Positions 1 to 64,000 of a DNA stretch of 64,000 nt are shown one piece after another. The stretch's first letter is position 1, and the number at the start of each line of letters is the position of its first letter. The position numbers and the translations under genes are program-made. The stretch is from Cloacibacillus evryensis DSM 19522 (GTDB lineage Bacteria; Synergistota; Synergistia; Synergistales; Synergistaceae), in the NCBI RefSeq assembly GCF_000585335.1, contig NZ_KK073872.1, forward strand, positions 723,317 through 787,316, given 5' to 3'. Below the pieces are notes generated by a model. The model saw only the letters and a program-made list of their open reading frames with translations. It was not told where the DNA came from and did no database searches.

Positions 1-2
1 TT

Positions 3-299
3 GCGGAGTTGCTTGACGGTGGGGTCGGCGCTTCTCGCCCCACGGTGGAGGCTAAATGGATATCTTATCCTCATCAGGTCGGCCTCTCCGGCAAGGTCGT
101 CGCGCCAAAATTTTATCTGGCGGCTGGCATCTCAGGCGCGGTCCAGCACCTTGCCGGCATGCAGACGGCACAGAAGATCGTCGCCGTCAACAAAGACCCG
201 GACGCGCCGATTTTTAGGGTCGCGGATATCGCCCTCTGCGGCGATCTTACGGATATTTTGCCGAGGCTTGCAGGGCGTATAAGGGAGGAGGCTAGATAA
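3..299 (+). CDS. etfA: Electron transfer flavoprotein alpha subunit, C-terminal part (partial)
   Basis: The reading frame is already open at the left edge and gives about 98 residues of the FAD-binding C-terminal domain of EtfA, with the family signatures [19 protein letters not shown] and [10 protein letters not shown]. EtfA carries electrons between a flavin dehydrogenase and other carriers. The FAD-oxidase gene starts 2 nt after the stop, so the two are translated together. The same pairing recurs at 50668-53914 in this window. The N-terminal part and any etfB lie outside the window. Confidence 0.93.
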
Positions 300-301
300 T
301 T

Positions 302-1738
302 ATGGAGGCGAATTTTTCTTATTCTCCGGTCACGGATAATACGGTCGCTGATTTGATCGCAATTTTCGGCAGGTCGGGAGTGTCGGTAGATCGGGAAAAA
401 ATAGAGGCATATTCAAAAGACGAAGTAGCGCCGCATCTGTGGGAGAAGAAATACGAAGCGGAAGTCGTCTGCTTTGCCGAGACTGCGGAGCAGATATCAC
501 GGCTTATGGAATACGCAAACGAATATCGGATTCCCGTGACACCGCGCGGCGCGGGGACAGGCCTCTCCGGCGGAGCGGTCCCCGCATATAAAGGAATAGA
601 ATTGTCGTTGGAGCGTATGAACAGGATACTTGAATTCGACGCGGAGAATCTTACGATGACGGTAGAGCCAGGCGTTATTACCTCTGATATAAACAAAGCG
701 GCGCTGGACAACCACCTGATGTACGCCGGTGACCCGTGCAGCGGCGACGCCTCCTTTATCGGCGGCAACGTAGCGGAAAATGCCGGGGGCAATAAGGTCG
801 TTAAGTACGGCCCTACGGGCAGTCATGTATTAGGCATGGAAGTGGTGCTGCCGGATGGGGCCGTCTCCTGGTTCGGCGGCAAGCGGCGAAAGGATGTAAC
901 GGGCTATGACTTTGTTCATTTGATGGTTGGCTCTGAGGGCACACTTGGAATCGTGACGAAGATAATACTCAAACTTTTGCCCTGCCCCTCATTTATTGTG
1001 GACTTACTGGTACCTTTTGCCGATGTTGGAAGCGCGATAAAAGCGGTGCCGGCCGTCATGACGGAGGGGAAGTGCGTGCCTAGTTCCATTGAATTCATTG
1101 ATAAACAATCGATGGTGCTCACAGAAGAATATCTTCAGACGAAATTTCCGTTTTCGCGTGAGGCCGGCGCTCATTTGATATTGCAATATGAGGGAAATGA
1201 CAGGGAGCACCTTGCCGATGAGATTGAGAAGGTAGGTGATATATGTTTGAAACAGGGGGCGCTGGAAGTATTTGTCGCGGATAACAGAACCACAAAAGAT
1301 AAATTGTGGAAGGGGCGTAAAAGCGTTGCGGAAGCGGTATGGGCGCACGCTCCAATTCAGATAGCCAATGAGGACGTCGTCATTCCTACCAGCCGCGCGG
1401 CCGATTTTATGAAGGAGCTGGAGAATCTATGCCGTGGCGCGGGAATCAAGTATGCCGCTTATGGTCATCTTGGAGACGGCAATATGCATGTGACCTTATA
1501 TCTGGAGAGGGAAGAGAGGGAATGGCGCGAAATTATTGAAGCCGCCAGGCGGAGGCTTTACGCTGTTGTCATAAAATTTGGCGGCACGCTCACCGGGGAA
1601 CATGGCGTCGGGCTGAAGCGTGTGGAATACGTCCCTCTTTTTATCGATAGGGCGCAGATAGAATTGATTCGCAGGGTAAAACTTGCTTTTGACCCAAATA
1701 ACATACTAAATCCCGGTAAGATGGTACCCTGGGAATAA
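302..1738 (+). CDS. FAD-binding 2-hydroxyacid oxidase (GlcD/LctD-type)
   Basis: 478 residues, full length for the GlcD/D-lactate dehydrogenase family. The N-terminal PCMH-type FAD domain has [16 protein letters not shown] (about 78-93), [12 protein letters not shown] and [11 protein letters not shown]. The C-terminal FAD-oxidase domain has GHLGDGNMH and ends in GEHGVGLKR. It probably oxidises a 2-hydroxyacid such as lactate, or runs in reverse, with the adjacent Etf as partner, like the LctBCD complex of acetogens. The substrate cannot be read from sequence. The ATG follows a GGGAGGAGG stretch that lies inside the end of etfA. Confidence 0.88.
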
Positions 1739-2063
1739 CGCTCGGAACCAGGATATTTTCCGCGGAGCTTCACCTTTTTAAACGCGGCAGAGAATTGTTG
1801 ATTCATGTCGGTGTCTGACGTGACGACGATTTTCTGCCTCTTTTTTGTCTTTTTGCGATGGCAGTTTTCGCAGCTTGTCGCCCAACAGAGAAGTCCGCCA
1901 TGATTAGGCGCATCGTTGATAGATATCAGACATAAATAGTCGTTAATTTTTAAAAAACAACAAAAATTTACAAAATCTTCCAATTAACGCAAATAATTTG
2001 AAAATTTATCAGCGTGATGAAATATACCTTGACATTTATGTTATGAGGGAATATAGTGAGATT
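1739..2063. other. Intergenic region before the riboswitch
   Basis: No convincing gene. A frame on the minus strand runs back into the oxidase gene but has no recognisable domain or ribosome site. The part after 1920 is AT-rich and leads into the riboswitch promoter. No clear terminator hairpin was seen directly after the oxidase stop. Confidence 0.5.
2029..2057 (+). promoter_or_regulatory. Sigma-70 type promoter of the cobalamin riboswitch
   Basis: TTGACA (2029-2034), a 17-nt spacer and TATAGT (2052-2057). This is a near-consensus promoter whose start, near 2064, lies just before the P1 stem of the riboswitch. Confidence 0.75.
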
Positions 2064-2074
2064 GTAAAATTGAA

Positions 2075-2215
2075 CGGTACGAAAGTAAGGGAATTTGGTT
2101 AAAATCCAAAGCGGCCCCGCCACTGTTACCATGACGAAATCGCGAGATCACTGGGCTTATGCCTGGGAAGATGCGAGAGTAGGATGACTGGAAGCCAGGA
2201 GACCTGTTCGTACCG
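2075..2215 (+). promoter_or_regulatory. Adenosylcobalamin riboswitch
   Basis: All main landmarks of the cobalamin aptamer are present: the closing stem CGGTACGA (2075-2082) with TCGTACCG (2208-2215), the GGGAA...AAAATCC segment, the core AGCGGCCCCGCCACTGT, a CTGGG/GCCTGGGAAG segment, and the B12 box GAAGCCAGGAGACC. The next gene on this strand is aconitase, 345 nt downstream, which is not a known B12 gene. A run of eight T at 2319-2326 has no clear hairpin in front of it, so the switching mechanism is not evident. A separate promoter lies between aptamer and gene. Confidence 0.93.
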
Positions 2216-2359
2216 CAGGGGAATGAATCTGCGCGGGCGGATGCTGTTTCGTGAGCCATTGCTTTTGATGTGATGGACATGTGATGTTGTCTGCGTGGGG
2301 TCGTTTTTGCGGGCGGCATTTTTTTTGTCTTCCCGGTGTTGGGACATGTGTATTGAAAC

Positions 2360-2387
2360 TTGACAAATAAATAATTTTACATATAAA
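2360..2387 (+). promoter_or_regulatory. Promoter candidate for the aconitase operon
   Basis: TTGACA (2360-2365), a 16-nt spacer and TATAAA (2382-2387), in AT-rich sequence about 170 nt before the aconitase start. If it is active, the operon can be expressed independently of the riboswitch. Confidence 0.6.
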
Positions 2388-2559
2388 AGTAATGATATGT
2401 AGTTTACCGGAGTATATTTAAGGCTAATTAGGAGAATATAACGCAAAAGTTGCCGTCAGGGCGATTTAGTCTCCCGGATGTCCTGAAAATAAGACTATGT
2501 GCTGATTTTAAAGAATTTAACTGTTAGTTTCGAAAATATATACAAAATGGCATGAAAGG

Positions 2560-4905
2560 ATGAGTATTTTGATCAAACTGATCGAAAAGGGCGCGTATCT
2601 GCTGAATGGAACGGTGCTGGTGGAGGATATCGAAAAGAAGGGGCTTCCCGCCGTCAATGAGGAGGTCCGCGCCGCGGGGTTCAAGCCGCTAGGGTGGCTG
2701 CCGGAGGATAAGGTAAAGGACTCGCGCGGTACGATAGCGGCCGGCATCATCGCGGCGCATAACGCCGCCGGCACGGAGGATAATTATAAGATCCGCTTCG
2801 ACAGCCTGGCCTCGCATGACATCACTTACGTAGGGATCATCCAGACCGCCATCGCGAGCGGTATGAAAGAGTTCCCCGTTCCCTATGTGATGACGAACTG
2901 CCATAATTCCCTCTGCGCCGTCGGCGGCACGATCAACGAGGACGACCATCTCTTTGGCCTCTCCGCCGCGAAAAAGTTTGGCGGCGAGTTCGTTCCTCCC
3001 CATCTTGCCGTCATACATTCGTATGTCCGCGAGATGATGTCGGGCTGCGGCCGGATGATCCTCGGCTCGGACAGCCACACGCGCTACGGCGCGCTGGGAA
3101 CGATGGGCGTCGGCGAGGGCGGCCCCGAGCTTGTGAAGCAGTTAGTCGGGCGTACCTATGATTTCCCGCGCGCGGATGTCGTCGCCGTCTATCTCACCGG
3201 AGCGCCGCGCCCCGGGGTCGGACCGCAGGACGTCGCGCTGGCGATCATCGGCGCGGTATTCAAGAACGGTTTTGTGAAGAATAAGGTGATGGAATTCGTC
3301 GGCCCCGGTATCGCGAATCTCCCCGTGGAGTTCCGCAGCGGCATCGACGTGATGACGACCGAGACCGCCTGCTGGACCTCCGTCTGGGCGACCGACGACA
3401 AGGTCAAAGCCTATTACGAGAACCACAAGCGGCCGGAGGCCTTTAAAAAACTTGCGCCGTCCGATGTTGCCTGGTACGATGCCGCGATCATAGTCGAGCT
3501 TGACAAGATCAAACCCATGATCGCGCTTCCCTTCCACCCAAGCAATATCTTTACAATAGATGAATTGAACGAGAATCCACGCGATATTTTCCGGCAGGTC
3601 GAGAAAGACGCGCTGAGCAAGATCGAGACGCCTGGGCTCAGCCTTAACCTTGTCGAGAAGGTGTCGGACGATGGTTGCGTCCACGTTGATCAAGGCATCA
3701 TCGCGGGCTGCTCGGGCGGTGTTTTTGACAATATTATCGCCGCGGCGCAGATACTGAAGGGCAAAGATGTCGGCTGCGGCGAGTTTTCACTGAGCGTCTA
3801 CCCGGGAAGCCAGCCCGCCATGCTCGCGCTCGTCAAAAACGGCGCGATCAGCGACCTGATGGAGGCCGGCGCGGTGGTCAAGACCGCTTTCTGCGGGCCA
3901 TGCTTCGGCGCGGGCGATACCCCGGCGAACCACGGTTTCAGTATCCGGCATACGACGAGAAACTTCCCGAACCGCGAGGGCTCAAAGCCCGGCGACGGAC
4001 AGCTTGCCTCTGTCGCGCTGATGGACGCGCGTTCGATAGCGGCGACGGCGGCGAACGGCGGCGTCCTTACGTCGGCGGAAAAGTACGGCGACCTCCTGCA
4101 CGAGACGGAATACAGCTTTGACAGCGGGGTATATGAAAAGAAGGTCTACCACGGCTTCGGCAAGGCCGACGCGAGCGCGGAGCTGATATATGGCCCGAAC
4201 ATCCGCCCGTGGCCGAAGGTCTATCCGCTCGCGGAGAATCTGATGCTCAAGATCGCCTCCGTCATCACCGATCCCGTGACGACGACGGACGAGCTCATCC
4301 CCTCGGGCGAGACCTCGTCGCTGCGCTCCAACCCGATCAAGCTCGCGCAGTTCGCGCTTTCGCGCAAGGACCCGAAGTATGTTGGCCGGGCTCACGAGGC
4401 GCAGGCGCTGGAGGACGAGCGCAGGGAGGCCGCGGAGAACAAGGCGGAGCTTTCCGCGGCGGCAAAGTCGGTGCTTGCGCACGCGAGCGAATCCGACATC
4501 AGTAAGATCGCGCTGGGCAGCTGCATCTTCGCCGTGAAGCCGGGAGACGGCTCGGCGCGCGAGCAGGCGGCCTCGTCGCAGAAGGTGCTAGGAGGGCAGG
4601 CCAATTTCGCGGAAGAATACGCGACGAAGCGCTACCGCAGCAACCTCATCAACTGGGGGATGATCCCCTTCATCGTCGACCCTGCCGACAGGGATAAGTT
4701 CAAGCCCGGCGAGTGGCTCTGCCTCCCCGGAATACGCCGGGCCGTCAGGGACGGCAAAGAAGAGACGGCGGCTTGGATAATCTCGGAGGACGGGCATGAA
4801 AAATCGATAACGGTGAAGATGCCGGGACTTGCGCCCGAAGACAGGGAGATCCTGCTGGCCGGCTGCCTGATGAATTATTACGCGGAACAGAACGCAAAAG
4901 GCTAA
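2560..4905 (+). CDS. acn: Aconitase family hydratase
   Basis: 781 residues. Aconitase landmarks are present: GSDSHTRYG (169-177), a [4Fe-4S] ligand set made of C384 in AGCSGG and the pair C445/C448 in FCGPCFG, then ANHGFSIRHTTRNFPNREG and a C-terminal swivel domain. It should interconvert citrate and isocitrate in the cytosol. It is of the YbhJ-like hydratase subgroup rather than the common AcnA/AcnB, so substrate is inferred mainly from the isocitrate dehydrogenase gene 35 nt downstream. The ATG abuts GAAAGG; an in-frame TTG at 2569 has better spacing and may be the true start. Confidence 0.82.
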   Translation: MSILIKLIEKGAYLLNGTVLVEDIEKKGLPAVNEEVRAAGFKPLGWLPEDKVKDSRGTIAAGIIAAHNAAGTEDNYKIRFDSLASHDITYVGIIQTAIASGMKEFPVPYVMTNCHNSLCAVGGTINEDDHLFGLSAAKKFGGEFVPPHLAVIHSYVREMMSGCGRMILGSDSHTRYGALGTMGVGEGGPELVKQLVGRTYDFPRADVVAVYLTGAPRPGVGPQDVALAIIGAVFKNGFVKNKVMEFVGPGIANLPVEFRSGIDVMTTETACWTSVWATDDKVKAYYENHKRPEAFKKLAPSDVAWYDAAIIVELDKIKPMIALPFHPSNIFTIDELNENPRDIFRQVEKDALSKIETPGLSLNLVEKVSDDGCVHVDQGIIAGCSGGVFDNIIAAAQILKGKDVGCGEFSLSVYPGSQPAMLALVKNGAISDLMEAGAVVKTAFCGPCFGAGDTPANHGFSIRHTTRNFPNREGSKPGDGQLASVALMDARSIAATAANGGVLTSAEKYGDLLHETEYSFDSGVYEKKVYHGFGKADASAELIYGPNIRPWPKVYPLAENLMLKIASVITDPVTTTDELIPSGETSSLRSNPIKLAQFALSRKDPKYVGRAHEAQALEDERREAAENKAELSAAAKSVLAHASESDISKIALGSCIFAVKPGDGSAREQAASSQKVLGGQANFAEEYATKRYRSNLINWGMIPFIVDPADRDKFKPGEWLCLPGIRRAVRDGKEETAAWIISEDGHEKSITVKMPGLAPEDREILLAGCLMNYYAEQNAKG

Positions 4906-4940
4906 AGAACTAATATAAAGTCAAAAAGGAGAAATATGCA

Positions 4941-6146
4941 ATGGCAAAGATCCAAATGAAGACCCCCCTTGTCGAGATGGACGGGGACGAAATGACGCGC
5001 ATTCTCTGGAAGCAGATCAAGGATACTCTGATCCTGCCCTTCGTCGACCTCAAGACGGAGTATTATGACCTCGGACTGAAGCACCGCGACGAGACCGACG
5101 ATAAAATAACGGTCGAATCCGCCGAGGCGACCAAGAAATACGGCGTTGCCGTAAAGTGCGCCACGATCACCCCCAACGCCCAGAGGGTCGAGGAATACAG
5201 CCTCAAGAAGCAGTGGAAGAGCCCCAACGGGACGATCAGGGCCATCCTTGACGGCACCGTCTTCCGCGCGCCGATCATGGTCAAAGGCGTCAGCCCGACG
5301 GTGCGGACGTGGAAGAAGCCACTTACGATCGCGCGTCACGCCTACGGCGACATTTATAAAGATGTGGAGATGAACATCCCCTGCGCGGGAACGCTGAAAA
5401 TGACCTTCGAGCCCTCCGACGGGGACGCCGCGAAGCGTCAGGAAGAGGTCGTCTTTGAATACAAAGGCCCCGGCGTCGCGATGGCGATGCACAATCTGGA
5501 AAAGTCCATCTCCAGCTTTGCGCGCGCCTGCTTCAAATACGCGCTCGACACGAAACAGGACCTCTGGTTCTCGACGAAGGACACGATCTCCAAGAAGTAC
5601 GACCAGACTTTCAAGCTCATCTTTGAGGATGTCTTTGAGAAGGAGTTCAAAGCCGGTTTCGAGAAGGAGGGGATCACTTACTTCTACACGCTGATCGACG
5701 ACGCCGTGGCGCGCGTCATCCGCTCCGAGGGCGGTTTCATCTGGGCCTGCAAAAACTATGACGGAGACGTGATGTCCGATATGGTGGCGACGGCCTTCGG
5801 AAGCCTCGCGATGATGACCTCCGTGCTCGTCTCTCCCGACGGCGTTTACGAGTATGAGGCGGCTCACGGCACCGTCACGCGCCACTACTATCAGCACCTT
5901 GAAGGGAAAGCGACCTCGACGAACCCGATGGCGACGATCTTCGCCTGGAGCGGCGCGCTGCGCAAGCGCGGCGAGCTGGACGGGATAGACGAACTCGTGA
6001 AGTTCGCGGACAAGCTTGAAAAGGCTTCGATCGAAACGATAGAATCGGGGCAGATGACGAAGGACCTTTACGCGATAGCGGAAATTCCGAACAAAAAATC
6101 GCTGACGTCGGCGGAATTTCTTGACGCGATAGCGAAAAAACTTTAA
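4941..6146 (+). CDS. icd: NADP-dependent isocitrate dehydrogenase (eukaryotic-type, subfamily II)
   Basis: 401 residues, matching the homodimeric IDH1/2-like class: [13 protein letters not shown] near the N-terminus, [20 protein letters not shown] for substrate contact, and [11 protein letters not shown] with [11 protein letters not shown] near the C-terminus. It catalyses isocitrate to 2-oxoglutarate plus CO2, or the reverse. AAGGAG lies before the start. It sits between aconitase and citrate lyase, so it probably connects citrate with 2-oxoglutarate and glutamate. No citrate synthase is present in the window. Confidence 0.95.
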
Positions 6147-6155
6147 AACGGAACG

Positions 6156-6181
6156 GGCGTGCGAATACGTTTTCGCACGCC
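6156..6181 (+). terminator. Hairpin between icd and citD (weak terminator or attenuator)
   Basis: GGCGTGCGAA (6156-6165) pairs perfectly with TTCGCACGCC (6172-6181). The following GTCTTTATT is a poor U-tract, so partial termination or mRNA stabilisation is more likely than a full stop. Confidence 0.55.
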
Positions 6182-6207
6182 GTCTTTATTGGAAAGGTGG
6201 AAGGATA

Positions 6208-6576
6208 ATGACACTTCTTCATACGGCGGCCGCCGGGACGCTGGAGTCGTCGGACTGCTATGTCACAGTCTCCCCGGACGAAACATTTAAGCTGAAATAC
6301 AGCGGCGCTAACAGCGAGATTTTCGCCAAGCGCACGGAAAGGCTTGTAAAAAGCGTTCTTGATGAAAATAACATTGCCTGCGCGAATGTGACGATAGAGG
6401 ACCGCGGCGCGATCGAGATAACGATCAAGGCGCGCCTGGAAACGGCGCTGGAGCGTGCTTCGACGCCGGAACATCCCGATCCGTCCGCGCAGGGAGCGGA
6501 CGCTGATGCCGAGTGCGGCAGCGCCGTTCTCGCATCATGGTGGAAATCAGTCACACGCGAGGAGGGAAAGAGATGA
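6208..6576 (+). CDS. citD: Citrate lyase acyl carrier protein (gamma subunit)
   Basis: 122 residues, slightly longer than the usual ~98 because of an Ala/Asp-rich tail. The N-terminal AGTLESSD matches the CitD site; Ser14 should carry the phosphoribosyl-dephospho-CoA prosthetic group. It acts with CitE and CitF to split citrate into oxaloacetate and acetate. A GGAAAGGTGG ribosome site precedes it. The stop overlaps the citE start (ATGA). The cofactor genes citC, citG and citX are not in the window. Confidence 0.9.
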   Translation: MTLLHTAAAGTLESSDCYVTVSPDETFKLKYSGANSEIFAKRTERLVKSVLDENNIACANVTIEDRGAIEITIKARLETALERASTPEHPDPSAQGADADAECGSAVLASWWKSVTREEGKR

Positions 6577-7457
6577 AGGCCAGCCGTTCGATGTTATACA
6601 TCCCGGGAGACGCTCCCGGAATGATCCAGCACGCGCCGATCTTCGGCGCCGACAGCGTGCTGCTGGACCTCGAAGACGCGGTCGCCCTTACGGAAAAGGA
6701 CGGCGCGCGCAGGATGGTCGCCCGTTTCCTTAAAGATTTTGATTTCAAAGATCTTTTTGTAACGGTGCGTATCAACGCCGCGGACACCGAGTTTTTTGAG
6801 GACGACCTTAAAGAGATAATCCCCTGTGCCCCGGAGGCCGTGAGGCTTCCCAAATGCAACGGCCCCGAGGATGTCGTCTCCGCCGATAAAAGGATAAGCG
6901 CGATCGAGGAGCGCTGCGGCATGAGGCACGGCGCGGTCAAAATACACGCGATGATAGAGACGGCGCTGGGGCTGGAGAAGGCTTTCGACACAGCCTCCGC
7001 CTCGCCGCGCGTCACGGCGTTGACCATCGGCGGACAGGACTTTACCGCCGACATGGGAGTGCGTAAGACGAAAGAGGGGCGCGAGCTCTTCTACGCGAGA
7101 TGCAGGGTGGCGGCCGCGGCGCACGCCGCCGGCGTCGACTCATACGATACGGTCTGGGCCGACCTTCAGGACAACGAGGGGCTCCTGCGCGAGACGAAGG
7201 AGATCGTCGGCCTGGGCTTCACGGGCAAAGCCTGCATCCATCCGAGCCAGGTCAGCGTGATACACAAGGCATTCATGCCCGAGGAAAAAGAACTGCGTAA
7301 GGCGATGCGCGTCGTCGAAGCGGCGGAAAAGGCGAAGCGCGAGGGCAAGGGCGTCATCGCGGTCGACGGCAAGATGGTAGACGCTCCCGTTATCGCCCGC
7401 TCCGCCCATCTGCTGGAACTGGCCGAACTCTACGGCTTTGACAGGGAGGCGCTTTAA
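6573..7457 (+). CDS. citE: Citrate lyase beta subunit (citryl-CoA/citryl-ACP lyase)
   Basis: 294 residues from the ATG at 6573, chosen because GGAGGG lies just upstream and because it overlaps the citD stop by four bases. HpcH/HpaI aldolase-family TIM barrel: RSMLYIPGDAPGM at the N-terminus, LLDLEDAVALTEKD for metal binding, VRINAADT, and GFTGKACIHPSQV near the C-terminus. It releases oxaloacetate from citryl-S-ACP. Second gene of citDEF. Confidence 0.93.
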   Translation: MKASRSMLYIPGDAPGMIQHAPIFGADSVLLDLEDAVALTEKDGARRMVARFLKDFDFKDLFVTVRINAADTEFFEDDLKEIIPCAPEAVRLPKCNGPEDVVSADKRISAIEERCGMRHGAVKIHAMIETALGLEKAFDTASASPRVTALTIGGQDFTADMGVRKTKEGRELFYARCRVAAAAHAAGVDSYDTVWADLQDNEGLLRETKEIVGLGFTGKACIHPSQVSVIHKAFMPEEKELRKAMRVVEAAEKAKREGKGVIAVDGKMVDAPVIARSAHLLELAELYGFDREAL

Positions 7458-7458
7458 G

Positions 7459-9021
7459 ATGAAAACAGCAGTAAACTCACTCGGAAGAACAGTCCCGCTC
7501 GAAGTCCCCGGCGTGGGGGCTTTCGCGCCATATTCGACGCCCTTCGGCAGAATATCTTCGCTCGCCGGCCTTTATACAAAACCGCGCACGATCCGCGCGG
7601 CGATGCCCTGCCGCGACAAACGCGCCGCCTCTCTGCGCGCCGCGATCGAAAAATCGGGCCTCACCGACGGCATGACCATCTCCTTCCACCACCACCTCCG
7701 CAACGGAGACGCCGTCATACCCATGGTCCTAGCAGAACTCGAGGCGATGGGCTTCAAAAACCTCACCTTCGCCCCCAGCTCCATACCCGACTCCCACGAC
7801 TGCGTCGCCGACTACATAAAAAGCGGACTCATCGGCAGACTCTACACCTCCGGCGTTCGCGGCAAACTGGGCAAACTCCTCTCCAGCGGCGAAGTAGACA
7901 TCCCCGTCATCATCAGAAGCCACGGCGGCCGCGCCCGCGCCGTCGAAGAGGGCTCCATCAAAATAGACGTCGCCTTCCTCGCCGCCCCCGCCTGCGACTG
8001 CCTCGGCAACATCAACGGCACAGAAGGCCCCTCCGCCTGCGGCTCCCTCGGCTACGCGATAACCGACGCGAAAAACGCCGCCCACGTCATAGCCGTAACC
8101 GACAACCTCGTCCAATACCCCCTCTCGCCGAAAATCTCCATCCCGCAATACCTCGTCGACCAGGTAGTAGTAGTCGGCAGCATCGGAGACCCGGCGAAAA
8201 TAGCCACCGGGGCGGCGCGCATCACGCGCAGCCCCGTAGACCTCCGCATCGCGCAGGACTCCTTCCGGCTCATGAAAGCCGCCGGCATCGTCGAACCCGG
8301 CTTCTCCTTCCAGATGGGAGTCGGCGGAGCGAGCCTAGCCGCCGCCGTCTACCTTGAAGAATACATGGCGGACAAACAAATAACGGGCAGCTTCGGCCTC
8401 GGTGGAGTGGGGGGCTACATGGCGTCCATGCACGACAAAGGCATGTTCAGGACAGTATTCGACGTTCAGTCCTTCGACGCGGCGGTGACAAAATCCATGA
8501 TATCCAACCCGAGCCACATAGAAATAGACGCCTCCTGGTACGCGAACCCCTTCAACGCGGGAGCGCTCGTCAACAACCTCGACTGCGTAATCCTCGCGGC
8601 GCTCGAAGTCGACACAGACTTCAACGTCAACGTCCTAACCGGCAACGACGGAGTGTTGCGCGGAGCCTCCGGAGGGCACCAGGACACGGCGGCGGGAGCG
8701 AAACTCTCGATAATAGTCTGCCCCTCCTTCCGCGGCGGAGTTCCGTCCGTCAAAGACCGGGTGACGACGATAACCACGCCTGGCGAGACAGTGGACGCGA
8801 TCGTGACAGAGCGAGGGATCTGCGTCAACCCGCGCCGCGCGGAACTTCTGGAAGCGGCCCTCAAAGCGAAACTGCCGGTAACGGAAATAACGGAACTCAA
8901 AAAAGAGGTTGAAAAACTGACGGGAGTGCCGGAGCCGATAGAATTCGACTACGGCAAACTGCTTGCCGCCGTGGAATACCGCGACGGAACTCTGATCGAC
9001 GGAGTATACGCGGCGAAGTAG
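7459..9021 (+). CDS. citF: Citrate lyase alpha subunit (citrate:acetyl-ACP transferase)
   Basis: 520 residues, the normal CitF size, starting one base after the citE stop; AGGGAGG upstream supports this ATG. It exchanges the acetyl group on CitD for citrate. The N-terminal GRTVPLEVPGVGAFAPYS and the GASGGHQDTAAGA region match CitF. From about 7700 the third-position pattern changes: lysine, glutamate and isoleucine are nearly always AAA, GAA and ATA, whereas the neighbours prefer AAG, GAG and ATC. The same bias fills nifJ. Confidence 0.95.
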   Translation: MKTAVNSLGRTVPLEVPGVGAFAPYSTPFGRISSLAGLYTKPRTIRAAMPCRDKRAASLRAAIEKSGLTDGMTISFHHHLRNGDAVIPMVLAELEAMGFKNLTFAPSSIPDSHDCVADYIKSGLIGRLYTSGVRGKLGKLLSSGEVDIPVIIRSHGGRARAVEEGSIKIDVAFLAAPACDCLGNINGTEGPSACGSLGYAITDAKNAAHVIAVTDNLVQYPLSPKISIPQYLVDQVVVVGSIGDPAKIATGAARITRSPVDLRIAQDSFRLMKAAGIVEPGFSFQMGVGGASLAAAVYLEEYMADKQITGSFGLGGVGGYMASMHDKGMFRTVFDVQSFDAAVTKSMISNPSHIEIDASWYANPFNAGALVNNLDCVILAALEVDTDFNVNVLTGNDGVLRGASGGHQDTAAGAKLSIIVCPSFRGGVPSVKDRVTTITTPGETVDAIVTERGICVNPRRAELLEAALKAKLPVTEITELKKEVEKLTGVPEPIEFDYGKLLAAVEYRDGTLIDGVYAAK

Positions 9022-9029
9022 AGCTGATC

Positions 9030-9087
9030 GCGGAGAATAAACGCCTGCTGTCTAGAACCCGCGCCGGCGTCTATTCTCCGCTTTTGT
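9030..9087 (+). terminator. Terminator of the acn-icd-citDEF operon
   Basis: GCGGAGAATAAACGCC (9030-9045) pairs with GGCGTCTATTCTCCGC (9066-9081), followed by TTTTGTT. Confidence 0.88.
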
Positions 9088-9419
9088 TATAGTTTTGTAC
9101 TGTCATTGTTTTTCTGCCCCTCTGTATTAGCGGCGCCTTTCTTAAAATTTGAATTTTGTAAAAGCATTTTTATCGAACATCGCAATAAGTAGTTTGTGCG
9201 ATTTTATATGAAAAGTATCTCTAACTTGTTTATATTTTTCCAGTTATGAGATATTATGTAGAACGCTATACGGCGGTGGTTCGAGTATTTGTTTCAGCTA
9301 AGATATATTGAAGCGACACCGTTGGGGGATAGTATTTCCAAAACATGTGCTATGGTAAAACAATTGACAATTAAGAAAAATATCCCTAAATGTTGGGAAT
9401 AATATGGGAGGAACGAATC
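9088..9419 (+). promoter_or_regulatory. AT-rich leader of nifJ with promoter candidate
   Basis: No gene. The stretch is AT-rich and holds TTGACA at 9364-9369, but the -10 region about 17 nt on (TAAATG) is poor, so the exact promoter is uncertain. A strong ribosome site GGGAGGAA (9406-9413) precedes nifJ. Confidence 0.4.
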
Positions 9420-12400
9420 ATGTCAGAGAAAAAGATGGTAACGCTGGATGGCAACGAAGCTGCGGCGCACGTAGCGCACGCGGTAAACGAAGTGATATCG
9501 ATCTACCCGATCACGCCGTCGTCGCCGATGGGCGAATGGTCGGATCAGTGGTCGGCGGAATCGCGTCCCAACATCTGGGGCACAGTGCCGCTGGTGGAAG
9601 AAATGCAGAGCGAGGCGGGGGCCTCGGGAGCCTACCACGGAGCGCTGCAGGCGGGAGCATTGGGCACCACCTTCACCGCCTCCCAGGGACTCCTGCTCAT
9701 GATCCCCAACATGTACAAAATAGCGGGCGAACTCACCAGCACAGTCATGCACGTAACAGCCAGAAGCGTGGCCGCCCACGCGCTCTCCATCTTCGGAGAC
9801 CACTCCGACGTCATGGCCGTGCGCAACACCGGCTGGGCCATGCTCTCCTCGGCGACAGTGCAGGAATCCATGGACAACGCGCTCATCGCGCAAATGGCGA
9901 CCCTCGAAGGCAAAGTTCCCGTCCTCCACTTCTTCGACGGCTTCCGCACCAGCCACGAAGAAATGAAAATAGAAGAAATCCCCTACGACGCCATGCGCGC
10001 CTGCATAGACGACGACCTCGTGCGCGAACACAGATACAACCGCCTCACGCCCGACGCGCCCTTCATCCGCGGCACCGCGCAAAACCCCGACGTCTTCTTC
10101 CAGTCGATGGAAGGACGCAACCGCTACTACGCCGACATGCCCGACACCGTCCAGCAAGCGATGGACAAATTCGCGAAAACCATAGGCAGACAATACCACC
10201 TCTTCGACTACTACGGCAGCCCCGAAGCCGAGCGAGTCATAATCATCATGGGCTCCGGCGCTGCGGTAGCGCGCGAAGCCGTAGACCGCCTGAACCAAGA
10301 GGGAGAAAAAGTTGGCCTAATAATCGTGCGCCTCTTCCGCCCCTTCGACATCACAAGATTCACAAACGCCCTCCCCGGGACAGTCAAAAAAATAGCCGTC
10401 CTCGACCGCAGCAAAGACCCTGCGGCCAACAGCGAGCCCCTCTGCGCCGACGTCAAAGAAGCCCTCAACGGCTCCGGCATCACCATAGTGGGAGGCCGCT
10501 ACGGCCTCTCCTCCAAAGACTTCACCCCGGCCATGGTCAAAGGAGTCTACGACGAACTCCGCAAACTCGCCCCCAAAGACGGCTTCACCATAGGCATAGA
10601 AGACGACGTCACCTACACCAGCCTCCCCTACGACCCGTCATTCGACACAGAAAACCCCAAAACAGTCAGATGCCTCTTCTACGGCCTCGGCTCAGACGGC
10701 ACAGTGGGAGCCAACAAAAACTCCATCAAAATCATCGGCCAGGAGACGGACCTCTACGCCCAGGGCTACTACAGCTACGACTCCAAAAAATCCGGAGGAA
10801 TAACCGTAAGCCACCTGCGCTTCGGTCCCGACCCCATATACGCCAGCTACCTCATAAACAAAGCCAACTTCCTGGCCTGCCACGTCTACAGCTTCCTCGA
10901 AAAACTCGACATCCTGAAAAACGCGGCAGACGGCGGAACATTCCTCCTCAACGCCCCCTTCGGCCCCGAACAAATCTGGGACAAACTGCCGAAAACATAC
11001 CAGCAAAAAATAATAGACAAACACCTCAAACTCTACGTCATAGACGCCGTTAAAATAGCCAAACAAACAGGCATGGGCTCCCGCACCAACACCATCATGC
11101 AGACCTGCTTCTTCGCCATCAGCGGCATCCTGCCCCAGGACAAAGCCATAAAAGCCATCAAAGACTCAATAATCAAAAGCTACACCAAAAAAGGACAGGC
11201 CATAGTAGACAAAAACATCAAAGCCGTAGACGAGACACTAGCCAACCTCTACCAAGTCAAAGTGCCGGCCGAAGCGACATCCGCCTTCGACATCCTGCCG
11301 CCCGTAGCCGAAGACGCCCCCGAATTCGTCAAACAAATACTCGGCCCCATGATGATAATGGAAGGAGACAGCCTCCCCGTCTCCGCCCTGCCCGAAGACG
11401 GCACCTACCCCAGCGCCACCACCCAATACGAAAAAAGAAACATAGCCATAGACATCCCCGTCTGGGACCCGTCCCTCTGCATCCAATGCGGCAAATGCGT
11501 CCTCGTCTGCCCCCACGCAGCCATAAGAGCCAAAGTCTACGCCCCCGAAAAACTCGAACAGGCGCCGGCAGCATTCAGACACGCCCAAGCCAAATTCCCC
11601 AACTTCAAAGACTATGACTTCACCATCCAGACCGCGCCCGAAGACTGCACCGGCTGCGGCCTCTGCGCGGCCAACTGCCCCATAAACAAAACCAAAGCCG
11701 AAGACCCGCACCGTCCGCTCATCATGCGCACCCAAATGCCCATAAGAGAGACAGAAAAAGCAAACTGGAACTACTTCCTCAGCCTGCCCGAAACATACAA
11801 AGCCAAACTCAACACAGCGACAGTCAAAGACGTCCAACTCCTGAGACCCCTCTTCGAATTCTCGGGAGCCTGCGCGGGCTGCGGAGAAACCCCCTACCTC
11901 AAACTCCTCTCCCAACTCTTCGGAGACAGAGCCATAATCGCCAACGCCACCGGCTGCTCCTCGATATACGGAGGCAACCTCCCCACCACCCCGTGGGCGG
12001 TAAACGACCAGGGCAGAGGGCCGGCATGGAGCAACTCCCTCTTTGAAGACGCGGCAGAATTCGGCCTCGGCTTCCGCCTCACCATAGACAAACACAGAGA
12101 ATACGCGGCTGAACTGCTCACCAAAATGACCCCCGAACTGGGAGAACAGACAGTCAGAGAAATACTTGACGCGCCGCAGACCACCGGCGAACAAATCAAA
12201 GCCGTAACAGACAAAATAGACCGCCTCAAAGAACAACTCTGCTGCATAGAGACACAACAGGCAGAAGAACTCGAATCAGTCATAGACAACCTCGCCAAAA
12301 AATCAGTCTGGTGCGTGGGAGGAGACGGCTGGGCCTACGACATCGGCTACGGGGGACTCGACCACGTAATAGCCAGCGGCAAAAACGTCAACATCCTTGT

Positions 12401-12953
12401 ACTTGACACCGAAGTCTACTCCAACACCGGAGGGCAGGCCTCCAAATCCACGCCGAGAGGAGCCGTGGCCAAATTCGCTGCGGCCGGCAAACGCATGGGC
12501 AAAAAAGACCTTGCCATGATGGCCATGAGCTACGGCAGCGTCTACGTGGGGAAAGTGGCATTGGGAGCCAACGACGCGCACACAGTCAAAGTCTTCCAGG
12601 AAGCCGAAGCCTACGAGGGACCGTCCATAATAATCGCCTACTGCCACTGCATAGCGCACGGCATAGACATGGTCAAAGGACTTGACCAGCAGAAAAAAGC
12701 GGTAGACTCGGGCCACTGGATGCTCATGAGATACAACCCCGACCTGGCGAAAGAGGGCAAAAACCCGCTCGTCATAGACTCCAAAGAGCCGAGCCTGCCC
12801 CTTGAAGACTACATCTACAACGAAGTGAGATACAAAAGCCTCAAAGCGACGGCCCCCGAAGAGGCTGCGCAGCTGCTCGAAGAAGAGAAAAAAGCCATTG
12901 CCGACAGATGGAGATTCTACAGGCATATGGCTGAGATGAAGATGGAGGGGTAA
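9420..12953 (+). CDS. nifJ: Pyruvate:ferredoxin (flavodoxin) oxidoreductase
   Basis: 1177 residues, the normal length of one-chain PFOR. In order: the pyrimidine-binding domain (SIYPITPSSPMGEW near the start), the CoA-binding region, a two-cluster ferredoxin domain (C687/690/693/697 and C743/746/749/753), the proximal-cluster pair C818/C821 in GACAGCGE, and the TPP site GDGWAYDIGYGG with NTGGQASKSTPRGA. It converts pyruvate plus CoA to acetyl-CoA, CO2 and reduced ferredoxin. The ATG at 9420 follows GGGAGGAA. Codon use is strongly biased (AAA, GAA, ATA with C-ending otherwise), which fits high expression. Confidence 0.97.
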   Translation: MSEKKMVTLDGNEAAAHVAHAVNEVISIYPITPSSPMGEWSDQWSAESRPNIWGTVPLVEEMQSEAGASGAYHGALQAGALGTTFTASQGLLLMIPNMYKIAGELTSTVMHVTARSVAAHALSIFGDHSDVMAVRNTGWAMLSSATVQESMDNALIAQMATLEGKVPVLHFFDGFRTSHEEMKIEEIPYDAMRACIDDDLVREHRYNRLTPDAPFIRGTAQNPDVFFQSMEGRNRYYADMPDTVQQAMDKFAKTIGRQYHLFDYYGSPEAERVIIIMGSGAAVAREAVDRLNQEGEKVGLIIVRLFRPFDITRFTNALPGTVKKIAVLDRSKDPAANSEPLCADVKEALNGSGITIVGGRYGLSSKDFTPAMVKGVYDELRKLAPKDGFTIGIEDDVTYTSLPYDPSFDTENPKTVRCLFYGLGSDGTVGANKNSIKIIGQETDLYAQGYYSYDSKKSGGITVSHLRFGPDPIYASYLINKANFLACHVYSFLEKLDILKNAADGGTFLLNAPFGPEQIWDKLPKTYQQKIIDKHLKLYVIDAVKIAKQTGMGSRTNTIMQTCFFAISGILPQDKAIKAIKDSIIKSYTKKGQAIVDKNIKAVDETLANLYQVKVPAEATSAFDILPPVAEDAPEFVKQILGPMMIMEGDSLPVSALPEDGTYPSATTQYEKRNIAIDIPVWDPSLCIQCGKCVLVCPHAAIRAKVYAPEKLEQAPAAFRHAQAKFPNFKDYDFTIQTAPEDCTGCGLCAANCPINKTKAEDPHRPLIMRTQMPIRETEKANWNYFLSLPETYKAKLNTATVKDVQLLRPLFEFSGACAGCGETPYLKLLSQLFGDRAIIANATGCSSIYGGNLPTTPWAVNDQGRGPAWSNSLFEDAAEFGLGFRLTIDKHREYAAELLTKMTPELGEQTVREILDAPQTTGEQIKAVTDKIDRLKEQLCCIETQQAEELESVIDNLAKKSVWCVGGDGWAYDIGYGGLDHVIASGKNVNILVLDTEVYSNTGGQASKSTPRGAVAKFAAAGKRMGKKDLAMMAMSYGSVYVGKVALGANDAHTVKVFQEAEAYEGPSIIIAYCHCIAHGIDMVKGLDQQKKAVDSGHWMLMRYNPDLAKEGKNPLVIDSKEPSLPLEDYIYNEVRYKSLKATAPEEAAQLLEEEKKAIADRWRFYRHMAEMKMEG

Positions 12954-12960
12954 GATAGTT

Positions 12961-14532
12961 ATGTCCGAAGTTGAAATAAAAAAAGAGATCAAAGACAGCA
13001 ACGGAAAAGTGATCGCCACCAAAGTAACGACGGGGGCCGCGGGTGCGGCTCCCACCGTAGAGCCTGCGGCGGAGGCTGTAAAGCCCGAACAGGTGGTCGT
13101 GACGGAAAACAAAAAACCGGAAACTTCCGCGGCAAAGACAAAGCCGCGTGTCGGCATTATGGAGACAGCGTTCCGTGACGCGCACCAGTCGATCATGGCG
13201 ACGCGCCTGCGTACCGACGACATGCTCCCGATATGCGAGGCGATGGACGAAGTCGGCTACCATTCGATAGAGATGTGGGGCGGCGCGACCTTTGACTCGG
13301 CGATGCGCTTCCTCAACGAAGACCCGTGGGAGAGGCTGCGCCAGATAAAGAAACGCCTCAAGAAGACCAAAACTCAGATGCTCCTGCGCGGACAGAATAT
13401 CGTCGGCTACCGCCATTACTCGGATGAAGTGGTGCGCGAATTCGTCAAACGCGCCATCGGCAACGGAATAGACATCATCCGCGTGTTTGACGCGCTGAAC
13501 GACCTGCGCAACATGTCGATCGCCGCCGAGGCCGTCAAAAAAGAGGGCGGAGAGCTGCAGATGACGATCTCCTACACGATATCGCCAGTCCATACGCTCG
13601 ACCTCTTCGCGAAGCAGGCGCGCGACATGGCCGACATGGGCGCGGATTCCATCTGCATCAAGGACATGGCGGGGCTCCTCTCGCCGGTTGCCGCTTCAGC
13701 GCTCGTGAAGGCGATCAAGAAAAAGGTCAGCCTGCCGGTGCAGATCCACAGCCACTACACCAGCGGCATGGCGGCGATGAGCTACATGGCGGCCCTCGAA
13801 GCCGGCGCCGATGTCGTCGACTGCGCGATATCGCCCTTCGCGATGGGCACGAGCCAGCCCGCGACGGAGACGATCGTCGCGGCGCTCGCCGGCGGCCCGC
13901 TGGACACGGGACTTTCGCTTGAAAAGCTGCTGCCTGTGGCCCAATACTACCAGATGCTCCATGACAAATATAACGATATCATCATGGGAGTCAGCGGAGT
14001 CAATATAAACATCCTCCTCTATCAGATACCGGGCGGTATGTACTCCAACCTCCAGAGCCAGCTCAAAGAGGGCGGCTGCCTTGAAAAGTTCAAGGAGGTC
14101 ATGGAAGAGGTGCCGCGCGTCCGTAAAGAGATGGGATACCCGCCTCTCGTGACGCCGACGAGCCAGATCGTCGGCACGCAGGCGGCGATGAACGTCATCT
14201 CCGGCAAACGCTGGAAGATGGTGCCGAACGAGGTGCGTCAGTATTTCCGCGGCTACTACGGCAAGACGCCGGCCCCCGTCGACCCCGAGATACAGAAGCT
14301 GGTCCTCGGCGACGAAGAGCCGATCACCTGCCGCCCCGGCGAGAAGATCGCCCCCGAGATCGAGCAGGCCAAGAAGGAGATCGGCATGTGGTGCACACAG
14401 CCGGAGGATATCCTTTCGTACATCCTCTTCCCGCAGGTGGCGAAGGACTTCCTGCCCAATAAGTTCGCGCGGGAAAACCTCGTGGACATCGGCCAGGAAC
14501 CGCAGGAAGACCCCGAAGCCTACGCGGTGTAG
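12961..14532 (+). CDS. Carboxyltransferase subunit of pyruvate carboxylase / oxaloacetate decarboxylase (PycB/OadA-type), no biotin domain
   Basis: 523 residues. The TIM barrel carries ETAFRDAHQS (68-77, metal-binding Asp73), ICIKDMAGL with the carboxylatable Lys, and the metal-binding HSHYTSGM; the PYC/OADA domain follows. It transfers a carboxyl group between biotin and pyruvate/oxaloacetate. Two oddities: a 61-residue Ala/Pro/Lys-rich extension precedes the barrel, and the protein ends without a biotinyl AMKM domain, so a separate biotin carrier is needed, as for the 5S subunit of transcarboxylase. It starts 7 nt after nifJ, so both pyruvate enzymes are co-transcribed. Confidence 0.88.
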   Translation: MSEVEIKKEIKDSNGKVIATKVTTGAAGAAPTVEPAAEAVKPEQVVVTENKKPETSAAKTKPRVGIMETAFRDAHQSIMATRLRTDDMLPICEAMDEVGYHSIEMWGGATFDSAMRFLNEDPWERLRQIKKRLKKTKTQMLLRGQNIVGYRHYSDEVVREFVKRAIGNGIDIIRVFDALNDLRNMSIAAEAVKKEGGELQMTISYTISPVHTLDLFAKQARDMADMGADSICIKDMAGLLSPVAASALVKAIKKKVSLPVQIHSHYTSGMAAMSYMAALEAGADVVDCAISPFAMGTSQPATETIVAALAGGPLDTGLSLEKLLPVAQYYQMLHDKYNDIIMGVSGVNINILLYQIPGGMYSNLQSQLKEGGCLEKFKEVMEEVPRVRKEMGYPPLVTPTSQIVGTQAAMNVISGKRWKMVPNEVRQYFRGYYGKTPAPVDPEIQKLVLGDEEPITCRPGEKIAPEIEQAKKEIGMWCTQPEDILSYILFPQVAKDFLPNKFARENLVDIGQEPQEDPEAYAV

Positions 14533-14562
14533 GGAAAGTAAATATATTTACCGGTAAAGTGA

Positions 14563-14595
14563 CCGGCGGCGGCCTCAAAGGCCGCCGCCGGTTTT
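14563..14595 (+). terminator. Terminator after nifJ and the carboxyltransferase
   Basis: CCGGCGGCGGCC (14563-14574) pairs with GGCCGCCGCCGG (14580-14591), followed by TTTT. Confidence 0.88.
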
Positions 14596-14711
14596 GACCT
14601 ATGCCGGATGGCTGTGAGCGGTTGTCGGTATACCGTAATAAAGAAAGTAAGGCAGAAAACAGCGGCCGCGAGGGAGCGTCCCTTCCAAGTCTTTTAATCC
14701 GCCGCCGCTTG

Positions 14712-14903
14712 TCAGTTGCCTTTTTGCAGCTTTACAAATTCTGTGATGCCATCGTGGATCTTATCGCTAAGCGTTCCTTTCGGGATCGGACGCCATTTGT
14801 CCGAGGCGTATTCCATCGTTTCGCGCCCGACATGGTCGTTGCCCAGCACGACGTCGGCCTCAAGCAGCTGGGCCTCGCACGCCTCTTTGATAAGAGCCGG
14901 TAT
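14712..14903 (-). pseudogene. C-terminal remnant of an unidentified gene
   Basis: On the minus strand a stretch of about 63 codons ends in TGA (14714-14712) and reads like real protein: PALIKEACEAQLLEADVVLG, then GRETMEYASDKWRPIPKGTL and a lysine-rich end. It has balanced hydrophobic spacing but no start codon with a ribosome site; upstream the frame dissolves into low-complexity Phe-rich sequence. The style resembles the end of a periplasmic solute-binding protein, but I do not recognise the family. The rest of 14596-15038 shows no gene. Confidence 0.45.
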
Positions 14904-15038
14904 GGGCCTATGAAAACGCGGAGAAAAAAACCGTAAATTCTTCTCAAAAAAATGACGCCTGTTTGAGTAAAAAATCGTGCAAAAAAGTCCGCTTCACTAT
15001 AAAATTAATTGTGAATCCAATATTTAGGAGGGCTCCGT

Positions 15039-15410
15039 ATGCTCCACGATTTTGCCGCGATTTCAAGGACCATCATTGAATTTATCAGCATACTTATCAT
15101 CATGTGCGGCGTGGTCGTCGCCATCTTCAGGGGATGCCGGCTTTTTTTTGCCATGCGCTCGGGCAGCAGCCTGCCGCGCGACGCCTGGATCCAGTTGCGG
15201 CTCTCTTTCGAAGATACGCTGATGCTTGGTTTGCAGTTCCTGATGGCCGCTGACATCATCGGCACGATAAGCGATCCGGACCTGCAGGGCGTGATCGTCC
15301 TGTCTGTCATCGTTCTGCTGAGGGTCATTCTGAGCTTTACGCTGAGCCGCGAGGTCGCGGAGATGGACCGTCAGAAACGCGAAAGCGCCGCCGCGCCGCA
15401 CGTCGAATAA
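15039..15410 (+). CDS. DUF1622 family membrane protein
   Basis: 123 residues with three predicted membrane segments (about 10-32, 62-78 and 82-102) and a polar tail. The pattern FRGCRLFFAMR and LRLSFEDTLMLGLQFLMAADI is typical of DUF1622 proteins. Function unknown; inner membrane location is expected. AGGAGG lies 8-9 nt before the ATG. It stands alone in front of the transaldolase gene. Confidence 0.8.
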   Translation: MLHDFAAISRTIIEFISILIIMCGVVVAIFRGCRLFFAMRSGSSLPRDAWIQLRLSFEDTLMLGLQFLMAADIIGTISDPDLQGVIVLSVIVLLRVILSFTLSREVAEMDRQKRESAAAPHVE

Positions 15411-15470
15411 AACTTTACCGTTCTGCTATAATGAGCCAATAATCTAATCAGCTGAAAGGAAGTCCTTGCC

Positions 15471-16127
15471 ATGAAATTTTTTCTCGATACCGCAAATCTT
15501 GAAGAGGTAAAGGCGGCCTGCTCATGGGGCGTCATCGCCGGGGTCACGACAAACCCCACCCTTGTCTCCAAAGAGGGGAATATAGATTTTCACACACGAG
15601 TGCGTGAGATCGCGGAGACAGTGAACGGTCCCGTCAGCGCGGAGGCCGTCTCTCTGGAGAAAGACAAACTGATCGAAGAGGCAAAGGTGATCGCCAAGAT
15701 CCATCCGCAGGTCGTCGTCAAGGTGCCGCTCTGTCCCGACGGGCTGGGCGCGGTGAAGGAGCTCTCGGCGTTGGGTATAAAAACCAATGTTACGCTCGTA
15801 TTCAGCGCCAACCAGGCGGTGCTGGCCGCTGCCGCCGGCGCCGCGTATGTGAGCCCCTTTGTCGGGCGGCTCGACGATATCGGCGAAGACGGCATCAAGC
15901 TGATTTACGACGTGGTGGAAATATTCGACCTCTACGGCATCGAAACAAAGGTCATCGCCGCCAGCCTGCGCCACCCGGCCCACGTCCTCGAATGCGCGAA
16001 GGCCGGCGCCGACTACGCCACGGTGCCCTTCAAGGTGCTTAAGATGCTCTTCGACCACCCGCTGACAACAAAGGGAATCGACCAGTTCAATGCCGACTGG
16101 GCGAAGTATCTCTCAGGCAGGAAATAA
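15471..16127 (+). CDS. tal: Transaldolase / fructose-6-phosphate aldolase-like protein
   Basis: 218 residues, the short FSA/TalC subfamily. [13 protein letters not shown] and [13 protein letters not shown] open the barrel; the Schiff-base lysine is K84 in [16 protein letters not shown] and [11 protein letters not shown] close it. The cytosolic enzyme transfers dihydroxyacetone units in the non-oxidative pentose phosphate pathway, or acts as an F6P aldolase; sequence alone does not separate these well. AAAGGAAG precedes the ATG, and a TATAAT box sits at 15427-15432 without a clear -35. Confidence 0.92.
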
Positions 16128-16154
16128 CGCTTTTCTGATATTTCGTGCATAGAC

Positions 16155-16187
16155 GGCCGGTCCCTCTTTGCGGGGCCGGCCATTTTC
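16155..16187 (+). terminator. Terminator after transaldolase
   Basis: GGCCGGTCCC (16155-16164) pairs with GGGGCCGGCC (16172-16181), with one G:T pair, followed by ATTTTCTT. Confidence 0.85.
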
Positions 16188-16314
16188 TTGGGGCGCGGCG
16201 GCTTTCGGGCAGCCGCGCCCTTTCATGAAAGCGGGGCTTCATCAATACTGCCGAAGGTTCGCATTGCCGTAACAGGGAGACGCGGAAAAATGATTTACTC
16301 GTCCGCTGCGATAA

Positions 16315-16333
16315 TAGTTTACAATATAAACTA
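16315..16333. promoter_or_regulatory. Palindrome before the rhuM fragment (possible operator)
   Basis: TAGTTTA and TAAACTA flank a 5-nt centre, 30 nt before the rhuM start. Such a symmetric AT-rich site overlapping the presumed promoter would suit self-repression by the HTH protein encoded next. Confidence 0.45.
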
Positions 16334-16363
16334 TCAAAAACTCCAGAGCGGCGGTGAAAAAAG

Positions 16364-16810
16364 ATGACGGGCGGCGGGGAAATAATTTTATATCAGGCGC
16401 ATGACGGCAGCGTAAAACTTGAGGTACAGACGGACGGAGAGACGGTGTGGCTGACAAAGGAACAGATGGGGACTCTCTTTGACAGAGACAGGAGTGTAAT
16501 CAGCAGGCATATAGGGAACATATACAAAGAAGAAGAGCTTGAGGAAGAATCAACCTGTGCAAAATTTGCACAAGTTCAGACCGAGGGCGGCAGGTCGGTG
16601 CAAAGAGAGATCGAACGTTATAATCTTGACGTCATCATCTCAGTCGGCTACCGTGTCAAATCAAGGCGCGGCGTAGATTTTCGCCGCTGGGCCGGCAAAG
16701 TTTTGAAGGACTATGTCATGAAGGGATACGCCGTCAACGACAGGCGTGCAGAGCGATTTGTACTGTTTTTTAAACCATCCTCGCTTGCGGGCGTCCGGCC
16801 TGCTACATAA
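16364..16810 (+). pseudogene. rhuM: rhuM-family gene, truncated
   Basis: The first ~130 residues match the N-terminal half of RhuM family proteins: IILYQAHDGSVKLEVQTDGE, VWLTKEQMGTLFDRDRSVIS (winged-helix part), YNLDVIISVGYRVKS and FRRWAGKVLKDYVMKGYAVN. Normal members have about 330 residues. After NDRRAERF near 16757 the frame enters IS-derived DNA in the opposite orientation and stops at 16810. The 3' half is not found beyond the IS remnant, so an IS insertion followed by deletion is the simplest history. Probably not functional. Confidence 0.8.
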
Positions 16811-17075
16811 TGCCTGCTGCCGCCTTCCTTGGACGTGGACAATGCGGTTTGGCTTACGTTTCACAGCCTTATTGCTCTTTATGCCTGCTGCTTTGAGCAC
16901 GCGTGCCTCCGAAGAACAGCTCACAGATATACACTCCAATTCGTCACCGTGCCCGAAGACTGTTTTCCGATCACTCTAAAACGATCCGTTTTTTTATCTG
17001 TCATGTTCACTAGTGTCTGTCTCATAGTGACATTATCCCAGGCAAATTATGGGGTGGCTTTATCACATAACAACA
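16758..17075 (-). mobile_element. Decayed IS remnant of the same family as the IS at 34247-35649
   Basis: The right end (about 17025-17075) matches the right end of the intact IS: both read TGTCACTATGAG...CTAGTGA inward and ATAAAG.CAC.CCATAA outward, closing in TGTT. On the minus strand a transposase start MTDKK follows, and about 55 codons from 16924 down (MECISVSCSSEARVLKAAGI and onward to RGWFKK) align with the residues that run from ECISISRSSVSRILKLEGI to HKWFGK in the intact transposase. The codons for about residues 20-105 and everything after ~160 are gone. Confidence 0.82.
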
Positions 17076-17160
17076 ATATGGGCTCCACGAACATTGATTG
17101 ACATAAATAAACCACAGGCATACGGATACATAACTTGGAGATTAGGGTTTCTGCTGTAAC

Positions 17161-17190
17161 TTGGACACTATCTAAGTAAAATGTTATACT
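17161..17190 (+). promoter_or_regulatory. Promoter candidate of the M14 peptidase gene
   Basis: TTGGAC (17161-17166), an 18-nt spacer and TATACT (17185-17190), about 100 nt before the start codon. Confidence 0.6.
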
Positions 17191-17292
17191 TTTAAATAGT
17201 TTTCAAAGGTATTATTAAAATTTAAAATGCAAAAGGGGGACCGAGTAAAACATTGTCGGTCGCAAAAAACGATATTCGAAGGAGGGTTTGTT

Positions 17293-19866
17293 ATGCAAAG
17301 TAAAAGGTTCCTGAAAAATGTACAGACAGCAATAATAGTTGCTTTTGTAATCTGCTCACTTAGCTTCATCGCTATAGCTTCGAATTCAAAGGGTAAGCCC
17401 GCATCTGAAAGTGAAGTTGGGGGATCGTGGAGTGTGGATATGAGCAAACTGGAAAATCTGTGGTTTGCGGATCAGAATTGGGATGGAAAATCTTTAAAAG
17501 AATACTCCTCAAAGGTAAAAGCCCATTTTGCCGATCCTGACGCCTCCGAATTCGGCGACCATCCAGACTTTACGGCCGAAATGCGCGCTAACGAAAACGA
17601 TCCGGAAGGCACTGTAAAAATTCTTACCAACGCACAGATGAACAGCTATCTCGAATCTCTGCCTAAAGATAATATGACAATTCGCTACATCGGTGACTAT
17701 CCGAGCGGAATGAGAATGCCGCTGCTTGTCTTCAGCAGCCCGAAACTTGATGACCCAAGCGGGGAAAAATTACGCGCGCTCAATAAACCTATATTCTACC
17801 TTCGTGCGCAAGTCCACGGTAATGAAGTGGCTTCAACAGCCGGAGCGATTATGCTCGCGCAGCGGCTCTGCCAGAAACATTCTGACGTAGCGGGACTTCT
17901 CGATAAAATATCCATCGTAATACTGCCGCGCATGAACGCGGATGGTACCAAGATCCACCAGCGAGGTACCAGCATTATATCCGGAGACACCTGGGAGACT
18001 GGACTTCCTGATTTCTTCGAGTCTTCAGGCCCTGGCGGCGGAATGAGCCAGTACGGCGGCGGCCTCATGGGCGGTTATGACCAGAACAGGGACAGCGTGT
18101 GGCTCGGCGCTCCCGCCGCCCGCGCACATGCGCGGGTACTTGCCGAATATGCCCCTGAATTTTGTCTTGACGCACATGAATATGAATGCAATGGTTACTA
18201 CGGCCTTCCGTCAAAAATAACCTCCGGTGACAGCTTTGTGTATGAAACAGATCCTGACAATGGCGGCAGGCTTGTGCTAAAAGACGACGGCGGGACGCTC
18301 TGCTACTATAAGGAACAGATCACGACGCAGTGGGGCAACCACCTGCTGATACCTGAAGCACTTAGAACTTCTTCCGAAGTCATTCAGCAGAAGATTGCGA
18401 ATGGGCTGCAGAAGCCGAGCAACCCCAGCGGTTCTTTCTTCTGGGCGCCATATGTGGATACGCGCGGATATGGGCTTGCCATCGGAGAAGACGGTAAATC
18501 AACAGGCGGCCTGGTTTCCCTTAACTCCATACCGGCTGGAGAACAGCGTGATGCCGTAAAGAAATGGTCCGATGCCAACGGTAACGTGCCGGAACTTGGC
18601 GCCTATCAAGAATCCATAGAGGGTGGGTTTGATCCCTCCATTGCGCGTAACAGCATGGGGCTGACGGGAGCGATTAGTTTCCTCGTCGAATCCAGAAGCG
18701 CGGGAGGCCGCTGGGAATTCGCAAGGCGCACCATGGGGCAGTACCTTACCGTCCTCTATTATCTGAAAGCAATAACTGATGACCTCGATAATTATAGCGC
18801 TGAGGTTAAAGAGGCCAGAGCTGAGATCCTTGCCGGCGGTAAGGCCGAAAATATTGGCAAAGAAAAATATATGATGACGATCCGTCAGGACTACGACACG
18901 GTAGACTATTCTGATGTAGTCACACAGGGCGTATACTATCACGACGGAAGCTCAGAGGACATCTTTGGCCTTCGCAAAAACTCGCGTTTTGGAATGAAGC
19001 CGACATTTGAATGCCTGCGACCCTACGCCTACATCATAGACGGTAGCTATTCAATGGCAGACACCATAGCGTTCAGGATGAGCAACCTCGGCGTAAAGTT
19101 TGAACGACTTACCGCTCCTGTCAGTCTTGACGTAGAAGCCTATACTATAACGAATATGGGCAAGCTCAGCAGTTTTGGTGCGAGCTGCAAGATCGAGGGC
19201 GTGAATAAGGCGGAAAAAGTCGTTTCGTTCCCCACCGGAAGTTACGTAGTCTATATGGAACAGCCGATGGCAAACTATGCGGCGGTCCTCCTTGAGCCGA
19301 TGTCAATGCGTTCATGGTCAGGCAAGGATGTCAAAAATAATGAGACGCGGCTTGGCAAAGAAGCACCATTCTACCGCTACATGAAAACGGAGAAGATTGC
19401 CGATACCGAATCCGTCGAGGTTGTGACGCTTGACTTTACGGACTTTTTTGTTTACGACATCATTCCTTTCTCCGTGGCGGAGACGGAAAATGTCCGCGCA
19501 AAAACGATGGATTCCGTATTTGGGGAAACTGTCAGCGTATACGGCCTTGCTCCCAAGTCTGACATCAAGGCGTACCTGCCCTCGGATGGAGACACCAGAA
19601 ACTGGTTTGTGTACGATGCAACTACAAAATCTTACGGGCAAAAAAATATCACATTTGACGAAGAAATGAACAGGAACTATATAACGATCCCCGCAAAAGA
19701 TTTTATTGACGCGGGAGACGGATATTACACTGTAAACGTAGCGGTAACCCCCGCAGGGACGCAGCCTGTCAGTAGCTCGTCGTCAGGCTGCAACGCAGGA
19801 GCTGCTCATATCATGATCTTGATTGGAGTGTCGGTCGTGCTGTTTGTAGGAAAGAAAAAGGGATAA
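17293..19866 (+). CDS. Secreted M14 zinc carboxypeptidase with Synerg-CTERM-type tail
   Basis: 857 residues from the ATG at 17293, chosen because GGAGG lies 7 nt upstream and a signal peptide follows (KNVQTAIIVAFVICSLSFIAIA). The M14 zinc site is H175 and E178 in VHGNE and H295 in LDAHEYE; E466 in FLVESRS is the likely catalytic Glu. The C-terminus reads SSSSSGCNAG, a hydrophobic stretch and KKKG, the layout of the Synerg-CTERM sorting signal, so it is probably anchored in or processed at the envelope. Substrate is unknown, presumably peptides. It is a single gene between its own promoter and terminator. Confidence 0.88.
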   Translation: MQSKRFLKNVQTAIIVAFVICSLSFIAIASNSKGKPASESEVGGSWSVDMSKLENLWFADQNWDGKSLKEYSSKVKAHFADPDASEFGDHPDFTAEMRANENDPEGTVKILTNAQMNSYLESLPKDNMTIRYIGDYPSGMRMPLLVFSSPKLDDPSGEKLRALNKPIFYLRAQVHGNEVASTAGAIMLAQRLCQKHSDVAGLLDKISIVILPRMNADGTKIHQRGTSIISGDTWETGLPDFFESSGPGGGMSQYGGGLMGGYDQNRDSVWLGAPAARAHARVLAEYAPEFCLDAHEYECNGYYGLPSKITSGDSFVYETDPDNGGRLVLKDDGGTLCYYKEQITTQWGNHLLIPEALRTSSEVIQQKIANGLQKPSNPSGSFFWAPYVDTRGYGLAIGEDGKSTGGLVSLNSIPAGEQRDAVKKWSDANGNVPELGAYQESIEGGFDPSIARNSMGLTGAISFLVESRSAGGRWEFARRTMGQYLTVLYYLKAITDDLDNYSAEVKEARAEILAGGKAENIGKEKYMMTIRQDYDTVDYSDVVTQGVYYHDGSSEDIFGLRKNSRFGMKPTFECLRPYAYIIDGSYSMADTIAFRMSNLGVKFERLTAPVSLDVEAYTITNMGKLSSFGASCKIEGVNKAEKVVSFPTGSYVVYMEQPMANYAAVLLEPMSMRSWSGKDVKNNETRLGKEAPFYRYMKTEKIADTESVEVVTLDFTDFFVYDIIPFSVAETENVRAKTMDSVFGETVSVYGLAPKSDIKAYLPSDGDTRNWFVYDATTKSYGQKNITFDEEMNRNYITIPAKDFIDAGDGYYTVNVAVTPAGTQPVSSSSSGCNAGAAHIMILIGVSVVLFVGKKKG

Positions 19867-19873
19867 TCCAACT

Positions 19874-19920
19874 AAAAGCGCCGAAATGTGGCCTTGATAA
19901 GCTTCATTCCGGCGCTTTTT
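19874..19920 (+). terminator. Terminator after the M14 peptidase
   Basis: AAAAGCGCCG (19874-19883) pairs with CGGCGCTTTT (19910-19919), with inner AATG/CATT pairing and a T-run built into the 3' arm. Confidence 0.82.
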
Positions 19921-20059
19921 ATGCATAAGGCGTGCGGTCTCAAAACGAAGCTGATTTCCTGCGTCGGGACTGCGGAATGTCGAACGGCTGCGATCGTTAT
20001 ATCACAAAAACTGGTTTTGATTGAACTGGTATTGATTTTTCAAGGTTTTAGCTGTTTTA

Positions 20060-20087
20060 TTGATGTGCGAAGTTTCAGTTGTATAAT
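20060..20087 (+). promoter_or_regulatory. Promoter of the LUD-domain gene
   Basis: TTGATG (20060-20065), a 16-nt spacer and a consensus TATAAT (20082-20087), about 50 nt before the start codon. Confidence 0.65.
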
Positions 20088-20137
20088 AAATCGTGGCAGG
20101 ATAATTACGGCAAATAATTTTTGGAGGGTGGTCCGCC

Positions 20138-20785
20138 ATGAATACATCTGAGGCAAAAAAGACGAGCAACAGAAAACTTGGAGAAAGTATCTGCAAGGCT
20201 CTGGAGGCGCGCGGATTCTCCGCGCAGTACGCCGAAAACGCGGAGGCCGCCTGCGAGCGCGCGCTGGAATTGATTGAAGACGGCGCCAGCGTGGGCATTC
20301 CCGGAACGGTTACAGTGCGTGAGATCGGGCTGCCGGAGAGGCTTGAGGAAAAGGGCTGCAAAATAGCCGAACACTGGCTCCCTAATATGACGCGTGAGGA
20401 GCGTAAAGCGGCGCTTATCGGCGAGCTTGAAGCGGATTGGTTTGTGACAAGCGCTAACGCGCTGGCGATGGACGGCACCATCGTCAACATCGACGGCACG
20501 GGAAACCGTGTCGGCGTGATGGCATGGGCTCCGGGAAAGATACTGTACATCATCGGCGTCAATAAGATCGAGTCCGACGTCGATTCGGCGCTCAAACGCG
20601 CGCGCAGTATCGCCTCCCCGCCGAACGCGGTGCGCATCGGCATGAAAACGCCCTGCACCGCCGTCGGGCGCTGTATGGACTGCAACAGCCCGGACAGGAT
20701 ATGCCGCGTGGTGACGATGATGGAGAGAGCTCCCATCGGGCGTGAATGCCATGTGATAATTGTCGGGGAAGAGCTGGGATACTAG
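20138..20785 (+). CDS. LUD domain protein (LutC/YkgG-like)
   Basis: 215 residues. The fold markers are the N-terminal helices, ASVGIPGTVTVREIGLPE, DWFVTSANALAMDGTIVNID, RVGVMAWAPGKILYIIGVNK, and a C-terminal Cys-rich piece (TAVGRCMDCNSPDRICR). LutC-like proteins take part in lactate utilisation with LutAB, but those genes are absent here and this is the stand-alone form found in many anaerobes; a precise role is not established. GGAGGG precedes the ATG. Confidence 0.82.
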   Translation: MNTSEAKKTSNRKLGESICKALEARGFSAQYAENAEAACERALELIEDGASVGIPGTVTVREIGLPERLEEKGCKIAEHWLPNMTREERKAALIGELEADWFVTSANALAMDGTIVNIDGTGNRVGVMAWAPGKILYIIGVNKIESDVDSALKRARSIASPPNAVRIGMKTPCTAVGRCMDCNSPDRICRVVTMMERAPIGRECHVIIVGEELGY

Positions 20786-20838
20786 CGTTCATCCTTTTAA
20801 GCCGGCCGCAGCGAAGATGATTGCCATACGTTAAAATG

Positions 20839-20875
20839 AAAACCCTGGATGTCTTTTGATATCCAGGGTTTTTTG
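20839..20875. terminator. Bidirectional terminator between the LUD gene and copZ
   Basis: AAAACCCTGGAT (20839-20850) pairs with ATCCAGGGTTTT (20861-20872), with T-rich tails on both strands. It serves both convergent genes. Confidence 0.9.
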
Positions 20876-20889
20876 CGGGTATTTCTCCG

Positions 20890-21090
20890 TCAGATCAGTC
20901 CGGCGTCATGACCGGCTTCGTCGATTATGCTCAGAAGCTTGTCGGCCTCAGCCTCGATATCGACGACGACCTCTTTGCTCTTGAGGTCAAGGGACTTTAC
21001 CCTGCCGCCCGCGTTTGACACCGCCTCGCGGATTCTCTTTTCGCAGTGTTCGCAGCTCATGTCGGGTACCTTCAGTTTGAATTCAGCCAT
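20890..21090 (-). CDS. copZ: Copper chaperone (HMA domain)
   Basis: 66 residues, one heavy-metal-associated domain with the Cu(I) motif MSCEHC at 11-16 and a ferredoxin-like fold pattern. It carries copper to the ATPase encoded 3 nt upstream in the operon. The weak hydrophobic KxLxLxSKEVVVD strand and the C-terminal AGHDAGLI fit CopZ. Confidence 0.9.
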   Translation of the reverse strand: MAEFKLKVPDMSCEHCEKRIREAVSNAGGRVKSLDLKSKEVVVDIEAEADKLLSIIDEAGHDAGLI

Positions 21091-21093
21091 CTT

Positions 21094-23295
21094 TTAGAAA
21101 ACCTCCTTTTTATTTTCGGCGGAGCCGGCGATCCTCAGCGAGTTGAGGATCACAGTTATGGAACTTGCCGCCATCGCGAATTCGGCGGCTATCGGGTGCA
21201 GCAGTCCCGCCATTGCCATTGGGATCGCGATTATGTTGTACACGAAGGCGCCGAAGAGGTTCTCCCTTATCACACGCCAGGTCTTAGACGAAATCTTTAT
21301 CGCGGCGACGATGCGGGAGAGGCCGCCCCTCATTATCACAATGTCCGCGCTGTCGACGGCCAGATCCATGCCGCCTCCCATCGCGATCCCGACCTCCGCG
21401 CCCTTGAGCGCCGCCGCGTCGTTGATGCCGTCTCCGCCCATCAGTACCCGGCGCCCCTCGCTCTGTGCTTCGTGTACTAGAGAGAGCTTGTCCTCCGGCC
21501 GGACCTCCCAGCGAACATCCTCGATCCCGGCCTCTTTCGCGATCGACAGTGCCGTCTCCTTCGCGTCGCCGGTAGCCATCATGGGGGTCACTCCCATCTT
21601 TTTCAGTTCGGAGATCGCGGAGGGGGAGTCCTCGCGGATGGGGTCGGTGATTGCGAAATAGCCTACCGGCTCTCCATTCCTGCGGACTTCAACAAGCGTC
21701 ACCGCGAGCGATGAGGCGTCGCTCCAGCGGGAACGGTCGAGAGGCCTGCCGACAAACCATTCCGTATCGCCCCATTTGCCGGTCACGCCCTCGCCGGGAG
21801 TTTCTGTCAGCGAATCGGCCCTGTCTGCCGGGTGAATGCCGGCCGCCTCCGTCACCGCGCGCGCCAGAGGGTGTCCTGAGTTTGATTCAAGCGCGTAGAT
21901 ATAGCGCAGAGCCGCTTCGGGAGCCTGCCATTTTGTGACCTTCGGCTCTCCCTTTGTGATGGTGCCCGTCTTGTCGAGGATCGCGAAATTCACGTCCTTC
22001 AATGTCTGTATCGCCTCCGCGTTGCGGATGAGCAGTCCGGCTCGCGATGCCTCGCCGGTGCTTACCACGAGAGCGAGCGGCGTGGCGAGGCCGAGCGCAC
22101 AGGGACAGGCGATGACGAGCGTCGCGATAAAGGCGTAGGCCGCGGCTCCGGCAGGCGTCGACAGGTTCGTCGGCCAAGGCATCATCGCGGCGAGCGGCGC
22201 GATCAGCGCGTGCAGCTGCGGGAAGAAAAAATACCACGCCGCGGCGCTGAGGCCGGCGAGACCGATGACCGCGGGGACGAATTTCAGCGTGAGGCGGTCG
22301 GCGAGGGCCTGTAACGGCACCTTGCCGCCCTGCGCCTCGCGGACGAGTTCGAGCATCTTGGAGAGGAATGTGTCTTCCCCGACCTTTGTCGTACGGATCG
22401 TGAGGATGCCGTAAGTGTTGAGCGCTCCGCCAGTAACCTCGGAGCCCTCGCTCTTGGCGACCGGCAGCGATTCGCCCGTGAGCAGCGATTCGTCAACGCC
22501 TGATTTTCCCTCTATCACCACGCCGTCGAGCGGGATACGCTCGCCCGGGTTGACCTGCATTATCGTCTCCGGCTTCACCGCTTCGATCGGTACCATGATC
22601 GTTTCTCCGTCATCGCCCATGACCCTCGCCTCGCGCGGCTGCAGCGTAAGCAGGGTCTTTACCTGCTTGGCGGCGCGGTCGCGCAGGTGGGATTCAATGT
22701 AGCGCCCCGTGAGGTGCAGCATCATTATCATCACTCCGACCGTGCCGAAAGAGGGGATGGCGAAGCCCATGATGTTGAATATCGCCGTCAGCCACGAAGC
22801 GGCGGCTGAGAGCGCGATGAGCGAATCCATGTTGGTGTGCCCGTGCCGCAGCGCTATCCAGGCGCCGCCTATCGTCTTGCGCCCGCACCAGAAGATCGCC
22901 GCGGCGCCGAAAACTATCTCCAGCGGGCCGTACCACGGAAAGTGATAACCGAAAAACATGTGGAGCAGCATCAGAAAGGAGAGCGGAATACCTATGACCA
23001 GTATTTCGATCAGGTTCCGCCTCGCCTCTCGGTAACGCATCTCATCCAGGTCGGCCGGCACGTCTTTCACGATCTCATAGCCGCTTTTTTTAACGGCCGC
23101 TTCCAGCGCGTCTTCCCTCACCCCAGGCTCCGCCAGCACGAAGGCGCTCTCGGTGGCGAGGTTCACGGAGGCGAATATGACGCCGGGCACTTTCTTGAGC
23201 GCGCGTTCAACGATGCGCGAACAGGTGGTGCAGGTCATCCCGAGTACCCTGAAATTCCATTTTATTTCTTGTTCTGTCTTTTTTATCTCTTCCAT
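21094..23295 (-). CDS. copA: Copper-exporting P1B-type ATPase
   Basis: 733 residues from the ATG at 23295, which has AGAGGTG upstream. One N-terminal HMA domain with GMTCTTC (C22, C25), eight predicted membrane helices, the actuator TGES loop, the transport motif CPCALG in helix 6, the phosphorylation motif DKTGTIT, an HP motif (SGHPLARA) and the hinge GDGINDAAAL. CPC points to Cu(I) or Ag(I) export across the inner membrane. copA-copZ form one minus-strand operon that starts beside tRNA-Ser. Confidence 0.95.
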   Translation of the reverse strand: MEEIKKTEQEIKWNFRVLGMTCTTCSRIVERALKKVPGVIFASVNLATESAFVLAEPGVREDALEAAVKKSGYEIVKDVPADLDEMRYREARRNLIEILVIGIPLSFLMLLHMFFGYHFPWYGPLEIVFGAAAIFWCGRKTIGGAWIALRHGHTNMDSLIALSAAASWLTAIFNIMGFAIPSFGTVGVMIMMLHLTGRYIESHLRDRAAKQVKTLLTLQPREARVMGDDGETIMVPIEAVKPETIMQVNPGERIPLDGVVIEGKSGVDESLLTGESLPVAKSEGSEVTGGALNTYGILTIRTTKVGEDTFLSKMLELVREAQGGKVPLQALADRLTLKFVPAVIGLAGLSAAAWYFFFPQLHALIAPLAAMMPWPTNLSTPAGAAAYAFIATLVIACPCALGLATPLALVVSTGEASRAGLLIRNAEAIQTLKDVNFAILDKTGTITKGEPKVTKWQAPEAALRYIYALESNSGHPLARAVTEAAGIHPADRADSLTETPGEGVTGKWGDTEWFVGRPLDRSRWSDASSLAVTLVEVRRNGEPVGYFAITDPIREDSPSAISELKKMGVTPMMATGDAKETALSIAKEAGIEDVRWEVRPEDKLSLVHEAQSEGRRVLMGGDGINDAAALKGAEVGIAMGGGMDLAVDSADIVIMRGGLSRIVAAIKISSKTWRVIRENLFGAFVYNIIAIPMAMAGLLHPIAAEFAMAASSITVILNSLRIAGSAENKKEVF

Positions 23296-23333
23296 TATCA
23301 ACACCTCTTGGGTGCATTCTAACAAAGGCAAGC

Positions 23334-23362
23334 TTGCATTAATAGAAAAAATCCCTTATAAT
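23334..23362 (+). promoter_or_regulatory. Promoter of tRNA-Ser
   Basis: TTGCAT (23334-23339), a 17-nt spacer and TATAAT (23357-23362), 14 nt before the first tRNA base. Confidence 0.75.
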
Positions 23363-23376
23363 TCCTTACCGTAATT

Positions 23377-23464
23377 GGAGAGTTGTCCGAGTGGTCTATG
23401 GTGATTGACTTGAAATCAATTGGGTGTCACAGCCCCGGGGGTTCGAATCCTCCACTCTCCGCCA
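23377..23464 (+). tRNA. tRNA-Ser(UGA)
   Basis: 88 nt including an encoded CCA. The acceptor stem GGAGAGT pairs with ACTCTCC, the anticodon loop CTTGAAA gives UGA, a long variable arm (GGGTGTCACAGCCCC) is typical of serine tRNAs, and the T loop GTTCGAATCC is intact. The last 16 bases serve as attachment site for the integrated DNA downstream. Confidence 0.97.
23449..23464 (+). repeat. att1: 3' end of tRNA-Ser, left attachment site
   Basis: CCTCCACTCTCCGCCA, the 3' half of the T stem plus the acceptor stem and CCA. Exact copies lie at 31782-31797 and 32983-32998. With 31781-31798 the identity extends to 18 bp (TCCTCCACTCTCCGCCAA). Confidence 0.9.
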
Positions 23465-23476
23465 AGCCTTTATTGA

Positions 23477-23508
23477 GCCTTGCAAATACTATGTTTGTGA
23501 GGCTTTTT
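23477..23508 (+). terminator. Terminator directly after att1
   Basis: GCCTTGCAAAT (23477-23487) pairs imperfectly with GTTTGTGAGGC (23493-23503), followed by TTTTT. It closely resembles the terminator that follows att3 at 33010. Confidence 0.75.
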
Positions 23509-23561
23509 AATAGGAATTATAGCCGTTTCAAAGAGCATGTACAAGTGAGGAATTGACTTGT

Positions 23562-25376
23562 ATGCAGAACATTACAAAACGTTCACAGAATGACTACATC
23601 TTTCAGAACAATACAAGGCTGTATTTCCGCCAATCAATACCGCCTGACTTACGTCCAATATTCAAAAAGACTGAAATAAGAATATCGTTAAGGACGCCTG
23701 ACAAAAGGCTTGCTAAACGTAAAGCCGCCGTGCTATCGTCTCATATCTGGGACATCATGACGGCGCTTAGAAAAGGGGATAAGAGAATGACCGAACTGTC
23801 GACAGAACAAATTTACCAACTTGTTAAGACGTGGGTAGACAAAGAGCTTGCAGACGATGAAGCGGGGCGGGCGCTTAGTGTTGTAAACGGGAAGACAACT
23901 ATAAGTAATGAAGAAATGATTGGCTACGCTAATGAAATGCACTCGACAATACAAAGTGACTGCCGTGAAGCGTTGGCAACAGAGAATTATTCCTATGGCT
24001 CACCGGGGGCGGAATCTATTATTGAAGATAACGACTTGTCTATATCTCCTGATTCACAAGAATATAAAGCGCTATGCCGTGAGGTCATCAAGGCTCAATA
24101 TGAGTTGTGTAACGTCATGAAACAGCGTAACAGCGGTAAATATCCAGAGACCTATACCAGCACGGCGGTAAATCCAGTCTTGTACAATCAAAATGTAAAA
24201 CAATCGAACGTACAGAAGAAGCAACAGAACAAGTTCAGTACTGCATTTCAAGAGTATGTCGCAGAGAAGAAACTAAAGGGTAATTGGACGCCTAAAACGG
24301 TATTAGACGCGACGGCAAAGGTCAATATCTTCATTGAGATAATAGGCGATATAAAGCTTTGCGACATTACGCAAGAGAAAATGAAAGAAGCTGAACGGCT
24401 TATATTGAAGTATCCAAGCAGTAGGACTAAGAAGAAACAATATAAGGACATACCATATTCACAGTTAAAGAAGATGGATATACCAGAAACAGACAGGTTC
24501 AGCCATAAGAGTATTGAGAATTACATGATACAGGTAAACGGGTTCTTGAAATGGCTCAAGCCTATGTATGAAATGCCGGAATGGTTGCCTGTAATTATGT
24601 CTGCACCTAAAGCCGACGTAACACAAGATACAACGGCGTCTAAGGACATCTGGACAACAGAGGAATTGAGGAAGATATTCAATGACCCGGCCTATATTCA
24701 AGGCGAGAAAACAACTTCAACTAGTAATACGCGCAAGAAATACACCGGCGCGATATTCTGGCTGCCTTTAATGGCGCTGTACAGCGGCGCAAGGCCGGAG
24801 GAATTATGCGGCCTGTATTTGTCGGACTTTAAAGTCATTGATGAAGTTAAATGTTATCAGTTGACGCCTTGCATTGAAGATGAGGAGGGTAATCTTGTTA
24901 AAGCAAAGCGTATCAAGAATACAGCGTCGCGGCGTATCGTTCCTATTCACGACGAACTGTTGAAGTTAGGGCTATGGGAATATGTGCAGGAGTTGAAAGA
25001 ACAAGGTCATGCAAGACTCTTTGATGAACTAGCCGCAAGCGGTGCAGACCAGCGCTATAGTACTGGATATACGAAATGGTTTAACAGATATGTCAGTCAG
25101 ACATTATTAATCAAGGGAAGCAAACAAAAGGGCGCAAAGGTATTTTATTCGTTCCGACATACGTTTATAAATTATTGTGTACAAAATTCGTTGAGGGATA
25201 TTTACTTTGAACGAGTTGTCGGTCATGCGGTTCAAGGGAACGAGTCAACCTTGAAGCATTACGCTAAACCTATTTCACCACGGATATTAAAGGCGGAAGT
25301 AATCGACAGGGTGAATTTCGATGTAGACCTGTCATCGCTAAAGAATAATCCGTTTTCGCGGTCTATGAAAGGGTAA
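23562..25376 (+). CDS. int: Tyrosine recombinase / integrase with N-terminal DUF6538-like region
   Basis: 604 residues. The N-terminus (YIFQNNTRLYFRQSIPPDLR) is of the DUF6538 type, followed by a SAM-like core-binding domain (about 220-330) and the catalytic domain: R411 in SGARPEELCGL, Arg532-His533 in SFRHTF, GH in VVGHAVQ, and nucleophile Y567 in LKHYAK. The residue three before Arg532, usually His in HxxR, is Tyr (FYSFRH). The ATG at 23562 was chosen because GTGAGG lies 11 nt upstream; a TTG at 23553 is too close to it. It is the first gene after the tRNA and should integrate and excise the element. Confidence 0.92.
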   Translation: MQNITKRSQNDYIFQNNTRLYFRQSIPPDLRPIFKKTEIRISLRTPDKRLAKRKAAVLSSHIWDIMTALRKGDKRMTELSTEQIYQLVKTWVDKELADDEAGRALSVVNGKTTISNEEMIGYANEMHSTIQSDCREALATENYSYGSPGAESIIEDNDLSISPDSQEYKALCREVIKAQYELCNVMKQRNSGKYPETYTSTAVNPVLYNQNVKQSNVQKKQQNKFSTAFQEYVAEKKLKGNWTPKTVLDATAKVNIFIEIIGDIKLCDITQEKMKEAERLILKYPSSRTKKKQYKDIPYSQLKKMDIPETDRFSHKSIENYMIQVNGFLKWLKPMYEMPEWLPVIMSAPKADVTQDTTASKDIWTTEELRKIFNDPAYIQGEKTTSTSNTRKKYTGAIFWLPLMALYSGARPEELCGLYLSDFKVIDEVKCYQLTPCIEDEEGNLVKAKRIKNTASRRIVPIHDELLKLGLWEYVQELKEQGHARLFDELAASGADQRYSTGYTKWFNRYVSQTLLIKGSKQKGAKVFYSFRHTFINYCVQNSLRDIYFERVVGHAVQGNESTLKHYAKPISPRILKAEVIDRVNFDVDLSSLKNNPFSRSMKG

Positions 25377-25636
25377 ATGGCATATCTGCTGAAATATTGA
25401 CACGCCACAATGGACATAGAGGGGCGTAACTTATGCTAAGAGGTATGTTTATGCCTCTGTAATTGGCGTGTATAAATAGACACAGCGCTGCATGATGTTG
25501 TTTGTATAAGGCGTCGTTGATAACGAAGCGTGACAGGATTTTTCAGCATCGGCGTATAAAGTGAGGGGGCGCTAAATTGGCGTCCCCTTTGACGTAATCC
25601 AGCAACGGATTGTTTTTCAAAAGCCGGTCGGGGAAT

Positions 25637-25804
25637 TTAAAGCTGACCGGAAGATTCAAGGGACTTTGTTTCCTCAATGTATCGTTCAATATATTTGATT
25701 AAGACAGGCGTCATTTTATCACCGCGCAATGCTATAGCAGACTTAAACTGACGCGCTAAGGATTCGTCAAGTCTAAAGGCTATTTGTTCCTTCTTTTCAA
25801 TCAC
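25637..25804 (-). CDS. Small ribbon-helix-helix type protein
   Basis: 55 residues starting at GTG (25804) with AAGGGG 9 nt upstream. The order KKEQIAFRLDESLARQFKSA, then LRGDKMTPVLIKYIERYIEE, is a short beta strand followed by two helices, as in Arc/MetJ-type DNA-binding proteins. It reads opposite to the neighbouring small genes and probably represses the promoter at 25841. A 55-residue protein of the same layout is encoded at 33163-33330, outside the att sites. The stretch 25377-25636 shows no gene. Confidence 0.7.
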   Translation of the reverse strand: MIEKKEQIAFRLDESLARQFKSAIALRGDKMTPVLIKYIERYIEETKSLESSGQL

Positions 25805-25840
25805 AATTTATCCCCTTCTTTTGCATACATATAGACTATC

Positions 25841-25920
25841 TTGACCAATTGGCAAAAGCTAATTATCATAAATGCTAGCTTTTATGAATGCTAGCTAACT
25901 TACTAGCTCAAAGACTAGCA
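25841..25920 (+). promoter_or_regulatory. Promoter with a cluster of CTAGC sites
   Basis: TTGACC (25841-25846), a 17-nt spacer and TATCAT (25864-25869). Right after it, CTAGC occurs at 25875, 25891, 25903 and 25915, spaced 16, 12 and 12 bp. The clustered short motif over the transcription start suggests cooperative binding of a small repressor, perhaps the divergent RHH protein. Confidence 0.6.
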
Positions 25921-25964
25921 AGTTATCAGATTATACCACGGAGCCCCGAAGGGAGACGACAGTC

Positions 25965-26135
25965 ATGACGAAGAAGGAAAGAGCACAGCTAGAAACACTC
26001 AAAGCTCAACTAGTTACATCTTTTCAGGTAGCCAAAGCGCTTAACGACTTGAAAGAAGACGATGCTCAATACTGGGACGGCAAAATGAGCGGCCTTGCGA
26101 CGGCAATAAACAGGCTAAGAGCAATACTAGACTAG
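25965..26135 (+). CDS. Small helical protein of unknown function
   Basis: 56 residues (MTKKERAQLETLKAQLVTSF...), mostly predicted helix with heptad-like leucines, no recognisable domain. A GGGAG ribosome site lies 9-10 nt before the ATG. First gene after the CTAGC-bearing promoter; the next small gene follows by 19 nt. Its position is typical of early control genes of phages and satellites. Confidence 0.6.
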   Translation: MTKKERAQLETLKAQLVTSFQVAKALNDLKEDDAQYWDGKMSGLATAINRLRAILD

Positions 26136-26154
26136 GAGAAGGGGGACAATCATC

Positions 26155-26280
26155 ATGATTCGGAACATTATCAATTTCATCTGCGACGGCGACAAAGCGC
26201 GTACAAACAAAATGTGCCGCATACTACGCAAGATAGTTACGGCACGGGCGTTGAATCGGTTGTACAACTTAGCTAACTAG
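26155..26280 (+). CDS. Very small basic protein
   Basis: 41 residues, rich in Arg and Lys (CRILRKIVTARALNRLYNLA), no known domain. AGAAGGGGG lies a few bases before the ATG. It is co-directional with the gene before it, and both are followed by the hairpin at 26293, so they may form one short transcript. Confidence 0.5.
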   Translation: MIRNIINFICDGDKARTNKMCRILRKIVTARALNRLYNLAN

Positions 26281-26292
26281 TCAAAGTTAGCG

Positions 26293-26323
26293 ATCAGGCG
26301 GTAGTTAGCAGCTATCGCCTGAT
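26293..26323 (+). terminator. 12-bp inverted repeat before the antirepressor gene
   Basis: ATCAGGCGGTAG (26293-26304) pairs with CTATCGCCTGAT (26312-26323) with one mismatch-type G:T. It lacks a T-run, so it may be an attenuator, an RNA-stabilising hairpin or an operator rather than a terminator. Confidence 0.5.
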
Positions 26324-26355
26324 TAATAGAGATTATATCACAAGAGGGAGCGAAA

Positions 26356-27243
26356 ATGACAAACACACTACAGATATTTGAAAACCATAACTTTGGCTCA
26401 ATCCGCACCGTCCTTGACGAGAGCGGCAAAGCGCTATTCTGCGGCAAAGACATAGCGGAAGCGTTGGGATACAGCAATACGAAGGACGCCCTAATTAGAC
26501 ATTGCAAGGGGGTCGTGAAACGCGACCTAGGGGTAGTAACAGGGAAAAAGGCAGACGGCACAGACGCAATACAAAATGTTGCAGTCTCATTCATCCCAGA
26601 AGGCGACGTCTACCGTCTCATAGTCCGTTCTAACCTTCCATCCGCAGAAAAGTTTGAACACTGGGTATTTGACGAAGTGCTTCCGGCAATCCGCAAGACA
26701 GGCGGTTATATCACCTCCACACCGGACGACAGCGACGCTGACATCATTGCCCGGGGATATCGGGCGGCTATAGCGGCCATAGAACGCAAAGACCAGACCA
26801 TAGCAGCCTTGGAAGCTCAGAGAGAAGAGGCCGCGCCGTATACAGACCTCGGCAGGGCAGTTTCAGAGAAGGCCGGATACATGCTTATCTCCAAAGCGGC
26901 GGTCATAATGGCTCAGGCCGGTTGCATGTTCACCGTGCAGGAGACGGGGGAACGCCGGATTATCGGTGTGCAGTACCTCCGAATCTACCTTGAACAGAAA
27001 GAATTTATCGTGAAGCGCGGTCGTTCCGACGCCGGGAGGCCGACAATCAAAGGACAGAAATACCAGCGCGTACAGATGAAAGCGTCGCCGCTTGAATGCG
27101 GGGCCGTGGCATATTCCCCGGTGTTGTCGTCGGACTTTGTGAAGATGCTGATAAAAATGTTCCACAAGAAAGAAATGGTCTTGCCGAAAATCGTCAAGAA
27201 CGACCGCAAGGCAAAGCAGAATGACGAAGAGGATACAACATAG
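26356..27243 (+). CDS. Phage antirepressor (BRO-N plus KilAC domains)
   Basis: 295 residues. The BRO N-terminal domain covers about 1-115 (FGSIRTVLDESGKALFCGKD, IAEALGYSNTKDALIRHCKG, FEHWVFDEVLPAIRKTGGYI), followed by a coiled linker (AAIAAIERKDQTIAALEAQR) and a C-terminal KilAC/ANT-like winged helix (about 160-250, with QEFIV-like EQKEFIVKRG). Antirepressors bind phage repressors or DNA and trigger the lytic programme. AGAGGGAG precedes the ATG. This is the clearest phage-derived gene in element 1. Confidence 0.88.
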   Translation: MTNTLQIFENHNFGSIRTVLDESGKALFCGKDIAEALGYSNTKDALIRHCKGVVKRDLGVVTGKKADGTDAIQNVAVSFIPEGDVYRLIVRSNLPSAEKFEHWVFDEVLPAIRKTGGYITSTPDDSDADIIARGYRAAIAAIERKDQTIAALEAQREEAAPYTDLGRAVSEKAGYMLISKAAVIMAQAGCMFTVQETGERRIIGVQYLRIYLEQKEFIVKRGRSDAGRPTIKGQKYQRVQMKASPLECGAVAYSPVLSSDFVKMLIKMFHKKEMVLPKIVKNDRKAKQNDEEDTT

Positions 27244-27350
27244 CTGTAAAACAAGTTAGGGGCTTCACGTGGCCGTTAATGGCCCCTACGGGGAAATGGC
27301 GAACAACAGGTAGGCTTTATTAGCAAACAACATACTCAGGAGGAATGAAC

Positions 27351-27893
27351 ATGGCAACAGCAACAGCGAAAACGGCAGCACCGACACAAGTAATGACGGT
27401 AGTACAGGTAAAGCGGTTTAACAGATGGTGGAGTGAAACGACGACAGAGACAAGACACCAGATGCCCACTGAGCTAAAGGAATATATGAGGCAAGCAGGC
27501 GGATATACCCCCTCAGCGGAACGCATGATATATTCAATGTTCAGCCTGCTTGACCGGACATGCTATTGTGCGTCGGAGAACTTAGACGACCACCCGAAAC
27601 TACAACAGCGCGTCGGAGCTAGACAGTATGAGTTCAGAGCGTTAAAAGGCGAAGAGTACGACAAAATGACAGTATGTTTCAACAGCCATATCAAGTTCAT
27701 GGAATACGCGAAGAAGGTCTGCTGCGATGCGGAGGACTTCATAAGCGGCCTTGACTGCATAGAGGGCAAAGGATACGAACATTACGCCGACACATTCAGG
27801 GAGTTCAGCGGTAAGTTTGAAGAATTGATTGCAAGCGCGTATCTGGCGGCGTCTGTTTGCTTGAATATCGCCCCGGAAACGGAAGAAGAATAG
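27351..27893 (+). CDS. Hypothetical protein of element 1
   Basis: 180 residues from the ATG at 27351; AGGAGG at 27338 is 7 nt upstream, whereas the earlier in-frame ATG at 27345 is too close. Helical and Cys-containing (RTCYCASENL, KKVCCDAEDF), acidic at the end (ETEEE). No domain recognised. It follows the antirepressor by about 100 nt, which contain a GGGGC/GCCCC hairpin (near 27257-27286). Confidence 0.65.
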   Translation: MATATAKTAAPTQVMTVVQVKRFNRWWSETTTETRHQMPTELKEYMRQAGGYTPSAERMIYSMFSLLDRTCYCASENLDDHPKLQQRVGARQYEFRALKGEEYDKMTVCFNSHIKFMEYAKKVCCDAEDFISGLDCIEGKGYEHYADTFREFSGKFEELIASAYLAASVCLNIAPETEEE

Positions 27894-27948
27894 CCGGGTA
27901 CAATTTTGCACCGGCGTTACAGTAACGACACTCGAAGGGAGGGCGGCA

Positions 27949-28023
27949 ATGCAGACCACGACGGAAAGGGGCGGTAGGATGGAAAAAGCGGTTAGGTACG
28001 GAGAATTAGCGTACACCGTGTAG
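27949..28023 (+). CDS. Possible 24-residue peptide gene
   Basis: An ATG behind GGGAGGGCGGCA, a strong ribosome site, opens 24 codons (MQTTTERGGRMEKAVRYGEL...) that end 34 nt before a strong terminator. Only the ribosome site and position argue for it. Confidence 0.35.
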   Translation: MQTTTERGGRMEKAVRYGELAYTV

Positions 28024-28057
28024 AATGTAACTTTTTGTTACTCATTGATGTGAACCG

Positions 28058-28082
28058 GGGGCCCTGTTATGGGGCCCCTTTT
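28058..28082 (+). terminator. Terminator of the antirepressor region
   Basis: GGGGCCC (28058-28064) pairs with GGGCCCC (28072-28078), followed by TTTT. It separates the protein genes from the repeat array. Confidence 0.85.
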
Positions 28083-28094
28083 AGTTTTTATAGG

Positions 28095-28549
28095 CTACGA
28101 CAGGGAAAAAGTTTACATTCGACCTAAGAAAGGATAAGGCAGTCTACGACCGGGAAAAAGTTTGGTGCCCACCTAAGAAAGGATAAAGCGCCACACGGCA
28201 CGGCTGGCCCTTTGGTATTACTGGCTTAAAAAATACCCTGACCTAAGAAAGGAAAAGGCAGTCTGTCACCGGCTAAAGTTTACCCTGCATCTAAGAAAGG
28301 ATAAAGCAACCAGCACGGCGTAGATAGAACCTTGCTATGACCGGGAAAAAGTTTACGTTGTACCTAAGAAAGGATAAAGCAAACGAAAAACTCACGGTGG
28401 AGAGCCAAAAAACTGTTGCTACCACCGGGAAAAAGTTTGCCCACCACCTATGAAAGGATAAAGCAACCGGGATAATTACAACGGAAAGTCGCAAAACTGT
28501 TGCTACCACCGGGAAAAAGTTTACGGTGCACCTATGAAAGGATAAAGCA
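28095..28549 (+). repeat. Seven 47-nt direct repeats with a variable 9-nt centre
   Basis: Copies start at 28095, 28144, 28214 (diverged), 28263 (46 nt), 28335, 28419 and 28503. The left arm is close to ACCGGGAAAAAGTTT, the right arm to CTAAGAAAGGATAAAGCA. Between them the nine bases differ in every copy: acattcgac, ggtgcccac, taccctgac, accctgcat, acgttgtac, gcccaccac, acggtgcac. Distances between starts are 49, 70, 49, 72, 84 and 84. There is no open frame through the array. It lies between a terminator and a very AT-rich stretch, the layout of an iteron-type replication origin, but regulatory or RNA roles are possible. Confidence 0.85.
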
Positions 28550-28674
28550 GCAACACGACGACACAGCGCCGCAAGGCGTCACACAGCGCAACGACAGCTT
28601 TCATTACGACACGCAACATCAACGACCTACACGTCATAATGATATGGTAAATCCTATTATCAATCACAAGTTTT

Positions 28675-29515
28675 GGGGGGTTCTTGTGGATTCAGACCTT
28701 GATAATGGGGGGTAGGGGGGTTTTGAAAAACCTTAAAATAATAATTAGTTTAATATAGGTTAATAATATGAACCTTACTGGATTATTATATAAAAGACAA
28801 TAGGTTAATAAGAGAATTATAGAATCTTCTTTAATAAAGAAAGTTCTTATAATGTTCTATTATTATTTTATTGTTAATCTATATAATGCTATTCTGGTGT
28901 AAGTTGTTATTATGATCCTATAATTACGGTTTTGACTTTAAGGTTTTAAACTATAAGAACTTATATAAATATCTCAAAGAATAGTAAACTGAATTATAGA
29001 GTTTGAGAAAAGATATATAGAGCTATAAATTCCTTCTCAAACCTATAAAAGCGATTACGACACATTGAGTAACAGATATAAAGAATCCATCGGGAAGACA
29101 GATCAAGGTCAAGAACAAGGGATGGGTTCTTGATAACATTATCTCTTAATAGCTCTTTATGGCGTCGTATCTCGCCCTGCTGTCGCGGTGCTCGTAAAAG
29201 ATAAAACATAGCGTCTTGGCTCGCCCTGCTGTCGCAGGACTCGTATTAGCTTCACAGCGCCATATATCAACGTGTCGTAAACACTTTAGAGCTCTCATAA
29301 AATTCTTTAAAAGCTCTTTTAACGCTCTGGGTTTCTTTCAGAGGGATTACTGCCCACAATTTTATCATGCAATTTCAAAAAGTCAATACATATAGTATGC
29401 TTATACAACAAAAATAGGTCTATTAGACCATATTATAATTTACTGCTAGACAACTATTCGTATACCGTGCTATCTTTTAGGCGTTACAGCTACAAGCAGT
29501 CAGCATATCCACCAG
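28675..29515. other. AT-rich gene-free stretch with three G6 runs
   Basis: It opens with three GGGGGG runs (28675, 28707, 28715) and then becomes extremely AT-rich to about 29090 and again around 29280-29470. No protein gene is credible; the minus-strand frame at 28994-29209 has no ribosome site. With the adjacent repeats it could be an unwinding element of an origin. It also holds the repeat pair at 29171. Confidence 0.6.
29171..29235 (+). repeat. Direct repeat pair with small hairpins
   Basis: CTCGCCCTGCTGTCGC occurs at 29171-29186 and 29220-29235, 49 bp apart. The second copy folds as CCTGC-TGTC-GCAGG, the first less perfectly. Both are preceded by GCGTC and followed by CTCGTA. Confidence 0.6.
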
Positions 29516-29674
29516 CACAATGACAACAATACAGCGCGATCTCGGGCACGCTCTCCCCGCAATACTGTCACTATTACTGACGGTAATCACGGAGAAGCCG
29601 CGACCCGGTTTAAATAGATGTCCTTCCCGCTTCCTTTTCATTTTGCCGTCGCGTCATGGCGATGGCCTCCTAGA

Positions 29675-29704
29675 GGTAGTCCCCCATTACGGGGGCTACC
29701 TTTT
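29675..29704 (+). terminator. Terminator before the Cys-rich small gene
   Basis: GGTAGTCCCCC (29675-29685) pairs with GGGGGCTACC (29691-29700) with one bulged base, followed by TTTT. It closes whatever is transcribed from the AT-rich stretch. Confidence 0.8.
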
Positions 29705-29753
29705 CACAGAAGGAAGACAAGGAACGGCAGAAGCATAGGAGGAAAGAAACGAC

Positions 29754-29939
29754 ATGACAACACCACAGCACCGCATGGCGCAGCCATTATCCACACTGGA
29801 AGCCTGCAAAGGCTGTATTCACGACTGTAAGATATCCAGCCTCAACGGCGCGGCGCTCGTATGCTGTCCGAAATACAGGGCGGTAAAGAGGCGGCGGACG
29901 TCTCAGGCAGCAGACAAAGCACCGCATGGCGCGGCCTGA
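29754..29939 (+). CDS. Small Cys-rich protein, possible zinc ribbon
   Basis: 61 residues. CKGCIHDC and CCPKY give a CxxCx3C...CC pattern that could bind zinc or an iron-sulfur cluster; the C-terminal part is Arg/Lys-rich (AVKRRRTSQAADK). AGGAGGAAAG lies upstream of the ATG. No family recognised. Followed within 90 nt by another gene with an equally strong ribosome site, so probably the same transcript. Confidence 0.6.
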   Translation: MTTPQHRMAQPLSTLEACKGCIHDCKISSLNGAALVCCPKYRAVKRRRTSQAADKAPHGAA

Positions 29940-30028
29940 GACGTCGCAGGCGCGACTTATAAGCATCGGAGTTATCGGGAAAACATTCCCGTTGACCATA
30001 TAAAAACCAAACTAGGAGGTCATACAAC

Positions 30029-30427
30029 ATGACGACAGAAATTGAAGAAAGAACCAACGGAATGACGGAAGCAGAGACAGAAGCAACGGAAACAGAGACA
30101 TGGGACATATCGGACGAAGAAGCCGAAGCCCGCGCGAAGCACAGCAATGAAGGTCTGGCAGACGACTATATTTACAACATACGCTCTGGAATTGGACAGC
30201 TGACACGTGATTGTGAAGACCCGAAAATAAGGGTTGTTCTGCTTAACCTCTTGCGTTTTGCTGAGGAAACATACGACCAGACACTGACGCCGACAGTCAA
30301 AGAGTTCAGCGCTGAATATCCTGACGGCGTCGAACTTCCTAACTTTGCGCGGCACTTTGATATATTGTCCTCGTTGGAATCCTGCACGACTGACGTATAT
30401 TTTCCAGAAGACAGCCGCTTTTGTTAG
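30029..30427 (+). CDS. Acidic hypothetical protein of element 1
   Basis: 132 residues, the first 50 very Glu/Thr-rich (TEAETEATETETWDISDEEA) and likely disordered, then a helical domain (IRVVLLNLLRFAEETYDQTL). AGGAGGT lies 8-9 nt before the ATG. A good terminator follows. Strong negative charge is typical of DNA mimics and of phage accessory proteins, but no function can be assigned. Confidence 0.62.
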   Translation: MTTEIEERTNGMTEAETEATETETWDISDEEAEARAKHSNEGLADDYIYNIRSGIGQLTRDCEDPKIRVVLLNLLRFAEETYDQTLTPTVKEFSAEYPDGVELPNFARHFDILSSLESCTTDVYFPEDSRFC

Positions 30428-30440
30428 ACTAACACAGCGC

Positions 30441-30480
30441 GCCTATGCGGAGGTCTTTCCGGCCTTTGCATAGGCTTTTC
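30441..30480 (+). terminator. Terminator after the acidic protein gene
   Basis: GCCTATGC (30441-30448) pairs with GCATAGGC (30468-30475), with further inner pairing (CGGAGG with CCGGCC-like bases), followed by TTTTC. Confidence 0.82.
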
Positions 30481-30575
30481 TTTACCCTAACACACACACA
30501 AAGGAAACCATACCATGACACATGGCAATCACGACACTATTTATTATTCGGTAAGGCGCGGTAAAAATTACATAA

Positions 30576-30755
30576 AAATCTGAGGGGGTATCTCCTAGCT
30601 CTGCGGCGGCGCTGTCCCCCCGGGCGGGCGCGCGGCTGGACGTGAAGGAATGCAGACAATGGCTGGACGTGCTGGCAACCGCGCCAGGCGACGACCACGG
30701 CGATGCTTAAGCTGCGGCCCGGGCGATGCTGGAGGTCACGACCTCAACGCTATAG
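30576..30755 (+). pseudogene. GC-rich gene fragment with an internal stop
   Basis: An open frame without start reads SPSSAAALSPRAGARLDVKE, then CRQWLDVLATAPGDDHGDA, a TAA at 30708-30710, and continues in the same frame with AAARAMLEVTTSTL to TAG at 30753-30755. The coding style and the high GC contrast with the rest of element 1. It looks like the end of a protein interrupted by one nonsense change (for example CAA to TAA). Family not recognised. Its tail overlaps the end of the opposing recombinase gene by a few bases. A 22-codon frame at 30515-30583 just before it is probably chance. Confidence 0.45.
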
Positions 30756-31322
30756 GTTCAGATTGAGATAGACGTTATCCAGATCGTCCCTTGTGATTCC
30801 AATATACGACAGTGTGATTGCCGGGCTGGAATGATTCAACAGCTTTTGAATGACCGATAAATCCATTCCCATTTTATAGGCGTGGTAGCCAAAGGTCTTT
30901 CGCATGGTGTGAGTTCCTATAGCGTCTTTGTCCAGCCCCGAATGAGCGGCGGCATCGTTGAGTATCCTCCACGCCTGAACCCTCGTTATGGCCGCCGTGC
31001 CCTTACGGGACGGGAACAGATAAGCCAACGGCTCTTTTGTATTGAGCGATGACAGGTGTTCTCTGATCGCCTTGCCTGCCGTATCGCTGATGGGAAAGTC
31101 TTTAGCCTTACCGGTCTTCTGTTCAGTGAGATGAATCCTGTCTTTGAGCTTGCCGCTGTCGTCTTCAACATCTTTGACCTGTAGATTAAGAAGGTCGGAT
31201 ATCCGTAAACCTGAGTTAATGCCCAGGACGAAGAGGCAATAGTCGCGGGTGCTTTTCTCTTTGAGATACTTTTTCATTCTGTCGATCTTCTTTGTGTCGC
31301 GTATAGGCTCTACAAGTTCCAT
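30750..31322 (-). CDS. Small tyrosine recombinase
   Basis: 190 residues from the ATG at 31322 (GAAGGA upstream). It is essentially a catalytic domain without a full core-binding domain: Arg in NSGLRISDLLNL, HxxRK in GTHTMRKTFGY, LLNHSS, and the Tyr in ITLSYIGI. Such short recombinases occur on plasmids and phages, often as resolvases or invertases of repeats. It stands at the far end of element 1 and reads inward, opposite to the main integrase. Confidence 0.9.
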   Translation of the reverse strand: MELVEPIRDTKKIDRMKKYLKEKSTRDYCLFVLGINSGLRISDLLNLQVKDVEDDSGKLKDRIHLTEQKTGKAKDFPISDTAGKAIREHLSSLNTKEPLAYLFPSRKGTAAITRVQAWRILNDAAAHSGLDKDAIGTHTMRKTFGYHAYKMGMDLSVIQKLLNHSSPAITLSYIGITRDDLDNVYLNLNL

Positions 31323-31780
31323 GATAAAATCCTTCCTTTGCTTCACTGAGTTGTGTTTTGTAAAAATTTTCTTGAATGTTATTCAATAGCTAGATTATAC
31401 ATATTATGTTACATTTAAGCAAGAGGGAATTTTTATCTGATTTTAGAAAAGTGGCATAAGCGATGTCTACCACTGGATAAATTGGCATTCTGCGAATGTA
31501 ACACAATAGCATTGTGTTTCACCGCTCGAATTAAGGAATGTCGTTTGGCATGTATGAATAAAATTATATCAATATTATAATATCGATTTAAACTTCTGTC
31601 TTTGCTTATTTGTTTTTTCGCTTGCCTTTTTCGTGCTTTTCGGTATCATAGCAAATATGAGTAACCGCGATAGAAACGGAAGCTCAAATTTTAAGTACAG
31701 GCTCTAAGCAACGAATATAAGCGCACGGAAAAGTGAGTCAGGGACGGGGTTTATCTGAATTGTATTAGGTAACAGGTTGT
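31323..31780. promoter_or_regulatory. Upstream region of the small recombinase with a palindrome
   Basis: 458 bp without a gene. AACACAAT (31500-31507) and ATTGTGTT (31511-31518) form a 19-nt palindrome, a likely operator for a recombinase or excision regulator. The rest is AT-rich up to the att2 site. Confidence 0.4.
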
Positions 31781-31798
31781 TCCTCCACTCTCCGCCAA
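31781..31798 (+). repeat. att2: internal attachment site
   Basis: TCCTCCACTCTCCGCCAA, identical over 18 bp to the tRNA-Ser 3' end. It is the right end of element 1 and the left end of the toxin-antitoxin island. Confidence 0.88.
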
Positions 31799-31841
31799 TA
31801 TGCTTTCTCTAGCTTGCTGCAAGCTATTGCTCAACCTTTGA

Positions 31842-31877
31842 AACCCCTGCTATAATCAGTCTGGCAGGGGGTTTTCT
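31842..31877 (+). terminator. Terminator after att2
   Basis: AACCCCTGC (31842-31850) pairs with GCAGGGGGTT (31864-31873), followed by TTCTT. It would stop transcription of tRNA-Ser if element 2 were next to the gene. Confidence 0.78.
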
Positions 31878-31934
31878 TATTTACGGGGGTGCTCCAGGCC
31901 GCTCTTGATTTTTCCATCCTGCATTTGTGAAAGT

Positions 31935-31986
31935 GTTACGTAAATTACTGTTTTGGGTAACGCAAAAATGTTTTGAGTTACGCAAA
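31935..31986 (+). repeat. Three short direct repeats (GTTACGCAAA type)
   Basis: GTTACGTAAA (31935), GTAACGCAAA (31957) and GTTACGCAAA (31977), spaced 22 and 20 bp; the first two are followed at similar distance by TGTTTTG. About two helical turns apart, they could be an operator or short iterons. They precede a non-coding, apparently degenerate stretch up to 32188, in which a 33-codon frame (FDILPVVKGLDNAVYQTQYG...) may be a relic. Confidence 0.5.
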
Positions 31987-32188
31987 GGAGGATGCGGATT
32001 GCTGACAGCTGGGTTTACCTTGAAGCCCTGCCGATATAACCGCCTTTGATATTCTGCCTGTTGTAAAAGGGCTGGACAATGCGGTGTATCAGACTCAGTA
32101 CGGAGTATCTTGGGGGATCTGTGGTTGGATTCTCCGCTAAGGGATGCCTCCTGTGGTGTGGATACTGTGAGTTGCGGGCAATATCCGG

Positions 32189-32239
32189 TATAATAACTTA
32201 AAAGTTATTGCACGTTAATTACTTTTAAGTTATTATAAT
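32189..32239 (+). promoter_or_regulatory. Promoter/operator of the toxin-antitoxin pair
   Basis: Two TATAAT boxes (32189-32194 and 32234-32239) are interleaved with two symmetric sites, AATAACTTAAAAGTTATT (32192-32209) and AATTACTTTTAAGTTATT (32217-32234). Paired AT-rich palindromes over a promoter are the usual target of autorepressing HigA-type antitoxins. Confidence 0.7.
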
Positions 32240-32255
32240 GCTGTGAGGTGTTGTT

Positions 32256-32621
32256 ATGGCGTTTGAGATTATTTTTTACCGGGACAGGCAGGGGCGCGAA
32301 CCGGTTCTTGAGTATATTCAAGCGCTGGACGGCAAAAAGGATAAGGACAGCCGCATAAATGTCAACAAGATATATGATTATCTTGATTTTTTAAGTCAGG
32401 TTGGGACGTCGGCGGGCGAGCCTTATGTAAAACATCTTGACGGCGAGATACTGGAGCTTCGGCCTTTAAGAAACAGGCTGCTTTTCGCGGCATGGAACGG
32501 CAGCGGCTTTATTATTCTTCATCACTTCATAAAGAAAACTCAGAAGACGCCTCGGCGCGATATTGAACAGGCAAAGAGGAATTTGGCCGATTACAGAGAA
32601 AGGAGCGATCTCAATGAGTGA
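32256..32621 (+). CDS. higB: RelE/HigB-family toxin
   Basis: 121 residues of the phage Gp49-like/HigB type: FEIIFYRDRQGREPVLEYIQ, then VKHLDGEILELRPLRNRLLF and FIILHHFIKKTQKTPRRDIE. Such toxins cut mRNA at the ribosome. Toxin-first order, with the antitoxin start overlapping its last codons, is the HigBA arrangement. GTGAGGTG lies upstream. Confidence 0.88.
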   Translation: MAFEIIFYRDRQGREPVLEYIQALDGKKDKDSRINVNKIYDYLDFLSQVGTSAGEPYVKHLDGEILELRPLRNRLLFAAWNGSGFIILHHFIKKTQKTPRRDIEQAKRNLADYRERSDLNE

Positions 32622-32910
32622 AAAAGCTATCAGCCCAAAGGGGCGCAGCTGGAGCGAGGTGCGCGAGCAGATTTTGACGCCAGAGGAGAGGGGCGTGTCC
32701 AATCTGCGAGTCGCGATGATGGTTGAATTGGCCGCCGCGAGGGCGGAGAAGGGCATTTCACAGAAAAAACTCGAGGCTTTGAGCGGCGTAAAACAGCCTG
32801 TTATCGCGCGTATGGAGAAGGGATATACCAGCCCGCAGCTGGATACTGTCCTTAAGGTTTTGGCCCCTTTGGGCAAGACTCTTTATATAGGGGATCTGCC
32901 GAGGGCGTAG
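32614..32910 (+). CDS. higA: XRE-family antitoxin
   Basis: 98 residues from the ATG at 32614, overlapping the toxin stop by 8 nt, with AGGAGCG upstream. The HTH lies at about 45-80 (AARAEKGISQKKLEALSGVK, QPVIARMEKGYTSPQLDTVL). It should neutralise the toxin and bind the palindromes at 32192-32234. The N-terminal tail (MSEKAISPKGRSWSEVREQI) probably wraps the toxin. Confidence 0.88.
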   Translation: MSEKAISPKGRSWSEVREQILTPEERGVSNLRVAMMVELAAARAEKGISQKKLEALSGVKQPVIARMEKGYTSPQLDTVLKVLAPLGKTLYIGDLPRA

Positions 32911-32982
32911 GTACTTTCGGCAATAACTTATAGATAGCGTAAAGATTCTGTGTTCTTCGACGGGGATTTTTCGTTTTCTTAG

Positions 32983-32998
32983 CCTCCACTCTCCGCCA
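32983..32998 (+). repeat. att3: right attachment site
   Basis: CCTCCACTCTCCGCCA, the third exact copy of the tRNA-Ser 3' end. Chromosomal flank, including a tRNA-type terminator, follows. Confidence 0.88.
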
Positions 32999-33009
32999 TA
33001 GCATATCAA

Positions 33010-33041
33010 GCCTTACAAACACGGAGTTTGTGAGGCTTTTT
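33010..33041 (+). terminator. Terminator after att3 (probably the original tRNA-Ser terminator)
   Basis: GCCTTACAAAC (33010-33020) pairs with GTTTGTGAGGC (33026-33036), then TTTTT. It differs by only a few bases from the one after att1. Confidence 0.82.
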
Positions 33042-33162
33042 ATTTTTTCTGTTGAATACTCCTTGAAAATCGAAAGGAAATAAAGATAACTTTAGTGTTT
33101 ATGCAGCGCCAGTCAACATGGCGGCCGCCATGGGGTATGAATAAAGTTAATATTCCCCCTTT

Positions 33163-33330
33163 CTATTTAGCCGGAGATTCGACGGTTTTGCTTTCTTCAA
33201 TGTATTTATCTATGGCTTTTTCTAAAATGAATTGAGCAGATTGTCCGTGCGATTTCAGAGCGGATTTGAAGGCGGAGGCCTTATGTTCATCTACTCTGAC
33301 CATAAAATAAGGTTTTTTGTTCTCCGTCAT
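33163..33330 (-). CDS. Small ribbon-helix-helix type protein, paralogue of the one at 25637
   Basis: 55 residues (MTENKKPYFMVRVDEHKASA..., FKSALKSHGQSAQFILEKAI, then DKYIEESKTVE). Same length, order and spacing as the RHH protein of element 1 (both have FKSA and YIEE in register). It lies 165 bp outside att3, so it could be a leftover of another element. It reads away from the palindrome at 33399. Confidence 0.68.
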   Translation of the reverse strand: MTENKKPYFMVRVDEHKASAFKSALKSHGQSAQFILEKAIDKYIEESKTVESPAK

Positions 33331-33369
33331 AGGCAATATCGACCTTTCTAAGTTAACTGATATTTTATC

Positions 33370-33412
33370 TTGAAATCATACAAATATATGCTTTATCATG
33401 CATATATATGCA
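33370..33412 (+). promoter_or_regulatory. Divergent control region with palindrome
   Basis: TTGAAA (33370-33375), an 18-nt spacer and TATCAT (33394-33399) form a plus-strand promoter. TGCATATATATGCA (33399-33412) is a perfect 14-bp palindrome on its -10 edge, and ATATATGC is repeated at 33384 and 33404. It sits between the RHH gene and the next plus-strand gene, as an RHH operator would. Confidence 0.55.
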
Positions 33413-33471
33413 ATAAATATGTATTAGGTCATATATATATTTAGTAATTATATCATGAGAGGGTGATGACA

Positions 33472-33678
33472 TTGTCTGACCGTCGTGTATTACAGATTAT
33501 CGAAACAGAACTTGCCAAAGCTGTGACCTTTATCGATCTCGAAGATGAAAGAATAATGAGCGAAGAGCTCTCTGACCGCGAACTGATCGACGCCGTCGTT
33601 TCAAGAAATTGTTGGAGCCGTGCTTTGGGCACGCTCAAAAAAGTGAAAGGTGCGATAGAAAGGTTAGATCAGCCGTGA
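33472..33678 (+). CDS. Small helical hypothetical protein
   Basis: 68 residues if the TTG at 33472 is used, which is 8 nt after GAGAGGG; GTG 33463 and ATG 33466 are in frame but too close to that site. The protein is helical and acidic in the middle (FIDLEDERIMSEELSDRELI) with a lysine-rich end. No family recognised. Divergent from the RHH gene, with which it may form a small regulatory or addiction-like pair. Confidence 0.55.
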   Translation: MSDRRVLQIIETELAKAVTFIDLEDERIMSEELSDRELIDAVVSRNCWSRALGTLKKVKGAIERLDQP

Positions 33679-33805
33679 GCGCATCCGCGCTATTCGGCGA
33701 TCTGCCCTCCGCGCCGTTGTTATCGTCTGCAAAGCCGGGTACTGGCGGCGGTGTCGTTTGCTGTTATAATATCAAAATGAAATTTTAAGCATGGAGGAAG
33801 AGCTG

Positions 33806-34168
33806 ATGAAAAAATTTACAGCCGCGCTGATCATAATACTCTGCTTTGCCACCGCCTCTTTCGCCGCCTTCGGCAAGAAGGGCTTCGTTCCCGACGGCGA
33901 TCCTATCGCCTATAAGGGGCTCAAGGTGACGGAAAACGGCGTGAACATCATCTTGATGAACAAGGGCGATAAAACGGTGGTTTTTAACGCCGCGCTCGCG
34001 TTTCTCAATAACCGGCGTCAGGAGATCGGCGACGTCTATATAGAAAAGACGACGATCGAGCCCGGGGGCGAGGCGGCGTTCAAGGACCTTTTTCTCAAGG
34101 GGGACTACAAGGCCTGCCGAAAGGCCGAGTCGCTGCGCTGGACTATATACGAACTGGAAGTCAAGTAG
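33806..34168 (+). CDS. Exported hypothetical protein
   Basis: 120 residues from the ATG at 33806 (GGAGGAAGAG upstream). A signal peptide covers 1-22 (KKFTAALIIILCFATASFA). The mature part is a small beta-rich domain (VTENGVNIILMNKGDKTVVF, PGGEAAFKDLFLKGDY), similar in character to FxLYD/DUF4352-type periplasmic domains, though I cannot assign a family. A TATAAT box lies at 33765-33770. It is a single gene with its own terminator. Confidence 0.72.
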   Translation: MKKFTAALIIILCFATASFAAFGKKGFVPDGDPIAYKGLKVTENGVNIILMNKGDKTVVFNAALAFLNNRRQEIGDVYIEKTTIEPGGEAAFKDLFLKGDYKACRKAESLRWTIYELEVK

Positions 34169-34176
34169 TTTTCCCG

Positions 34177-34207
34177 CCCCGCGCGGACGCTTCCGCGCGG
34201 GGTTTTT
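34177..34207 (+). terminator. Terminator after the exported protein
   Basis: CCCCGCGCGGA (34177-34187) pairs with TCCGCGCGGGG (34192-34202), followed by TTTTT. Confidence 0.9.
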
Positions 34208-34246
34208 GTATTCTTACGGTGTCTCGGAATTTTTTTCTTAAAATTC

Positions 34247-35649
34247 TGTCAATAGCCAGAGAAAAAGTCACCCCAAATGGTCAAAGAAAATGTCACTATT
34301 CCTTTGAATTATGGTATCATCCTTGGTAGCCACATTTGTAGATCTGCCCCGCCAGGGGTGGTCTGAAGCAGGTTTGTGTGGTGACACAACACCTGCTTTT
34401 TTCTTTGAATCACTATGGGTCGCTTTTTTCGGCATCTCCACCTGTTTCATCAATATAGCCCTGTCGTTACGCATGATGTATATCTCTCCTTTAACGGTCT
34501 GTCTAACTTCAACGGTGCTTCCTGGAGTCATGTATATACTGCCGTCAACCGGAATATATATCCGACTGTTGTAAGATATAGTGTTTCCGCCGCCTATCTT
34601 TCTTTCACAGCGCAGAACAAAGACCAGATCCAGATCAATTCTCTTGTCGAATTTGAGATACACAGAGTTTTCTACTTTTGGTTCAACGGAAAATCTGGCG
34701 TTGTAATCATCCAGAAAGAGTGGGAGGAAGCTATTAGCCTCTTCAATATTCCTGATTCCATTGAGCCTGAGTTCCGCCGCAAGCCTGTCCTGAAAAGTAT
34801 TCCACAGCCGTTCTATACGTCCTTTAGCCTGGGGCGTATTGGCAAATATCTGCTTTATGCCTAAATCATTCAGTGCATGGCCAAAATTCGACAGGTGAAT
34901 TGATACGCCTTTCAATTCGTCTTCGAGGGTCAGCTCCTTAGGAGACTTGAATATCGTGTGCCTGTCGCTGTAAATATAAAGGGGCAGTCCATAATCCCTT
35001 ATACCCATCTTTATAGCCTCCGCATATCCGACAAAACATTCACTCTCTATGAAGAATGCACCGGTAACAATACCTGCGGCATCGTCCATAAAAGCATGCA
35101 GGGTTGCACTATCTCCATCTTTGCCAAACCACTTATGGCTGCTCGCGTCTGTCTGCCATAACATGCCGGATGATTCCTTCCTTTGCCTCGGACGATGTGC
35201 TTTGGGCTTTTTATTTACCGACCTCTTACTCCTTATTCCCTCCAACTTCAGAATACGAGACACCGACGACCGGCTGATACTGATACATTCCCTTTCATTA
35301 AGATGTTCGGTAAAATGAGAGATATTAAAGTCATAATACCTTTCCTTAAAAAGACTCACTACCTCCCCTCTGACCTCATCGGTAATCGCATGGACGGGAT
35401 TCCTACCACGATTACCGTGAACCAACCCTTGTGCTCCTTCCTGTAAAAACTTCTTCTTGATTCTGATAAACTGCCTGACGCAAACACCGAGCAGCTCCGA
35501 CGCATCTTTGTTAGTCAATCCTCCTGATAATGCGATACTCAACACCTCAACGCGCCTTACTTCCTTCTTCGTCATTGTCACTAGCTCCTGGCTCATAGTG
35601 ACATTTTCTCAGATCTGTTATGGAGTGACTTTATCTCTGAGCAATAACA
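34247..35649 (-). mobile_element. Intact insertion sequence, IS1202-type (ISNCY group)
   Basis: 1403 bp. The ends are imperfect inverted repeats that begin TGTCAATAGCCAGAG on the left and, on the other strand, TGTTATTGCTCAGAG on the right; similarity continues for about 50 bp (AAAGTCAC.CC, AATGTCACTAT). Both sides are flanked by the 16-bp duplication TTTTTTCTTAAAATTC (34231-34246 and 35650-35665). Long target duplications and TGT ends are known for the IS1202 family. One transposase gene fills the element. Confidence 0.92.
34268..35575 (-). CDS. tnp: DDE transposase of the IS1202-type element
   Basis: 435 residues starting at MTKKEVRR, with AGGAG 9-10 nt before this ATG; an in-frame ATG 21 nt earlier lacks a ribosome site. 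An N-terminal HTH region (LSGGLTNKDASELLGVCVRQ) is followed by an rve-type catalytic core with the first Asp in WQTDAS, the second in YSDRH and the Glu in GRIERLWNTF. No stop or frameshift, so it may be active. The stop lies about 20 bp from the left IS end. Confidence 0.92.
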   Translation of the reverse strand: MTKKEVRRVEVLSIALSGGLTNKDASELLGVCVRQFIRIKKKFLQEGAQGLVHGNRGRNPVHAITDEVRGEVVSLFKERYYDFNISHFTEHLNERECISISRSSVSRILKLEGIRSKRSVNKKPKAHRPRQRKESSGMLWQTDASSHKWFGKDGDSATLHAFMDDAAGIVTGAFFIESECFVGYAEAIKMGIRDYGLPLYIYSDRHTIFKSPKELTLEDELKGVSIHLSNFGHALNDLGIKQIFANTPQAKGRIERLWNTFQDRLAAELRLNGIRNIEEANSFLPLFLDDYNARFSVEPKVENSVYLKFDKRIDLDLVFVLRCERKIGGGNTISYNSRIYIPVDGSIYMTPGSTVEVRQTVKGEIYIMRNDRAILMKQVEMPKKATHSDSKKKAGVVSPHKPASDHPWRGRSTNVATKDDTIIQRNSDIFFDHLG

Positions 35650-35665
35650 TTTTTTCTTAAAATTC

Positions 35666-35694
35666 TTGACAAATAAAATGTTTGGGTGTAGTCT
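35666..35694 (+). promoter_or_regulatory. Promoter of the kdsB-kdnB-kdnA operon
   Basis: TTGACA (35666-35671), a 17-nt spacer and TAGTCT (35689-35694). The IS target duplication ends at the base just before TTGACA, so the insertion replaced the natural sequence upstream of the -35 but left the core promoter whole. Confidence 0.7.
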
Positions 35695-35780
35695 TTGCCT
35701 CTAACCAAAATTTGGCAGCCGAGAAAGCCGTTAAAGACGGCCATACACTGCATAGGCTGCCTGCGAAGGAGGTTAGAGGG

Positions 35781-36503
35781 ATGAAGACCCTTGCAGTGAT
35801 TCCAGCCAGATATTCCAGTACCAGGCTTCCCGGCAAGCCGATGATTGAGATTGCCGGCGTTCCTCTTGTTATCCGCGTACTTGATAATGTTTCTGCCTGC
35901 GCCTCTGTGGACAGAGTCATCGTAGCCACCGACGACGAACGCATCGCCGAGCTTGTTTCGCGCCATGGCGGAGAGGCGGTAATGACGCCGCCGGAGCTCC
36001 CGAGCGGCGGAGACCGCGTCGCCTATGTCTCGCGCATTGTTCCCTCGGATTATGTACTCAACGTTCAGGTGGACGACCCGCTCGTGGGCGCGGATATGAT
36101 AGATCCGCTTGTCGCCGCGCTTGACGGCGATTCTTCCGTGATGCTCGCGCTGCTGACGAAGCGGATCGACGATATGGATGAAGTTCGCGCCAACAACATT
36201 GTGAAGGCCGTCTTTGACGGCGATGGGCGCGCGCTTTACTTCAGCCGTTCGCCGATACCCTATCCGCGCAGCGAGGGCGGCGTTTGGTATAAGCACATCG
36301 GGCCATACGGATGGCGGCGCGATTTTCTTCTTGAATTCGCGGCTTCGGAGCAGACTCCGCTTGAAAAGACGGAGAGTCTTGAGATGCTCCGCGTTATTGA
36401 GCTCGGTCATACGATAAAGTGTGTGACGGCAGCCCGCGACACGATCGAAATAGACACCCCGGAAGACCTGCTGAAGATAGAAAAATATTTTTCCGGCCTG
36501 TGA
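35781..36503 (+). CDS. kdsB: CMP-Kdo synthetase family enzyme (Kdo or 8-amino-Kdo cytidylyltransferase)
   Basis: 240 residues from the ATG at 35781; AGGAGG at about 35767 supports it over the longer frame. N-terminal VIPARYSSTRLPGKP (nucleotide binding), VATDDERIAE, NVQVDDPLVGADMI and YFSRSPIPYPR are KdsB signatures, though NVQVDDPLV replaces the usual NVQGDEP. It activates Kdo with CTP for lipid A core synthesis. With kdnB and kdnA downstream, the natural substrate may be 8-amino-3,8-dideoxy-Kdo, as in Shewanella. Confidence 0.9.
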   Translation: MKTLAVIPARYSSTRLPGKPMIEIAGVPLVIRVLDNVSACASVDRVIVATDDERIAELVSRHGGEAVMTPPELPSGGDRVAYVSRIVPSDYVLNVQVDDPLVGADMIDPLVAALDGDSSVMLALLTKRIDDMDEVRANNIVKAVFDGDGRALYFSRSPIPYPRSEGGVWYKHIGPYGWRRDFLLEFAASEQTPLEKTESLEMLRVIELGHTIKCVTAARDTIEIDTPEDLLKIEKYFSGL

Positions 36504-36604
36504 TCCGTGCTATGACGCGGCGGATGTGCGGGGAAGTAAGGGGTAAGTGCCCTTTTTCGGATAATGGCCTATTGGTTTTGTAATATAAAGGGAGAAATAT
36601 CAAG

Positions 36605-37723
36605 ATGACGAACATACCGACAGATATAAAGAGCTTTACGGAATTAAAACCCTGGTGGCGCACGCCGGTGCCGACGGAGATCGTGCTCTCCGGCCGCGGC
36701 GTGGACGAATTATTGTCAAAATTGAAAGAGCGGGGCAGAAAGCCCTTCTTCGTCGTGGACGGCGCGCTGAAGGAACAGCCGCGCTTTGCCGCGATATTTG
36801 CGCAGAGAGACCTTTTCGTATTTGACGCGACATCTTCCGAGCCGCGCACCGGCGATGTCGATTCGCTGCGGGCGAGGATAAAGGCGATGGATCGTGAACC
36901 GGATACTCTGGTCGGCGTCGGCGGCGGCGCGACGATGGACCTTTCAAAGGCGGTCGCCATCTGTCTCGCGAACGACGAGCCGGCGCAGCATTATCAGGGT
37001 TACGGCCTTGCGATGAACAAGGGGGCCGATATATGGGTGCTTCCCGCGCTCAACGGCACAGGGGCGGAGATCACGCCGATCGCGGTGCTGCGCGGGCCGG
37101 AGAAGAAGCTCGGCATCAACAACCCCTACACGGAATCGGCGGTCGCGGTGATAGATCCGCAGCTCTCGGCGGACGCGCCGCATTTTAATCGCTTTTTCAC
37201 GATGATGGACTGTTATTTCCATCATTATGAGATAATGATGAGCAAGACGAGCGCGCCGGAGGCTATCGAGGACGCGAAGGACGGCCTCGCGCTTTCGCGT
37301 GAGGTGCTCTCGCACGACCTCTCTGGGTACAGCCTTGATCTCGCGATAAAGTCGGCGATGGCTTCGGTGCTTGGCGGCAGCAGTACTATCGGCGGGCGCG
37401 TCGGCGCGGCGCACGCGATATCATACGGGCTCAGCAACAGCGCGCCGCATCTGCCGCACAGCGTGGCCGTGGCGATATCGATGAGCGTCCTTGAGGATGT
37501 CTACCCCGAGGGATACGGCGATACCCGCCGTTTTCTGGAGATAAACGGCCTCGCGATGCCGAAGGCCGCGGATTACGGCATCGGCGAAAAGGACGCTGCT
37601 AAGATGACGAAAACGGCGCTCGGCATGGAAAAGCTGTGGCACAGCTGTTTTGGAGATGGCTGGAAGGGTATCGCGACAGAGGAATATATAGAAAAAATCT
37701 ACGCAAGGATAATAGGGGAGTGA
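36605..37723 (+). CDS. kdnB: 3-deoxy-manno-octulosonate 8-oxidase (iron-containing ADH family)
   Basis: 372 residues, iron-dependent alcohol dehydrogenase fold: NAD-binding VGVGGGATMDLSKAVAI (about 100-116), PALNGTGAEITPIAVL, and metal-site histidines in the HAISYGLSNSAPHLPHSVAV region. The family member encoded next to a KdnA-type aminotransferase oxidises C8 of Kdo to the aldehyde. It has an AAGGGAG ribosome site and lies about 100 nt after kdsB, 6 nt before kdnA. Confidence 0.85.
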   Translation: MTNIPTDIKSFTELKPWWRTPVPTEIVLSGRGVDELLSKLKERGRKPFFVVDGALKEQPRFAAIFAQRDLFVFDATSSEPRTGDVDSLRARIKAMDREPDTLVGVGGGATMDLSKAVAICLANDEPAQHYQGYGLAMNKGADIWVLPALNGTGAEITPIAVLRGPEKKLGINNPYTESAVAVIDPQLSADAPHFNRFFTMMDCYFHHYEIMMSKTSAPEAIEDAKDGLALSREVLSHDLSGYSLDLAIKSAMASVLGGSSTIGGRVGAAHAISYGLSNSAPHLPHSVAVAISMSVLEDVYPEGYGDTRRFLEINGLAMPKAADYGIGEKDAAKMTKTALGMEKLWHSCFGDGWKGIATEEYIEKIYARIIGE

Positions 37724-37729
37724 CGAAAA

Positions 37730-38908
37730 ATGGCAGGCGCGGAAATTTTTAACAGCGACGAGATACGGGCGGTCGCGGATGTCATCGAGCGTAAAATGAT
37801 ACACCGTTACGGTTCGCACGATTCGCGCGGTGGTATTTACAGGGCGGAAGACTTTGAGGAAAAGGCAAAACGGCTGACCGGATCGAAGTACGCGCTTGCG
37901 CTCTCCAGCGGAACGGCGGCGCTGATCACGGCGCTCAAAGGTATTTGTATAAAGCCGGGAGACGAGGTCATAACTTCGCCCTTTACCTTCATCGCGACGG
38001 TAGAGGCGATCGTCGCCTGCGACGCCGTGCCGGTCTTCGGCGAGCTTGACGAGACGCTGAGCCTGGACGCGGCCTCGGCGGAAAAGCTCGTCACGCCGCG
38101 CACGAAGGCGATAATGCCGGTGCATATGTTCGGCGTCGCCGCCGATATGGACAAATTCGCCGCGCTTGGCGAAAAATACGGGATCCCCATCGTAGAGGAT
38201 GCCTGCGAGGTCGTCGGCGGCACCTACAGGGGGCGCGCGCTCGGCAGCCTCGGCACCTGCGGCACCTGGAGCTTTGACCCGAATAAGACGCTGACCGTGG
38301 GCGAGGGCGGCATGGTCTTCACCGACGATCACGATATCTGGTACCGAATGGACTGTTATCACGACCACGGCCATATCCACAGCAAGGAACACGACCGCGG
38401 CGCGGAGGGAAAATTCGGCCTTGGCGTTAACTATCGTATAAGCGAGGTGCAGGGGGCGCTCGGCGTGGTCGCTCTGGAGAAGATGCCGCAGGCGCTCGCG
38501 GCCCTGCGCGCGGCCAAGAAAAAGATCATTGACGCCGGGATCGCCGCGGGGCTGACTCCGCGGCCGATGCACGACGCGGAGGGCGACACCGCTACGCATG
38601 TGATTTTCATGCTGCCCACGGCGGAAGCGGCGAAGAGATTCCAGGCCGCCGCGAAAGAGGCCGGCGCTGGCTGCGCGATAATCGCCGACAATACATGGCA
38701 TTACGCGAAGCACTGGAAGGCTCTCGAGGAGATGGGCGGCAGGGAATATTTCGGCAGCCGGACCCCATCATACGCGCCTGAGACGATGGCACAGCCGGAG
38801 TCGCTTCTCTCGCGCGCCGTTATGTTCGGCCTCAACATCAGGATGAGCGACGAAGCGGTGGAACGGATCGAGCGGGCTGTAAGGGCGGCCGCGAAAGCCG
38901 CGCTTTAA
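37730..38908 (+). CDS. kdnA: 8-amino-3,8-dideoxy-Kdo transaminase (DegT/DnrJ/EryC1 family)
   Basis: 392 residues. Sugar aminotransferase fold with PLP lysine K186 in FDPNKTL, ALSSGTAALITALKG for phosphate binding, TSPFTFIATVEAI, EDACEVVGGTY and the late VNYRISEVQGALG. It transfers an amino group, probably from glutamate, to the C8 aldehyde made by KdnB, giving Kdo8N for the inner LPS core. The order kdsB-kdnB-kdnA on one transcript is strong support. AGGGGAG precedes the ATG. Confidence 0.87.
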   Translation: MAGAEIFNSDEIRAVADVIERKMIHRYGSHDSRGGIYRAEDFEEKAKRLTGSKYALALSSGTAALITALKGICIKPGDEVITSPFTFIATVEAIVACDAVPVFGELDETLSLDAASAEKLVTPRTKAIMPVHMFGVAADMDKFAALGEKYGIPIVEDACEVVGGTYRGRALGSLGTCGTWSFDPNKTLTVGEGGMVFTDDHDIWYRMDCYHDHGHIHSKEHDRGAEGKFGLGVNYRISEVQGALGVVALEKMPQALAALRAAKKKIIDAGIAAGLTPRPMHDAEGDTATHVIFMLPTAEAAKRFQAAAKEAGAGCAIIADNTWHYAKHWKALEEMGGREYFGSRTPSYAPETMAQPESLLSRAVMFGLNIRMSDEAVERIERAVRAAAKAAL

Positions 38909-38978
38909 GAGGCGGATAAGCGGGCGCGAGATAAAAATCCCCCTCATTTTATAATTAACAGGCTGCCTGTTTTGTTTG

Positions 38979-39004
38979 ACGCCGGACGATCGTCCGGCGT
39001 TTTT
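38979..39004 (+). terminator. Terminator of the kdsB-kdnBA operon
   Basis: ACGCCGGACGA (38979-38989) and TCGTCCGGCGT (38990-39000) form a continuous palindrome that folds with a small loop, followed by TTTT. Confidence 0.85.
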
Positions 39005-39116
39005 ACGTGTAGTTGGCTTTTCTATTATCGTCGGCGCTGTAAAAAAACATCCCAGTGGTATAAAATGAGGGCGTATACAAATTTTGTCTTTGAAAAAACA
39101 GAAAAGAGGTGTCGTG

Positions 39117-40340
39117 GTGAATAAAGAGCTTCTGGCAAAGATCGAATCACTTGAGACGCGGATGGTGGAGACTCTCGGAGAGATGGTCTCATATCCGGCG
39201 ATCAGCCCGCTGGACGGCGGAGAGGGAGAGTTTCACAAGGCGCAGTACCTTCTGAAAAAGATAAAAGAGCTTGGCTTTGAGGATGTGAAGGTCTATGCCT
39301 CGACCGATCCGGAGGCTGCCGGCGGCGAGCGTCCGAATATCGTCATCCGCTTTCCCGGTAAGACCAAACGCCGCCTCTGGATAGTGGCGCACACCGACGT
39401 CGTCCCCGAGGGAGAGCGCTCCCTGTGGGAGACGGACCCCTTCACGGCTGTAGTCAAGGACGGGCGTATCTATGGACGCGGCGTAAACGACAACGGCCAG
39501 GAGGTCGTCGCCTCGCTCTATGCCCTTTACGCGGTCAAGGAGCTTGATCTTACGCCGGAATATGAGGTCTGCCTCGCCTTCGTCGCCGACGAAGAGGTGG
39601 GCAGCACGCACGGGATAAAGTATCTTATCAAGAAGGGGCTTTTTGATAAAGACGACCTGGTCGTCGTCCCCGACATGGGAACGGAAGAGGCCGACTTTGT
39701 GGAGATCGCCGAGAAGAGCATCTGCTGGATGGAATTCACGGTGGAGGGAAAACAGGTGCACGCGAGCCTGCCGAACCTGGGGATCAACGCCTGCCGCGCG
39801 GCGAACGGATTCTCCGTCTCGCTGGACGAGGCGCTGCACGCGGCTTTCCCGGAGACCGACGAACTTTTTGACCCCGCGGGATCGACCTTTGAGCCGACAA
39901 GACGCCGCGCGAATGTGGCGAATATCAACACCGTGCCAGGAGTGGAGTCCCTCTGCTTCGACTGCCGCGTGCTGCCGACTGCGCCGCTTGAAGATGTCAG
40001 GAAGGTCGTTGAGGCGGAGATCAAAAAAGCGCAGGAGAAGTACGGCGTCAAGATAACTTACCGCTTCCCGCAGTATGAAGAGGCACCGGAGCCGACGAGG
40101 GCTGACGCTCCCGTCGTTACGGAACTGCTCGCCGCGGTGAAGGAGGTATTCCCGAAGGTCACGCCAAAGGTAGGCGGCGTCGGAGGCGGCACCTGCGGCG
40201 CCTACTTTAGAAGGGAGGGCATACCCGCCGTCGTCTGGGGGCAGGAGTCGGACTGCGCCCACATGCCAAACGAATACACGAAGATCGAACATCTGCTTAA
40301 CGAAGCCAAGGTATTCGCGCTGATGATGCTCGGCCGGTAA
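39117..40340 (+). CDS. M20 family metallopeptidase (ArgE/DapE-like)
   Basis: 407 residues from the GTG at 39117, 5 nt after AGAGGTG; no ATG fits. Zinc site pattern: AHTDVVPEG (His and Asp), GRGVNDNGQEV (bridging Asp), ADEEVGSTHG (catalytic Glu pair), PDMGTEE and the C-terminal CAHMPNEY His. A lid dimerisation domain lies in the middle. It belongs with M20 di/aminopeptidases that trim short peptides or deacylate amino acids; the exact substrate is unclear. Stands alone. Confidence 0.88.
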   Translation: MNKELLAKIESLETRMVETLGEMVSYPAISPLDGGEGEFHKAQYLLKKIKELGFEDVKVYASTDPEAAGGERPNIVIRFPGKTKRRLWIVAHTDVVPEGERSLWETDPFTAVVKDGRIYGRGVNDNGQEVVASLYALYAVKELDLTPEYEVCLAFVADEEVGSTHGIKYLIKKGLFDKDDLVVVPDMGTEEADFVEIAEKSICWMEFTVEGKQVHASLPNLGINACRAANGFSVSLDEALHAAFPETDELFDPAGSTFEPTRRRANVANINTVPGVESLCFDCRVLPTAPLEDVRKVVEAEIKKAQEKYGVKITYRFPQYEEAPEPTRADAPVVTELLAAVKEVFPKVTPKVGGVGGGTCGAYFRREGIPAVVWGQESDCAHMPNEYTKIEHLLNEAKVFALMMLGR

Positions 40341-40358
40341 CGCGGCTTTAAGATAGAG

Positions 40359-40392
40359 GAGGGGCCGCCTCGGCAGGCGGCCCCTCTGTTTT
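40359..40392. terminator. Bidirectional terminator between M20 and NlpC/P60 genes
   Basis: GAGGGGCCGCC (40359-40369) pairs with GGCGGCCCCTC (40376-40386), followed by TGTTTTT. The convergent NlpC/P60 gene ends directly after it. Confidence 0.88.
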
Positions 40393-41735
40393 TATCTTAT
40401 GATGTTGATGTTGGCGATATTATCGATGATCGTCGTGCCGTTTCTCCGCGTCATCTCCATGTCGGTGACGGCGACGCAGTTCAGCGTTTTCACGCCTTCG
40501 ACCCCTTTTTTGCCCGACGGGCCAAGCGCGTAGGCGGAATGGATTATATAGGGCCGGCCCCTTATGGTGCCGAGATAGAGCATTATATGCCCGGGCATCT
40601 GCACCAGCGTCCCCGCCGGCGCGCCGGCAAGGAGCTTTGCCTTTTCCGCCGCCGTCAGCTTTGAGACGTCGATGTTTCCCGCGGGGGCCTTCGCCTGCGG
40701 CAGCGAGTTGCGCGGCAGTTCGATGCCGAAGGTCAGGTAAATGTCGCGGGTGAAGGCGCTGCAGTCGCGCGAGCCGTACATGCCGCCCCAGCCGTAACGT
40801 TCGCCGAGCATCTTGAAGGCCTGCTTCAGCACATTTGCCTGCGTATAGGGCAGGCAGCCGCGCGAAAGGTCGGCGCCGCGCGGCAGGAGGTCCGTTACGA
40901 CGCGCAGCGAGCCGTCGGCGCCGCGTTCCGGCACCAGCACTCCGTGTCCGAATATTGCGGAGACGCCGCCGATAGATTCTTCTTCATCGGCGGCCGGGAG
41001 CCTGGTCCCCATGAAAAACTCGCGGCGTCCGGCATCCGGCGCGGAGGTCCTTACGTCCGACGTCACCCTGCTCCCCGTGACCATGTAGAAATCGTGCGCG
41101 GCCAGCTCTTTCAGCGTTTTCCTGTCGGTCAGCGCGACGTTCTCTTTCTTTATCCAACCCGCGCAGTACGGGCTCTCGACAAAATAGTATTTGTCGTCCG
41201 CCGATTCGTGCAGCACCGCCAGCGGCTCCCATATCTTGACCGCGCTTTCGACGTTCATGTCGAATAATACGTCGTCGGCCTCGCTGTAGAGCGGCTCTTC
41301 GCAGGGCAGTGTCTTTACGAGGCAATTATTTACGACGGCGCCGAAGCGGACGAGCGTCGTTTCATCTGCCGCGCCCGGATTTGCGTTGGATTCGACGCGC
41401 CGCCAAAACTCGCCGTCCGCCTCCGCCGCTCCGACGTATCTCTTGTTGTCCGGGCGCGCGGCGTAACTCTTTATCTTGCGCGCGAATTCTTCGCGGGAGA
41501 GAAAGTCCGGATAATCCAGGATGTCGGTGCAGAACGTGCCGGGAGCCTCCCTTATTTTAGAGGTGAGGGCCTGAACCTCCGCCGGCGCAAGTATCGTTTC
41601 GTGCGCCGTCTTAGTCCCATTTACCCAAAATTCCGCGTTCATCATCTCTTTCGTCGTGCCGCAAATGTTTTCCGACGCGAATGAGGCTCCGGTTAAGCAG
41701 AGCAGGATCGTGGCTGCCATGATAAATCTTCTCAT
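40392..41735 (-). CDS. Secreted NlpC/P60 peptidase with SH3-type domains
   Basis: 447 residues. Signal peptide 1-20 (RRFIMAATILLCLTGASFA), an N-terminal lipoprotein-like region (about 25-115), SH3b domains (about 125-310, with SPYCAGWIKKENVALTDRKT), then a C40 cysteine peptidase domain: catalytic Cys in MYGSRDCSAFTRDI, His in MPGHIMLYLG, and a third polar residue near YIIHSAY. It should cleave gamma-D-Glu-diamino acid bonds in peptidoglycan or imported muropeptides. GGAGG lies 13 nt before the ATG, a long spacing. Confidence 0.87.
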   Translation of the reverse strand: MRRFIMAATILLCLTGASFASENICGTTKEMMNAEFWVNGTKTAHETILAPAEVQALTSKIREAPGTFCTDILDYPDFLSREEFARKIKSYAARPDNKRYVGAAEADGEFWRRVESNANPGAADETTLVRFGAVVNNCLVKTLPCEEPLYSEADDVLFDMNVESAVKIWEPLAVLHESADDKYYFVESPYCAGWIKKENVALTDRKTLKELAAHDFYMVTGSRVTSDVRTSAPDAGRREFFMGTRLPAADEEESIGGVSAIFGHGVLVPERGADGSLRVVTDLLPRGADLSRGCLPYTQANVLKQAFKMLGERYGWGGMYGSRDCSAFTRDIYLTFGIELPRNSLPQAKAPAGNIDVSKLTAAEKAKLLAGAPAGTLVQMPGHIMLYLGTIRGRPYIIHSAYALGPSGKKGVEGVKTLNCVAVTDMEMTRRNGTTIIDNIANINIIR

Positions 41736-41910
41736 CTTAAAAACTCATCCTCCTTTATTTAAGTATAACACGGAGGGAAAAGGGCGGGGCCGTATGTAAA
41801 TCGATGGCAAAGGCAGTATAATAGAATGGGTAAGCGGTCAGAAACGGCGGCGTGAAAAAATAGTTTTTACGGCGTCCCGTTCCGCCGCGGCGGCGAAAGG
41901 AGCTGGAGCC

Positions 41911-42783
41911 ATGCAGAATAACGATAATTACTGGTGGTACATAACGATAAAATCCGAAGCCAGTCAGGAGGACAACCTCTTCTCTCTCGCGGATATCTCA
42001 GAGAGCATCGGCACGGAGCTGCAGGAGCTTCCTGACGGAAATTCGCGGCTGCGTATGTATTACAGGAGCAACGAGGAGATCTCCGTCTGGAGGACGAAGC
42101 TCATAGAGGCGATGATGGAATTTCCCGGCGTGGAGATCGAGGACTGGGGAAAGATCGAGAATCAGCCGTGGAACGTCGCGGCGGAGGAGGCATTCCCGCC
42201 GCTTCCAGTGGGGCGAGGCCTCGTCGTGCTCGCGCCGTGGCACAAGGGAACGGAGCCCGAGGACCGTCTGGCTCTCTATATCAATCCAGGCAGCGCCTTT
42301 GGCACCGGATACCACGAGAGCACGCAGATAGTCCTTGAACTGCTGGAAAAATATATCCGTCCGGGAATCACCACCGCCGACATCGGCACCGGTTCCGGCA
42401 TTCTGACGATAGGCGCGCTCAAGATGGGCGCCGGGCGCGCATACGCGCGCGACATCGACCCTACGGTCATCGAAGAGGTACGGAAAAACTTTGAACTCAA
42501 CGACCTTGATCTTGAAAATATAGACCTGGCGACGGGGGATCTGCTGAAGGATTTCGACCATACCGCCGACATCCTTACGGCAAACATCCTGCTCGACCCG
42601 CTTACGACAATGGTGGCGGACGTTCCGGCCGTTATCGGCAAAGAGGGAGTCGCGATATTTTCGGGAATGCTCGAAAAAGAGAAGCCGGTCTTCCTCGAGG
42701 CGCTTGCCGCGGCGAAGATGAGAGTGATCGAAGAGCTGGTACGGGGAGAATGGTGGGGTGTCGCTGCCAAGACTGAGGCTTGA
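41911..42783 (+). CDS. prmA: Ribosomal protein L11 methyltransferase
   Basis: 290 residues. An N-terminal substrate domain (WWYITIKSEASQEDNLFSLA) is followed by a class I SAM methyltransferase: GSAFGTGYHEST, TADIGTGSGILTIGALKMGA (about 153-172), DIDPTVIEEVRKN and the NILLDPL catalytic loop. It methylates ribosomal protein L11. AAAGGAG precedes the ATG; a TATAAT box is at 41817-41822. The rsmE gene begins inside its last codons, so the two are translationally coupled. Confidence 0.93.
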   Translation: MQNNDNYWWYITIKSEASQEDNLFSLADISESIGTELQELPDGNSRLRMYYRSNEEISVWRTKLIEAMMEFPGVEIEDWGKIENQPWNVAAEEAFPPLPVGRGLVVLAPWHKGTEPEDRLALYINPGSAFGTGYHESTQIVLELLEKYIRPGITTADIGTGSGILTIGALKMGAGRAYARDIDPTVIEEVRKNFELNDLDLENIDLATGDLLKDFDHTADILTANILLDPLTTMVADVPAVIGKEGVAIFSGMLEKEKPVFLEALAAAKMRVIEELVRGEWWGVAAKTEA

Positions 42784-43480
42784 GCGCTGCACCTTTGATA
42801 ACGGCCTGTGGCATATAGACGCGGAGGAGGCGCACCATCTCGTCCGCGTCCGCCGTTGCTATACGGGGTCGCTTGTAGAGGGACTGCTCGACGGTGAAAA
42901 GATAGAGCTGAAGCTTGAATGTGCCGGGGATTCCGTCTTTGCGCGCGAAATTTCACGCGTCAAAGAAGACGCGGGACTCCCGAAGGTGGAATTGCTGCTC
43001 GGCCTGCTGAAGAACGACCAACTGGACGACGCGCTGCGTTTCTGCGCCGAAACTGGCGTTTACGCGGTCCGCCTCCTGATCTGTGAAAGAAGCGTCCCCC
43101 GTTACGAGGGAGCCAAGCTGGCCGACAAGATGGCGCGCTGGCGCAAAATACTTGACGAAGCGACAAAACAGGCGAGCGCCGCGACGCCTCCGCTCCTGCG
43201 TGAGCCGGTCCCCTTCGCTTCGGCGGACTTTGGCGGCCTTCCCCCGCAGCGCCTCGCCGCGCTGCTCTCGCCGGAGACAAAGCCGCTGCGTGAGATAAAG
43301 ATAGCGCCGCACACCGCGGTCGCCATCGGCCCCGAGGGAGACTGGGCCCCGCATGAAAGCGCCAGGCTGCTTGCGGAGGGCTTTATCCCCGTATCTCTGG
43401 GCCGCCGCATAATGCGCGCGAGCACCGCCGTCGCCGCCGCCTGCGCCGCCGCCGCTATCCTCTACGAAAAGGCCAGATAA
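42758..43480 (+). CDS. rsmE: 16S rRNA m3U1498 methyltransferase
   Basis: 240 residues starting at GTG 42758, overlapping prmA by 26 nt, with GGGGAGAATGGTGGG upstream. N-terminal PUA-like domain (HIDAEEAHHLVRVRRCYTGS type), then a SPOUT knot: LLLGLLKNDQLDDALRFCAE, RSVPRY, AVAIGPEGDWAPHE and SLGRRIMRASTAV. prmA-rsmE is a common bacterial pair. Confidence 0.93.
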   Translation: MSLPRLRLERCTFDNGLWHIDAEEAHHLVRVRRCYTGSLVEGLLDGEKIELKLECAGDSVFAREISRVKEDAGLPKVELLLGLLKNDQLDDALRFCAETGVYAVRLLICERSVPRYEGAKLADKMARWRKILDEATKQASAATPPLLREPVPFASADFGGLPPQRLAALLSPETKPLREIKIAPHTAVAIGPEGDWAPHESARLLAEGFIPVSLGRRIMRASTAVAAACAAAAILYEKAR

Positions 43481-43515
43481 AAACTTTTATACTCTTTTAG
43501 AAATAAGGTAATAGA

Positions 43516-43878
43516 ATGAAATACGCAAAACAGATATTCATCATTTTTCTCGCCACGATGCTTGGCGAGCTGTTCAATTTTTTGCTGCCCCTGCCGGTCC
43601 CGGCCGGAGTATACGGGCTCTTTATCCTGTTGGCCGCTCTCTGTACCGGCCTTGTGAAGCTCCACGACGTTGAGGATTTCGGCAGCTTCCTGCTGGAGGC
43701 GATGCCGATGATGTTCATCCCCGCCGCCGTCGGGCTGATCGAGCAGTTCAACGAAATACGCGGAATCCTCATACCTCTTGCCGTTATCGTTACCGTATCT
43801 ACCGTTGTGGTGATGGCGGCGACGGGAAAAACGGCGGAACTCGCGATGCGGACGAAAGAGGGGCGCGAAACAAAATGA
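43516..43878 (+). CDS. lrgA: LrgA/CidA family membrane protein
   Basis: 120 residues, four predicted helices, with FNFLLPLPVPAGVYGLFILL and FIPAAVGLIEQF typical of LrgA/CidA holin-like proteins. It pairs with LrgB, whose start overlaps its stop by 4 nt. In other bacteria these pairs influence murein hydrolase activity or move small metabolites such as pyruvate; nothing here distinguishes the roles. Confidence 0.88.
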   Translation: MKYAKQIFIIFLATMLGELFNFLLPLPVPAGVYGLFILLAALCTGLVKLHDVEDFGSFLLEAMPMMFIPAAVGLIEQFNEIRGILIPLAVIVTVSTVVVMAATGKTAELAMRTKEGRETK

Positions 43879-44567
43879 GAGATTTCATCTCGTCCTCGGC
43901 CTACTTTGGCCTTGCGCTCAGCGTCGGAGCTTACATTCTCGGTTCCATCCTGCGCAGGCGCTTTAACTATGCCGTCTTCAATCCGCTGCTGCTCGCCGTC
44001 GTCCTCATAATCTCGCTGCTCTCGCTCTGCGGCATCCCCTACAAAAGCTACGACCACGGCGCGAAATACCTGAGTTATTTTCTCACGCCGGCTACCGTCT
44101 GCCTCGCGCTGCCGCTATACCGTCAGCGCGGCCTGCTGAAAGAGTACGCGGCGGCCATTCTTTGCGGCATCGCGGCGGGAGTGGCGGCCAGCGCCGCGAG
44201 TATCTTCGTCATAGCCAGGTGTTGGGGGCTGAGCCGCACCGTCTACGTGACCCTGCTGCCGAAATCGATAACCACGGCGATAGGCATGGGCGTCAGCGCC
44301 GAGGCGGGCGGCATCGTCACCATCACAGTGGTTTCGATAATAGCCACGGGGATACTGGGAAACATCGTAGCCGAACCGGTGATGAAGATCTTTCGCATAA
44401 CCGACCCGGTGGCGAAGGGGCTCGCGATCGGAGCCAGCGCCCATGCGATCGGCACCGTGAAGGCGCTGGAGATGGGAGAAGTCGAAGGCGCGATGAGCAG
44501 CCTCGCCGTAGCCGTAGCCGGACTCGCCACGGTACTGGCGGTCCCTCTCGCCGCCGGACTGTACTAA
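43875..44567 (+). CDS. lrgB: LrgB/CidB family membrane protein
   Basis: 230 residues, seven or eight predicted helices. The conserved core is present: LTPATVCLALPLYRQ, TLLPKSITTAIGMGVS, GILGNIVAEPVMKIF and AIGASAHAIGTVKALEMGE. Membrane partner of the LrgA protein. The last gene before a strong terminator. Confidence 0.92.
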   Translation: MRDFISSSAYFGLALSVGAYILGSILRRRFNYAVFNPLLLAVVLIISLLSLCGIPYKSYDHGAKYLSYFLTPATVCLALPLYRQRGLLKEYAAAILCGIAAGVAASAASIFVIARCWGLSRTVYVTLLPKSITTAIGMGVSAEAGGIVTITVVSIIATGILGNIVAEPVMKIFRITDPVAKGLAIGASAHAIGTVKALEMGEVEGAMSSLAVAVAGLATVLAVPLAAGLY

Positions 44568-44642
44568 ACGCCTCCGGGTCGCATTCCGCAGTCGGGAAAA
44601 TAATCACGGCGCGCGCCTTTGGGCGCGGCGCTGAAACGGTAA

Positions 44643-44690
44643 GAGGCCGGAGGCAGGGGAGCTCATGCTCCTCTGCCTCCGGCCTTTTCG
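44643..44690. terminator. Bidirectional terminator between lrgB and ilvE
   Basis: A long stem, AGGCCGGAGGCAGGGGAGC (44644-44662) with GCTCCTCTGCCTCCGGCCT (44667-44685), ends in TTTTC; A-rich on the other side. Confidence 0.88.
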
Positions 44691-44739
44691 CGCGGCGTGA
44701 GCCGCTTGTGTTTTTCAGCGTTGATCCCGCGTTATGCTC

Positions 44740-45810
44740 TTACCGCGCCACTCTCACCGTCCAGCCGAACTTATCTTCGCTGCGGCCGAACTGGAGGTCT
44801 GTCAGGGAGTGATAGAGCCTGAGCGCGAGCGGGCCGCTCTTGAATTCGCCGATAGGATATGTCTCGTCCTCCGTCGCGAATTCGCCGATGGGAGAGATGA
44901 CGGCGGCGGTGCCGGTGCACCAGGCCTCTTCCACGTCGCCGTTTTTGATGCCCTCAAGTATCTCCTCCAGCGTCACGAGGCGTTCTTCGACCTCGACGCC
45001 CCATGATTTCAGCATCTCGATGACGGACTTTCTCGTGATGCCGGGGAGCACCGTCCCCAGCAGCGCCGGCGTCACCACCTTGCCCTTTATCTTGAACATG
45101 ATGTTCATGCCGCCGCCCTCTTCGACGTACTTCTTTTCGACGCCGTCAAGCCAGAGCACCTGCGCGAAGCCTTTGGCCTCGGCGCGCTCTCCCGCGCGCA
45201 GCGAGCCGGCGTAGTTGCCGCCGCACTTCGCAAATCCGGTGCCGCCGCGCACGGCGCGCACATCTTCTTTCTCGATGAATATCTTCACCGGGTTGACCCC
45301 CTCGGGGAAGTAGGGGCCGACGGGGGAAAGGATGATCGCGAAGGTGCATTTTGAAGGCGCGTGCACGCCCAGCTTTTCATCCGTCGCGAAGAGGAAGGGC
45401 CTGATGTAGAGCGTCGTATCCGCTCCCGAAGGCACCCAGTCCTGATCTGTTTTGACGAGCGTCAGCAGCCCCTCCATGAATAGTTCTGGGTCTATCTGAG
45501 GCAGGCACATGCGCTCCGCCGATCTGTTCATGCGGTCGATGTTCTCCTGCGGACGGAAGAGCTGTACCGTGCCGTCGGGGGTCCTGTAGGCCTTCAGCCC
45601 CTCGAATATCTCCGGCGCGTAGTGGAGTACCATCGCCGCGGGCGATATCTCGAATGGGGCGAAGGGTACGACGCGCGGGTCGAACCATCCCTTGCCTTTT
45701 TCATAGTTCATCACGAACATGTGGTCCGTGAAGTATTTTCCGAAGGACAGCTTGTCGCTGTCGGGCTTTTCCTTCGGATGCGTTGTTTTTTCGATCCTGA
45801 TCTCAGCCAT
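44740..45810 (-). CDS. ilvE: Branched-chain amino acid aminotransferase
   Basis: 356 residues, class IV PLP enzyme of the long (eukaryote-like, BCAT type II) subgroup: HYAPEIFEGLKAYR, RPQENIDRMNRSAERM, LYIRPFLFAT, the PLP lysine in GFAKCGGNYAGSL, GGGMNIMF, and GTAAVISPIGE. It transaminates leucine, isoleucine and valine with 2-oxoglutarate. It is the last gene of the buk-vor operon, so here it should supply branched 2-oxoacids for oxidation rather than only for synthesis. Confidence 0.94.
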   Translation of the reverse strand: MAEIRIEKTTHPKEKPDSDKLSFGKYFTDHMFVMNYEKGKGWFDPRVVPFAPFEISPAAMVLHYAPEIFEGLKAYRTPDGTVQLFRPQENIDRMNRSAERMCLPQIDPELFMEGLLTLVKTDQDWVPSGADTTLYIRPFLFATDEKLGVHAPSKCTFAIILSPVGPYFPEGVNPVKIFIEKEDVRAVRGGTGFAKCGGNYAGSLRAGERAEAKGFAQVLWLDGVEKKYVEEGGGMNIMFKIKGKVVTPALLGTVLPGITRKSVIEMLKSWGVEVEERLVTLEEILEGIKNGDVEEAWCTGTAAVISPIGEFATEDETYPIGEFKSGPLALRLYHSLTDLQFGRSEDKFGWTVRVAR

Positions 45811-45827
45811 TTAAATTCCCTCTTTCT

Positions 45828-46391
45828 TTATTGTTTCGCGGTCAGGGATTTGGCAAGCTCCTTGCCCGCTTCGTAAGCTTTGAGGTTGCTTTCGAGGAAT
45901 TGCGGCTTTTTGGCGCCGAGTTTTTCCCTGATCACATTACGCGCGGTCTCATCGGCGATAAAGTCCGAAACCGCGGTCAAAACGCCGAGGAGCACTACGT
46001 TCAGCGCCCTCTCGTTTCCGACGCTCTCGGCGATCCGCGCGGCGTGGACCGGTATCACTCTGATGTCGTCCCTGGCGGCGTGATAGGAGGCCATATCCTC
46101 GTTGTAGATAAGTATACCGCCTTTTTTTACCGTTGGCTCATATTTGTCGAGAGACGGCTGGTTCAGTACGACGACGACGTCGGCCCGCGTCACGAAGGGG
46201 GAGCTGATCTCACCGTCGCTGATCGTCACGCCGCAGTTGGCGGTGCCGCCGCGCATCTCCGGGCCGTACGACGGGAGCCAGGTGACGTGCCGCCCCTCTT
46301 CGATCGCCCCGTAGGCGACGAGCTGTCCGAGCACCATGACGCCCTGCCCGCCGAATCCCGCGCAGAATAGGGTGCGTGTAAAAGTTGTCAT
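45828..46391 (-). CDS. vorC: 2-oxoacid:ferredoxin oxidoreductase, gamma subunit
   Basis: 187 residues, domain III of the PFOR superfamily: FCAGFGGQGVMVLGQLVAYG at the start, PSYGPEMRGGTANC, then a Rossmann-like part. It forms the CoA-handling part of the four-subunit enzyme. 13 nt after vorB and 17 nt before ilvE. The Vor name is inferred from ilvE and buk in the operon; KorC (2-oxoglutarate) is the alternative. Confidence 0.85.
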   Translation of the reverse strand: MTTFTRTLFCAGFGGQGVMVLGQLVAYGAIEEGRHVTWLPSYGPEMRGGTANCGVTISDGEISSPFVTRADVVVVLNQPSLDKYEPTVKKGGILIYNEDMASYHAARDDIRVIPVHAARIAESVGNERALNVVLLGVLTAVSDFIADETARNVIREKLGAKKPQFLESNLKAYEAGKELAKSLTAKQ

Positions 46392-46404
46392 GACGGAGCC
46401 CTCC

Positions 46405-47151
46405 TCACTCGAAATCCCTTTTCACGCCGAGCGGATAATAGGGGATCATATTTTCCACGAGCCAGTCACAGGCCTCCTTCGGGCGCAGCCCCCAGTTGGT
46501 GGGGCAGGTGGAGAGCACCTCGACGAAGGAGAAGCCCTTATTGTCAAGCTGGTTCTGAAAGGACTTTCTGATCGCCCTTTTCAGCGCCGGCAGGTAAGCG
46601 TGCCGCGCCGCGCAGACTCGCTCGACGTACATCGGGGAGGCGAGAGTGGAGAGCATTTCGCTGATCCGCATCGGATATCCGGCCTTTTGCGGGTCGCGCC
46701 CGTCCTGCGTGGTCGTCGTCCTCTGCCCGATCAGCGTCGTCGGCGCCATCTGCCCGCCCGTCATTCCGTAAATCGCGTTATTTATAAAGATGACGGTGAT
46801 GTTCTCCGAACGGTTCGCCGCGTGTACGATCTCCGCCGCGCCGATGGAGGCGAGGTCCCCGTCTCCCTGGTAGGTGAAGATGACCCTGTCGGGACGTATG
46901 CGCTTGAAGCCGGTGGCGATCGCCGGCGCGCGGCCGTGCGGCGCCTCGATGAAATCGGTGTCGATGTAGCCGTACATCAGCGCCGCGCAGCCGACGGGGG
47001 CCACGCCGACCGTCTCCTGCTGGATGTCGAGCTCGTCCAGCACCTCGCAGATCATTCTGTGGACTATGCCGTGCGTGCATCCGGGGCAGTAGTGCGTATG
47101 GACTCCTTTGACCCAGCTTTTCGGCCTCTTGTATATTATCTTTTCAGTCAT
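46405..47151 (-). CDS. vorB: 2-oxoacid:ferredoxin oxidoreductase, beta (TPP) subunit
   Basis: 248 residues. CPGCTHGIVHRM (cluster/TPP entry), VAPVGCAALMYGYIDTDF, the TPP-Mg motif with GDGDLASIGAAEI and NNAIYGMTGGQMAPTT. It binds thiamine diphosphate and decarboxylates the 2-oxoacid. The lack of a full set of cluster cysteines is normal when the delta subunit carries the ferredoxin domain. Confidence 0.88.
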   Translation of the reverse strand: MTEKIIYKRPKSWVKGVHTHYCPGCTHGIVHRMICEVLDELDIQQETVGVAPVGCAALMYGYIDTDFIEAPHGRAPAIATGFKRIRPDRVIFTYQGDGDLASIGAAEIVHAANRSENITVIFINNAIYGMTGGQMAPTTLIGQRTTTTQDGRDPQKAGYPMRISEMLSTLASPMYVERVCAARHAYLPALKRAIRKSFQNQLDNKGFSFVEVLSTCPTNWGLRPKEACDWLVENMIPYYPLGVKRDFE

Positions 47152-47166
47152 CGTCCTTCACCTCCG

Positions 47167-48228
47167 TTATCCGAGGGCGGCGAAAATCTTGCGGCATTCG
47201 TCCTCTATCTCCGCGACGCCGGGGCACATGCCGCCCGAACGTCCGTAGAAGCTGACGGGTATCCGCGACTCTGTCGCCAGTTTGACGTCTTTCAGCATCT
47301 GTCCCCAGTTCATCTCGACATCGAGTATATGCCTGCAGGCGGGAAGCCCCGCGAAATCCATGCGGGGAAAGGGGCTGACCGCGAGCGGGCGGATCAGCCC
47401 CACGCGGAAGCCCTCCGCGCGCATGGCCTCCACCACCGAGCGGGCGATCCTGCCGACCGTGCCGAAGGCGGCGATGACCACCTCGGCGTCGTCGGTGAGG
47501 TATTTTTCACAGGCGGTCTCGTTTTGTTCTATGACGTGCCACTTCGCTTCGAGTTTTTGATTATGCTTTTCCAGCACCTCGGGTGTGAGAAAAAGGCTCT
47601 GTAGAATATTGCGCCGCCCGCGCTCTCTCATGTATCCGGCGGCCCACTCCGCCGGATTTGAGAGATTCCTCGGCTCCTGCGCCGGTATCTCCACGGCCTC
47701 CATTATCTGTCCGATGATGCCGTCGCAGAGGATCATGACCGGATTCCGATATTTCTGCGCCGTGTCGAAGGCCCTCTGCACCATATCCACCGCCTCCTGC
47801 AGCGAGCTCGGCGCGTAGACGATGATGTTGAAATCTCCGTGTCCCATGCCGCAGGTCGCCTGATTATAATCGCCCTGCGAGGGGAGTATGCCGCCGAGCC
47901 CGGGGCCGCCGCGCATGACGTTGACCACGACGACGGGCAGCTCCTGCCCCGCGATGTAGCTCATCGCCTCCGACATCAGCGAGACGCCGGGGCTCGAAGA
48001 GCTGGTCATCACGCGCTCCCCGGTCGCCGCGCCGCCGAGGATCATATTGGAGGCGGCGACTTCGCTCTCCGCCTGTAAATAGACGCCGCCCACCTCAAAG
48101 AGGCGCTTCGACATATATTCCGGTATCTCGTTCTGCGGAGTGATGGGATAGCCGTAGAAATATTTGCAGCCGGCCTGTACCGCCGCCTCCGCGATCGCCT
48201 CGGTGCCCTTCATCAGTACCTTCGTCAT
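47167..48228 (-). CDS. vorA: 2-oxoacid:ferredoxin oxidoreductase, alpha subunit
   Basis: 353 residues. AAVQAGCKYFYGYPITPQNE (pyrimidine-binding domain), SSPGVSLMSEAMSYIAGQEL, GGPGLGGILPSQGDYNQATC and a C-terminal transketolase-C-like domain with GTVGRIARSVVEAM. With VorB it forms the TPP active site. Its start overlaps the end of vorD by 4 nt. Confidence 0.88.
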   Translation of the reverse strand: MTKVLMKGTEAIAEAAVQAGCKYFYGYPITPQNEIPEYMSKRLFEVGGVYLQAESEVAASNMILGGAATGERVMTSSSSPGVSLMSEAMSYIAGQELPVVVVNVMRGGPGLGGILPSQGDYNQATCGMGHGDFNIIVYAPSSLQEAVDMVQRAFDTAQKYRNPVMILCDGIIGQIMEAVEIPAQEPRNLSNPAEWAAGYMRERGRRNILQSLFLTPEVLEKHNQKLEAKWHVIEQNETACEKYLTDDAEVVIAAFGTVGRIARSVVEAMRAEGFRVGLIRPLAVSPFPRMDFAGLPACRHILDVEMNWGQMLKDVKLATESRIPVSFYGRSGGMCPGVAEIEDECRKIFAALG

Positions 48229-48458
48229 GCCGCTCCGCCCCCCTCTTCCTCTCTGAATACGCTTATCACCGCGTCGGGGCAGGTCATGGCGCAGAGGCCG
48301 CAGCCGACGCAGTCATCCGCCTTGGCCGCCTCCACCGGCCGGTAACCCTTGGCGTTTATCCTGCCGGATATGGCGAGGACTTTCCTTGGGCAGGCATAAA
48401 CGCACAGCGAACAGCCCTTGCAGTATTTCTCCGAGATCTCGACTCTGCCTTTGGGCAT
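48225..48458 (-). CDS. vorD: 2-oxoacid:ferredoxin oxidoreductase, delta (ferredoxin) subunit
   Basis: 77 residues from the ATG at 48458; the AAGGATGG stretch upstream is better spaced for it than for the ATG at 48470. Two [4Fe-4S] motifs, CKGCSLCVYACP and CVGCGLCAMTCP, pass electrons to free ferredoxin. First of the four vor genes, followed by vorA with ATGA overlap. Confidence 0.9.
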   Translation of the reverse strand: MPKGRVEISEKYCKGCSLCVYACPRKVLAISGRINAKGYRPVEAAKADDCVGCGLCAMTCPDAVISVFREEEGGGAA

Positions 48459-48505
48459 GTAAAACACCATCCTTTCTATGATATGGCAGAAGATACATAC
48501 CTAAT

Positions 48506-49243
48506 TTAATCCGAGGTTTGACGCTCCCAGGGCAGCAGTATGCGCCGCTTCAGCTCCCAGACGGGGACGCGCCCCTCCAGCAGACGGCGCGCCTCCGCCG
48601 CGAGCTTCTCGTGCGCAATGCCGAAGAGCAGCGGCAGCCCCAGCTTTTCCGCGAAGCCGCTTACCGTGAGGATGCCCCGTGCGCAGTCGGAGGGCTCCGT
48701 ATCATTCATGAAATGCGGATTCGCCACCACGGCGCTTATCCTGAGACCGCCGATCTTTTCCAGCTCGTCCCTCATCGCCGCGACCTCTTTGTATGTCCGC
48801 GTGTGCGTCCTGTAAGGATTTATCACAAAAAGGAGCTCATAGCCGCCGTCCTCTATTTCGCTCTCAAACTGTTTGAGCGCGAAGGCTCCCTGCGCGTCGC
48901 CGCCGATGTCGAGAACGAGCCGCGACCCCTTATCGGATAGCTTTGCCCGCACGTCGGGATTGACGCAGCGAAAATCACCCCAGGTAAGTTCCTTGCGCGG
49001 CATCACCAGCGAGATGTTCTCATCCTCCATCTCCTTAGTCATCGTGCGCAGGCAGAAATAGGGGTTGATGATATCCATGTCAGCGAGATGGATATGCTCC
49101 CCCGCGGCGGCAAAGGCCTTGGCGAGGCTCATCGCAAACTCCGTCTTGCCGGAACCCAGCGCGCCGGTGACAGCCACCGTATGTTCCCAGCGGTGTGAGC
49201 GCAGCAGTTCCGTATTGGCGGTCTCCGCGCTACTCCCGCTCAT
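48506..49243 (-). CDS. P-loop NTPase of unknown role (SIMIBI/MinD-like)
   Basis: 245 residues. Walker A GALGSGKT (27-34), a switch-like ADMDIINPYFCLRT, LVLDIGGDAQGA as Walker B with DxxGG, and FVINPYRTHTRT in place of an NKxD-type loop. It resembles CobQ/CooC-MinD ATPases, which load metals or sort proteins. It overlaps buk by 14 nt and sits 48 nt before vorD, so it is part of the operon. A maturation role for the oxidoreductase would be a guess; no experiment-based name is recognised. Confidence 0.75.
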   Translation of the reverse strand: MSGSSAETANTELLRSHRWEHTVAVTGALGSGKTEFAMSLAKAFAAAGEHIHLADMDIINPYFCLRTMTKEMEDENISLVMPRKELTWGDFRCVNPDVRAKLSDKGSRLVLDIGGDAQGAFALKQFESEIEDGGYELLFVINPYRTHTRTYKEVAAMRDELEKIGGLRISAVVANPHFMNDTEPSDCARGILTVSGFAEKLGLPLLFGIAHEKLAAEARRLLEGRVPVWELKRRILLPWERQTSD

Positions 49244-50306
49244 AGACGAGCGCCTCCTCCTCGCCGCGAAGGACCCGCAGCGCGCCCTCCGCGAGCGCCT
49301 GCATCTCTCCCTCGCCGGGGATGCGCATCAGCGGCGCGATCCAGCCCACGCGCTCCTCTATCATCGCGCAGAGGTCTTCGTCGAAGGCGAGGCCGCCTGT
49401 GAGGATTATCATCTCAACTCTGCCGCAAAGCGCCGCGGCGCGGGCGGCGATCTCGCCGGATATCTGGAGCGCGAGCGCCCTCACCAGAAGCGCCGCCCTC
49501 TCGTCGCCGGATTTCACGAGCGCCATGATCTCTCTGAAATCGTTCGTTCCCAGATAGGCGCGGAGGCCGCCTCCGCCGACGATCTTTTTCTTAATTTCGT
49601 CAAAGGTGTATCTGCCTGAGAAGCACATGCGGACGAGATCAAGCATATGCAGGGTCCCAGCGCGGTCCGGCGTCATCGGTCCGTATCCTCCCAGCGCGTT
49701 GTTGACGTCGATGACCCTGCCGCTGCGGTGCGCTCCCACCGTTATGCCGCCGCCGATATGCGCGACGATGAAGCTGCATTCCTCAACCCTTTTGCCTAGC
49801 TGCGCGGCGGCCCGGCGCGCGACGGCTTTCTGGTTGAGCGCGTGGAAGATGGAATATCGCGGTATCTCCGGCATGCCGCTGATGCGCGCCTCGGGGATCA
49901 TCTCGTCGACCACCACCGGGTCCACGGTAAACGCGGGTTTTCCTCCGGCGTCATCGGCGAGGCGCGAGGCCATTATCGCACCCAGGTTGCTGGCGTGAGA
50001 GCCATACCTGTTGGAACGCAGGTCCGCAAGCATCGCCTCGTTGACCGTCCATGTGCCGCCGCTGATTGGATGGAGCAGGCCGCCGCGGCCGACGAAAGCC
50101 GCGATATCCTGAATACAGGCAGACTTTGAAGCCAGAAAAGCCAGTATCGCGCCGCGGATCATCTCCTCGGCTTCGCGGTCGAGCGAGGCGTAACCCATAG
50201 CGCAGCCGGGAGGGTAGTCTATGTTTTCCGTCCATAACGCCCGCGCCTCTTCGAACATTGCCGCCTTTATTCCGGTAGTCCCCGGATTGAGAGCGAATAT
50301 CCTCAT
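49230..50306 (-). CDS. buk: Butyrate/branched-chain fatty acid kinase
   Basis: 358 residues, ASKHA (acetokinase) fold: N-terminal ALNPGTTGIKAAMF, VGRGGLLHPISGGTW, FIVAHIGGGITVGAHRSGRV (phosphate loop), VNNALGGYGPMTPDRAGTL and ILTGGLAFD. It makes ATP from acyl phosphate and ADP. In this operon the acyl groups would be isobutyryl, isovaleryl and 2-methylbutyryl. The phosphotransacylase (ptb) that must supply the acyl phosphate is not in the window. First gene of the operon. Confidence 0.9.
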   Translation of the reverse strand: MRIFALNPGTTGIKAAMFEEARALWTENIDYPPGCAMGYASLDREAEEMIRGAILAFLASKSACIQDIAAFVGRGGLLHPISGGTWTVNEAMLADLRSNRYGSHASNLGAIMASRLADDAGGKPAFTVDPVVVDEMIPEARISGMPEIPRYSIFHALNQKAVARRAAAQLGKRVEECSFIVAHIGGGITVGAHRSGRVIDVNNALGGYGPMTPDRAGTLHMLDLVRMCFSGRYTFDEIKKKIVGGGGLRAYLGTNDFREIMALVKSGDERAALLVRALALQISGEIAARAAALCGRVEMIILTGGLAFDEDLCAMIEERVGWIAPLMRIPGEGEMQALAEGALRVLRGEEEALVYERE

Positions 50307-50526
50307 CTTGTCACCTTCTCCGCTTTAATTTTTTTATGTGTTAAACAGAATTTAAATAAAATATTATTTATAAGTTTTTATCTAATCTATTTGTTTTTAT
50401 TTTATTAAGATATTTAAGATTTTCACAAATATAAAATGCTATATTTTATGATATATCATGAGTATTTTAAATATATAATTCAGAAATCCAAGTGTTTCAT
50501 TTGTAATTGTATAATTCTTAAAATTC

Positions 50527-50555
50527 ATGCTATGCTAAAAATCAACAAAAGTCAA
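50527..50555 (-). promoter_or_regulatory. Promoter of the buk-vor-ilvE operon
   Basis: On the minus strand TTGACT (50555-50550), a 17-nt spacer and TAGCAT (50532-50527). It leaves an AT-rich leader of about 210 nt before buk with no recognisable riboswitch. Confidence 0.62.
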
Positions 50556-50609
50556 GTGCCTATTTTGCCGCGTTAAGGAATGTCAAGCGGGTGGTTGTGC
50601 GATATGGGA

Positions 50610-50658
50610 AAAGACGGCGGAGCCTTTCTGCCGTGAGAGGCTCCGCCGTCTTTGAGTT
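50610..50658. terminator. Terminator of the etfBA-FAD oxidase operon
   Basis: AAAGACGGCGGAGCCT (50610-50625) pairs with AGGCTCCGCCGTCTTT (50638-50653). It lies just downstream of the minus-strand oxidase gene and has T-rich sequence on the minus-strand side. Confidence 0.85.
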
Positions 50659-50667
50659 TTTTGCCGC

Positions 50668-52098
50668 TTACGCGAGCGGTGAAAACATTTTGCCTGGGTT
50701 CATTATATTGTAAGGATCGAAAGCCCGCTTTATTCCCTGCATTACCTCAAGTTCTGCGGGTGATTTGTTCTCCATCAGCACCTTTTGCTTAACGTGGCCG
50801 ACGCCGTGTTCGCCGCTGCCGACTCCTCCGAGCGCGATCGCCTCGCGGATGAGAACGGCGAAGAAATCTTCGGCGTGCTGCGCCCAGCGTTCCGGCGGCA
50901 TCTCCGCCGGTTTGAGCGGTATCGGGTGGATGTTGCCGTCGCCGATGTGCGAGATGATCCCGATCTCGATCCTCCACTCGGCGCTTATCTCTCTTATCCT
51001 GCGTATCATCTTCGGCACAGCGGAGAGCGGCACCATGAGGTCTCCCGAGGCGCAGGCGTGCGGATCGCGTGCGCGCATTCCCTCGAGTCCGTTCTGGCGC
51101 ACGTTCCACATCGCCGCCGAGTCGGTGCGGCTTTCGGCGACGAAGACCTCAAGGGCGCCGCAGCCGAGGCATATTTTCCCGACCGTCTCATAGCCATCCT
51201 CGAGCTGCGCCTCCGTGTCGCCCTCGACCTGTATCAGCAGGTATCCCTCGCTGCGCTTCTGTTCGGGCAGCGTGCAGCCGAGGTATTCCGTCGTGTATTT
51301 AACGAGGTTTTTGTCCATGAATTCGCAGGAGATGATGCGTTTGCCGGAGCCGATCACCTTCGCTACGCTCTCGACTAACTCTTCGACCGTCGGGTAGCAG
51401 GCGAGCAGGTTGACGGTCCTGCCCGGTTTCGGTTCAAGGTTGACGATCAGCCTGGTCACGACCGCGAGGGTCCCCTCGCTGCCGGCCAGGAGGTTGAGCA
51501 GGCTGTAGCCCCAGGTGTCCTTGCGGAAGCGTCCGCCGAGGTTGATGATCTCGCCCGAGGGCAGCACGATCTCCGCGCCGAGGATGTGGCGCCGCGTGTT
51601 GCCGTAGCGGATGACCTTGCCGCCTCCGGCGTTCGTCGCGAAGTTGCCGCCGATGAAGCTCGTTTCGGTGCTCATCGGGTATCCCGCGTAGAGGAAGCCC
51701 TCTTCGGCGGCGGCGCGGCAGAGGTCGTTGGTGACGACTCCCGGTTCGACGACGGCGACGCGGTTTACCTTGTCGATCTCCAATATTCTGTTCATGCGTT
51801 CCAGCGAGAGGACGACGCCGCCCGCCAGCGGCACCGCGCCCCCGTTGAGGCCGCTGCCCGCGCCGCGCGGCGTTACCGGGATATGTTCGCGGCTCGCGAT
51901 CTTCATCACCGCCGATACCTGCGCGGTATCCGCCGGTTTGACGACCGCCTCCGGCATGTGTCCCCAGATGCGGCCCGCCTGGTCCCAGGCATAATTGTCA
52001 AGGACCTCGGCGTCGTTCATTATCACGCCGCCGGGGCCGGTGACGGAGAGCAGCTCTTTATATATCTCTTCCGTTATTTTCCCATATCGCTCCATCAA
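50668..52098 (-). CDS. FAD-binding 2-hydroxyacid oxidase (GlcD/LctD-type), second copy
   Basis: 476 residues with the same architecture as the gene at 302-1738: [65 protein letters not shown] and GEHGVGHVKQK. The two copies share long motifs but clearly differ, so they may serve different hydroxyacids. The start overlaps the etfA stop by 4 nt, giving a tight etfB-etfA-oxidase unit as in electron-confurcating lactate dehydrogenase. Substrate not determined by sequence. Confidence 0.88.
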   Translation of the reverse strand: MMERYGKITEEIYKELLSVTGPGGVIMNDAEVLDNYAWDQAGRIWGHMPEAVVKPADTAQVSAVMKIASREHIPVTPRGAGSGLNGGAVPLAGGVVLSLERMNRILEIDKVNRVAVVEPGVVTNDLCRAAAEEGFLYAGYPMSTETSFIGGNFATNAGGGKVIRYGNTRRHILGAEIVLPSGEIINLGGRFRKDTWGYSLLNLLAGSEGTLAVVTRLIVNLEPKPGRTVNLLACYPTVEELVESVAKVIGSGKRIISCEFMDKNLVKYTTEYLGCTLPEQKRSEGYLLIQVEGDTEAQLEDGYETVGKICLGCGALEVFVAESRTDSAAMWNVRQNGLEGMRARDPHACASGDLMVPLSAVPKMIRRIREISAEWRIEIGIISHIGDGNIHPIPLKPAEMPPERWAQHAEDFFAVLIREAIALGGVGSGEHGVGHVKQKVLMENKSPAELEVMQGIKRAFDPYNIMNPGKMFSPLA

Positions 52099-53099
52099 TG
52101 ACGTTCCTTATATTTTTTGACGGCTTCGACGAGAGCGTTCAGCACCTCCATCGCGTCTCCCTGTACGCTGAGGTCGGCGACGCGGAAAATCGGCGCCTCC
52201 GGGTCCTGGTTGACGGCGATGATCGTCTCCGCGCCGGACATCCCGGCGATGTGCTGGACGGCGCCGGATATTCCAAAGGCGAGGTAGAGGCGCGGCGTTA
52301 CGGATTTGCCCGACAGCCCCACCTGCGCCGAATACGGGGCCCAGCCGAGATCGACGGCCATGCGCGAAGCGCCGACCGAGCCGCCGAGAAGGCGGGCGAG
52401 CTCTTCAAGCCGGGCGAAGTTTTTCGCGTTTTTCATGCCCTTTCCGCCGGCAACGATTATCTCGGCCTCCTGCAGGGGAAGGCCGACCGCCTGTTCGGGG
52501 GTGAATTTTATGAACTTGATAAGCGATGAGAGAAGTTCCTCTCCTGGCGCGAACTCTATTACTTCGCCGGTACGCGACGCGTCCGACGCGAGCGGGCGTT
52601 TCGACTTGGGGCGCACTGTGCACATCTGCGGGTCGCGTCCCTTGGTCTTGATGTCAGCCATGACGTTGCCGCCGATCGCGGGCCGCGTCTGGATCAGCCG
52701 CTTGGTGGCGGGGTCGATCGCCATCTCCGTGCAGTCGGCGGTGAGGCCGCAGCCGAGCCGCGCGCTGAGCATCGGCATTACGGTGCGTCCCTGCGTCGTC
52801 GCCGAGGCGATGAGGATCGTCGGTTTGTATGTCTCGATCAGGTCGGCCAATGCCGCCACTTCGATATCGGCTTTGAAGTTTTCAAATTCGGGGGCGTCGG
52901 CGACGTATATCTTATCCGCGCCATAGCGGGCGAGCGAGGCGGCCTCTTCTTTGACGCCGCTGCCGATCACGACGCTGGCCAGCGGCGCGCCGAGCGCGTC
53001 TGCCAGTTCGCGTCCCCAGGCGAGCAGTTCGCGCGATACGGGGTGGATCTTTCCGCCGCGGACCTCGGCGAGAGTCCAGACCTCTGCGGTTTTCTTCAT
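52095..53099 (-). CDS. etfA: Electron transfer flavoprotein alpha subunit
   Basis: 334 residues. An N-terminal ETF domain (VWTLAEVRGGKIHPVSRELL), the mid-part RPAIGGNVMADI, then the FAD domain: EIIVAGGKGM, GASRMAVDLGWAPYSAQVGL, SGKSVTPRLYLAFGISGAVQ and VNQDPEAPIF. The C-terminus parallels the partial EtfA at the left edge of the window. Starts overlap by ATGA on both sides. Confidence 0.94.
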   Translation of the reverse strand: MKKTAEVWTLAEVRGGKIHPVSRELLAWGRELADALGAPLASVVIGSGVKEEAASLARYGADKIYVADAPEFENFKADIEVAALADLIETYKPTILIASATTQGRTVMPMLSARLGCGLTADCTEMAIDPATKRLIQTRPAIGGNVMADIKTKGRDPQMCTVRPKSKRPLASDASRTGEVIEFAPGEELLSSLIKFIKFTPEQAVGLPLQEAEIIVAGGKGMKNAKNFARLEELARLLGGSVGASRMAVDLGWAPYSAQVGLSGKSVTPRLYLAFGISGAVQHIAGMSGAETIIAVNQDPEAPIFRVADLSVQGDAMEVLNALVEAVKKYKERH

Positions 53100-53914
53100 T
53101 TCGTGTCGCCTCCCGTCTCTTCCAGACAGTTTTTCTCTTCCAGCAGAGTCATGATTTCATTTATCGCCGCGCCGAGATCTTCGGAGGCGATGACCTTGCG
53201 CCCCTGGCGTGTCACCTTGGGGTACGTCACGTTGACGACCTGGGTCGCGGAGCCGGTGAGTCCGGTCTCCGCCGCGTCCATCGAGAGGCCGTCTGCCGTC
53301 TCCAGCGGGACCTCGGCCTCTTTGGCGCGGAGCTTGCCGCCCAGAGTGCACAGCCGCGGGATGTTCATCTCTTTTACGGGGATCACCATCGCGGGGAGCG
53401 GCGATTCGACAGTTTCGTGCCCGCCCTCGACGGCGCGCACGACGCGTATCTTTTCGTCGGTGAGCTCTTCGACGGCGCTGACGTATGAGAGGACGCCGAT
53501 CCCCATCAGCTCGGCGCAGGCCGGCCCCACCTGTCCCGTTTCGCCGTCGGTGGCGCGCTCGCCCGCGAAGAGAAGGTCGAAGGGCCCCGCCTTGAGCAGC
53601 GCCCGTGAAAGGGTGCGCGCCGTAGCCAGCGTGTCGGCGCCGCCAAACTTCCTGTCGGAGAGCAGCAGCCCTCTGTCACACCCCATCGCGATGGCGTACT
53701 TGACGGCCTTCTGCGCCGCCTGCGGTCCCATCGTTACCGCCGTTATCTCAACGCCGGGACGGCTTTCTTTGATCCTCACCGCGGCTTCAACGGCGTGCAG
53801 GTCAAGAGGGTTAAGCTCGGCCTCGACGCCGTCGCGTATCATCGTGCCCGTATTCTCGTCTATTTTCACCGTGTCCACAGCGGGCACTTGTTTTACCAGT
53901 ACTGCAATTTGCAA
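53096..53914 (-). CDS. etfB: Electron transfer flavoprotein beta subunit
   Basis: 272 residues when started at TTG 53914, which follows GGAGGAAGG and yields the family N-terminus LQIAVLVKQVPAVDTVKID; the longer frame from 53983 has an unrelated extension. Typical EtfB segments: LNPLDLHAVEAAVRIKE, TAVTMGPQAAQKAVKYAIAM, GCDRGLLLSD, FAGERATDGETGQVGPACAE. It binds AMP or, in bifurcating types, FAD. Confidence 0.93.
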   Translation of the reverse strand: MQIAVLVKQVPAVDTVKIDENTGTMIRDGVEAELNPLDLHAVEAAVRIKESRPGVEITAVTMGPQAAQKAVKYAIAMGCDRGLLLSDRKFGGADTLATARTLSRALLKAGPFDLLFAGERATDGETGQVGPACAELMGIGVLSYVSAVEELTDEKIRVVRAVEGGHETVESPLPAMVIPVKEMNIPRLCTLGGKLRAKEAEVPLETADGLSMDAAETGLTGSATQVVNVTYPKVTRQGRKVIASEDLGAAINEIMTLLEEKNCLEETGGDTK

Positions 53915-53954
53915 AATACCTTCCTCCTTTGAGGAATTTAAATAATATTTTAAA

Positions 53955-53983
53955 AAGATATACTCTATGTGCTGATGCGTCAA
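53955..53983 (-). promoter_or_regulatory. Promoter of the etfBA-oxidase operon
   Basis: On the minus strand TTGACG (53983-53978), a 17-nt spacer and TATCTT (53960-53955), about 40 nt before the TTG start. Confidence 0.62.
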
Positions 53984-54073
53984 GGTTTTCGCGGATCTTT
54001 GCGGCGGCGTCCGCTCGTAAAAAATGAATCTTACGCCTCATTGCCATCGACAGGAGTAAAAATACCTACCGAA

Positions 54074-54119
54074 ACACCATATATAGTGTTATAATTTTCT
54101 AGCTGAGCATATATAGCGG
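54074..54119 (+). promoter_or_regulatory. Tandem NrdR boxes over the nrdR promoter
   Basis: ACACCATATATAGTGT (54074-54089) is a near-perfect NrdR box; a weaker second one (TGAGCATATATAGCGG, 54104-54119) lies 30 bp downstream, three helical turns. TATAAT at 54090-54095 lies between them. NrdR should repress its own operon here. Confidence 0.85.
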
Positions 54120-54134
54120 TTGGAGGAATAAATA

Positions 54135-54611
54135 ATGAGATGCCCCGTTTGCGGCGCCCCGGAGACCAGAGTGATAGAGACGCGCAGTTCCGATGAGGGA
54201 CGCGTCAACCGCAGACGGCGCGAATGCCCCGAATGCCAGAGCCGCTTCACGACGTACGAGCGGCTGGAGGAGAAGAGCTACCTGTGGGTAGTGAAAAAGG
54301 ACGGCAGGCGGGAGGCTTTCGACAGGGATAAACTCATCCGCGGTTTTCAGCATGCCTGCGAGAAGCTGCCGGTGGCGCTGGATGTGCTTGAGGCCGCCGC
54401 CGCCCGCATCGAGGAGCGGGTGCGCGCTTCGGGGCAGGGCGAGGTATCGACGACGAGGCTTGGAGAGATGGCGGCGGAAGAGCTGCGCGGGATAAACAAG
54501 GTCGCCTACGTGCGATTTGCTTCGGTTTACAGAGAGTTCACCGATGTATCGAGCTTCACGAACGAAATAGCGAGGCTTTTGGATGACAAGGAGGCACACC
54601 GCAATGGTTGA
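54135..54611 (+). CDS. nrdR: Transcriptional repressor NrdR
   Basis: 158 residues. Zinc ribbon with C3, C6, C31 and C34 (MRCPVCG...RECPECQ), RRRRECPECQSRFTTYER for DNA contact, then an ATP-cone domain (about 47-137, with VVKKDGRREAFDRDKLIRGF). It senses dATP/ATP and controls ribonucleotide reductase genes. GGAGG lies upstream. nrdD starts inside its last codons. Confidence 0.95.
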   Translation: MRCPVCGAPETRVIETRSSDEGRVNRRRRECPECQSRFTTYERLEEKSYLWVVKKDGRREAFDRDKLIRGFQHACEKLPVALDVLEAAAARIEERVRASGQGEVSTTRLGEMAAEELRGINKVAYVRFASVYREFTDVSSFTNEIARLLDDKEAHRNG

Positions 54612-56727
54612 GGAACTTATGAATAATTTCGGCAGACAGGGACATTTATTTGAAAATAAGGGAGAATCGACCGATCTTGCCCTTATGGTCGACGCGCTGG
54701 CTCAGGAGGAACGTTCCCCCTGGGACGCGAGCAGGATACGCGACGCGCTTATTATAGAGGCGGGAACGGACCCCGCCACCGCTGAGGGGATCGCCCTCGA
54801 GGTAGAGGACGACCTTTTGAAGTACGGACGCTCGAACGTCACCACCTCGATCATCCGCGAAATGGTCAACGTCAAGCTTTTCCAGCGCGGCCTCGAAGCC
54901 AAGCTCGCCGACCATTCACGCATCGGCCTTCCCGTGCACGATCTCGAGACGATGATGTTCAATAAGAACAAGGAAAACAGCAATACGAGCCATAATCCGG
55001 AATCGATCAACCTTTCGATCGCGGAGATGGTGCTAAAGGAGTACGCGCTGACGAAGGTCTTTTCAAAGGACGTCGCCGACGCGCACCTCAAGGGCGACAT
55101 CCACCTTCACGACCTCGGCATGGTGAACCGCCCCTACTGTTCGGGGCAGAGCGTCGCCTATACGGCGCGCTACGGCCTCAATATTCCTTCAATAACGAGC
55201 GTTTCCAACCCCGCCAAGCACGCCGACGTCCTCCTCGCGCACATGCTGAAGATGACCTCGGTGTTGCAGAACCATTTTGCGGGCGCCATCGGCTGGGACG
55301 CCGTGAATATGTACTTCGCCCCCTACACGGTCGGCTGGGATTACGACAAATACCTCCAGCTCGCGCAGCAGCTGATCTTCGAGTTCAACCAGCTTGCGGG
55401 CGGCCGGGGCGGCCAGGTGGCCTTTACCGACGTGAACCTCTACTACGAGATACCGAACCACTTCCGCGACGTGCCGGCGATCGGGCCGGGCGGCAAGTTT
55501 ACCGGCAAAACCTACTCCGAATACGACAAGGAATCGAAGATGTTCCTCCGGGCGCTCTTCGACGTCTACATGAGGGGCGACAGCCGCGGCCAGCCCTTCT
55601 TCTTCCCGAAACCGCTGCTGCACATCACCGATTACTTCTTTAAGGAAGAGGGCTGGGAGGAGTGTCTTGACCACGCCTGCCGCCTATCTTCGGAGAAGGG
55701 CAACACCTATTACGTGTTTGACCGCGGCGGAGTCGCGAAGCTCTCCGAGTGCTGCCGCCTCTCCTTCGAGCTGACGCCGGAGGACCTCAACGAGGCGAAG
55801 CATCCATGGAAGATGCGCTACTGCGCGCTGCAGAACATCACGCTGAACCTGCCGCGCGCCGCCTATAAGGCGAACGGGGACGACGGCATGCTCTTTGACA
55901 TCATCGACGAAGAGATGGAGCTCGCCGCGAAGGCGCACCTCCAGAAGCGCGCCTTTATAAAGAACATCCTTGACCTCGGAGTGAAGGGGCCGCTCGCGGC
56001 GCTCTGCGTTTCGCACGACGACGAGCCTTATCTGCGTATGCGCAAGGCGAGCCACCTCATCGGCATCCTCGGACTCAACGAGATGGTGCAGGCGATGACG
56101 GGGGCCCAGCTCCACGAGAGCGAGGAGGCGGAGACCCTCGGGCGCGCCGTCATCCAGTATATGGATCTCAAATGCCAGCAGCTATCCGAGCGGTACGGCC
56201 TCAAGATCGTGCTCGAGCAGACGCCGGCCGAGAGCACGGCGCTGCGTTTCGCGAAGCTCGACCTGCGCGCCTATCCCGAAATCGCGAAGAACTACATCAA
56301 GGGGAACTTTGAGAGCGGCGAGATCTACTACACGAACAGCACGCACCTCAATTACAAGCTCGTGCAGGACCCGATCGACAAGGTGACGCGCGAGGGAGAG
56401 CTCCATCCGATGATCAAGGCGGGCGCGATCACGCACGTCTGGATGGGCGAGCACAAGCCCGATCCGAAGGCGCTGGCCTCCTTCGTAATGAAAACATTCC
56501 GGCATACGGAGAACGCGCAGGTCGCCTTCAGCCCGGAGTTCACGATCTGCAACGAATGCAGCCATATGGAACGCGGCCTCTCGGACCACTGCGAGTTGTG
56601 CGGTTCGGAGGATGTCGACGGCATCACGCGCGTCACGGGATACTTCACGCGCACTTCGTCGTGGAACGCCGGAAAACGCGGCGAACTTAAAGACCGCGCG
56701 CGCCGTCCTGTCGAAATGCCCGCGTAA
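54604..56727 (+). CDS. nrdD: Anaerobic ribonucleoside-triphosphate reductase
   Basis: 707 residues from the ATG at 54604 (AAGGAGG 9 nt upstream, overlap of 8 nt with nrdR). Class III reductase: HNPESINLSIAEMVLKEYAL region, GDIHLHDLGMVNRPYC, GGRGGQVAFTDVNLYYEIPN, a C-terminal zinc site CNECSHMERGLSDHC-ELCG, and the glycyl radical loop RVTGYF with Gly679, followed by SSWNAGKRGELKDR. It makes deoxynucleotides without oxygen and is the target of NrdR. Confidence 0.95.
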   Translation: MVEELMNNFGRQGHLFENKGESTDLALMVDALAQEERSPWDASRIRDALIIEAGTDPATAEGIALEVEDDLLKYGRSNVTTSIIREMVNVKLFQRGLEAKLADHSRIGLPVHDLETMMFNKNKENSNTSHNPESINLSIAEMVLKEYALTKVFSKDVADAHLKGDIHLHDLGMVNRPYCSGQSVAYTARYGLNIPSITSVSNPAKHADVLLAHMLKMTSVLQNHFAGAIGWDAVNMYFAPYTVGWDYDKYLQLAQQLIFEFNQLAGGRGGQVAFTDVNLYYEIPNHFRDVPAIGPGGKFTGKTYSEYDKESKMFLRALFDVYMRGDSRGQPFFFPKPLLHITDYFFKEEGWEECLDHACRLSSEKGNTYYVFDRGGVAKLSECCRLSFELTPEDLNEAKHPWKMRYCALQNITLNLPRAAYKANGDDGMLFDIIDEEMELAAKAHLQKRAFIKNILDLGVKGPLAALCVSHDDEPYLRMRKASHLIGILGLNEMVQAMTGAQLHESEEAETLGRAVIQYMDLKCQQLSERYGLKIVLEQTPAESTALRFAKLDLRAYPEIAKNYIKGNFESGEIYYTNSTHLNYKLVQDPIDKVTREGELHPMIKAGAITHVWMGEHKPDPKALASFVMKTFRHTENAQVAFSPEFTICNECSHMERGLSDHCELCGSEDVDGITRVTGYFTRTSSWNAGKRGELKDRARRPVEMPA

Positions 56728-56730
56728 GAG

Positions 56731-57420
56731 ATGGAAAAGACAGCGGATACGAGGGCGGGGGGATATCTCCCCGCCTCTTTTTTAGACTGGGAGGGCCATG
56801 TCGCGGCGGTGATCTTCACCTGCGGCTGCAACTTCCGCTGCCCCTGGTGCCATAACGGAGAACTGGTGACGGCGCGCGCCGGCGAGCTGTCTATTGAAAA
56901 GATAATCTTCGACATAAAGCGGCGCGCGAAATTCCTTGACGGAGTCGTCATAAGCGGTGGAGAGCCGACGCTGTGGCCGGGGCTGCGCCCGCTCTTGGAG
57001 GAGCTCAAAGCGCTGGGGTTATCCGTCAAACTCGACACTAACGGGACGAACCCGGAGCTGCTGCGTGGCCTTATCCGGGATGGGCTGGTGGAACACGTCG
57101 CGATGGATGTCAAAGCGCCGCTTGACGCCGAGTCATACGCGAAGCTCACGGGAGTGCCGGTCGACATCGCGAAGATAACGGAATCTGTCGGGATAATAAA
57201 GGAGTCCGCCGCCTCATATGAGTTCCGCACGACCTTCGTGCCGGCGCTCCACGGTCCCGACGACATGCCGGCGATACGCGCCCAGCTCGGCGACGACCGG
57301 CATTGGGTGGTGCAGTGTTTTAAGCCGTCGGGATGCCTCGACGGGAAATTCCTTGAAAAAGAGGCTGCCGACCCCGAAAAATTAAAAAAAATATTGCCTG
57401 GAGTCAGAATTCGCGGCTGA
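56731..57420 (+). CDS. nrdG: Anaerobic ribonucleotide reductase activating enzyme (radical SAM)
   Basis: 229 residues, 3 nt after nrdD. Radical SAM motif CNFRCPWC (C33, C37, C40), GGEPTLWPGL for SAM binding, and LDTNGTNPELL. It generates the glycyl radical on NrdD with reduced ferredoxin or flavodoxin. This longer form (DUF-type pyruvate-formate-lyase-activating-like) is common in anaerobes. AGAGATG overlaps the end of nrdD as ribosome site. Confidence 0.92.
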   Translation: MEKTADTRAGGYLPASFLDWEGHVAAVIFTCGCNFRCPWCHNGELVTARAGELSIEKIIFDIKRRAKFLDGVVISGGEPTLWPGLRPLLEELKALGLSVKLDTNGTNPELLRGLIRDGLVEHVAMDVKAPLDAESYAKLTGVPVDIAKITESVGIIKESAASYEFRTTFVPALHGPDDMPAIRAQLGDDRHWVVQCFKPSGCLDGKFLEKEAADPEKLKKILPGVRIRG

Positions 57421-57439
57421 TATTTGATTAATTTTACGA

Positions 57440-57445
57440 TATAAT
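57440..57445 (+). promoter_or_regulatory. -10 box candidate of the liv operon
   Basis: TATAAT, 49 nt before livJ. The -35 region is not convincing, so the promoter may need an activator or lie elsewhere. Confidence 0.35.
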
Positions 57446-57493
57446 GCATTCAGTGTTCATTTCAACAAAGTCATAAAGAAGAGGTGTAGTGGA

Positions 57494-58633
57494 ATGAAGT
57501 TAACCAAGAGTGTGGCAGTGGCTTTTTCATTGGTGCTCGTCATGGCCGGAATGGCGATGGCGGCGGAGACGGTGAAGATAGGAGTATATCTTCCCATTAC
57601 GGGCGGAAACGCCATCGGCGGCCAGCTTGAACTTGACGGAGTCAAACTCGCTCACCAGCAGTACCCGACTGTGGACGGCAAAAAGATCGAACTTGTCGTC
57701 GTCGACAACAAGAGCGACAAGGTCGAATCGGCGAACGCCGTAAAGCGTCTGATCGAGAAGGATAAGGTGAGGGCGATAATCGGAACCTACGGCTCGTCGC
57801 TCGCGATGGCCGGCGGCGAAGTGGCGGAGAAGGCCGGAATCCCGATGGTCGGCACCTCCTGCACGAACCCGCTCGTAACGCAGGGCAAGAAGTACGTCTT
57901 CCGCGTCTGCTTCATCGACCCCTTCCAGGGCGCCGGCGCCGCGGACTACGCGCTTAAGGAGCTGAAGGCGAAGAGCGCCGCGATGCTCATCGAAGTCACC
58001 GAAGACTACAGCGTAGGCCTCGGCAACTTCTTCAAGCAGAACTTCACGAAGAACGGCGGCAAGATCGTCTCCGTGATGAACTACCAGAAGGGCGACCAGG
58101 ACTTCACGGCTCAGCTGACTGAGATCATCAGCAAGAAGCCCGACGTCCTCTACATCCCCGCCAACTTCGCGGAGGGCGCGATCATCATGCGCCAGGCGCG
58201 CGAGCTCGGCGCGAAGTTCAGCATCCTCGGCGGCGACGCGATGGACAACCCCGAGATGGTCAAGATCGGCGGAGATTCGGTCGAGGGCTTCAGCTACACG
58301 ACATTCGCCTATTCGCCCAACATGGCAGAGAAACTTATGAGCCCCATCCAGAAGCAGTTCACGGCGCAGTGGCGGAAGGCATTCCCCGGCAAAGACCCAG
58401 CGGCCCTCACCGGATGCGGCTATGACGCCTACCTGCTCATCTACAACGCGATCAAGAGCGCGAAGAGCACCGATCCCGCGAAGATCACCGCGGCCATCGC
58501 CTCAACTAAGGATATGCCCGGCGTAACGGGAACGACGACGATCAACAAGACGCATGACGCCGAGAAGTCTGTCGGCATCATCAAGATCGAAAAGGGCAAG
58601 CAGGTCTTCCACGCGATCGTCAACCCTAAATAG
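57494..58633 (+). CDS. livJ: Branched-chain amino acid ABC transporter, substrate-binding protein
   Basis: 379 residues. Signal peptide 1-23 (TKSVAVAFSLVLVMAGMAMA), then the type I periplasmic binding fold: KIGVYLPITGGNAIGGQLEL, VVVDNKSDKVESANAVKRLI, IIGTYGSSLAMAGGEVAEKA, GIPMVGTSCTNPLVT, YQKGDQDFTAQLTEI. It delivers leucine, isoleucine or valine to LivHMGF; related proteins bind other amino acids. AGAGG lies upstream of the ATG. Confidence 0.92.
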   Translation: MKLTKSVAVAFSLVLVMAGMAMAAETVKIGVYLPITGGNAIGGQLELDGVKLAHQQYPTVDGKKIELVVVDNKSDKVESANAVKRLIEKDKVRAIIGTYGSSLAMAGGEVAEKAGIPMVGTSCTNPLVTQGKKYVFRVCFIDPFQGAGAADYALKELKAKSAAMLIEVTEDYSVGLGNFFKQNFTKNGGKIVSVMNYQKGDQDFTAQLTEIISKKPDVLYIPANFAEGAIIMRQARELGAKFSILGGDAMDNPEMVKIGGDSVEGFSYTTFAYSPNMAEKLMSPIQKQFTAQWRKAFPGKDPAALTGCGYDAYLLIYNAIKSAKSTDPAKITAAIASTKDMPGVTGTTTINKTHDAEKSVGIIKIEKGKQVFHAIVNPK

Positions 58634-58737
58634 ACAGTTGATCAGCGGCGCAGGCGCGCGGCCCGCGTCGCGACTTGATTCGGACTGCCGCGTGGTAAAC
58701 ATTTCCGCACGCTTGGCAGCAAAAGATATTATGGCCG

Positions 58738-58761
58738 CGTCCGCCCTTTAAAGGGCGGACG
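58738..58761 (+). other. Perfect palindrome between livJ and livH
   Basis: CGTCCGCCCTTT (58738-58749) and AAAGGGCGGACG (58750-58761). It lacks a T-run. Such hairpins between the binding-protein gene and the permease genes often protect the 3' end of the abundant livJ transcript. The rest of 58634-58894 has no gene. Confidence 0.6.
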
Positions 58762-58894
58762 GCGGCCCTCGCGGTCCCGAATCAAGCCGCTTGGTGGTTT
58801 GCGCCTCTGCGCCGCCGCTCTGCTCCGGCTTTTCTGAAATCCAAAATAAAAAATGCCTTTCTGACAACGGGAGGATAAGTAAGAGGGGAAAAAC

Positions 58895-59788
58895 ATGACT
58901 TCTGACATGATGGTCCAGCATTTCTTCAACGCGCTTATGCTGGGCAGCCTTTACGGCCTTATCGCCATCGGCTATACGATGGTCTACGGCATCCTGCGGC
59001 TCATAAATTTCGCCCACGGCGACATCTTTATGATCAGCACCTATTTCGTCTTTCTTGCCATCACTGTGATGCATCTGCCGTGGATACCGGCGGTGCTGCT
59101 CTCGATCCTCGCCACCGCGGTCTTCGGCGTTATGATCGACCGCGTCGCCTACCAGCCGCTGCGCAACGCCCCGCGCATATCGGCCCTTATATCGGCGATC
59201 GGCGTCTCATTTTTCATTGAAAACCTCTGCCTCGTCATCTTCACGGGTGTCCCGAAGCCGATGCCGCGCTTCGAGCCGCTCGTCCGGGTCATGACGCTTG
59301 GCAACGTCCGCATTTTGCCGCTCGCCATATTCGTCCCGATAATCTCCTTCGTCCTGGTGGGCGCCCTGCTCTGGATGCTCTACCGCACAAAACCGGGGCT
59401 GGCGATGCGCGCGATCTCGCGCGACATAGAGACCACGCGTCTCATGGGCGTCAAGGTGGACCGCATCATCGCGCTGACCTTCGCCATCGGTTCGGCGCTC
59501 GCGGCCTGCGCCGGCATCATGTGGGCGCTGCGTTATCCTCAGATACATCCGTTCATGGGAATATTTCCCGGCCTCAAGGCATTTATCGCGGCGGTCCTCG
59601 GCGGCATCGGCTCCGTGCAGGGGGCGATGATCGGCGGCCTGCTGCTGGGATTCATGGAGATCATGCTCGTCGCCTTTTTCCCGGCGCTCTCCGGCTACCG
59701 CGACGCTTTCGCCTTCGTCCTGCTCATACTGATACTCTTCTACAAACCGACCGGCCTGATGGGTGAGAAGCTGGAGGATAAGATATGA
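58895..59788 (+). CDS. livH: Branched-chain amino acid ABC transporter, permease
   Basis: 297 residues, about eight membrane helices. N-terminal FFNALMLGSLYGLIAIGYTM and VYGILRLINFAHGDIFMIST are family hallmarks; the EAA-like loop is AMRAISRDIETTRLMGVKVD. It forms the inner-membrane channel with LivM. livM starts in its last codon (ATGA). Confidence 0.94.
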   Translation: MTSDMMVQHFFNALMLGSLYGLIAIGYTMVYGILRLINFAHGDIFMISTYFVFLAITVMHLPWIPAVLLSILATAVFGVMIDRVAYQPLRNAPRISALISAIGVSFFIENLCLVIFTGVPKPMPRFEPLVRVMTLGNVRILPLAIFVPIISFVLVGALLWMLYRTKPGLAMRAISRDIETTRLMGVKVDRIIALTFAIGSALAACAGIMWALRYPQIHPFMGIFPGLKAFIAAVLGGIGSVQGAMIGGLLLGFMEIMLVAFFPALSGYRDAFAFVLLILILFYKPTGLMGEKLEDKI

Positions 59789-60849
59789 TGAAAAATTCGA
59801 CCAAACTTACGCTCAACGTCATCTGCCTCGGACTCCTCGCCCTCTTCCTCTGGTGGGCGCAGGACAGCCTCGACGGCTACAAGATCCAGGTGCTGAACCT
59901 GATCGCCGTCAACGCGATCCTCGCGATCAGCCTCAACCTCATCTACGGCTTTACCGGCATGTTCTCCCTCGCCCACGCGGGCTTCATGGCGATCGGCGCC
60001 TACGTGACGGCGATCCTCATCCTGCCGGCGGCGCAGAAGGAGATGATGTACATCCTCGAACCGATGATGTGGCCCTTCTCCGTGATGCACGCCCCCTTCT
60101 TCATCGCCGTCGTCGCCGGCGGACTCGTCGCGGCCCTCGTCGGCCTGCTGATGGCGCTTCCCTGTCTCAAGCTCGGCGGCGACTATCTCGGCATCGCGAC
60201 GCTCGGCTTCGGCGAGATAATCCGCGTCCTCTTCACGAACATGACGCCGGTCACAAACGGCGCGCTGGGGCTGAAAGGCATCCCGGCCTACGCCAACCTC
60301 GGCTGGAACTATTTCTGGTGCGTACTGACCTTTTATGTGATCGTCAAGCTGCTGTCGAGCAACTTCGGCAACACCCTGCGCGCCGTGCGCGACGACGAGG
60401 TCGCGGCGAAGGCGATGGGCATAAATACCTTCCGCACCAAGACGATATCCTTTGTCATCGGCGCTTTCTTCGCCGGTGTCGGCGGCGCTCTGATGGGCAG
60501 CCTCATCACCACGATAGACCCGAAGATGTTCAACTTCCAGCTCACCTTCAACATCCTGATGTTCGTCGTCGTCGGCGGCCTCGGCTCGATAACCGGCTCG
60601 CTCATAGGCACGGTGGTCATCACCGTGCTGCTTGAGTGGCTGCGTTTCGTCGAGGACTCAATAACGATCTTCTCGTGGGAGTTTGCGGGGGTCCCCGGTA
60701 TGCGAATGCTGATCTTCTCGCTGCTTTTGCTCTTCATCATCCTCTACCGCCGCGAGGGAATAATCGGAGGCTACGAATTCAGCTGGGACAGCGCCGCGCG
60801 CTTAGCGAAGCGTATCTTCCGGGGAAAGGGGGCGCGCGCCAATGGCTGA
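59785..60849 (+). CDS. livM: Branched-chain amino acid ABC transporter, permease
   Basis: 354 residues with about nine or ten helices. AILAISLNLIYGFTGMFSLA HAGF-type motif near residues 45-70, FGEIIRVLFTNM and RAVRDDEVAAKAMGINTFRT as the ATPase contact loop. The C-terminal tail is basic. Overlaps livH by 4 nt and livG by 8 nt. Confidence 0.94.
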   Translation: MMKNSTKLTLNVICLGLLALFLWWAQDSLDGYKIQVLNLIAVNAILAISLNLIYGFTGMFSLAHAGFMAIGAYVTAILILPAAQKEMMYILEPMMWPFSVMHAPFFIAVVAGGLVAALVGLLMALPCLKLGGDYLGIATLGFGEIIRVLFTNMTPVTNGALGLKGIPAYANLGWNYFWCVLTFYVIVKLLSSNFGNTLRAVRDDEVAAKAMGINTFRTKTISFVIGAFFAGVGGALMGSLITTIDPKMFNFQLTFNILMFVVVGGLGSITGSLIGTVVITVLLEWLRFVEDSITIFSWEFAGVPGMRMLIFSLLLLFIILYRREGIIGGYEFSWDSAARLAKRIFRGKGARANG

Positions 60850-61682
60850 TACGATACTGAAGACTGAGGACGTCATGATAAAATTCGGCGGCCTCACCGC
60901 CGTCAGCGGCTTCACCATAGAGGTCGAGCGCGGCTCGATAACGAGCCTCATCGGTCCGAACGGCGCGGGAAAGACCACCTGCTTCAATATAATCACCGGT
61001 TTTTACAAGCCGACGTCGGGGCGCGTCATCTTTGACGGCTGCGACATCACGCCGCTGGAGCCGCACATCGTCTGCAAGAGCGGCGTCGCGCGCACCTTTC
61101 AGAACATCCGCCTCTTTACCGGCGGCACCGTGCTGCAAAACGTCATGACCGCCTGCTGGGTGCGCCAGCGGGCTCCGTGGTGGAGCGCGCCGCTCTATCT
61201 GCCGCTCTTCCTCCGCGAAGAGCGCGAGATACGCGGGCGTTCGATGGAGCTGCTCGAGGCGGTGGGGCTGGACAAGCTCGCGGGCGAGGTCGCCACGGGA
61301 CTGCCCTACGGCGCGCAGCGTCGTCTGGAGATAGCGCGCGCCCTCGCGACGAACCCGAAGCTGCTGCTCCTCGACGAACCTGCCGCGGGCATGAACCCGC
61401 AGGAAAGCCAGGATCTGATGGACTTTATCAGAAGCATCCGCGATAAATTCGACGTTACGATATTGATGATCGAGCACGACATGAAGGTCGTCATGGGCGT
61501 CTCCGAATGGATACGCGTGCTTGACTACGGACAGCTCATCGCCGAGGGCACTCCGGCGGATATCCGCTCAAACCCGAAGGTCATCGAGGCATATCTCGGC
61601 AAAGACGCGGCCCGCGCCGGAGAAAGCCCCGCCCGCAGGGCGGCCTCCGGCGGGCGTCCGTGCGAGGGGGAGGAATCTGACC

Positions 61683-61690
<8 letters not shown>
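60842..61690 (+). CDS. livG: Branched-chain amino acid ABC transporter, ATP-binding protein
   Basis: 282 residues. Walker A GPNGAGKTT (about 40-48), the LivG-type signature LPYGAQRRLEIARALA, Walker B LLLLDEPAAGMNP, and the H-loop in MIEHDMKVVM. A Gly/Arg-rich C-terminal extension (AARAGESPARRAASGGRPCE) follows the domain. Overlaps livF by 8 nt. Confidence 0.95.
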
Positions 61691-62387
<697 letters not shown>

Positions 62388-62413
62388 AAAAACGGATAAT
62401 TTTTTATGAAACG

Positions 62414-62442
62414 AGCCTCCGCCATCGTCAGGCGGAGGCTCA
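62414..62442. terminator. Hairpin between livF and the M13 peptidase gene
   Basis: GAGCCTCCGCC (62414-62424) pairs with GGCGGAGGCTC (62432-62442). T-tracts on either side are poor (ATTTG, CGTTTC), so termination is likely but not certain. Confidence 0.6.
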
Positions 62443-62490
62443 TTTGCAATATATGCCGCCGCAGGGCGAAATCAGCCGGCGCGGGCTATC

Positions 62491-64000
62491 CTACCAGAGG
62501 GCGATCCTCTTCTCCGGCGCGAGGTACATGCCGTCCCCGGGCTTCACATCGAAGGCGGCGTAGAATTCCGGCATCTGCTGGACGTTTACATTCGTGCGCA
62601 GATAAGAAAGCGGGTGGATGTCCATTTTTAGATAGTATTCCTCCGCCTCCTTGGTCTTGCGGCTACGCCACAGCCGGGCGTAGGCCTTGAAAAATTTCGC
62701 GAAATCGAATCCCGGCACTTCGCGGCCGATCGCCGTCACGCAAGAGATGCCGCCGAGGTCGGCGATCGCCTCGCTGATCACCAGTTCGCCGTCGGCCTTC
62801 ACGCCGGGCAGCACCTCGATCGTCGAGAAGTAGTCGCTGATTTTCTTTGCGCGTTCGTCAAAGGCTTCGCGGTCCGCCTCCGTCCACCAATTGACGAAGT
62901 TGCCCTTCTCATCGTACTGCGAGCCGTTTGTGTCGAAGGCGTGCGTTATCTCGTGCCCGATCACCATGCCGATAGCTCCGAGCAATTCCTCCTCGCCTCC
63001 GGCGGGCGAATAGAAGACGCCGCCAAGAATGCCGGCGGGGATGTTGATCGAGTTGTCAGAGCCTGAATAGTAGGCGTTGACCGTTTGCGGCGTGACGTCC
63101 CACTTGCTCCTGTCCACCTTCGTGTTCACCAGCTTGATGTCGCGCAGGCGCTTGAAGTCGGCAATGGCGGCGACGGCTTCCACGAGATTGCCGCCCTCTT
63201 TCGTATCCTTAAAGTCCAACGCTGAAAAATCCTCCCACTTGTCAGGGTGGGAGACGCGCACCGTAAGATTGTCGAGCTTGATCACAGCCTTGTTTCGCGT
63301 GCTCTCCGTCAGCCAGCTCTCGCCGTGCAGCATGTTCCGGTAGTACCCGACCACCTTCGCAATAAACCCTTCTATCCGGGCCTTCGTCTTGGGGTCGGCG
63401 TATCTTTCTGCGTATAACCTGCCGAGCGGTTCTCCGAGATAGGCCGAAACCATTCCGTAGGCGTACTTTTCGTCGGGGACCGCGCCGCTGCTGCCCATTA
63501 TGGCGTTTCCGCGTTCCACGGACCAGCCGCGCGTCTCGCGGTCCAGCAGGTTTGCTGTTGAAAACAGCGTACTGATGATGAGGTAGCTCTTTATATCCTC
63601 AAGATTCTCCGGGCGGTAGAGGTCGTTCAGGGAAGCTAGCCATTTCGGCTGCATGAGGACGAACTCGCGGCTGCCGCCGGAGCCCAGCGAATCGACCGCC
63701 GCGGTGAGCGGGAACCTTGTCGAAGCCTTGGCGAGCTCTTCCTTCGTGCGCACGTTGTAGAGGGCGGCCTGCGCCGCGGGCGAATAGAGCTCCTTCCGCC
63801 CCATCGCCTGCGCGGCCAGCTTTTTTTCGACGCGGAAGAGGCCGTCGTTCATCGCCTCGGCGCGGGCCTTGTCGTAGCCGGCCTTTTGCAGCAGCTTGAC
63901 GATAAAAATATCGTTCGCCGCTTTGCGGCGTTTGGCCGAATCGCTGAGCTCCTTCGCGCGGTACTCGTCGGCATCCATCAGCAGCAGCCCCGTCGGGGCG
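62491..64000 (-). CDS. M13 (neprilysin-like) metallopeptidase, N-terminus missing
   Basis: About 502 residues are visible and the frame is open at the right edge. The C-terminal catalytic domain has VIGHEITHAFD (HExxH), the third ligand Glu in ISEAIADLGG, NAYYSGSDNSINIPAGIL before it, and the usual tryptophan at the end (ALW). Full-length members have about 650-700 residues with a signal peptide, which would lie beyond the window. It cleaves peptides outside the cytoplasm, in line with a peptide-fermenting life. Confidence 0.92.
   Translation of the reverse strand, partial: APTGLLLMDADEYRAKELSDSAKRRKAANDIFIVKLLQKAGYDKARAEAMNDGLFRVEKKLAAQAMGRKELYSPAAQAALYNVRTKEELAKASTRFPLTAAVDSLGSGGSREFVLMQPKWLASLNDLYRPENLEDIKSYLIISTLFSTANLLDRETRGWSVERGNAIMGSSGAVPDEKYAYGMVSAYLGEPLGRLYAERYADPKTKARIEGFIAKVVGYYRNMLHGESWLTESTRNKAVIKLDNLTVRVSHPDKWEDFSALDFKDTKEGGNLVEAVAAIADFKRLRDIKLVNTKVDRSKWDVTPQTVNAYYSGSDNSINIPAGILGGVFYSPAGGEEELLGAIGMVIGHEITHAFDTNGSQYDEKGNFVNWWTEADREAFDERAKKISDYFSTIEVLPGVKADGELVISEAIADLGGISCVTAIGREVPGFDFAKFFKAYARLWRSRKTKEAEEYYLKMDIHPLSYLRTNVNVQQMPEFYAAFDVKPGDGMYLAPEKRIALW

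What the first reader, a model, noticed from the sequence alone, without database searches (positions are those of the whole stretch)
28095..28549. Array of seven 47-nt repeats with a different 9-nt centre in each
Conserved arms (ACCGGGAAAAAGTTT and CTAAGAAAGGATAAAGCA) surround nine bases that are unique in every copy, while distances between copies vary. Conserved arms around a variable core are unlike simple tandem duplication. Options are iterons of an origin (AT-rich DNA follows), a set of small RNAs or protein-binding RNA units, or recombination sites for the small recombinase at 30750.
Basis: seen in the sequence. Interest (0 to 1): 0.75.

Follow-up and report, generated by a model that had tools for sequence, protein, structure and literature searches.

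The report
Array of T7-like phage promoters, varied specificity
A small mobile DNA element in a Synergistaceae bacterium carries seven near-identical docking sites, which look like start signals for the RNA polymerases of T7-like viruses and differ in just the few letters that decide which polymerase fits; if so, the element may have been built to be switched on, or copied, by several different viruses.

Summary
The array is real: six full units and one with a degraded left arm, 28093-28549, in an 8.3-kb tRNA-Ser element (att repeats 23448-23465 and 31781-31798). The same units occur in only one other genome of 188 in the phylum, in a related tRNA-Thr element. A third related element (contig NWBO01000048.1, which also carries a T7-like internal virion protein gene) has its own array in the same non-coding stretch. 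Those units are the top hits of a matrix built only from T7, T3, SP6, K11 and gh-1 promoters. One class of them recurs exactly once in 101 genomes, in the window's own chromosome, just downstream of a T7-like gp16 gene remnant. Window units resemble that array (1/400 permutations). The most variable five bases of each unit fall on -11..-7, the specificity positions of T7-type promoters. A strong terminator precedes the array and an AT-rich stretch follows it, as at the T7 primary origin. Neither array-bearing genome encodes a T7-type polymerase. Best reading: a bank of T7-type promoters with different specificities, served by infecting phages, probably to activate or replicate the element. The direct match of window units to known promoters is not significant on its own. 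RNA, recombination-site and coding readings fit poorly; an iteron origin remains the main rival.

The parts
23448..23465 (+). attL-like repeat: 3' end of tRNA-Ser (tRNA 23377-23464), TCCTCCACTCTCCGCCAA
   Evidence: exact repeat with 31781-31798; tRNA by ARAGORN
23553..25376 (+). tyrosine integrase, 607 aa (DUF6538 N-terminal domain)
   Evidence: Pfam; 53% identical to the integrase at the left end of the C48 contig
26356..27243 (+). BRO/anti-repressor protein, 295 aa
   Evidence: Pfam Bro-N 3.5e-21; PHROG anti-repressor Ant; 54% identical in C48
27345..27893 (+). 182-aa protein of unknown function, remote homologues at the same place in C48 (160 aa) and G001 (190 aa)
28057..28088 (+). strong intrinsic terminator directly upstream of the array
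   Evidence: 10-pair stem, T-rich tail, -18.8 kcal/mol
28093..28141 (+). unit 1; +1 = 28128; -11..-7 = ATTCG
28142..28190 (+). unit 2; +1 = 28177; -11..-7 = TGCCC
28212..28260 (+). unit 3 (left arm degraded); +1 = 28247; -11..-7 = CCCTG
28260..28308 (+). unit 4; +1 = 28295; -11..-7 = CCTGC
28333..28381 (+). unit 5; +1 = 28368; -11..-7 = GTTGT
28417..28465 (+). unit 6; +1 = 28452; -11..-7 = CCACC
28501..28549 (+). unit 7; +1 = 28536; -11..-7 = GGTGC
28558..29278 (.). ACGACRC sites (28558+, 28606+, 29057+, 29162-, 29272-) around the AT-rich tract; 5 seen, 0.57 expected; same motif arrayed beside an AT-rich tract in the T7-like prophage G188:C121
   Evidence: motif found post hoc
28690..29060 (.). 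AT-rich tract (73-80% A+T per 100 nt over its middle), candidate unwinding region
29676..29704 (+). hairpin terminator between array and the next genes
29754..29939 (+). 61-aa Cys-containing ORF conserved in C48 (63% over 49 aa)
30029..30427 (+). 132-aa protein of unknown function, 61% identical to the 125-aa gene that follows the array in C48
   Evidence: no usable fold obtained
30750..31346 (-). small tyrosine recombinase, right end of the element
   Evidence: Pfam; 82% identical at the right end of both relatives
31781..31798 (+). attR-like repeat, right end of the element

Best explanation
The array is a bank of tandem promoters for T7-type (single-subunit) phage RNA polymerases, all pointing the same way. 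It sits behind a terminator and ahead of an AT-rich tract, inside an integrated satellite-like element that has no such polymerase of its own. In each unit the conserved left arm is the AT-rich -22..-13 recognition region. The variable centre is the -11..-7 specificity region. The conserved right arm is the melting and start region (YAC-CTAA-G(+1)AAAGGATAAA). Because the centres differ, the bank would answer to several phage polymerases rather than one. When a T7-like phage infects, its polymerase would fire the matching promoter; the transcript would express the downstream genes and/or prime replication of the element at the AT-rich tract, as tandem promoters do at the T7 primary origin. Shown here: the anatomy, the related elements, the promoter-like identity of the C48 units, and the absence of a resident polymerase. 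Inferred: that the window units are functional promoters, that different centres mean different polymerases, and the activation or replication role.
For: (1) A related element (C48, L093; integrase, BRO, 160/182-aa and 125/132-aa genes and recombinase in the same order as the window island) has an array at 12140-12480 in the corresponding non-coding stretch. Its units rank 1, 2, 5, 7 and 10 among all positions for a matrix made only from T7, T3, SP6, K11 and gh-1 promoters. 0 of 500 shuffles reach its count of high-scoring sites, and 0 of 400 column permutations reach its profile score. (2) C48 carries a T7-like internal virion protein (PHROG 6651; 28% identical to that of Desulfovibrio phage ProddE). 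(3) The template AWTA-N5-CAYTATAAGARG from C48 has one exact match in 101 genomes. It lies in the window's own chromosome at 1494308 (+), 3' of a T7-like gp16 remnant and directly after a terminator, and carries the TGGTG class seen in C48. (4) The window/G001 array profile matches the C48 array profile (1/400 permutations). (5) With +1 set by this alignment, the lowest-information block of the window units is exactly -11..-7, the stretch given as the T7 specificity region in PMC10138996. That paper also found polymerases with similar promoters to be nearly fully orthogonal. (6) A terminator precedes the array, an AT-rich tract follows, and all units share one orientation. (7) No T7-type RNAP gene in G000 or G001.
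Against: Scored directly against known T7-family promoters, the window units are not significant (65/400 permutations; best rank 46 in the window): -4..-1 is CTAA, not TATA. C48's own matrix does not rank the window units at the top. Conservation reaches about +11, further than a promoter needs. No helper phage with a matching promoter set was found. In G001 the AT-rich tract lies upstream of the array, not downstream. A single polymerase that ignores -11..-7 is not excluded. Shared centres between the two genomes are not above chance.
Confidence: 0.5

Rival explanations
1. Origin iterons: the units are binding sites for a replication initiator (of the element, the host or a helper phage), and the AT-rich tract is where the DNA opens. 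The variable centre is a spacer that is not contacted.
For: Direct repeats in one orientation beside a 73-80% AT tract; ACGACRC sites around the tract also occur in a T7-like prophage; no single long open frame covers the array.
Against: No initiator gene found in the element; unit spacing is irregular; it does not explain why the related C48 units score as T7-family promoters.
Confidence: 0.25
2. T7-type promoters for one polymerase only, with relaxed requirements at -11..-7; the diversity of centres is neutral drift after duplication.
For: Units 5-7 are tandem duplicates; centres and spacers both diverged; centre sharing between genomes is not significant.
Against: Known T7-type polymerases discriminate at -11..-7 (PMC10138996); the TGGTG centre of C48 recurs exactly beside an independent gp16 remnant.
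Confidence: 0.12
3. Recombination sites for the small recombinase at 30750 or the integrase (shufflon- or integron-like).
For: A tyrosine recombinase lies 2.2 kb away, and one lies near the array side in all three elements; a variable core between conserved arms is reminiscent of crossover sites.
Against: Arms are not inverted repeats of one another; the recombinase family is widespread without such arrays; the segments between units are only tens of bases and hold no cassette genes.
Confidence: 0.03
4. A set of small structured or guide RNAs, or protein-binding RNA units (type III antitoxin-like, CRISPR/TIGR-like).
For: Short variable segments between conserved repeats.
Against: Single units and the whole array fold no better than shuffles (z about 0 to 1.6; unit 7 alone -1.5); no Rfam match above threshold; no toxin or effector gene adjoining the array in the window; irregular spacing.
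Confidence: 0.04
5. Decayed coding repeats (TTGKKFTxxLRKDKA).
For: The frame TTGKKFT..LRKDKA reads through several units, and the 84-nt period is a multiple of three.
Against: Stops and frameshifts between units, spacings of 49, 70, 48 and 73, and arms conserved at the nucleotide level while the spacers diverge.
Confidence: 0.03

Closest known systems
T7-type (Autographiviridae) RNA polymerase promoters: T7, T3, SP6, K11, gh-1
   Same: AT-rich upstream block, a 5-nt specificity block at -11..-7, A at -6, G at +1; the C48 units match the family significantly
   Different: Window units have CTAA at -4..-1, conservation to about +11, seven tandem copies, and a different specificity block in each
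T7 primary origin of replication (tandem promoters phi1.1A and phi1.1B plus AT-rich region; described from memory)
   Same: Tandem, same-direction promoter-like units next to an AT-rich tract
   Different: Seven units instead of two, no polymerase, primase or DNA polymerase found in the element, AT tract on the other side in G001
Phage satellites (PICI, PLE, PICMI, tycheposons; from memory)
   Same: Small tRNA-integrated element with integrase, anti-repressor and no structural genes; dependence on a phage function inferred
   Different: Known satellites are triggered by phage proteins or activators (from memory); no satellite induced through helper-polymerase promoters was found in the literature searched
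Iteron origins (lambda ori, plasmid iterons)
   Same: Direct repeats beside AT-rich DNA
   Different: No initiator gene; irregular spacing; variable core

Membership tests
T7-type phage promoters (window units) | Significant match to the known promoter consensus, -17 to +6 | tested here: inconclusive
   65/400 permutations reach the score; best array rank 46 in the window. The related C48 units do match (0/400; 0/500).
T7-type phage promoters (window units) | Specificity differences confined to -11..-7 between conserved blocks | tested here: met
   Lowest-information block is -11..-7, P = 0.00065 under column permutation
T7-type phage promoters (window units) | A cognate single-subunit RNA polymerase | tested here: not met
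   None in the element, the host genome or G001; one would have to come from an infecting phage. A T7-type RNAP exists in another recombinase-bearing element of the C48 metagenome bin (L048).
T7-type phage promoters (window units) | Transcription starts at +1 | not testable with these tools
   Needs an experiment
T7-type phage promoters (C48 units) | Same motif at a promoter position in a T7-like phage | tested here: met
   Only exact template match in 101 genomes lies just after a gp16 remnant and a terminator
Phage satellite | Own integrase and defined att ends | tested here: met
   18-nt repeat at tRNA-Ser; the G001 relative has a 19-nt repeat at tRNA-Thr
Phage satellite | Lacks a full set of virion genes | tested here: met
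   No structural gene among the ORFs of the window element that were scanned
Phage satellite | Mobilised or replicated by a helper phage | not testable with these tools
   No helper known; a defective prophage is equally possible
Iteron replication origin | Cognate initiator gene | tested here: not met
   None found
Tyrosine-recombinase site array (shufflon, integron) | Inverted-repeat core arms | tested here: not met
   Arms are not inverted repeats
Type III antitoxin RNA | Toxin gene directly downstream, near-uniform tandem repeats | tested here: not met
   No toxin ORF in the window after the array; irregular spacing

The most novel reading that the evidence does not exclude
A natural multi-key receiver: a satellite or anti-phage element that carries a bank of T7-type promoters with different specificities, so that whichever T7-like phage infects the cell, its own RNA polymerase switches the element on (and may prime its replication). 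The specificity letters diversify while the rest of the promoter is kept.
Probability: 0.3. Interest if true: 0.88.

Novelty: new variant of a known kind. Interest (0 to 1): 0.66.

Why it matters
If the reading holds, it is a record of the polymerase specificities of T7-like phages that a bacterial lineage has met, kept as a promoter bank. It would be a new way for a satellite or defence island to sense many helper phages without any sensor protein. It would also supply ready-made promoters with which to find the phages and their polymerases in a phylum with few known phages, and sets of orthogonal promoters. Even in the weaker reading, it identifies T7-like phage promoters and a family of tRNA-integrated elements in Synergistaceae.

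Tried and rejected
RNA structure and Rfam: nothing. Exact and degenerate pattern searches of viral contigs gave mostly single, chance-like hits, and one contig had two matches on opposite strands 3 kb apart. blastn against phages and plasmids: no match. Arrays near other relatives of the recombinase: none of this kind. L039 is coding repeats and L038 has 11-nt AT-rich iterons. The 182-aa and 132-aa proteins and the C48 internal virion protein gave no viral-contig relatives. Shared centres between genomes as evidence for a common phage set: not significant, P about 0.09. A hit in G101:C158 sharing one centre lies inside a NusB-like gene, so chance. CRISPR spacers beside the gp16 remnant do not match the fetched elements. 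Promoters of the T7-like prophage G188:C121 could not be recognised. AlphaFold of the 132-aa protein failed (pLDDT 47). sigma70 reading: TTTAC..GATAAA spacing is loose and the left hexamer is lost in three G001 units (from sequence). CsrA-type GGA motifs: lost in G001 units (from sequence).

Full report
OBSERVATION. The window holds six complete units and a seventh with a degraded left arm between 28093 and 28549, all on the + strand. The arms are nearly invariant. The centre differs in every unit, and five consecutive positions carry almost no information (P = 0.00065 under column permutation). The last three units form an 84-nt tandem repeat, but their spacers and centres have diverged far more than their arms. 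The array occurs once in the 3.49-Mb chromosome. A sequence model of the unit finds it in only one other of 188 Synergistota genomes (G001, same genus; five units).

WHERE IT SITS. The array lies in an integrated element of about 8.3 kb: attL at the 3' end of tRNA-Ser (23448-23465) and the same 18 nt at 31781-31798. The element encodes a DUF6538 integrase, a BRO/anti-repressor, a 182-aa protein, a 61-aa and a 132-aa protein, and a small tyrosine recombinase. The relative in G001 lies at a tRNA-Thr with a 19-nt repeat at its two ends. It has the same layout plus adhesin and OmpH-like genes, a transposon and a ToxN-like gene. A third relative, contig NWBO01000048.1 ("C48"; L093, L119, L047), has the integrase, BRO, 160-aa and 125-aa homologues and recombinase in the same order. 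C48 also encodes a 1447-aa T7-like internal virion protein.

WHAT THE UNITS ARE. C48 has an array of seven units (12140-12480) in the corresponding non-coding stretch, with cores such as CAATA-GGGAC-CACTATAAGAAGG and ATTA-CCACG-CATTATAAGAGAG. No shuffle of 500 reached the number of high-scoring sites, and no permutation of 400 reached the profile score. As an independent check, the C48 template AWTA-N5-CAYTATAAGARG has exactly one exact match in 101 genomes. It is in the window's own chromosome at 1494308, on the coding strand, about 270 nt after the end of a T7-like gp16 remnant and immediately after a terminator. It carries the TGGTG centre found in two of the C48 units. So C48-type units are very probably promoters of T7-like phages.

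The window/G001 units resemble the C48 units (1 of 400 permutations). When +1 is placed accordingly, their variable core is exactly -11..-7, the stretch described as the specificity region of the T7 promoter (PMC10138996). That paper reports nearly full orthogonality among T7-like polymerases with very similar promoters. The conserved left arm is then the AT-rich recognition block and the right arm the melting and start region. The array is preceded by a strong terminator (28057-28088) and followed by about 370 nt of AT-rich DNA. ACGACRC sites around that AT-rich tract recur beside an AT-rich tract in a T7-like prophage of a more distant Synergistota genome (the motif was found post hoc). No T7-type polymerase gene exists in either array-bearing genome, so one would have to come from an infecting phage. 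A T7-type polymerase does occur in another element with the same recombinase (L048).

MECHANISM. The best-supported reading is a bank of T7-type promoters with different specificities in a satellite-like element, fired by the polymerase of an infecting phage. It would drive the downstream genes and/or transcription-primed replication at the AT-rich tract. The promoter-like identity of the C48 units and the anatomy are shown. The promoter activity of the window units, the link between centre and polymerase, and the biological role are inferred.

LIMITS. Scored directly against known promoters the window units do not stand out (65/400; CTAA at -4..-1), so they are not filed here as members of the promoter family. 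No helper phage was found. Centres shared between the two genomes are not above chance. An iteron origin remains the main rival, and a defective prophage cannot be told from a satellite. The genus is not named by the tools. C48 comes from a metagenome bin labelled Bacteroidales, so its true host is uncertain.

LITERATURE. Searches of open papers found no satellite or island described as induced through helper-polymerase promoters, though the library is incomplete.

Noticed in passing
L020 (G001) 6985-7660: ToxN/AbiQ-like protein (weak Pfam and PADLOC matches) preceded by two ~52-nt repeats and a hairpin: a candidate type III toxin-antitoxin system downstream of the G001 promoter-like array.
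   Followed up: partly
L020 (G001) 3495-5056: Nucleotidyltransferase resembling lincosamide resistance Lnu(C) beside an IS1595-like transposase, inserted in the G001 element (identification from memory).
   Followed up: no
window 31781-33042: A further partial att copy at 32983-32998 (and 33026-33042) encloses a Gp49/HigB-like and an HTH gene (32256-32910): a second small insertion stacked on the same tRNA-Ser site.
   Followed up: partly
L220 (own genome, G000:C1 ~1490600-1493400): A CRISPR array of about 43 repeats adjoins the T7-like gp16 remnant; its spacers match none of the fetched elements.
   Followed up: partly
L093 12003-12134: A second repeat family (GGTCTACATCAAGGGGGA, six copies, 18-nt period) just before the promoter-like array of C48.
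   Followed up: no
window 29159-29245: Two 38-nt copies, 49 nt apart, each with a CCTGCTGTCGCAGG-type hairpin, on the right flank of the AT-rich tract.
   Followed up: no
L038 7438-7909 (Acetomicrobium): Phased 11-nt repeats (CTAAGTTATAC) in AT-rich DNA downstream of a relative of the small recombinase.
   Followed up: no
L219 4560-4710 (G188:C121): Tandem ACGACRC-type repeats beside an AT-rich tract after gp16 in a T7-like prophage; a candidate phage origin.
   Followed up: partly
L048 791-6962: Tiny element: integrase, T7-type RNA polymerase and the small recombinase, with no virion genes recognised between them.
   Followed up: partly
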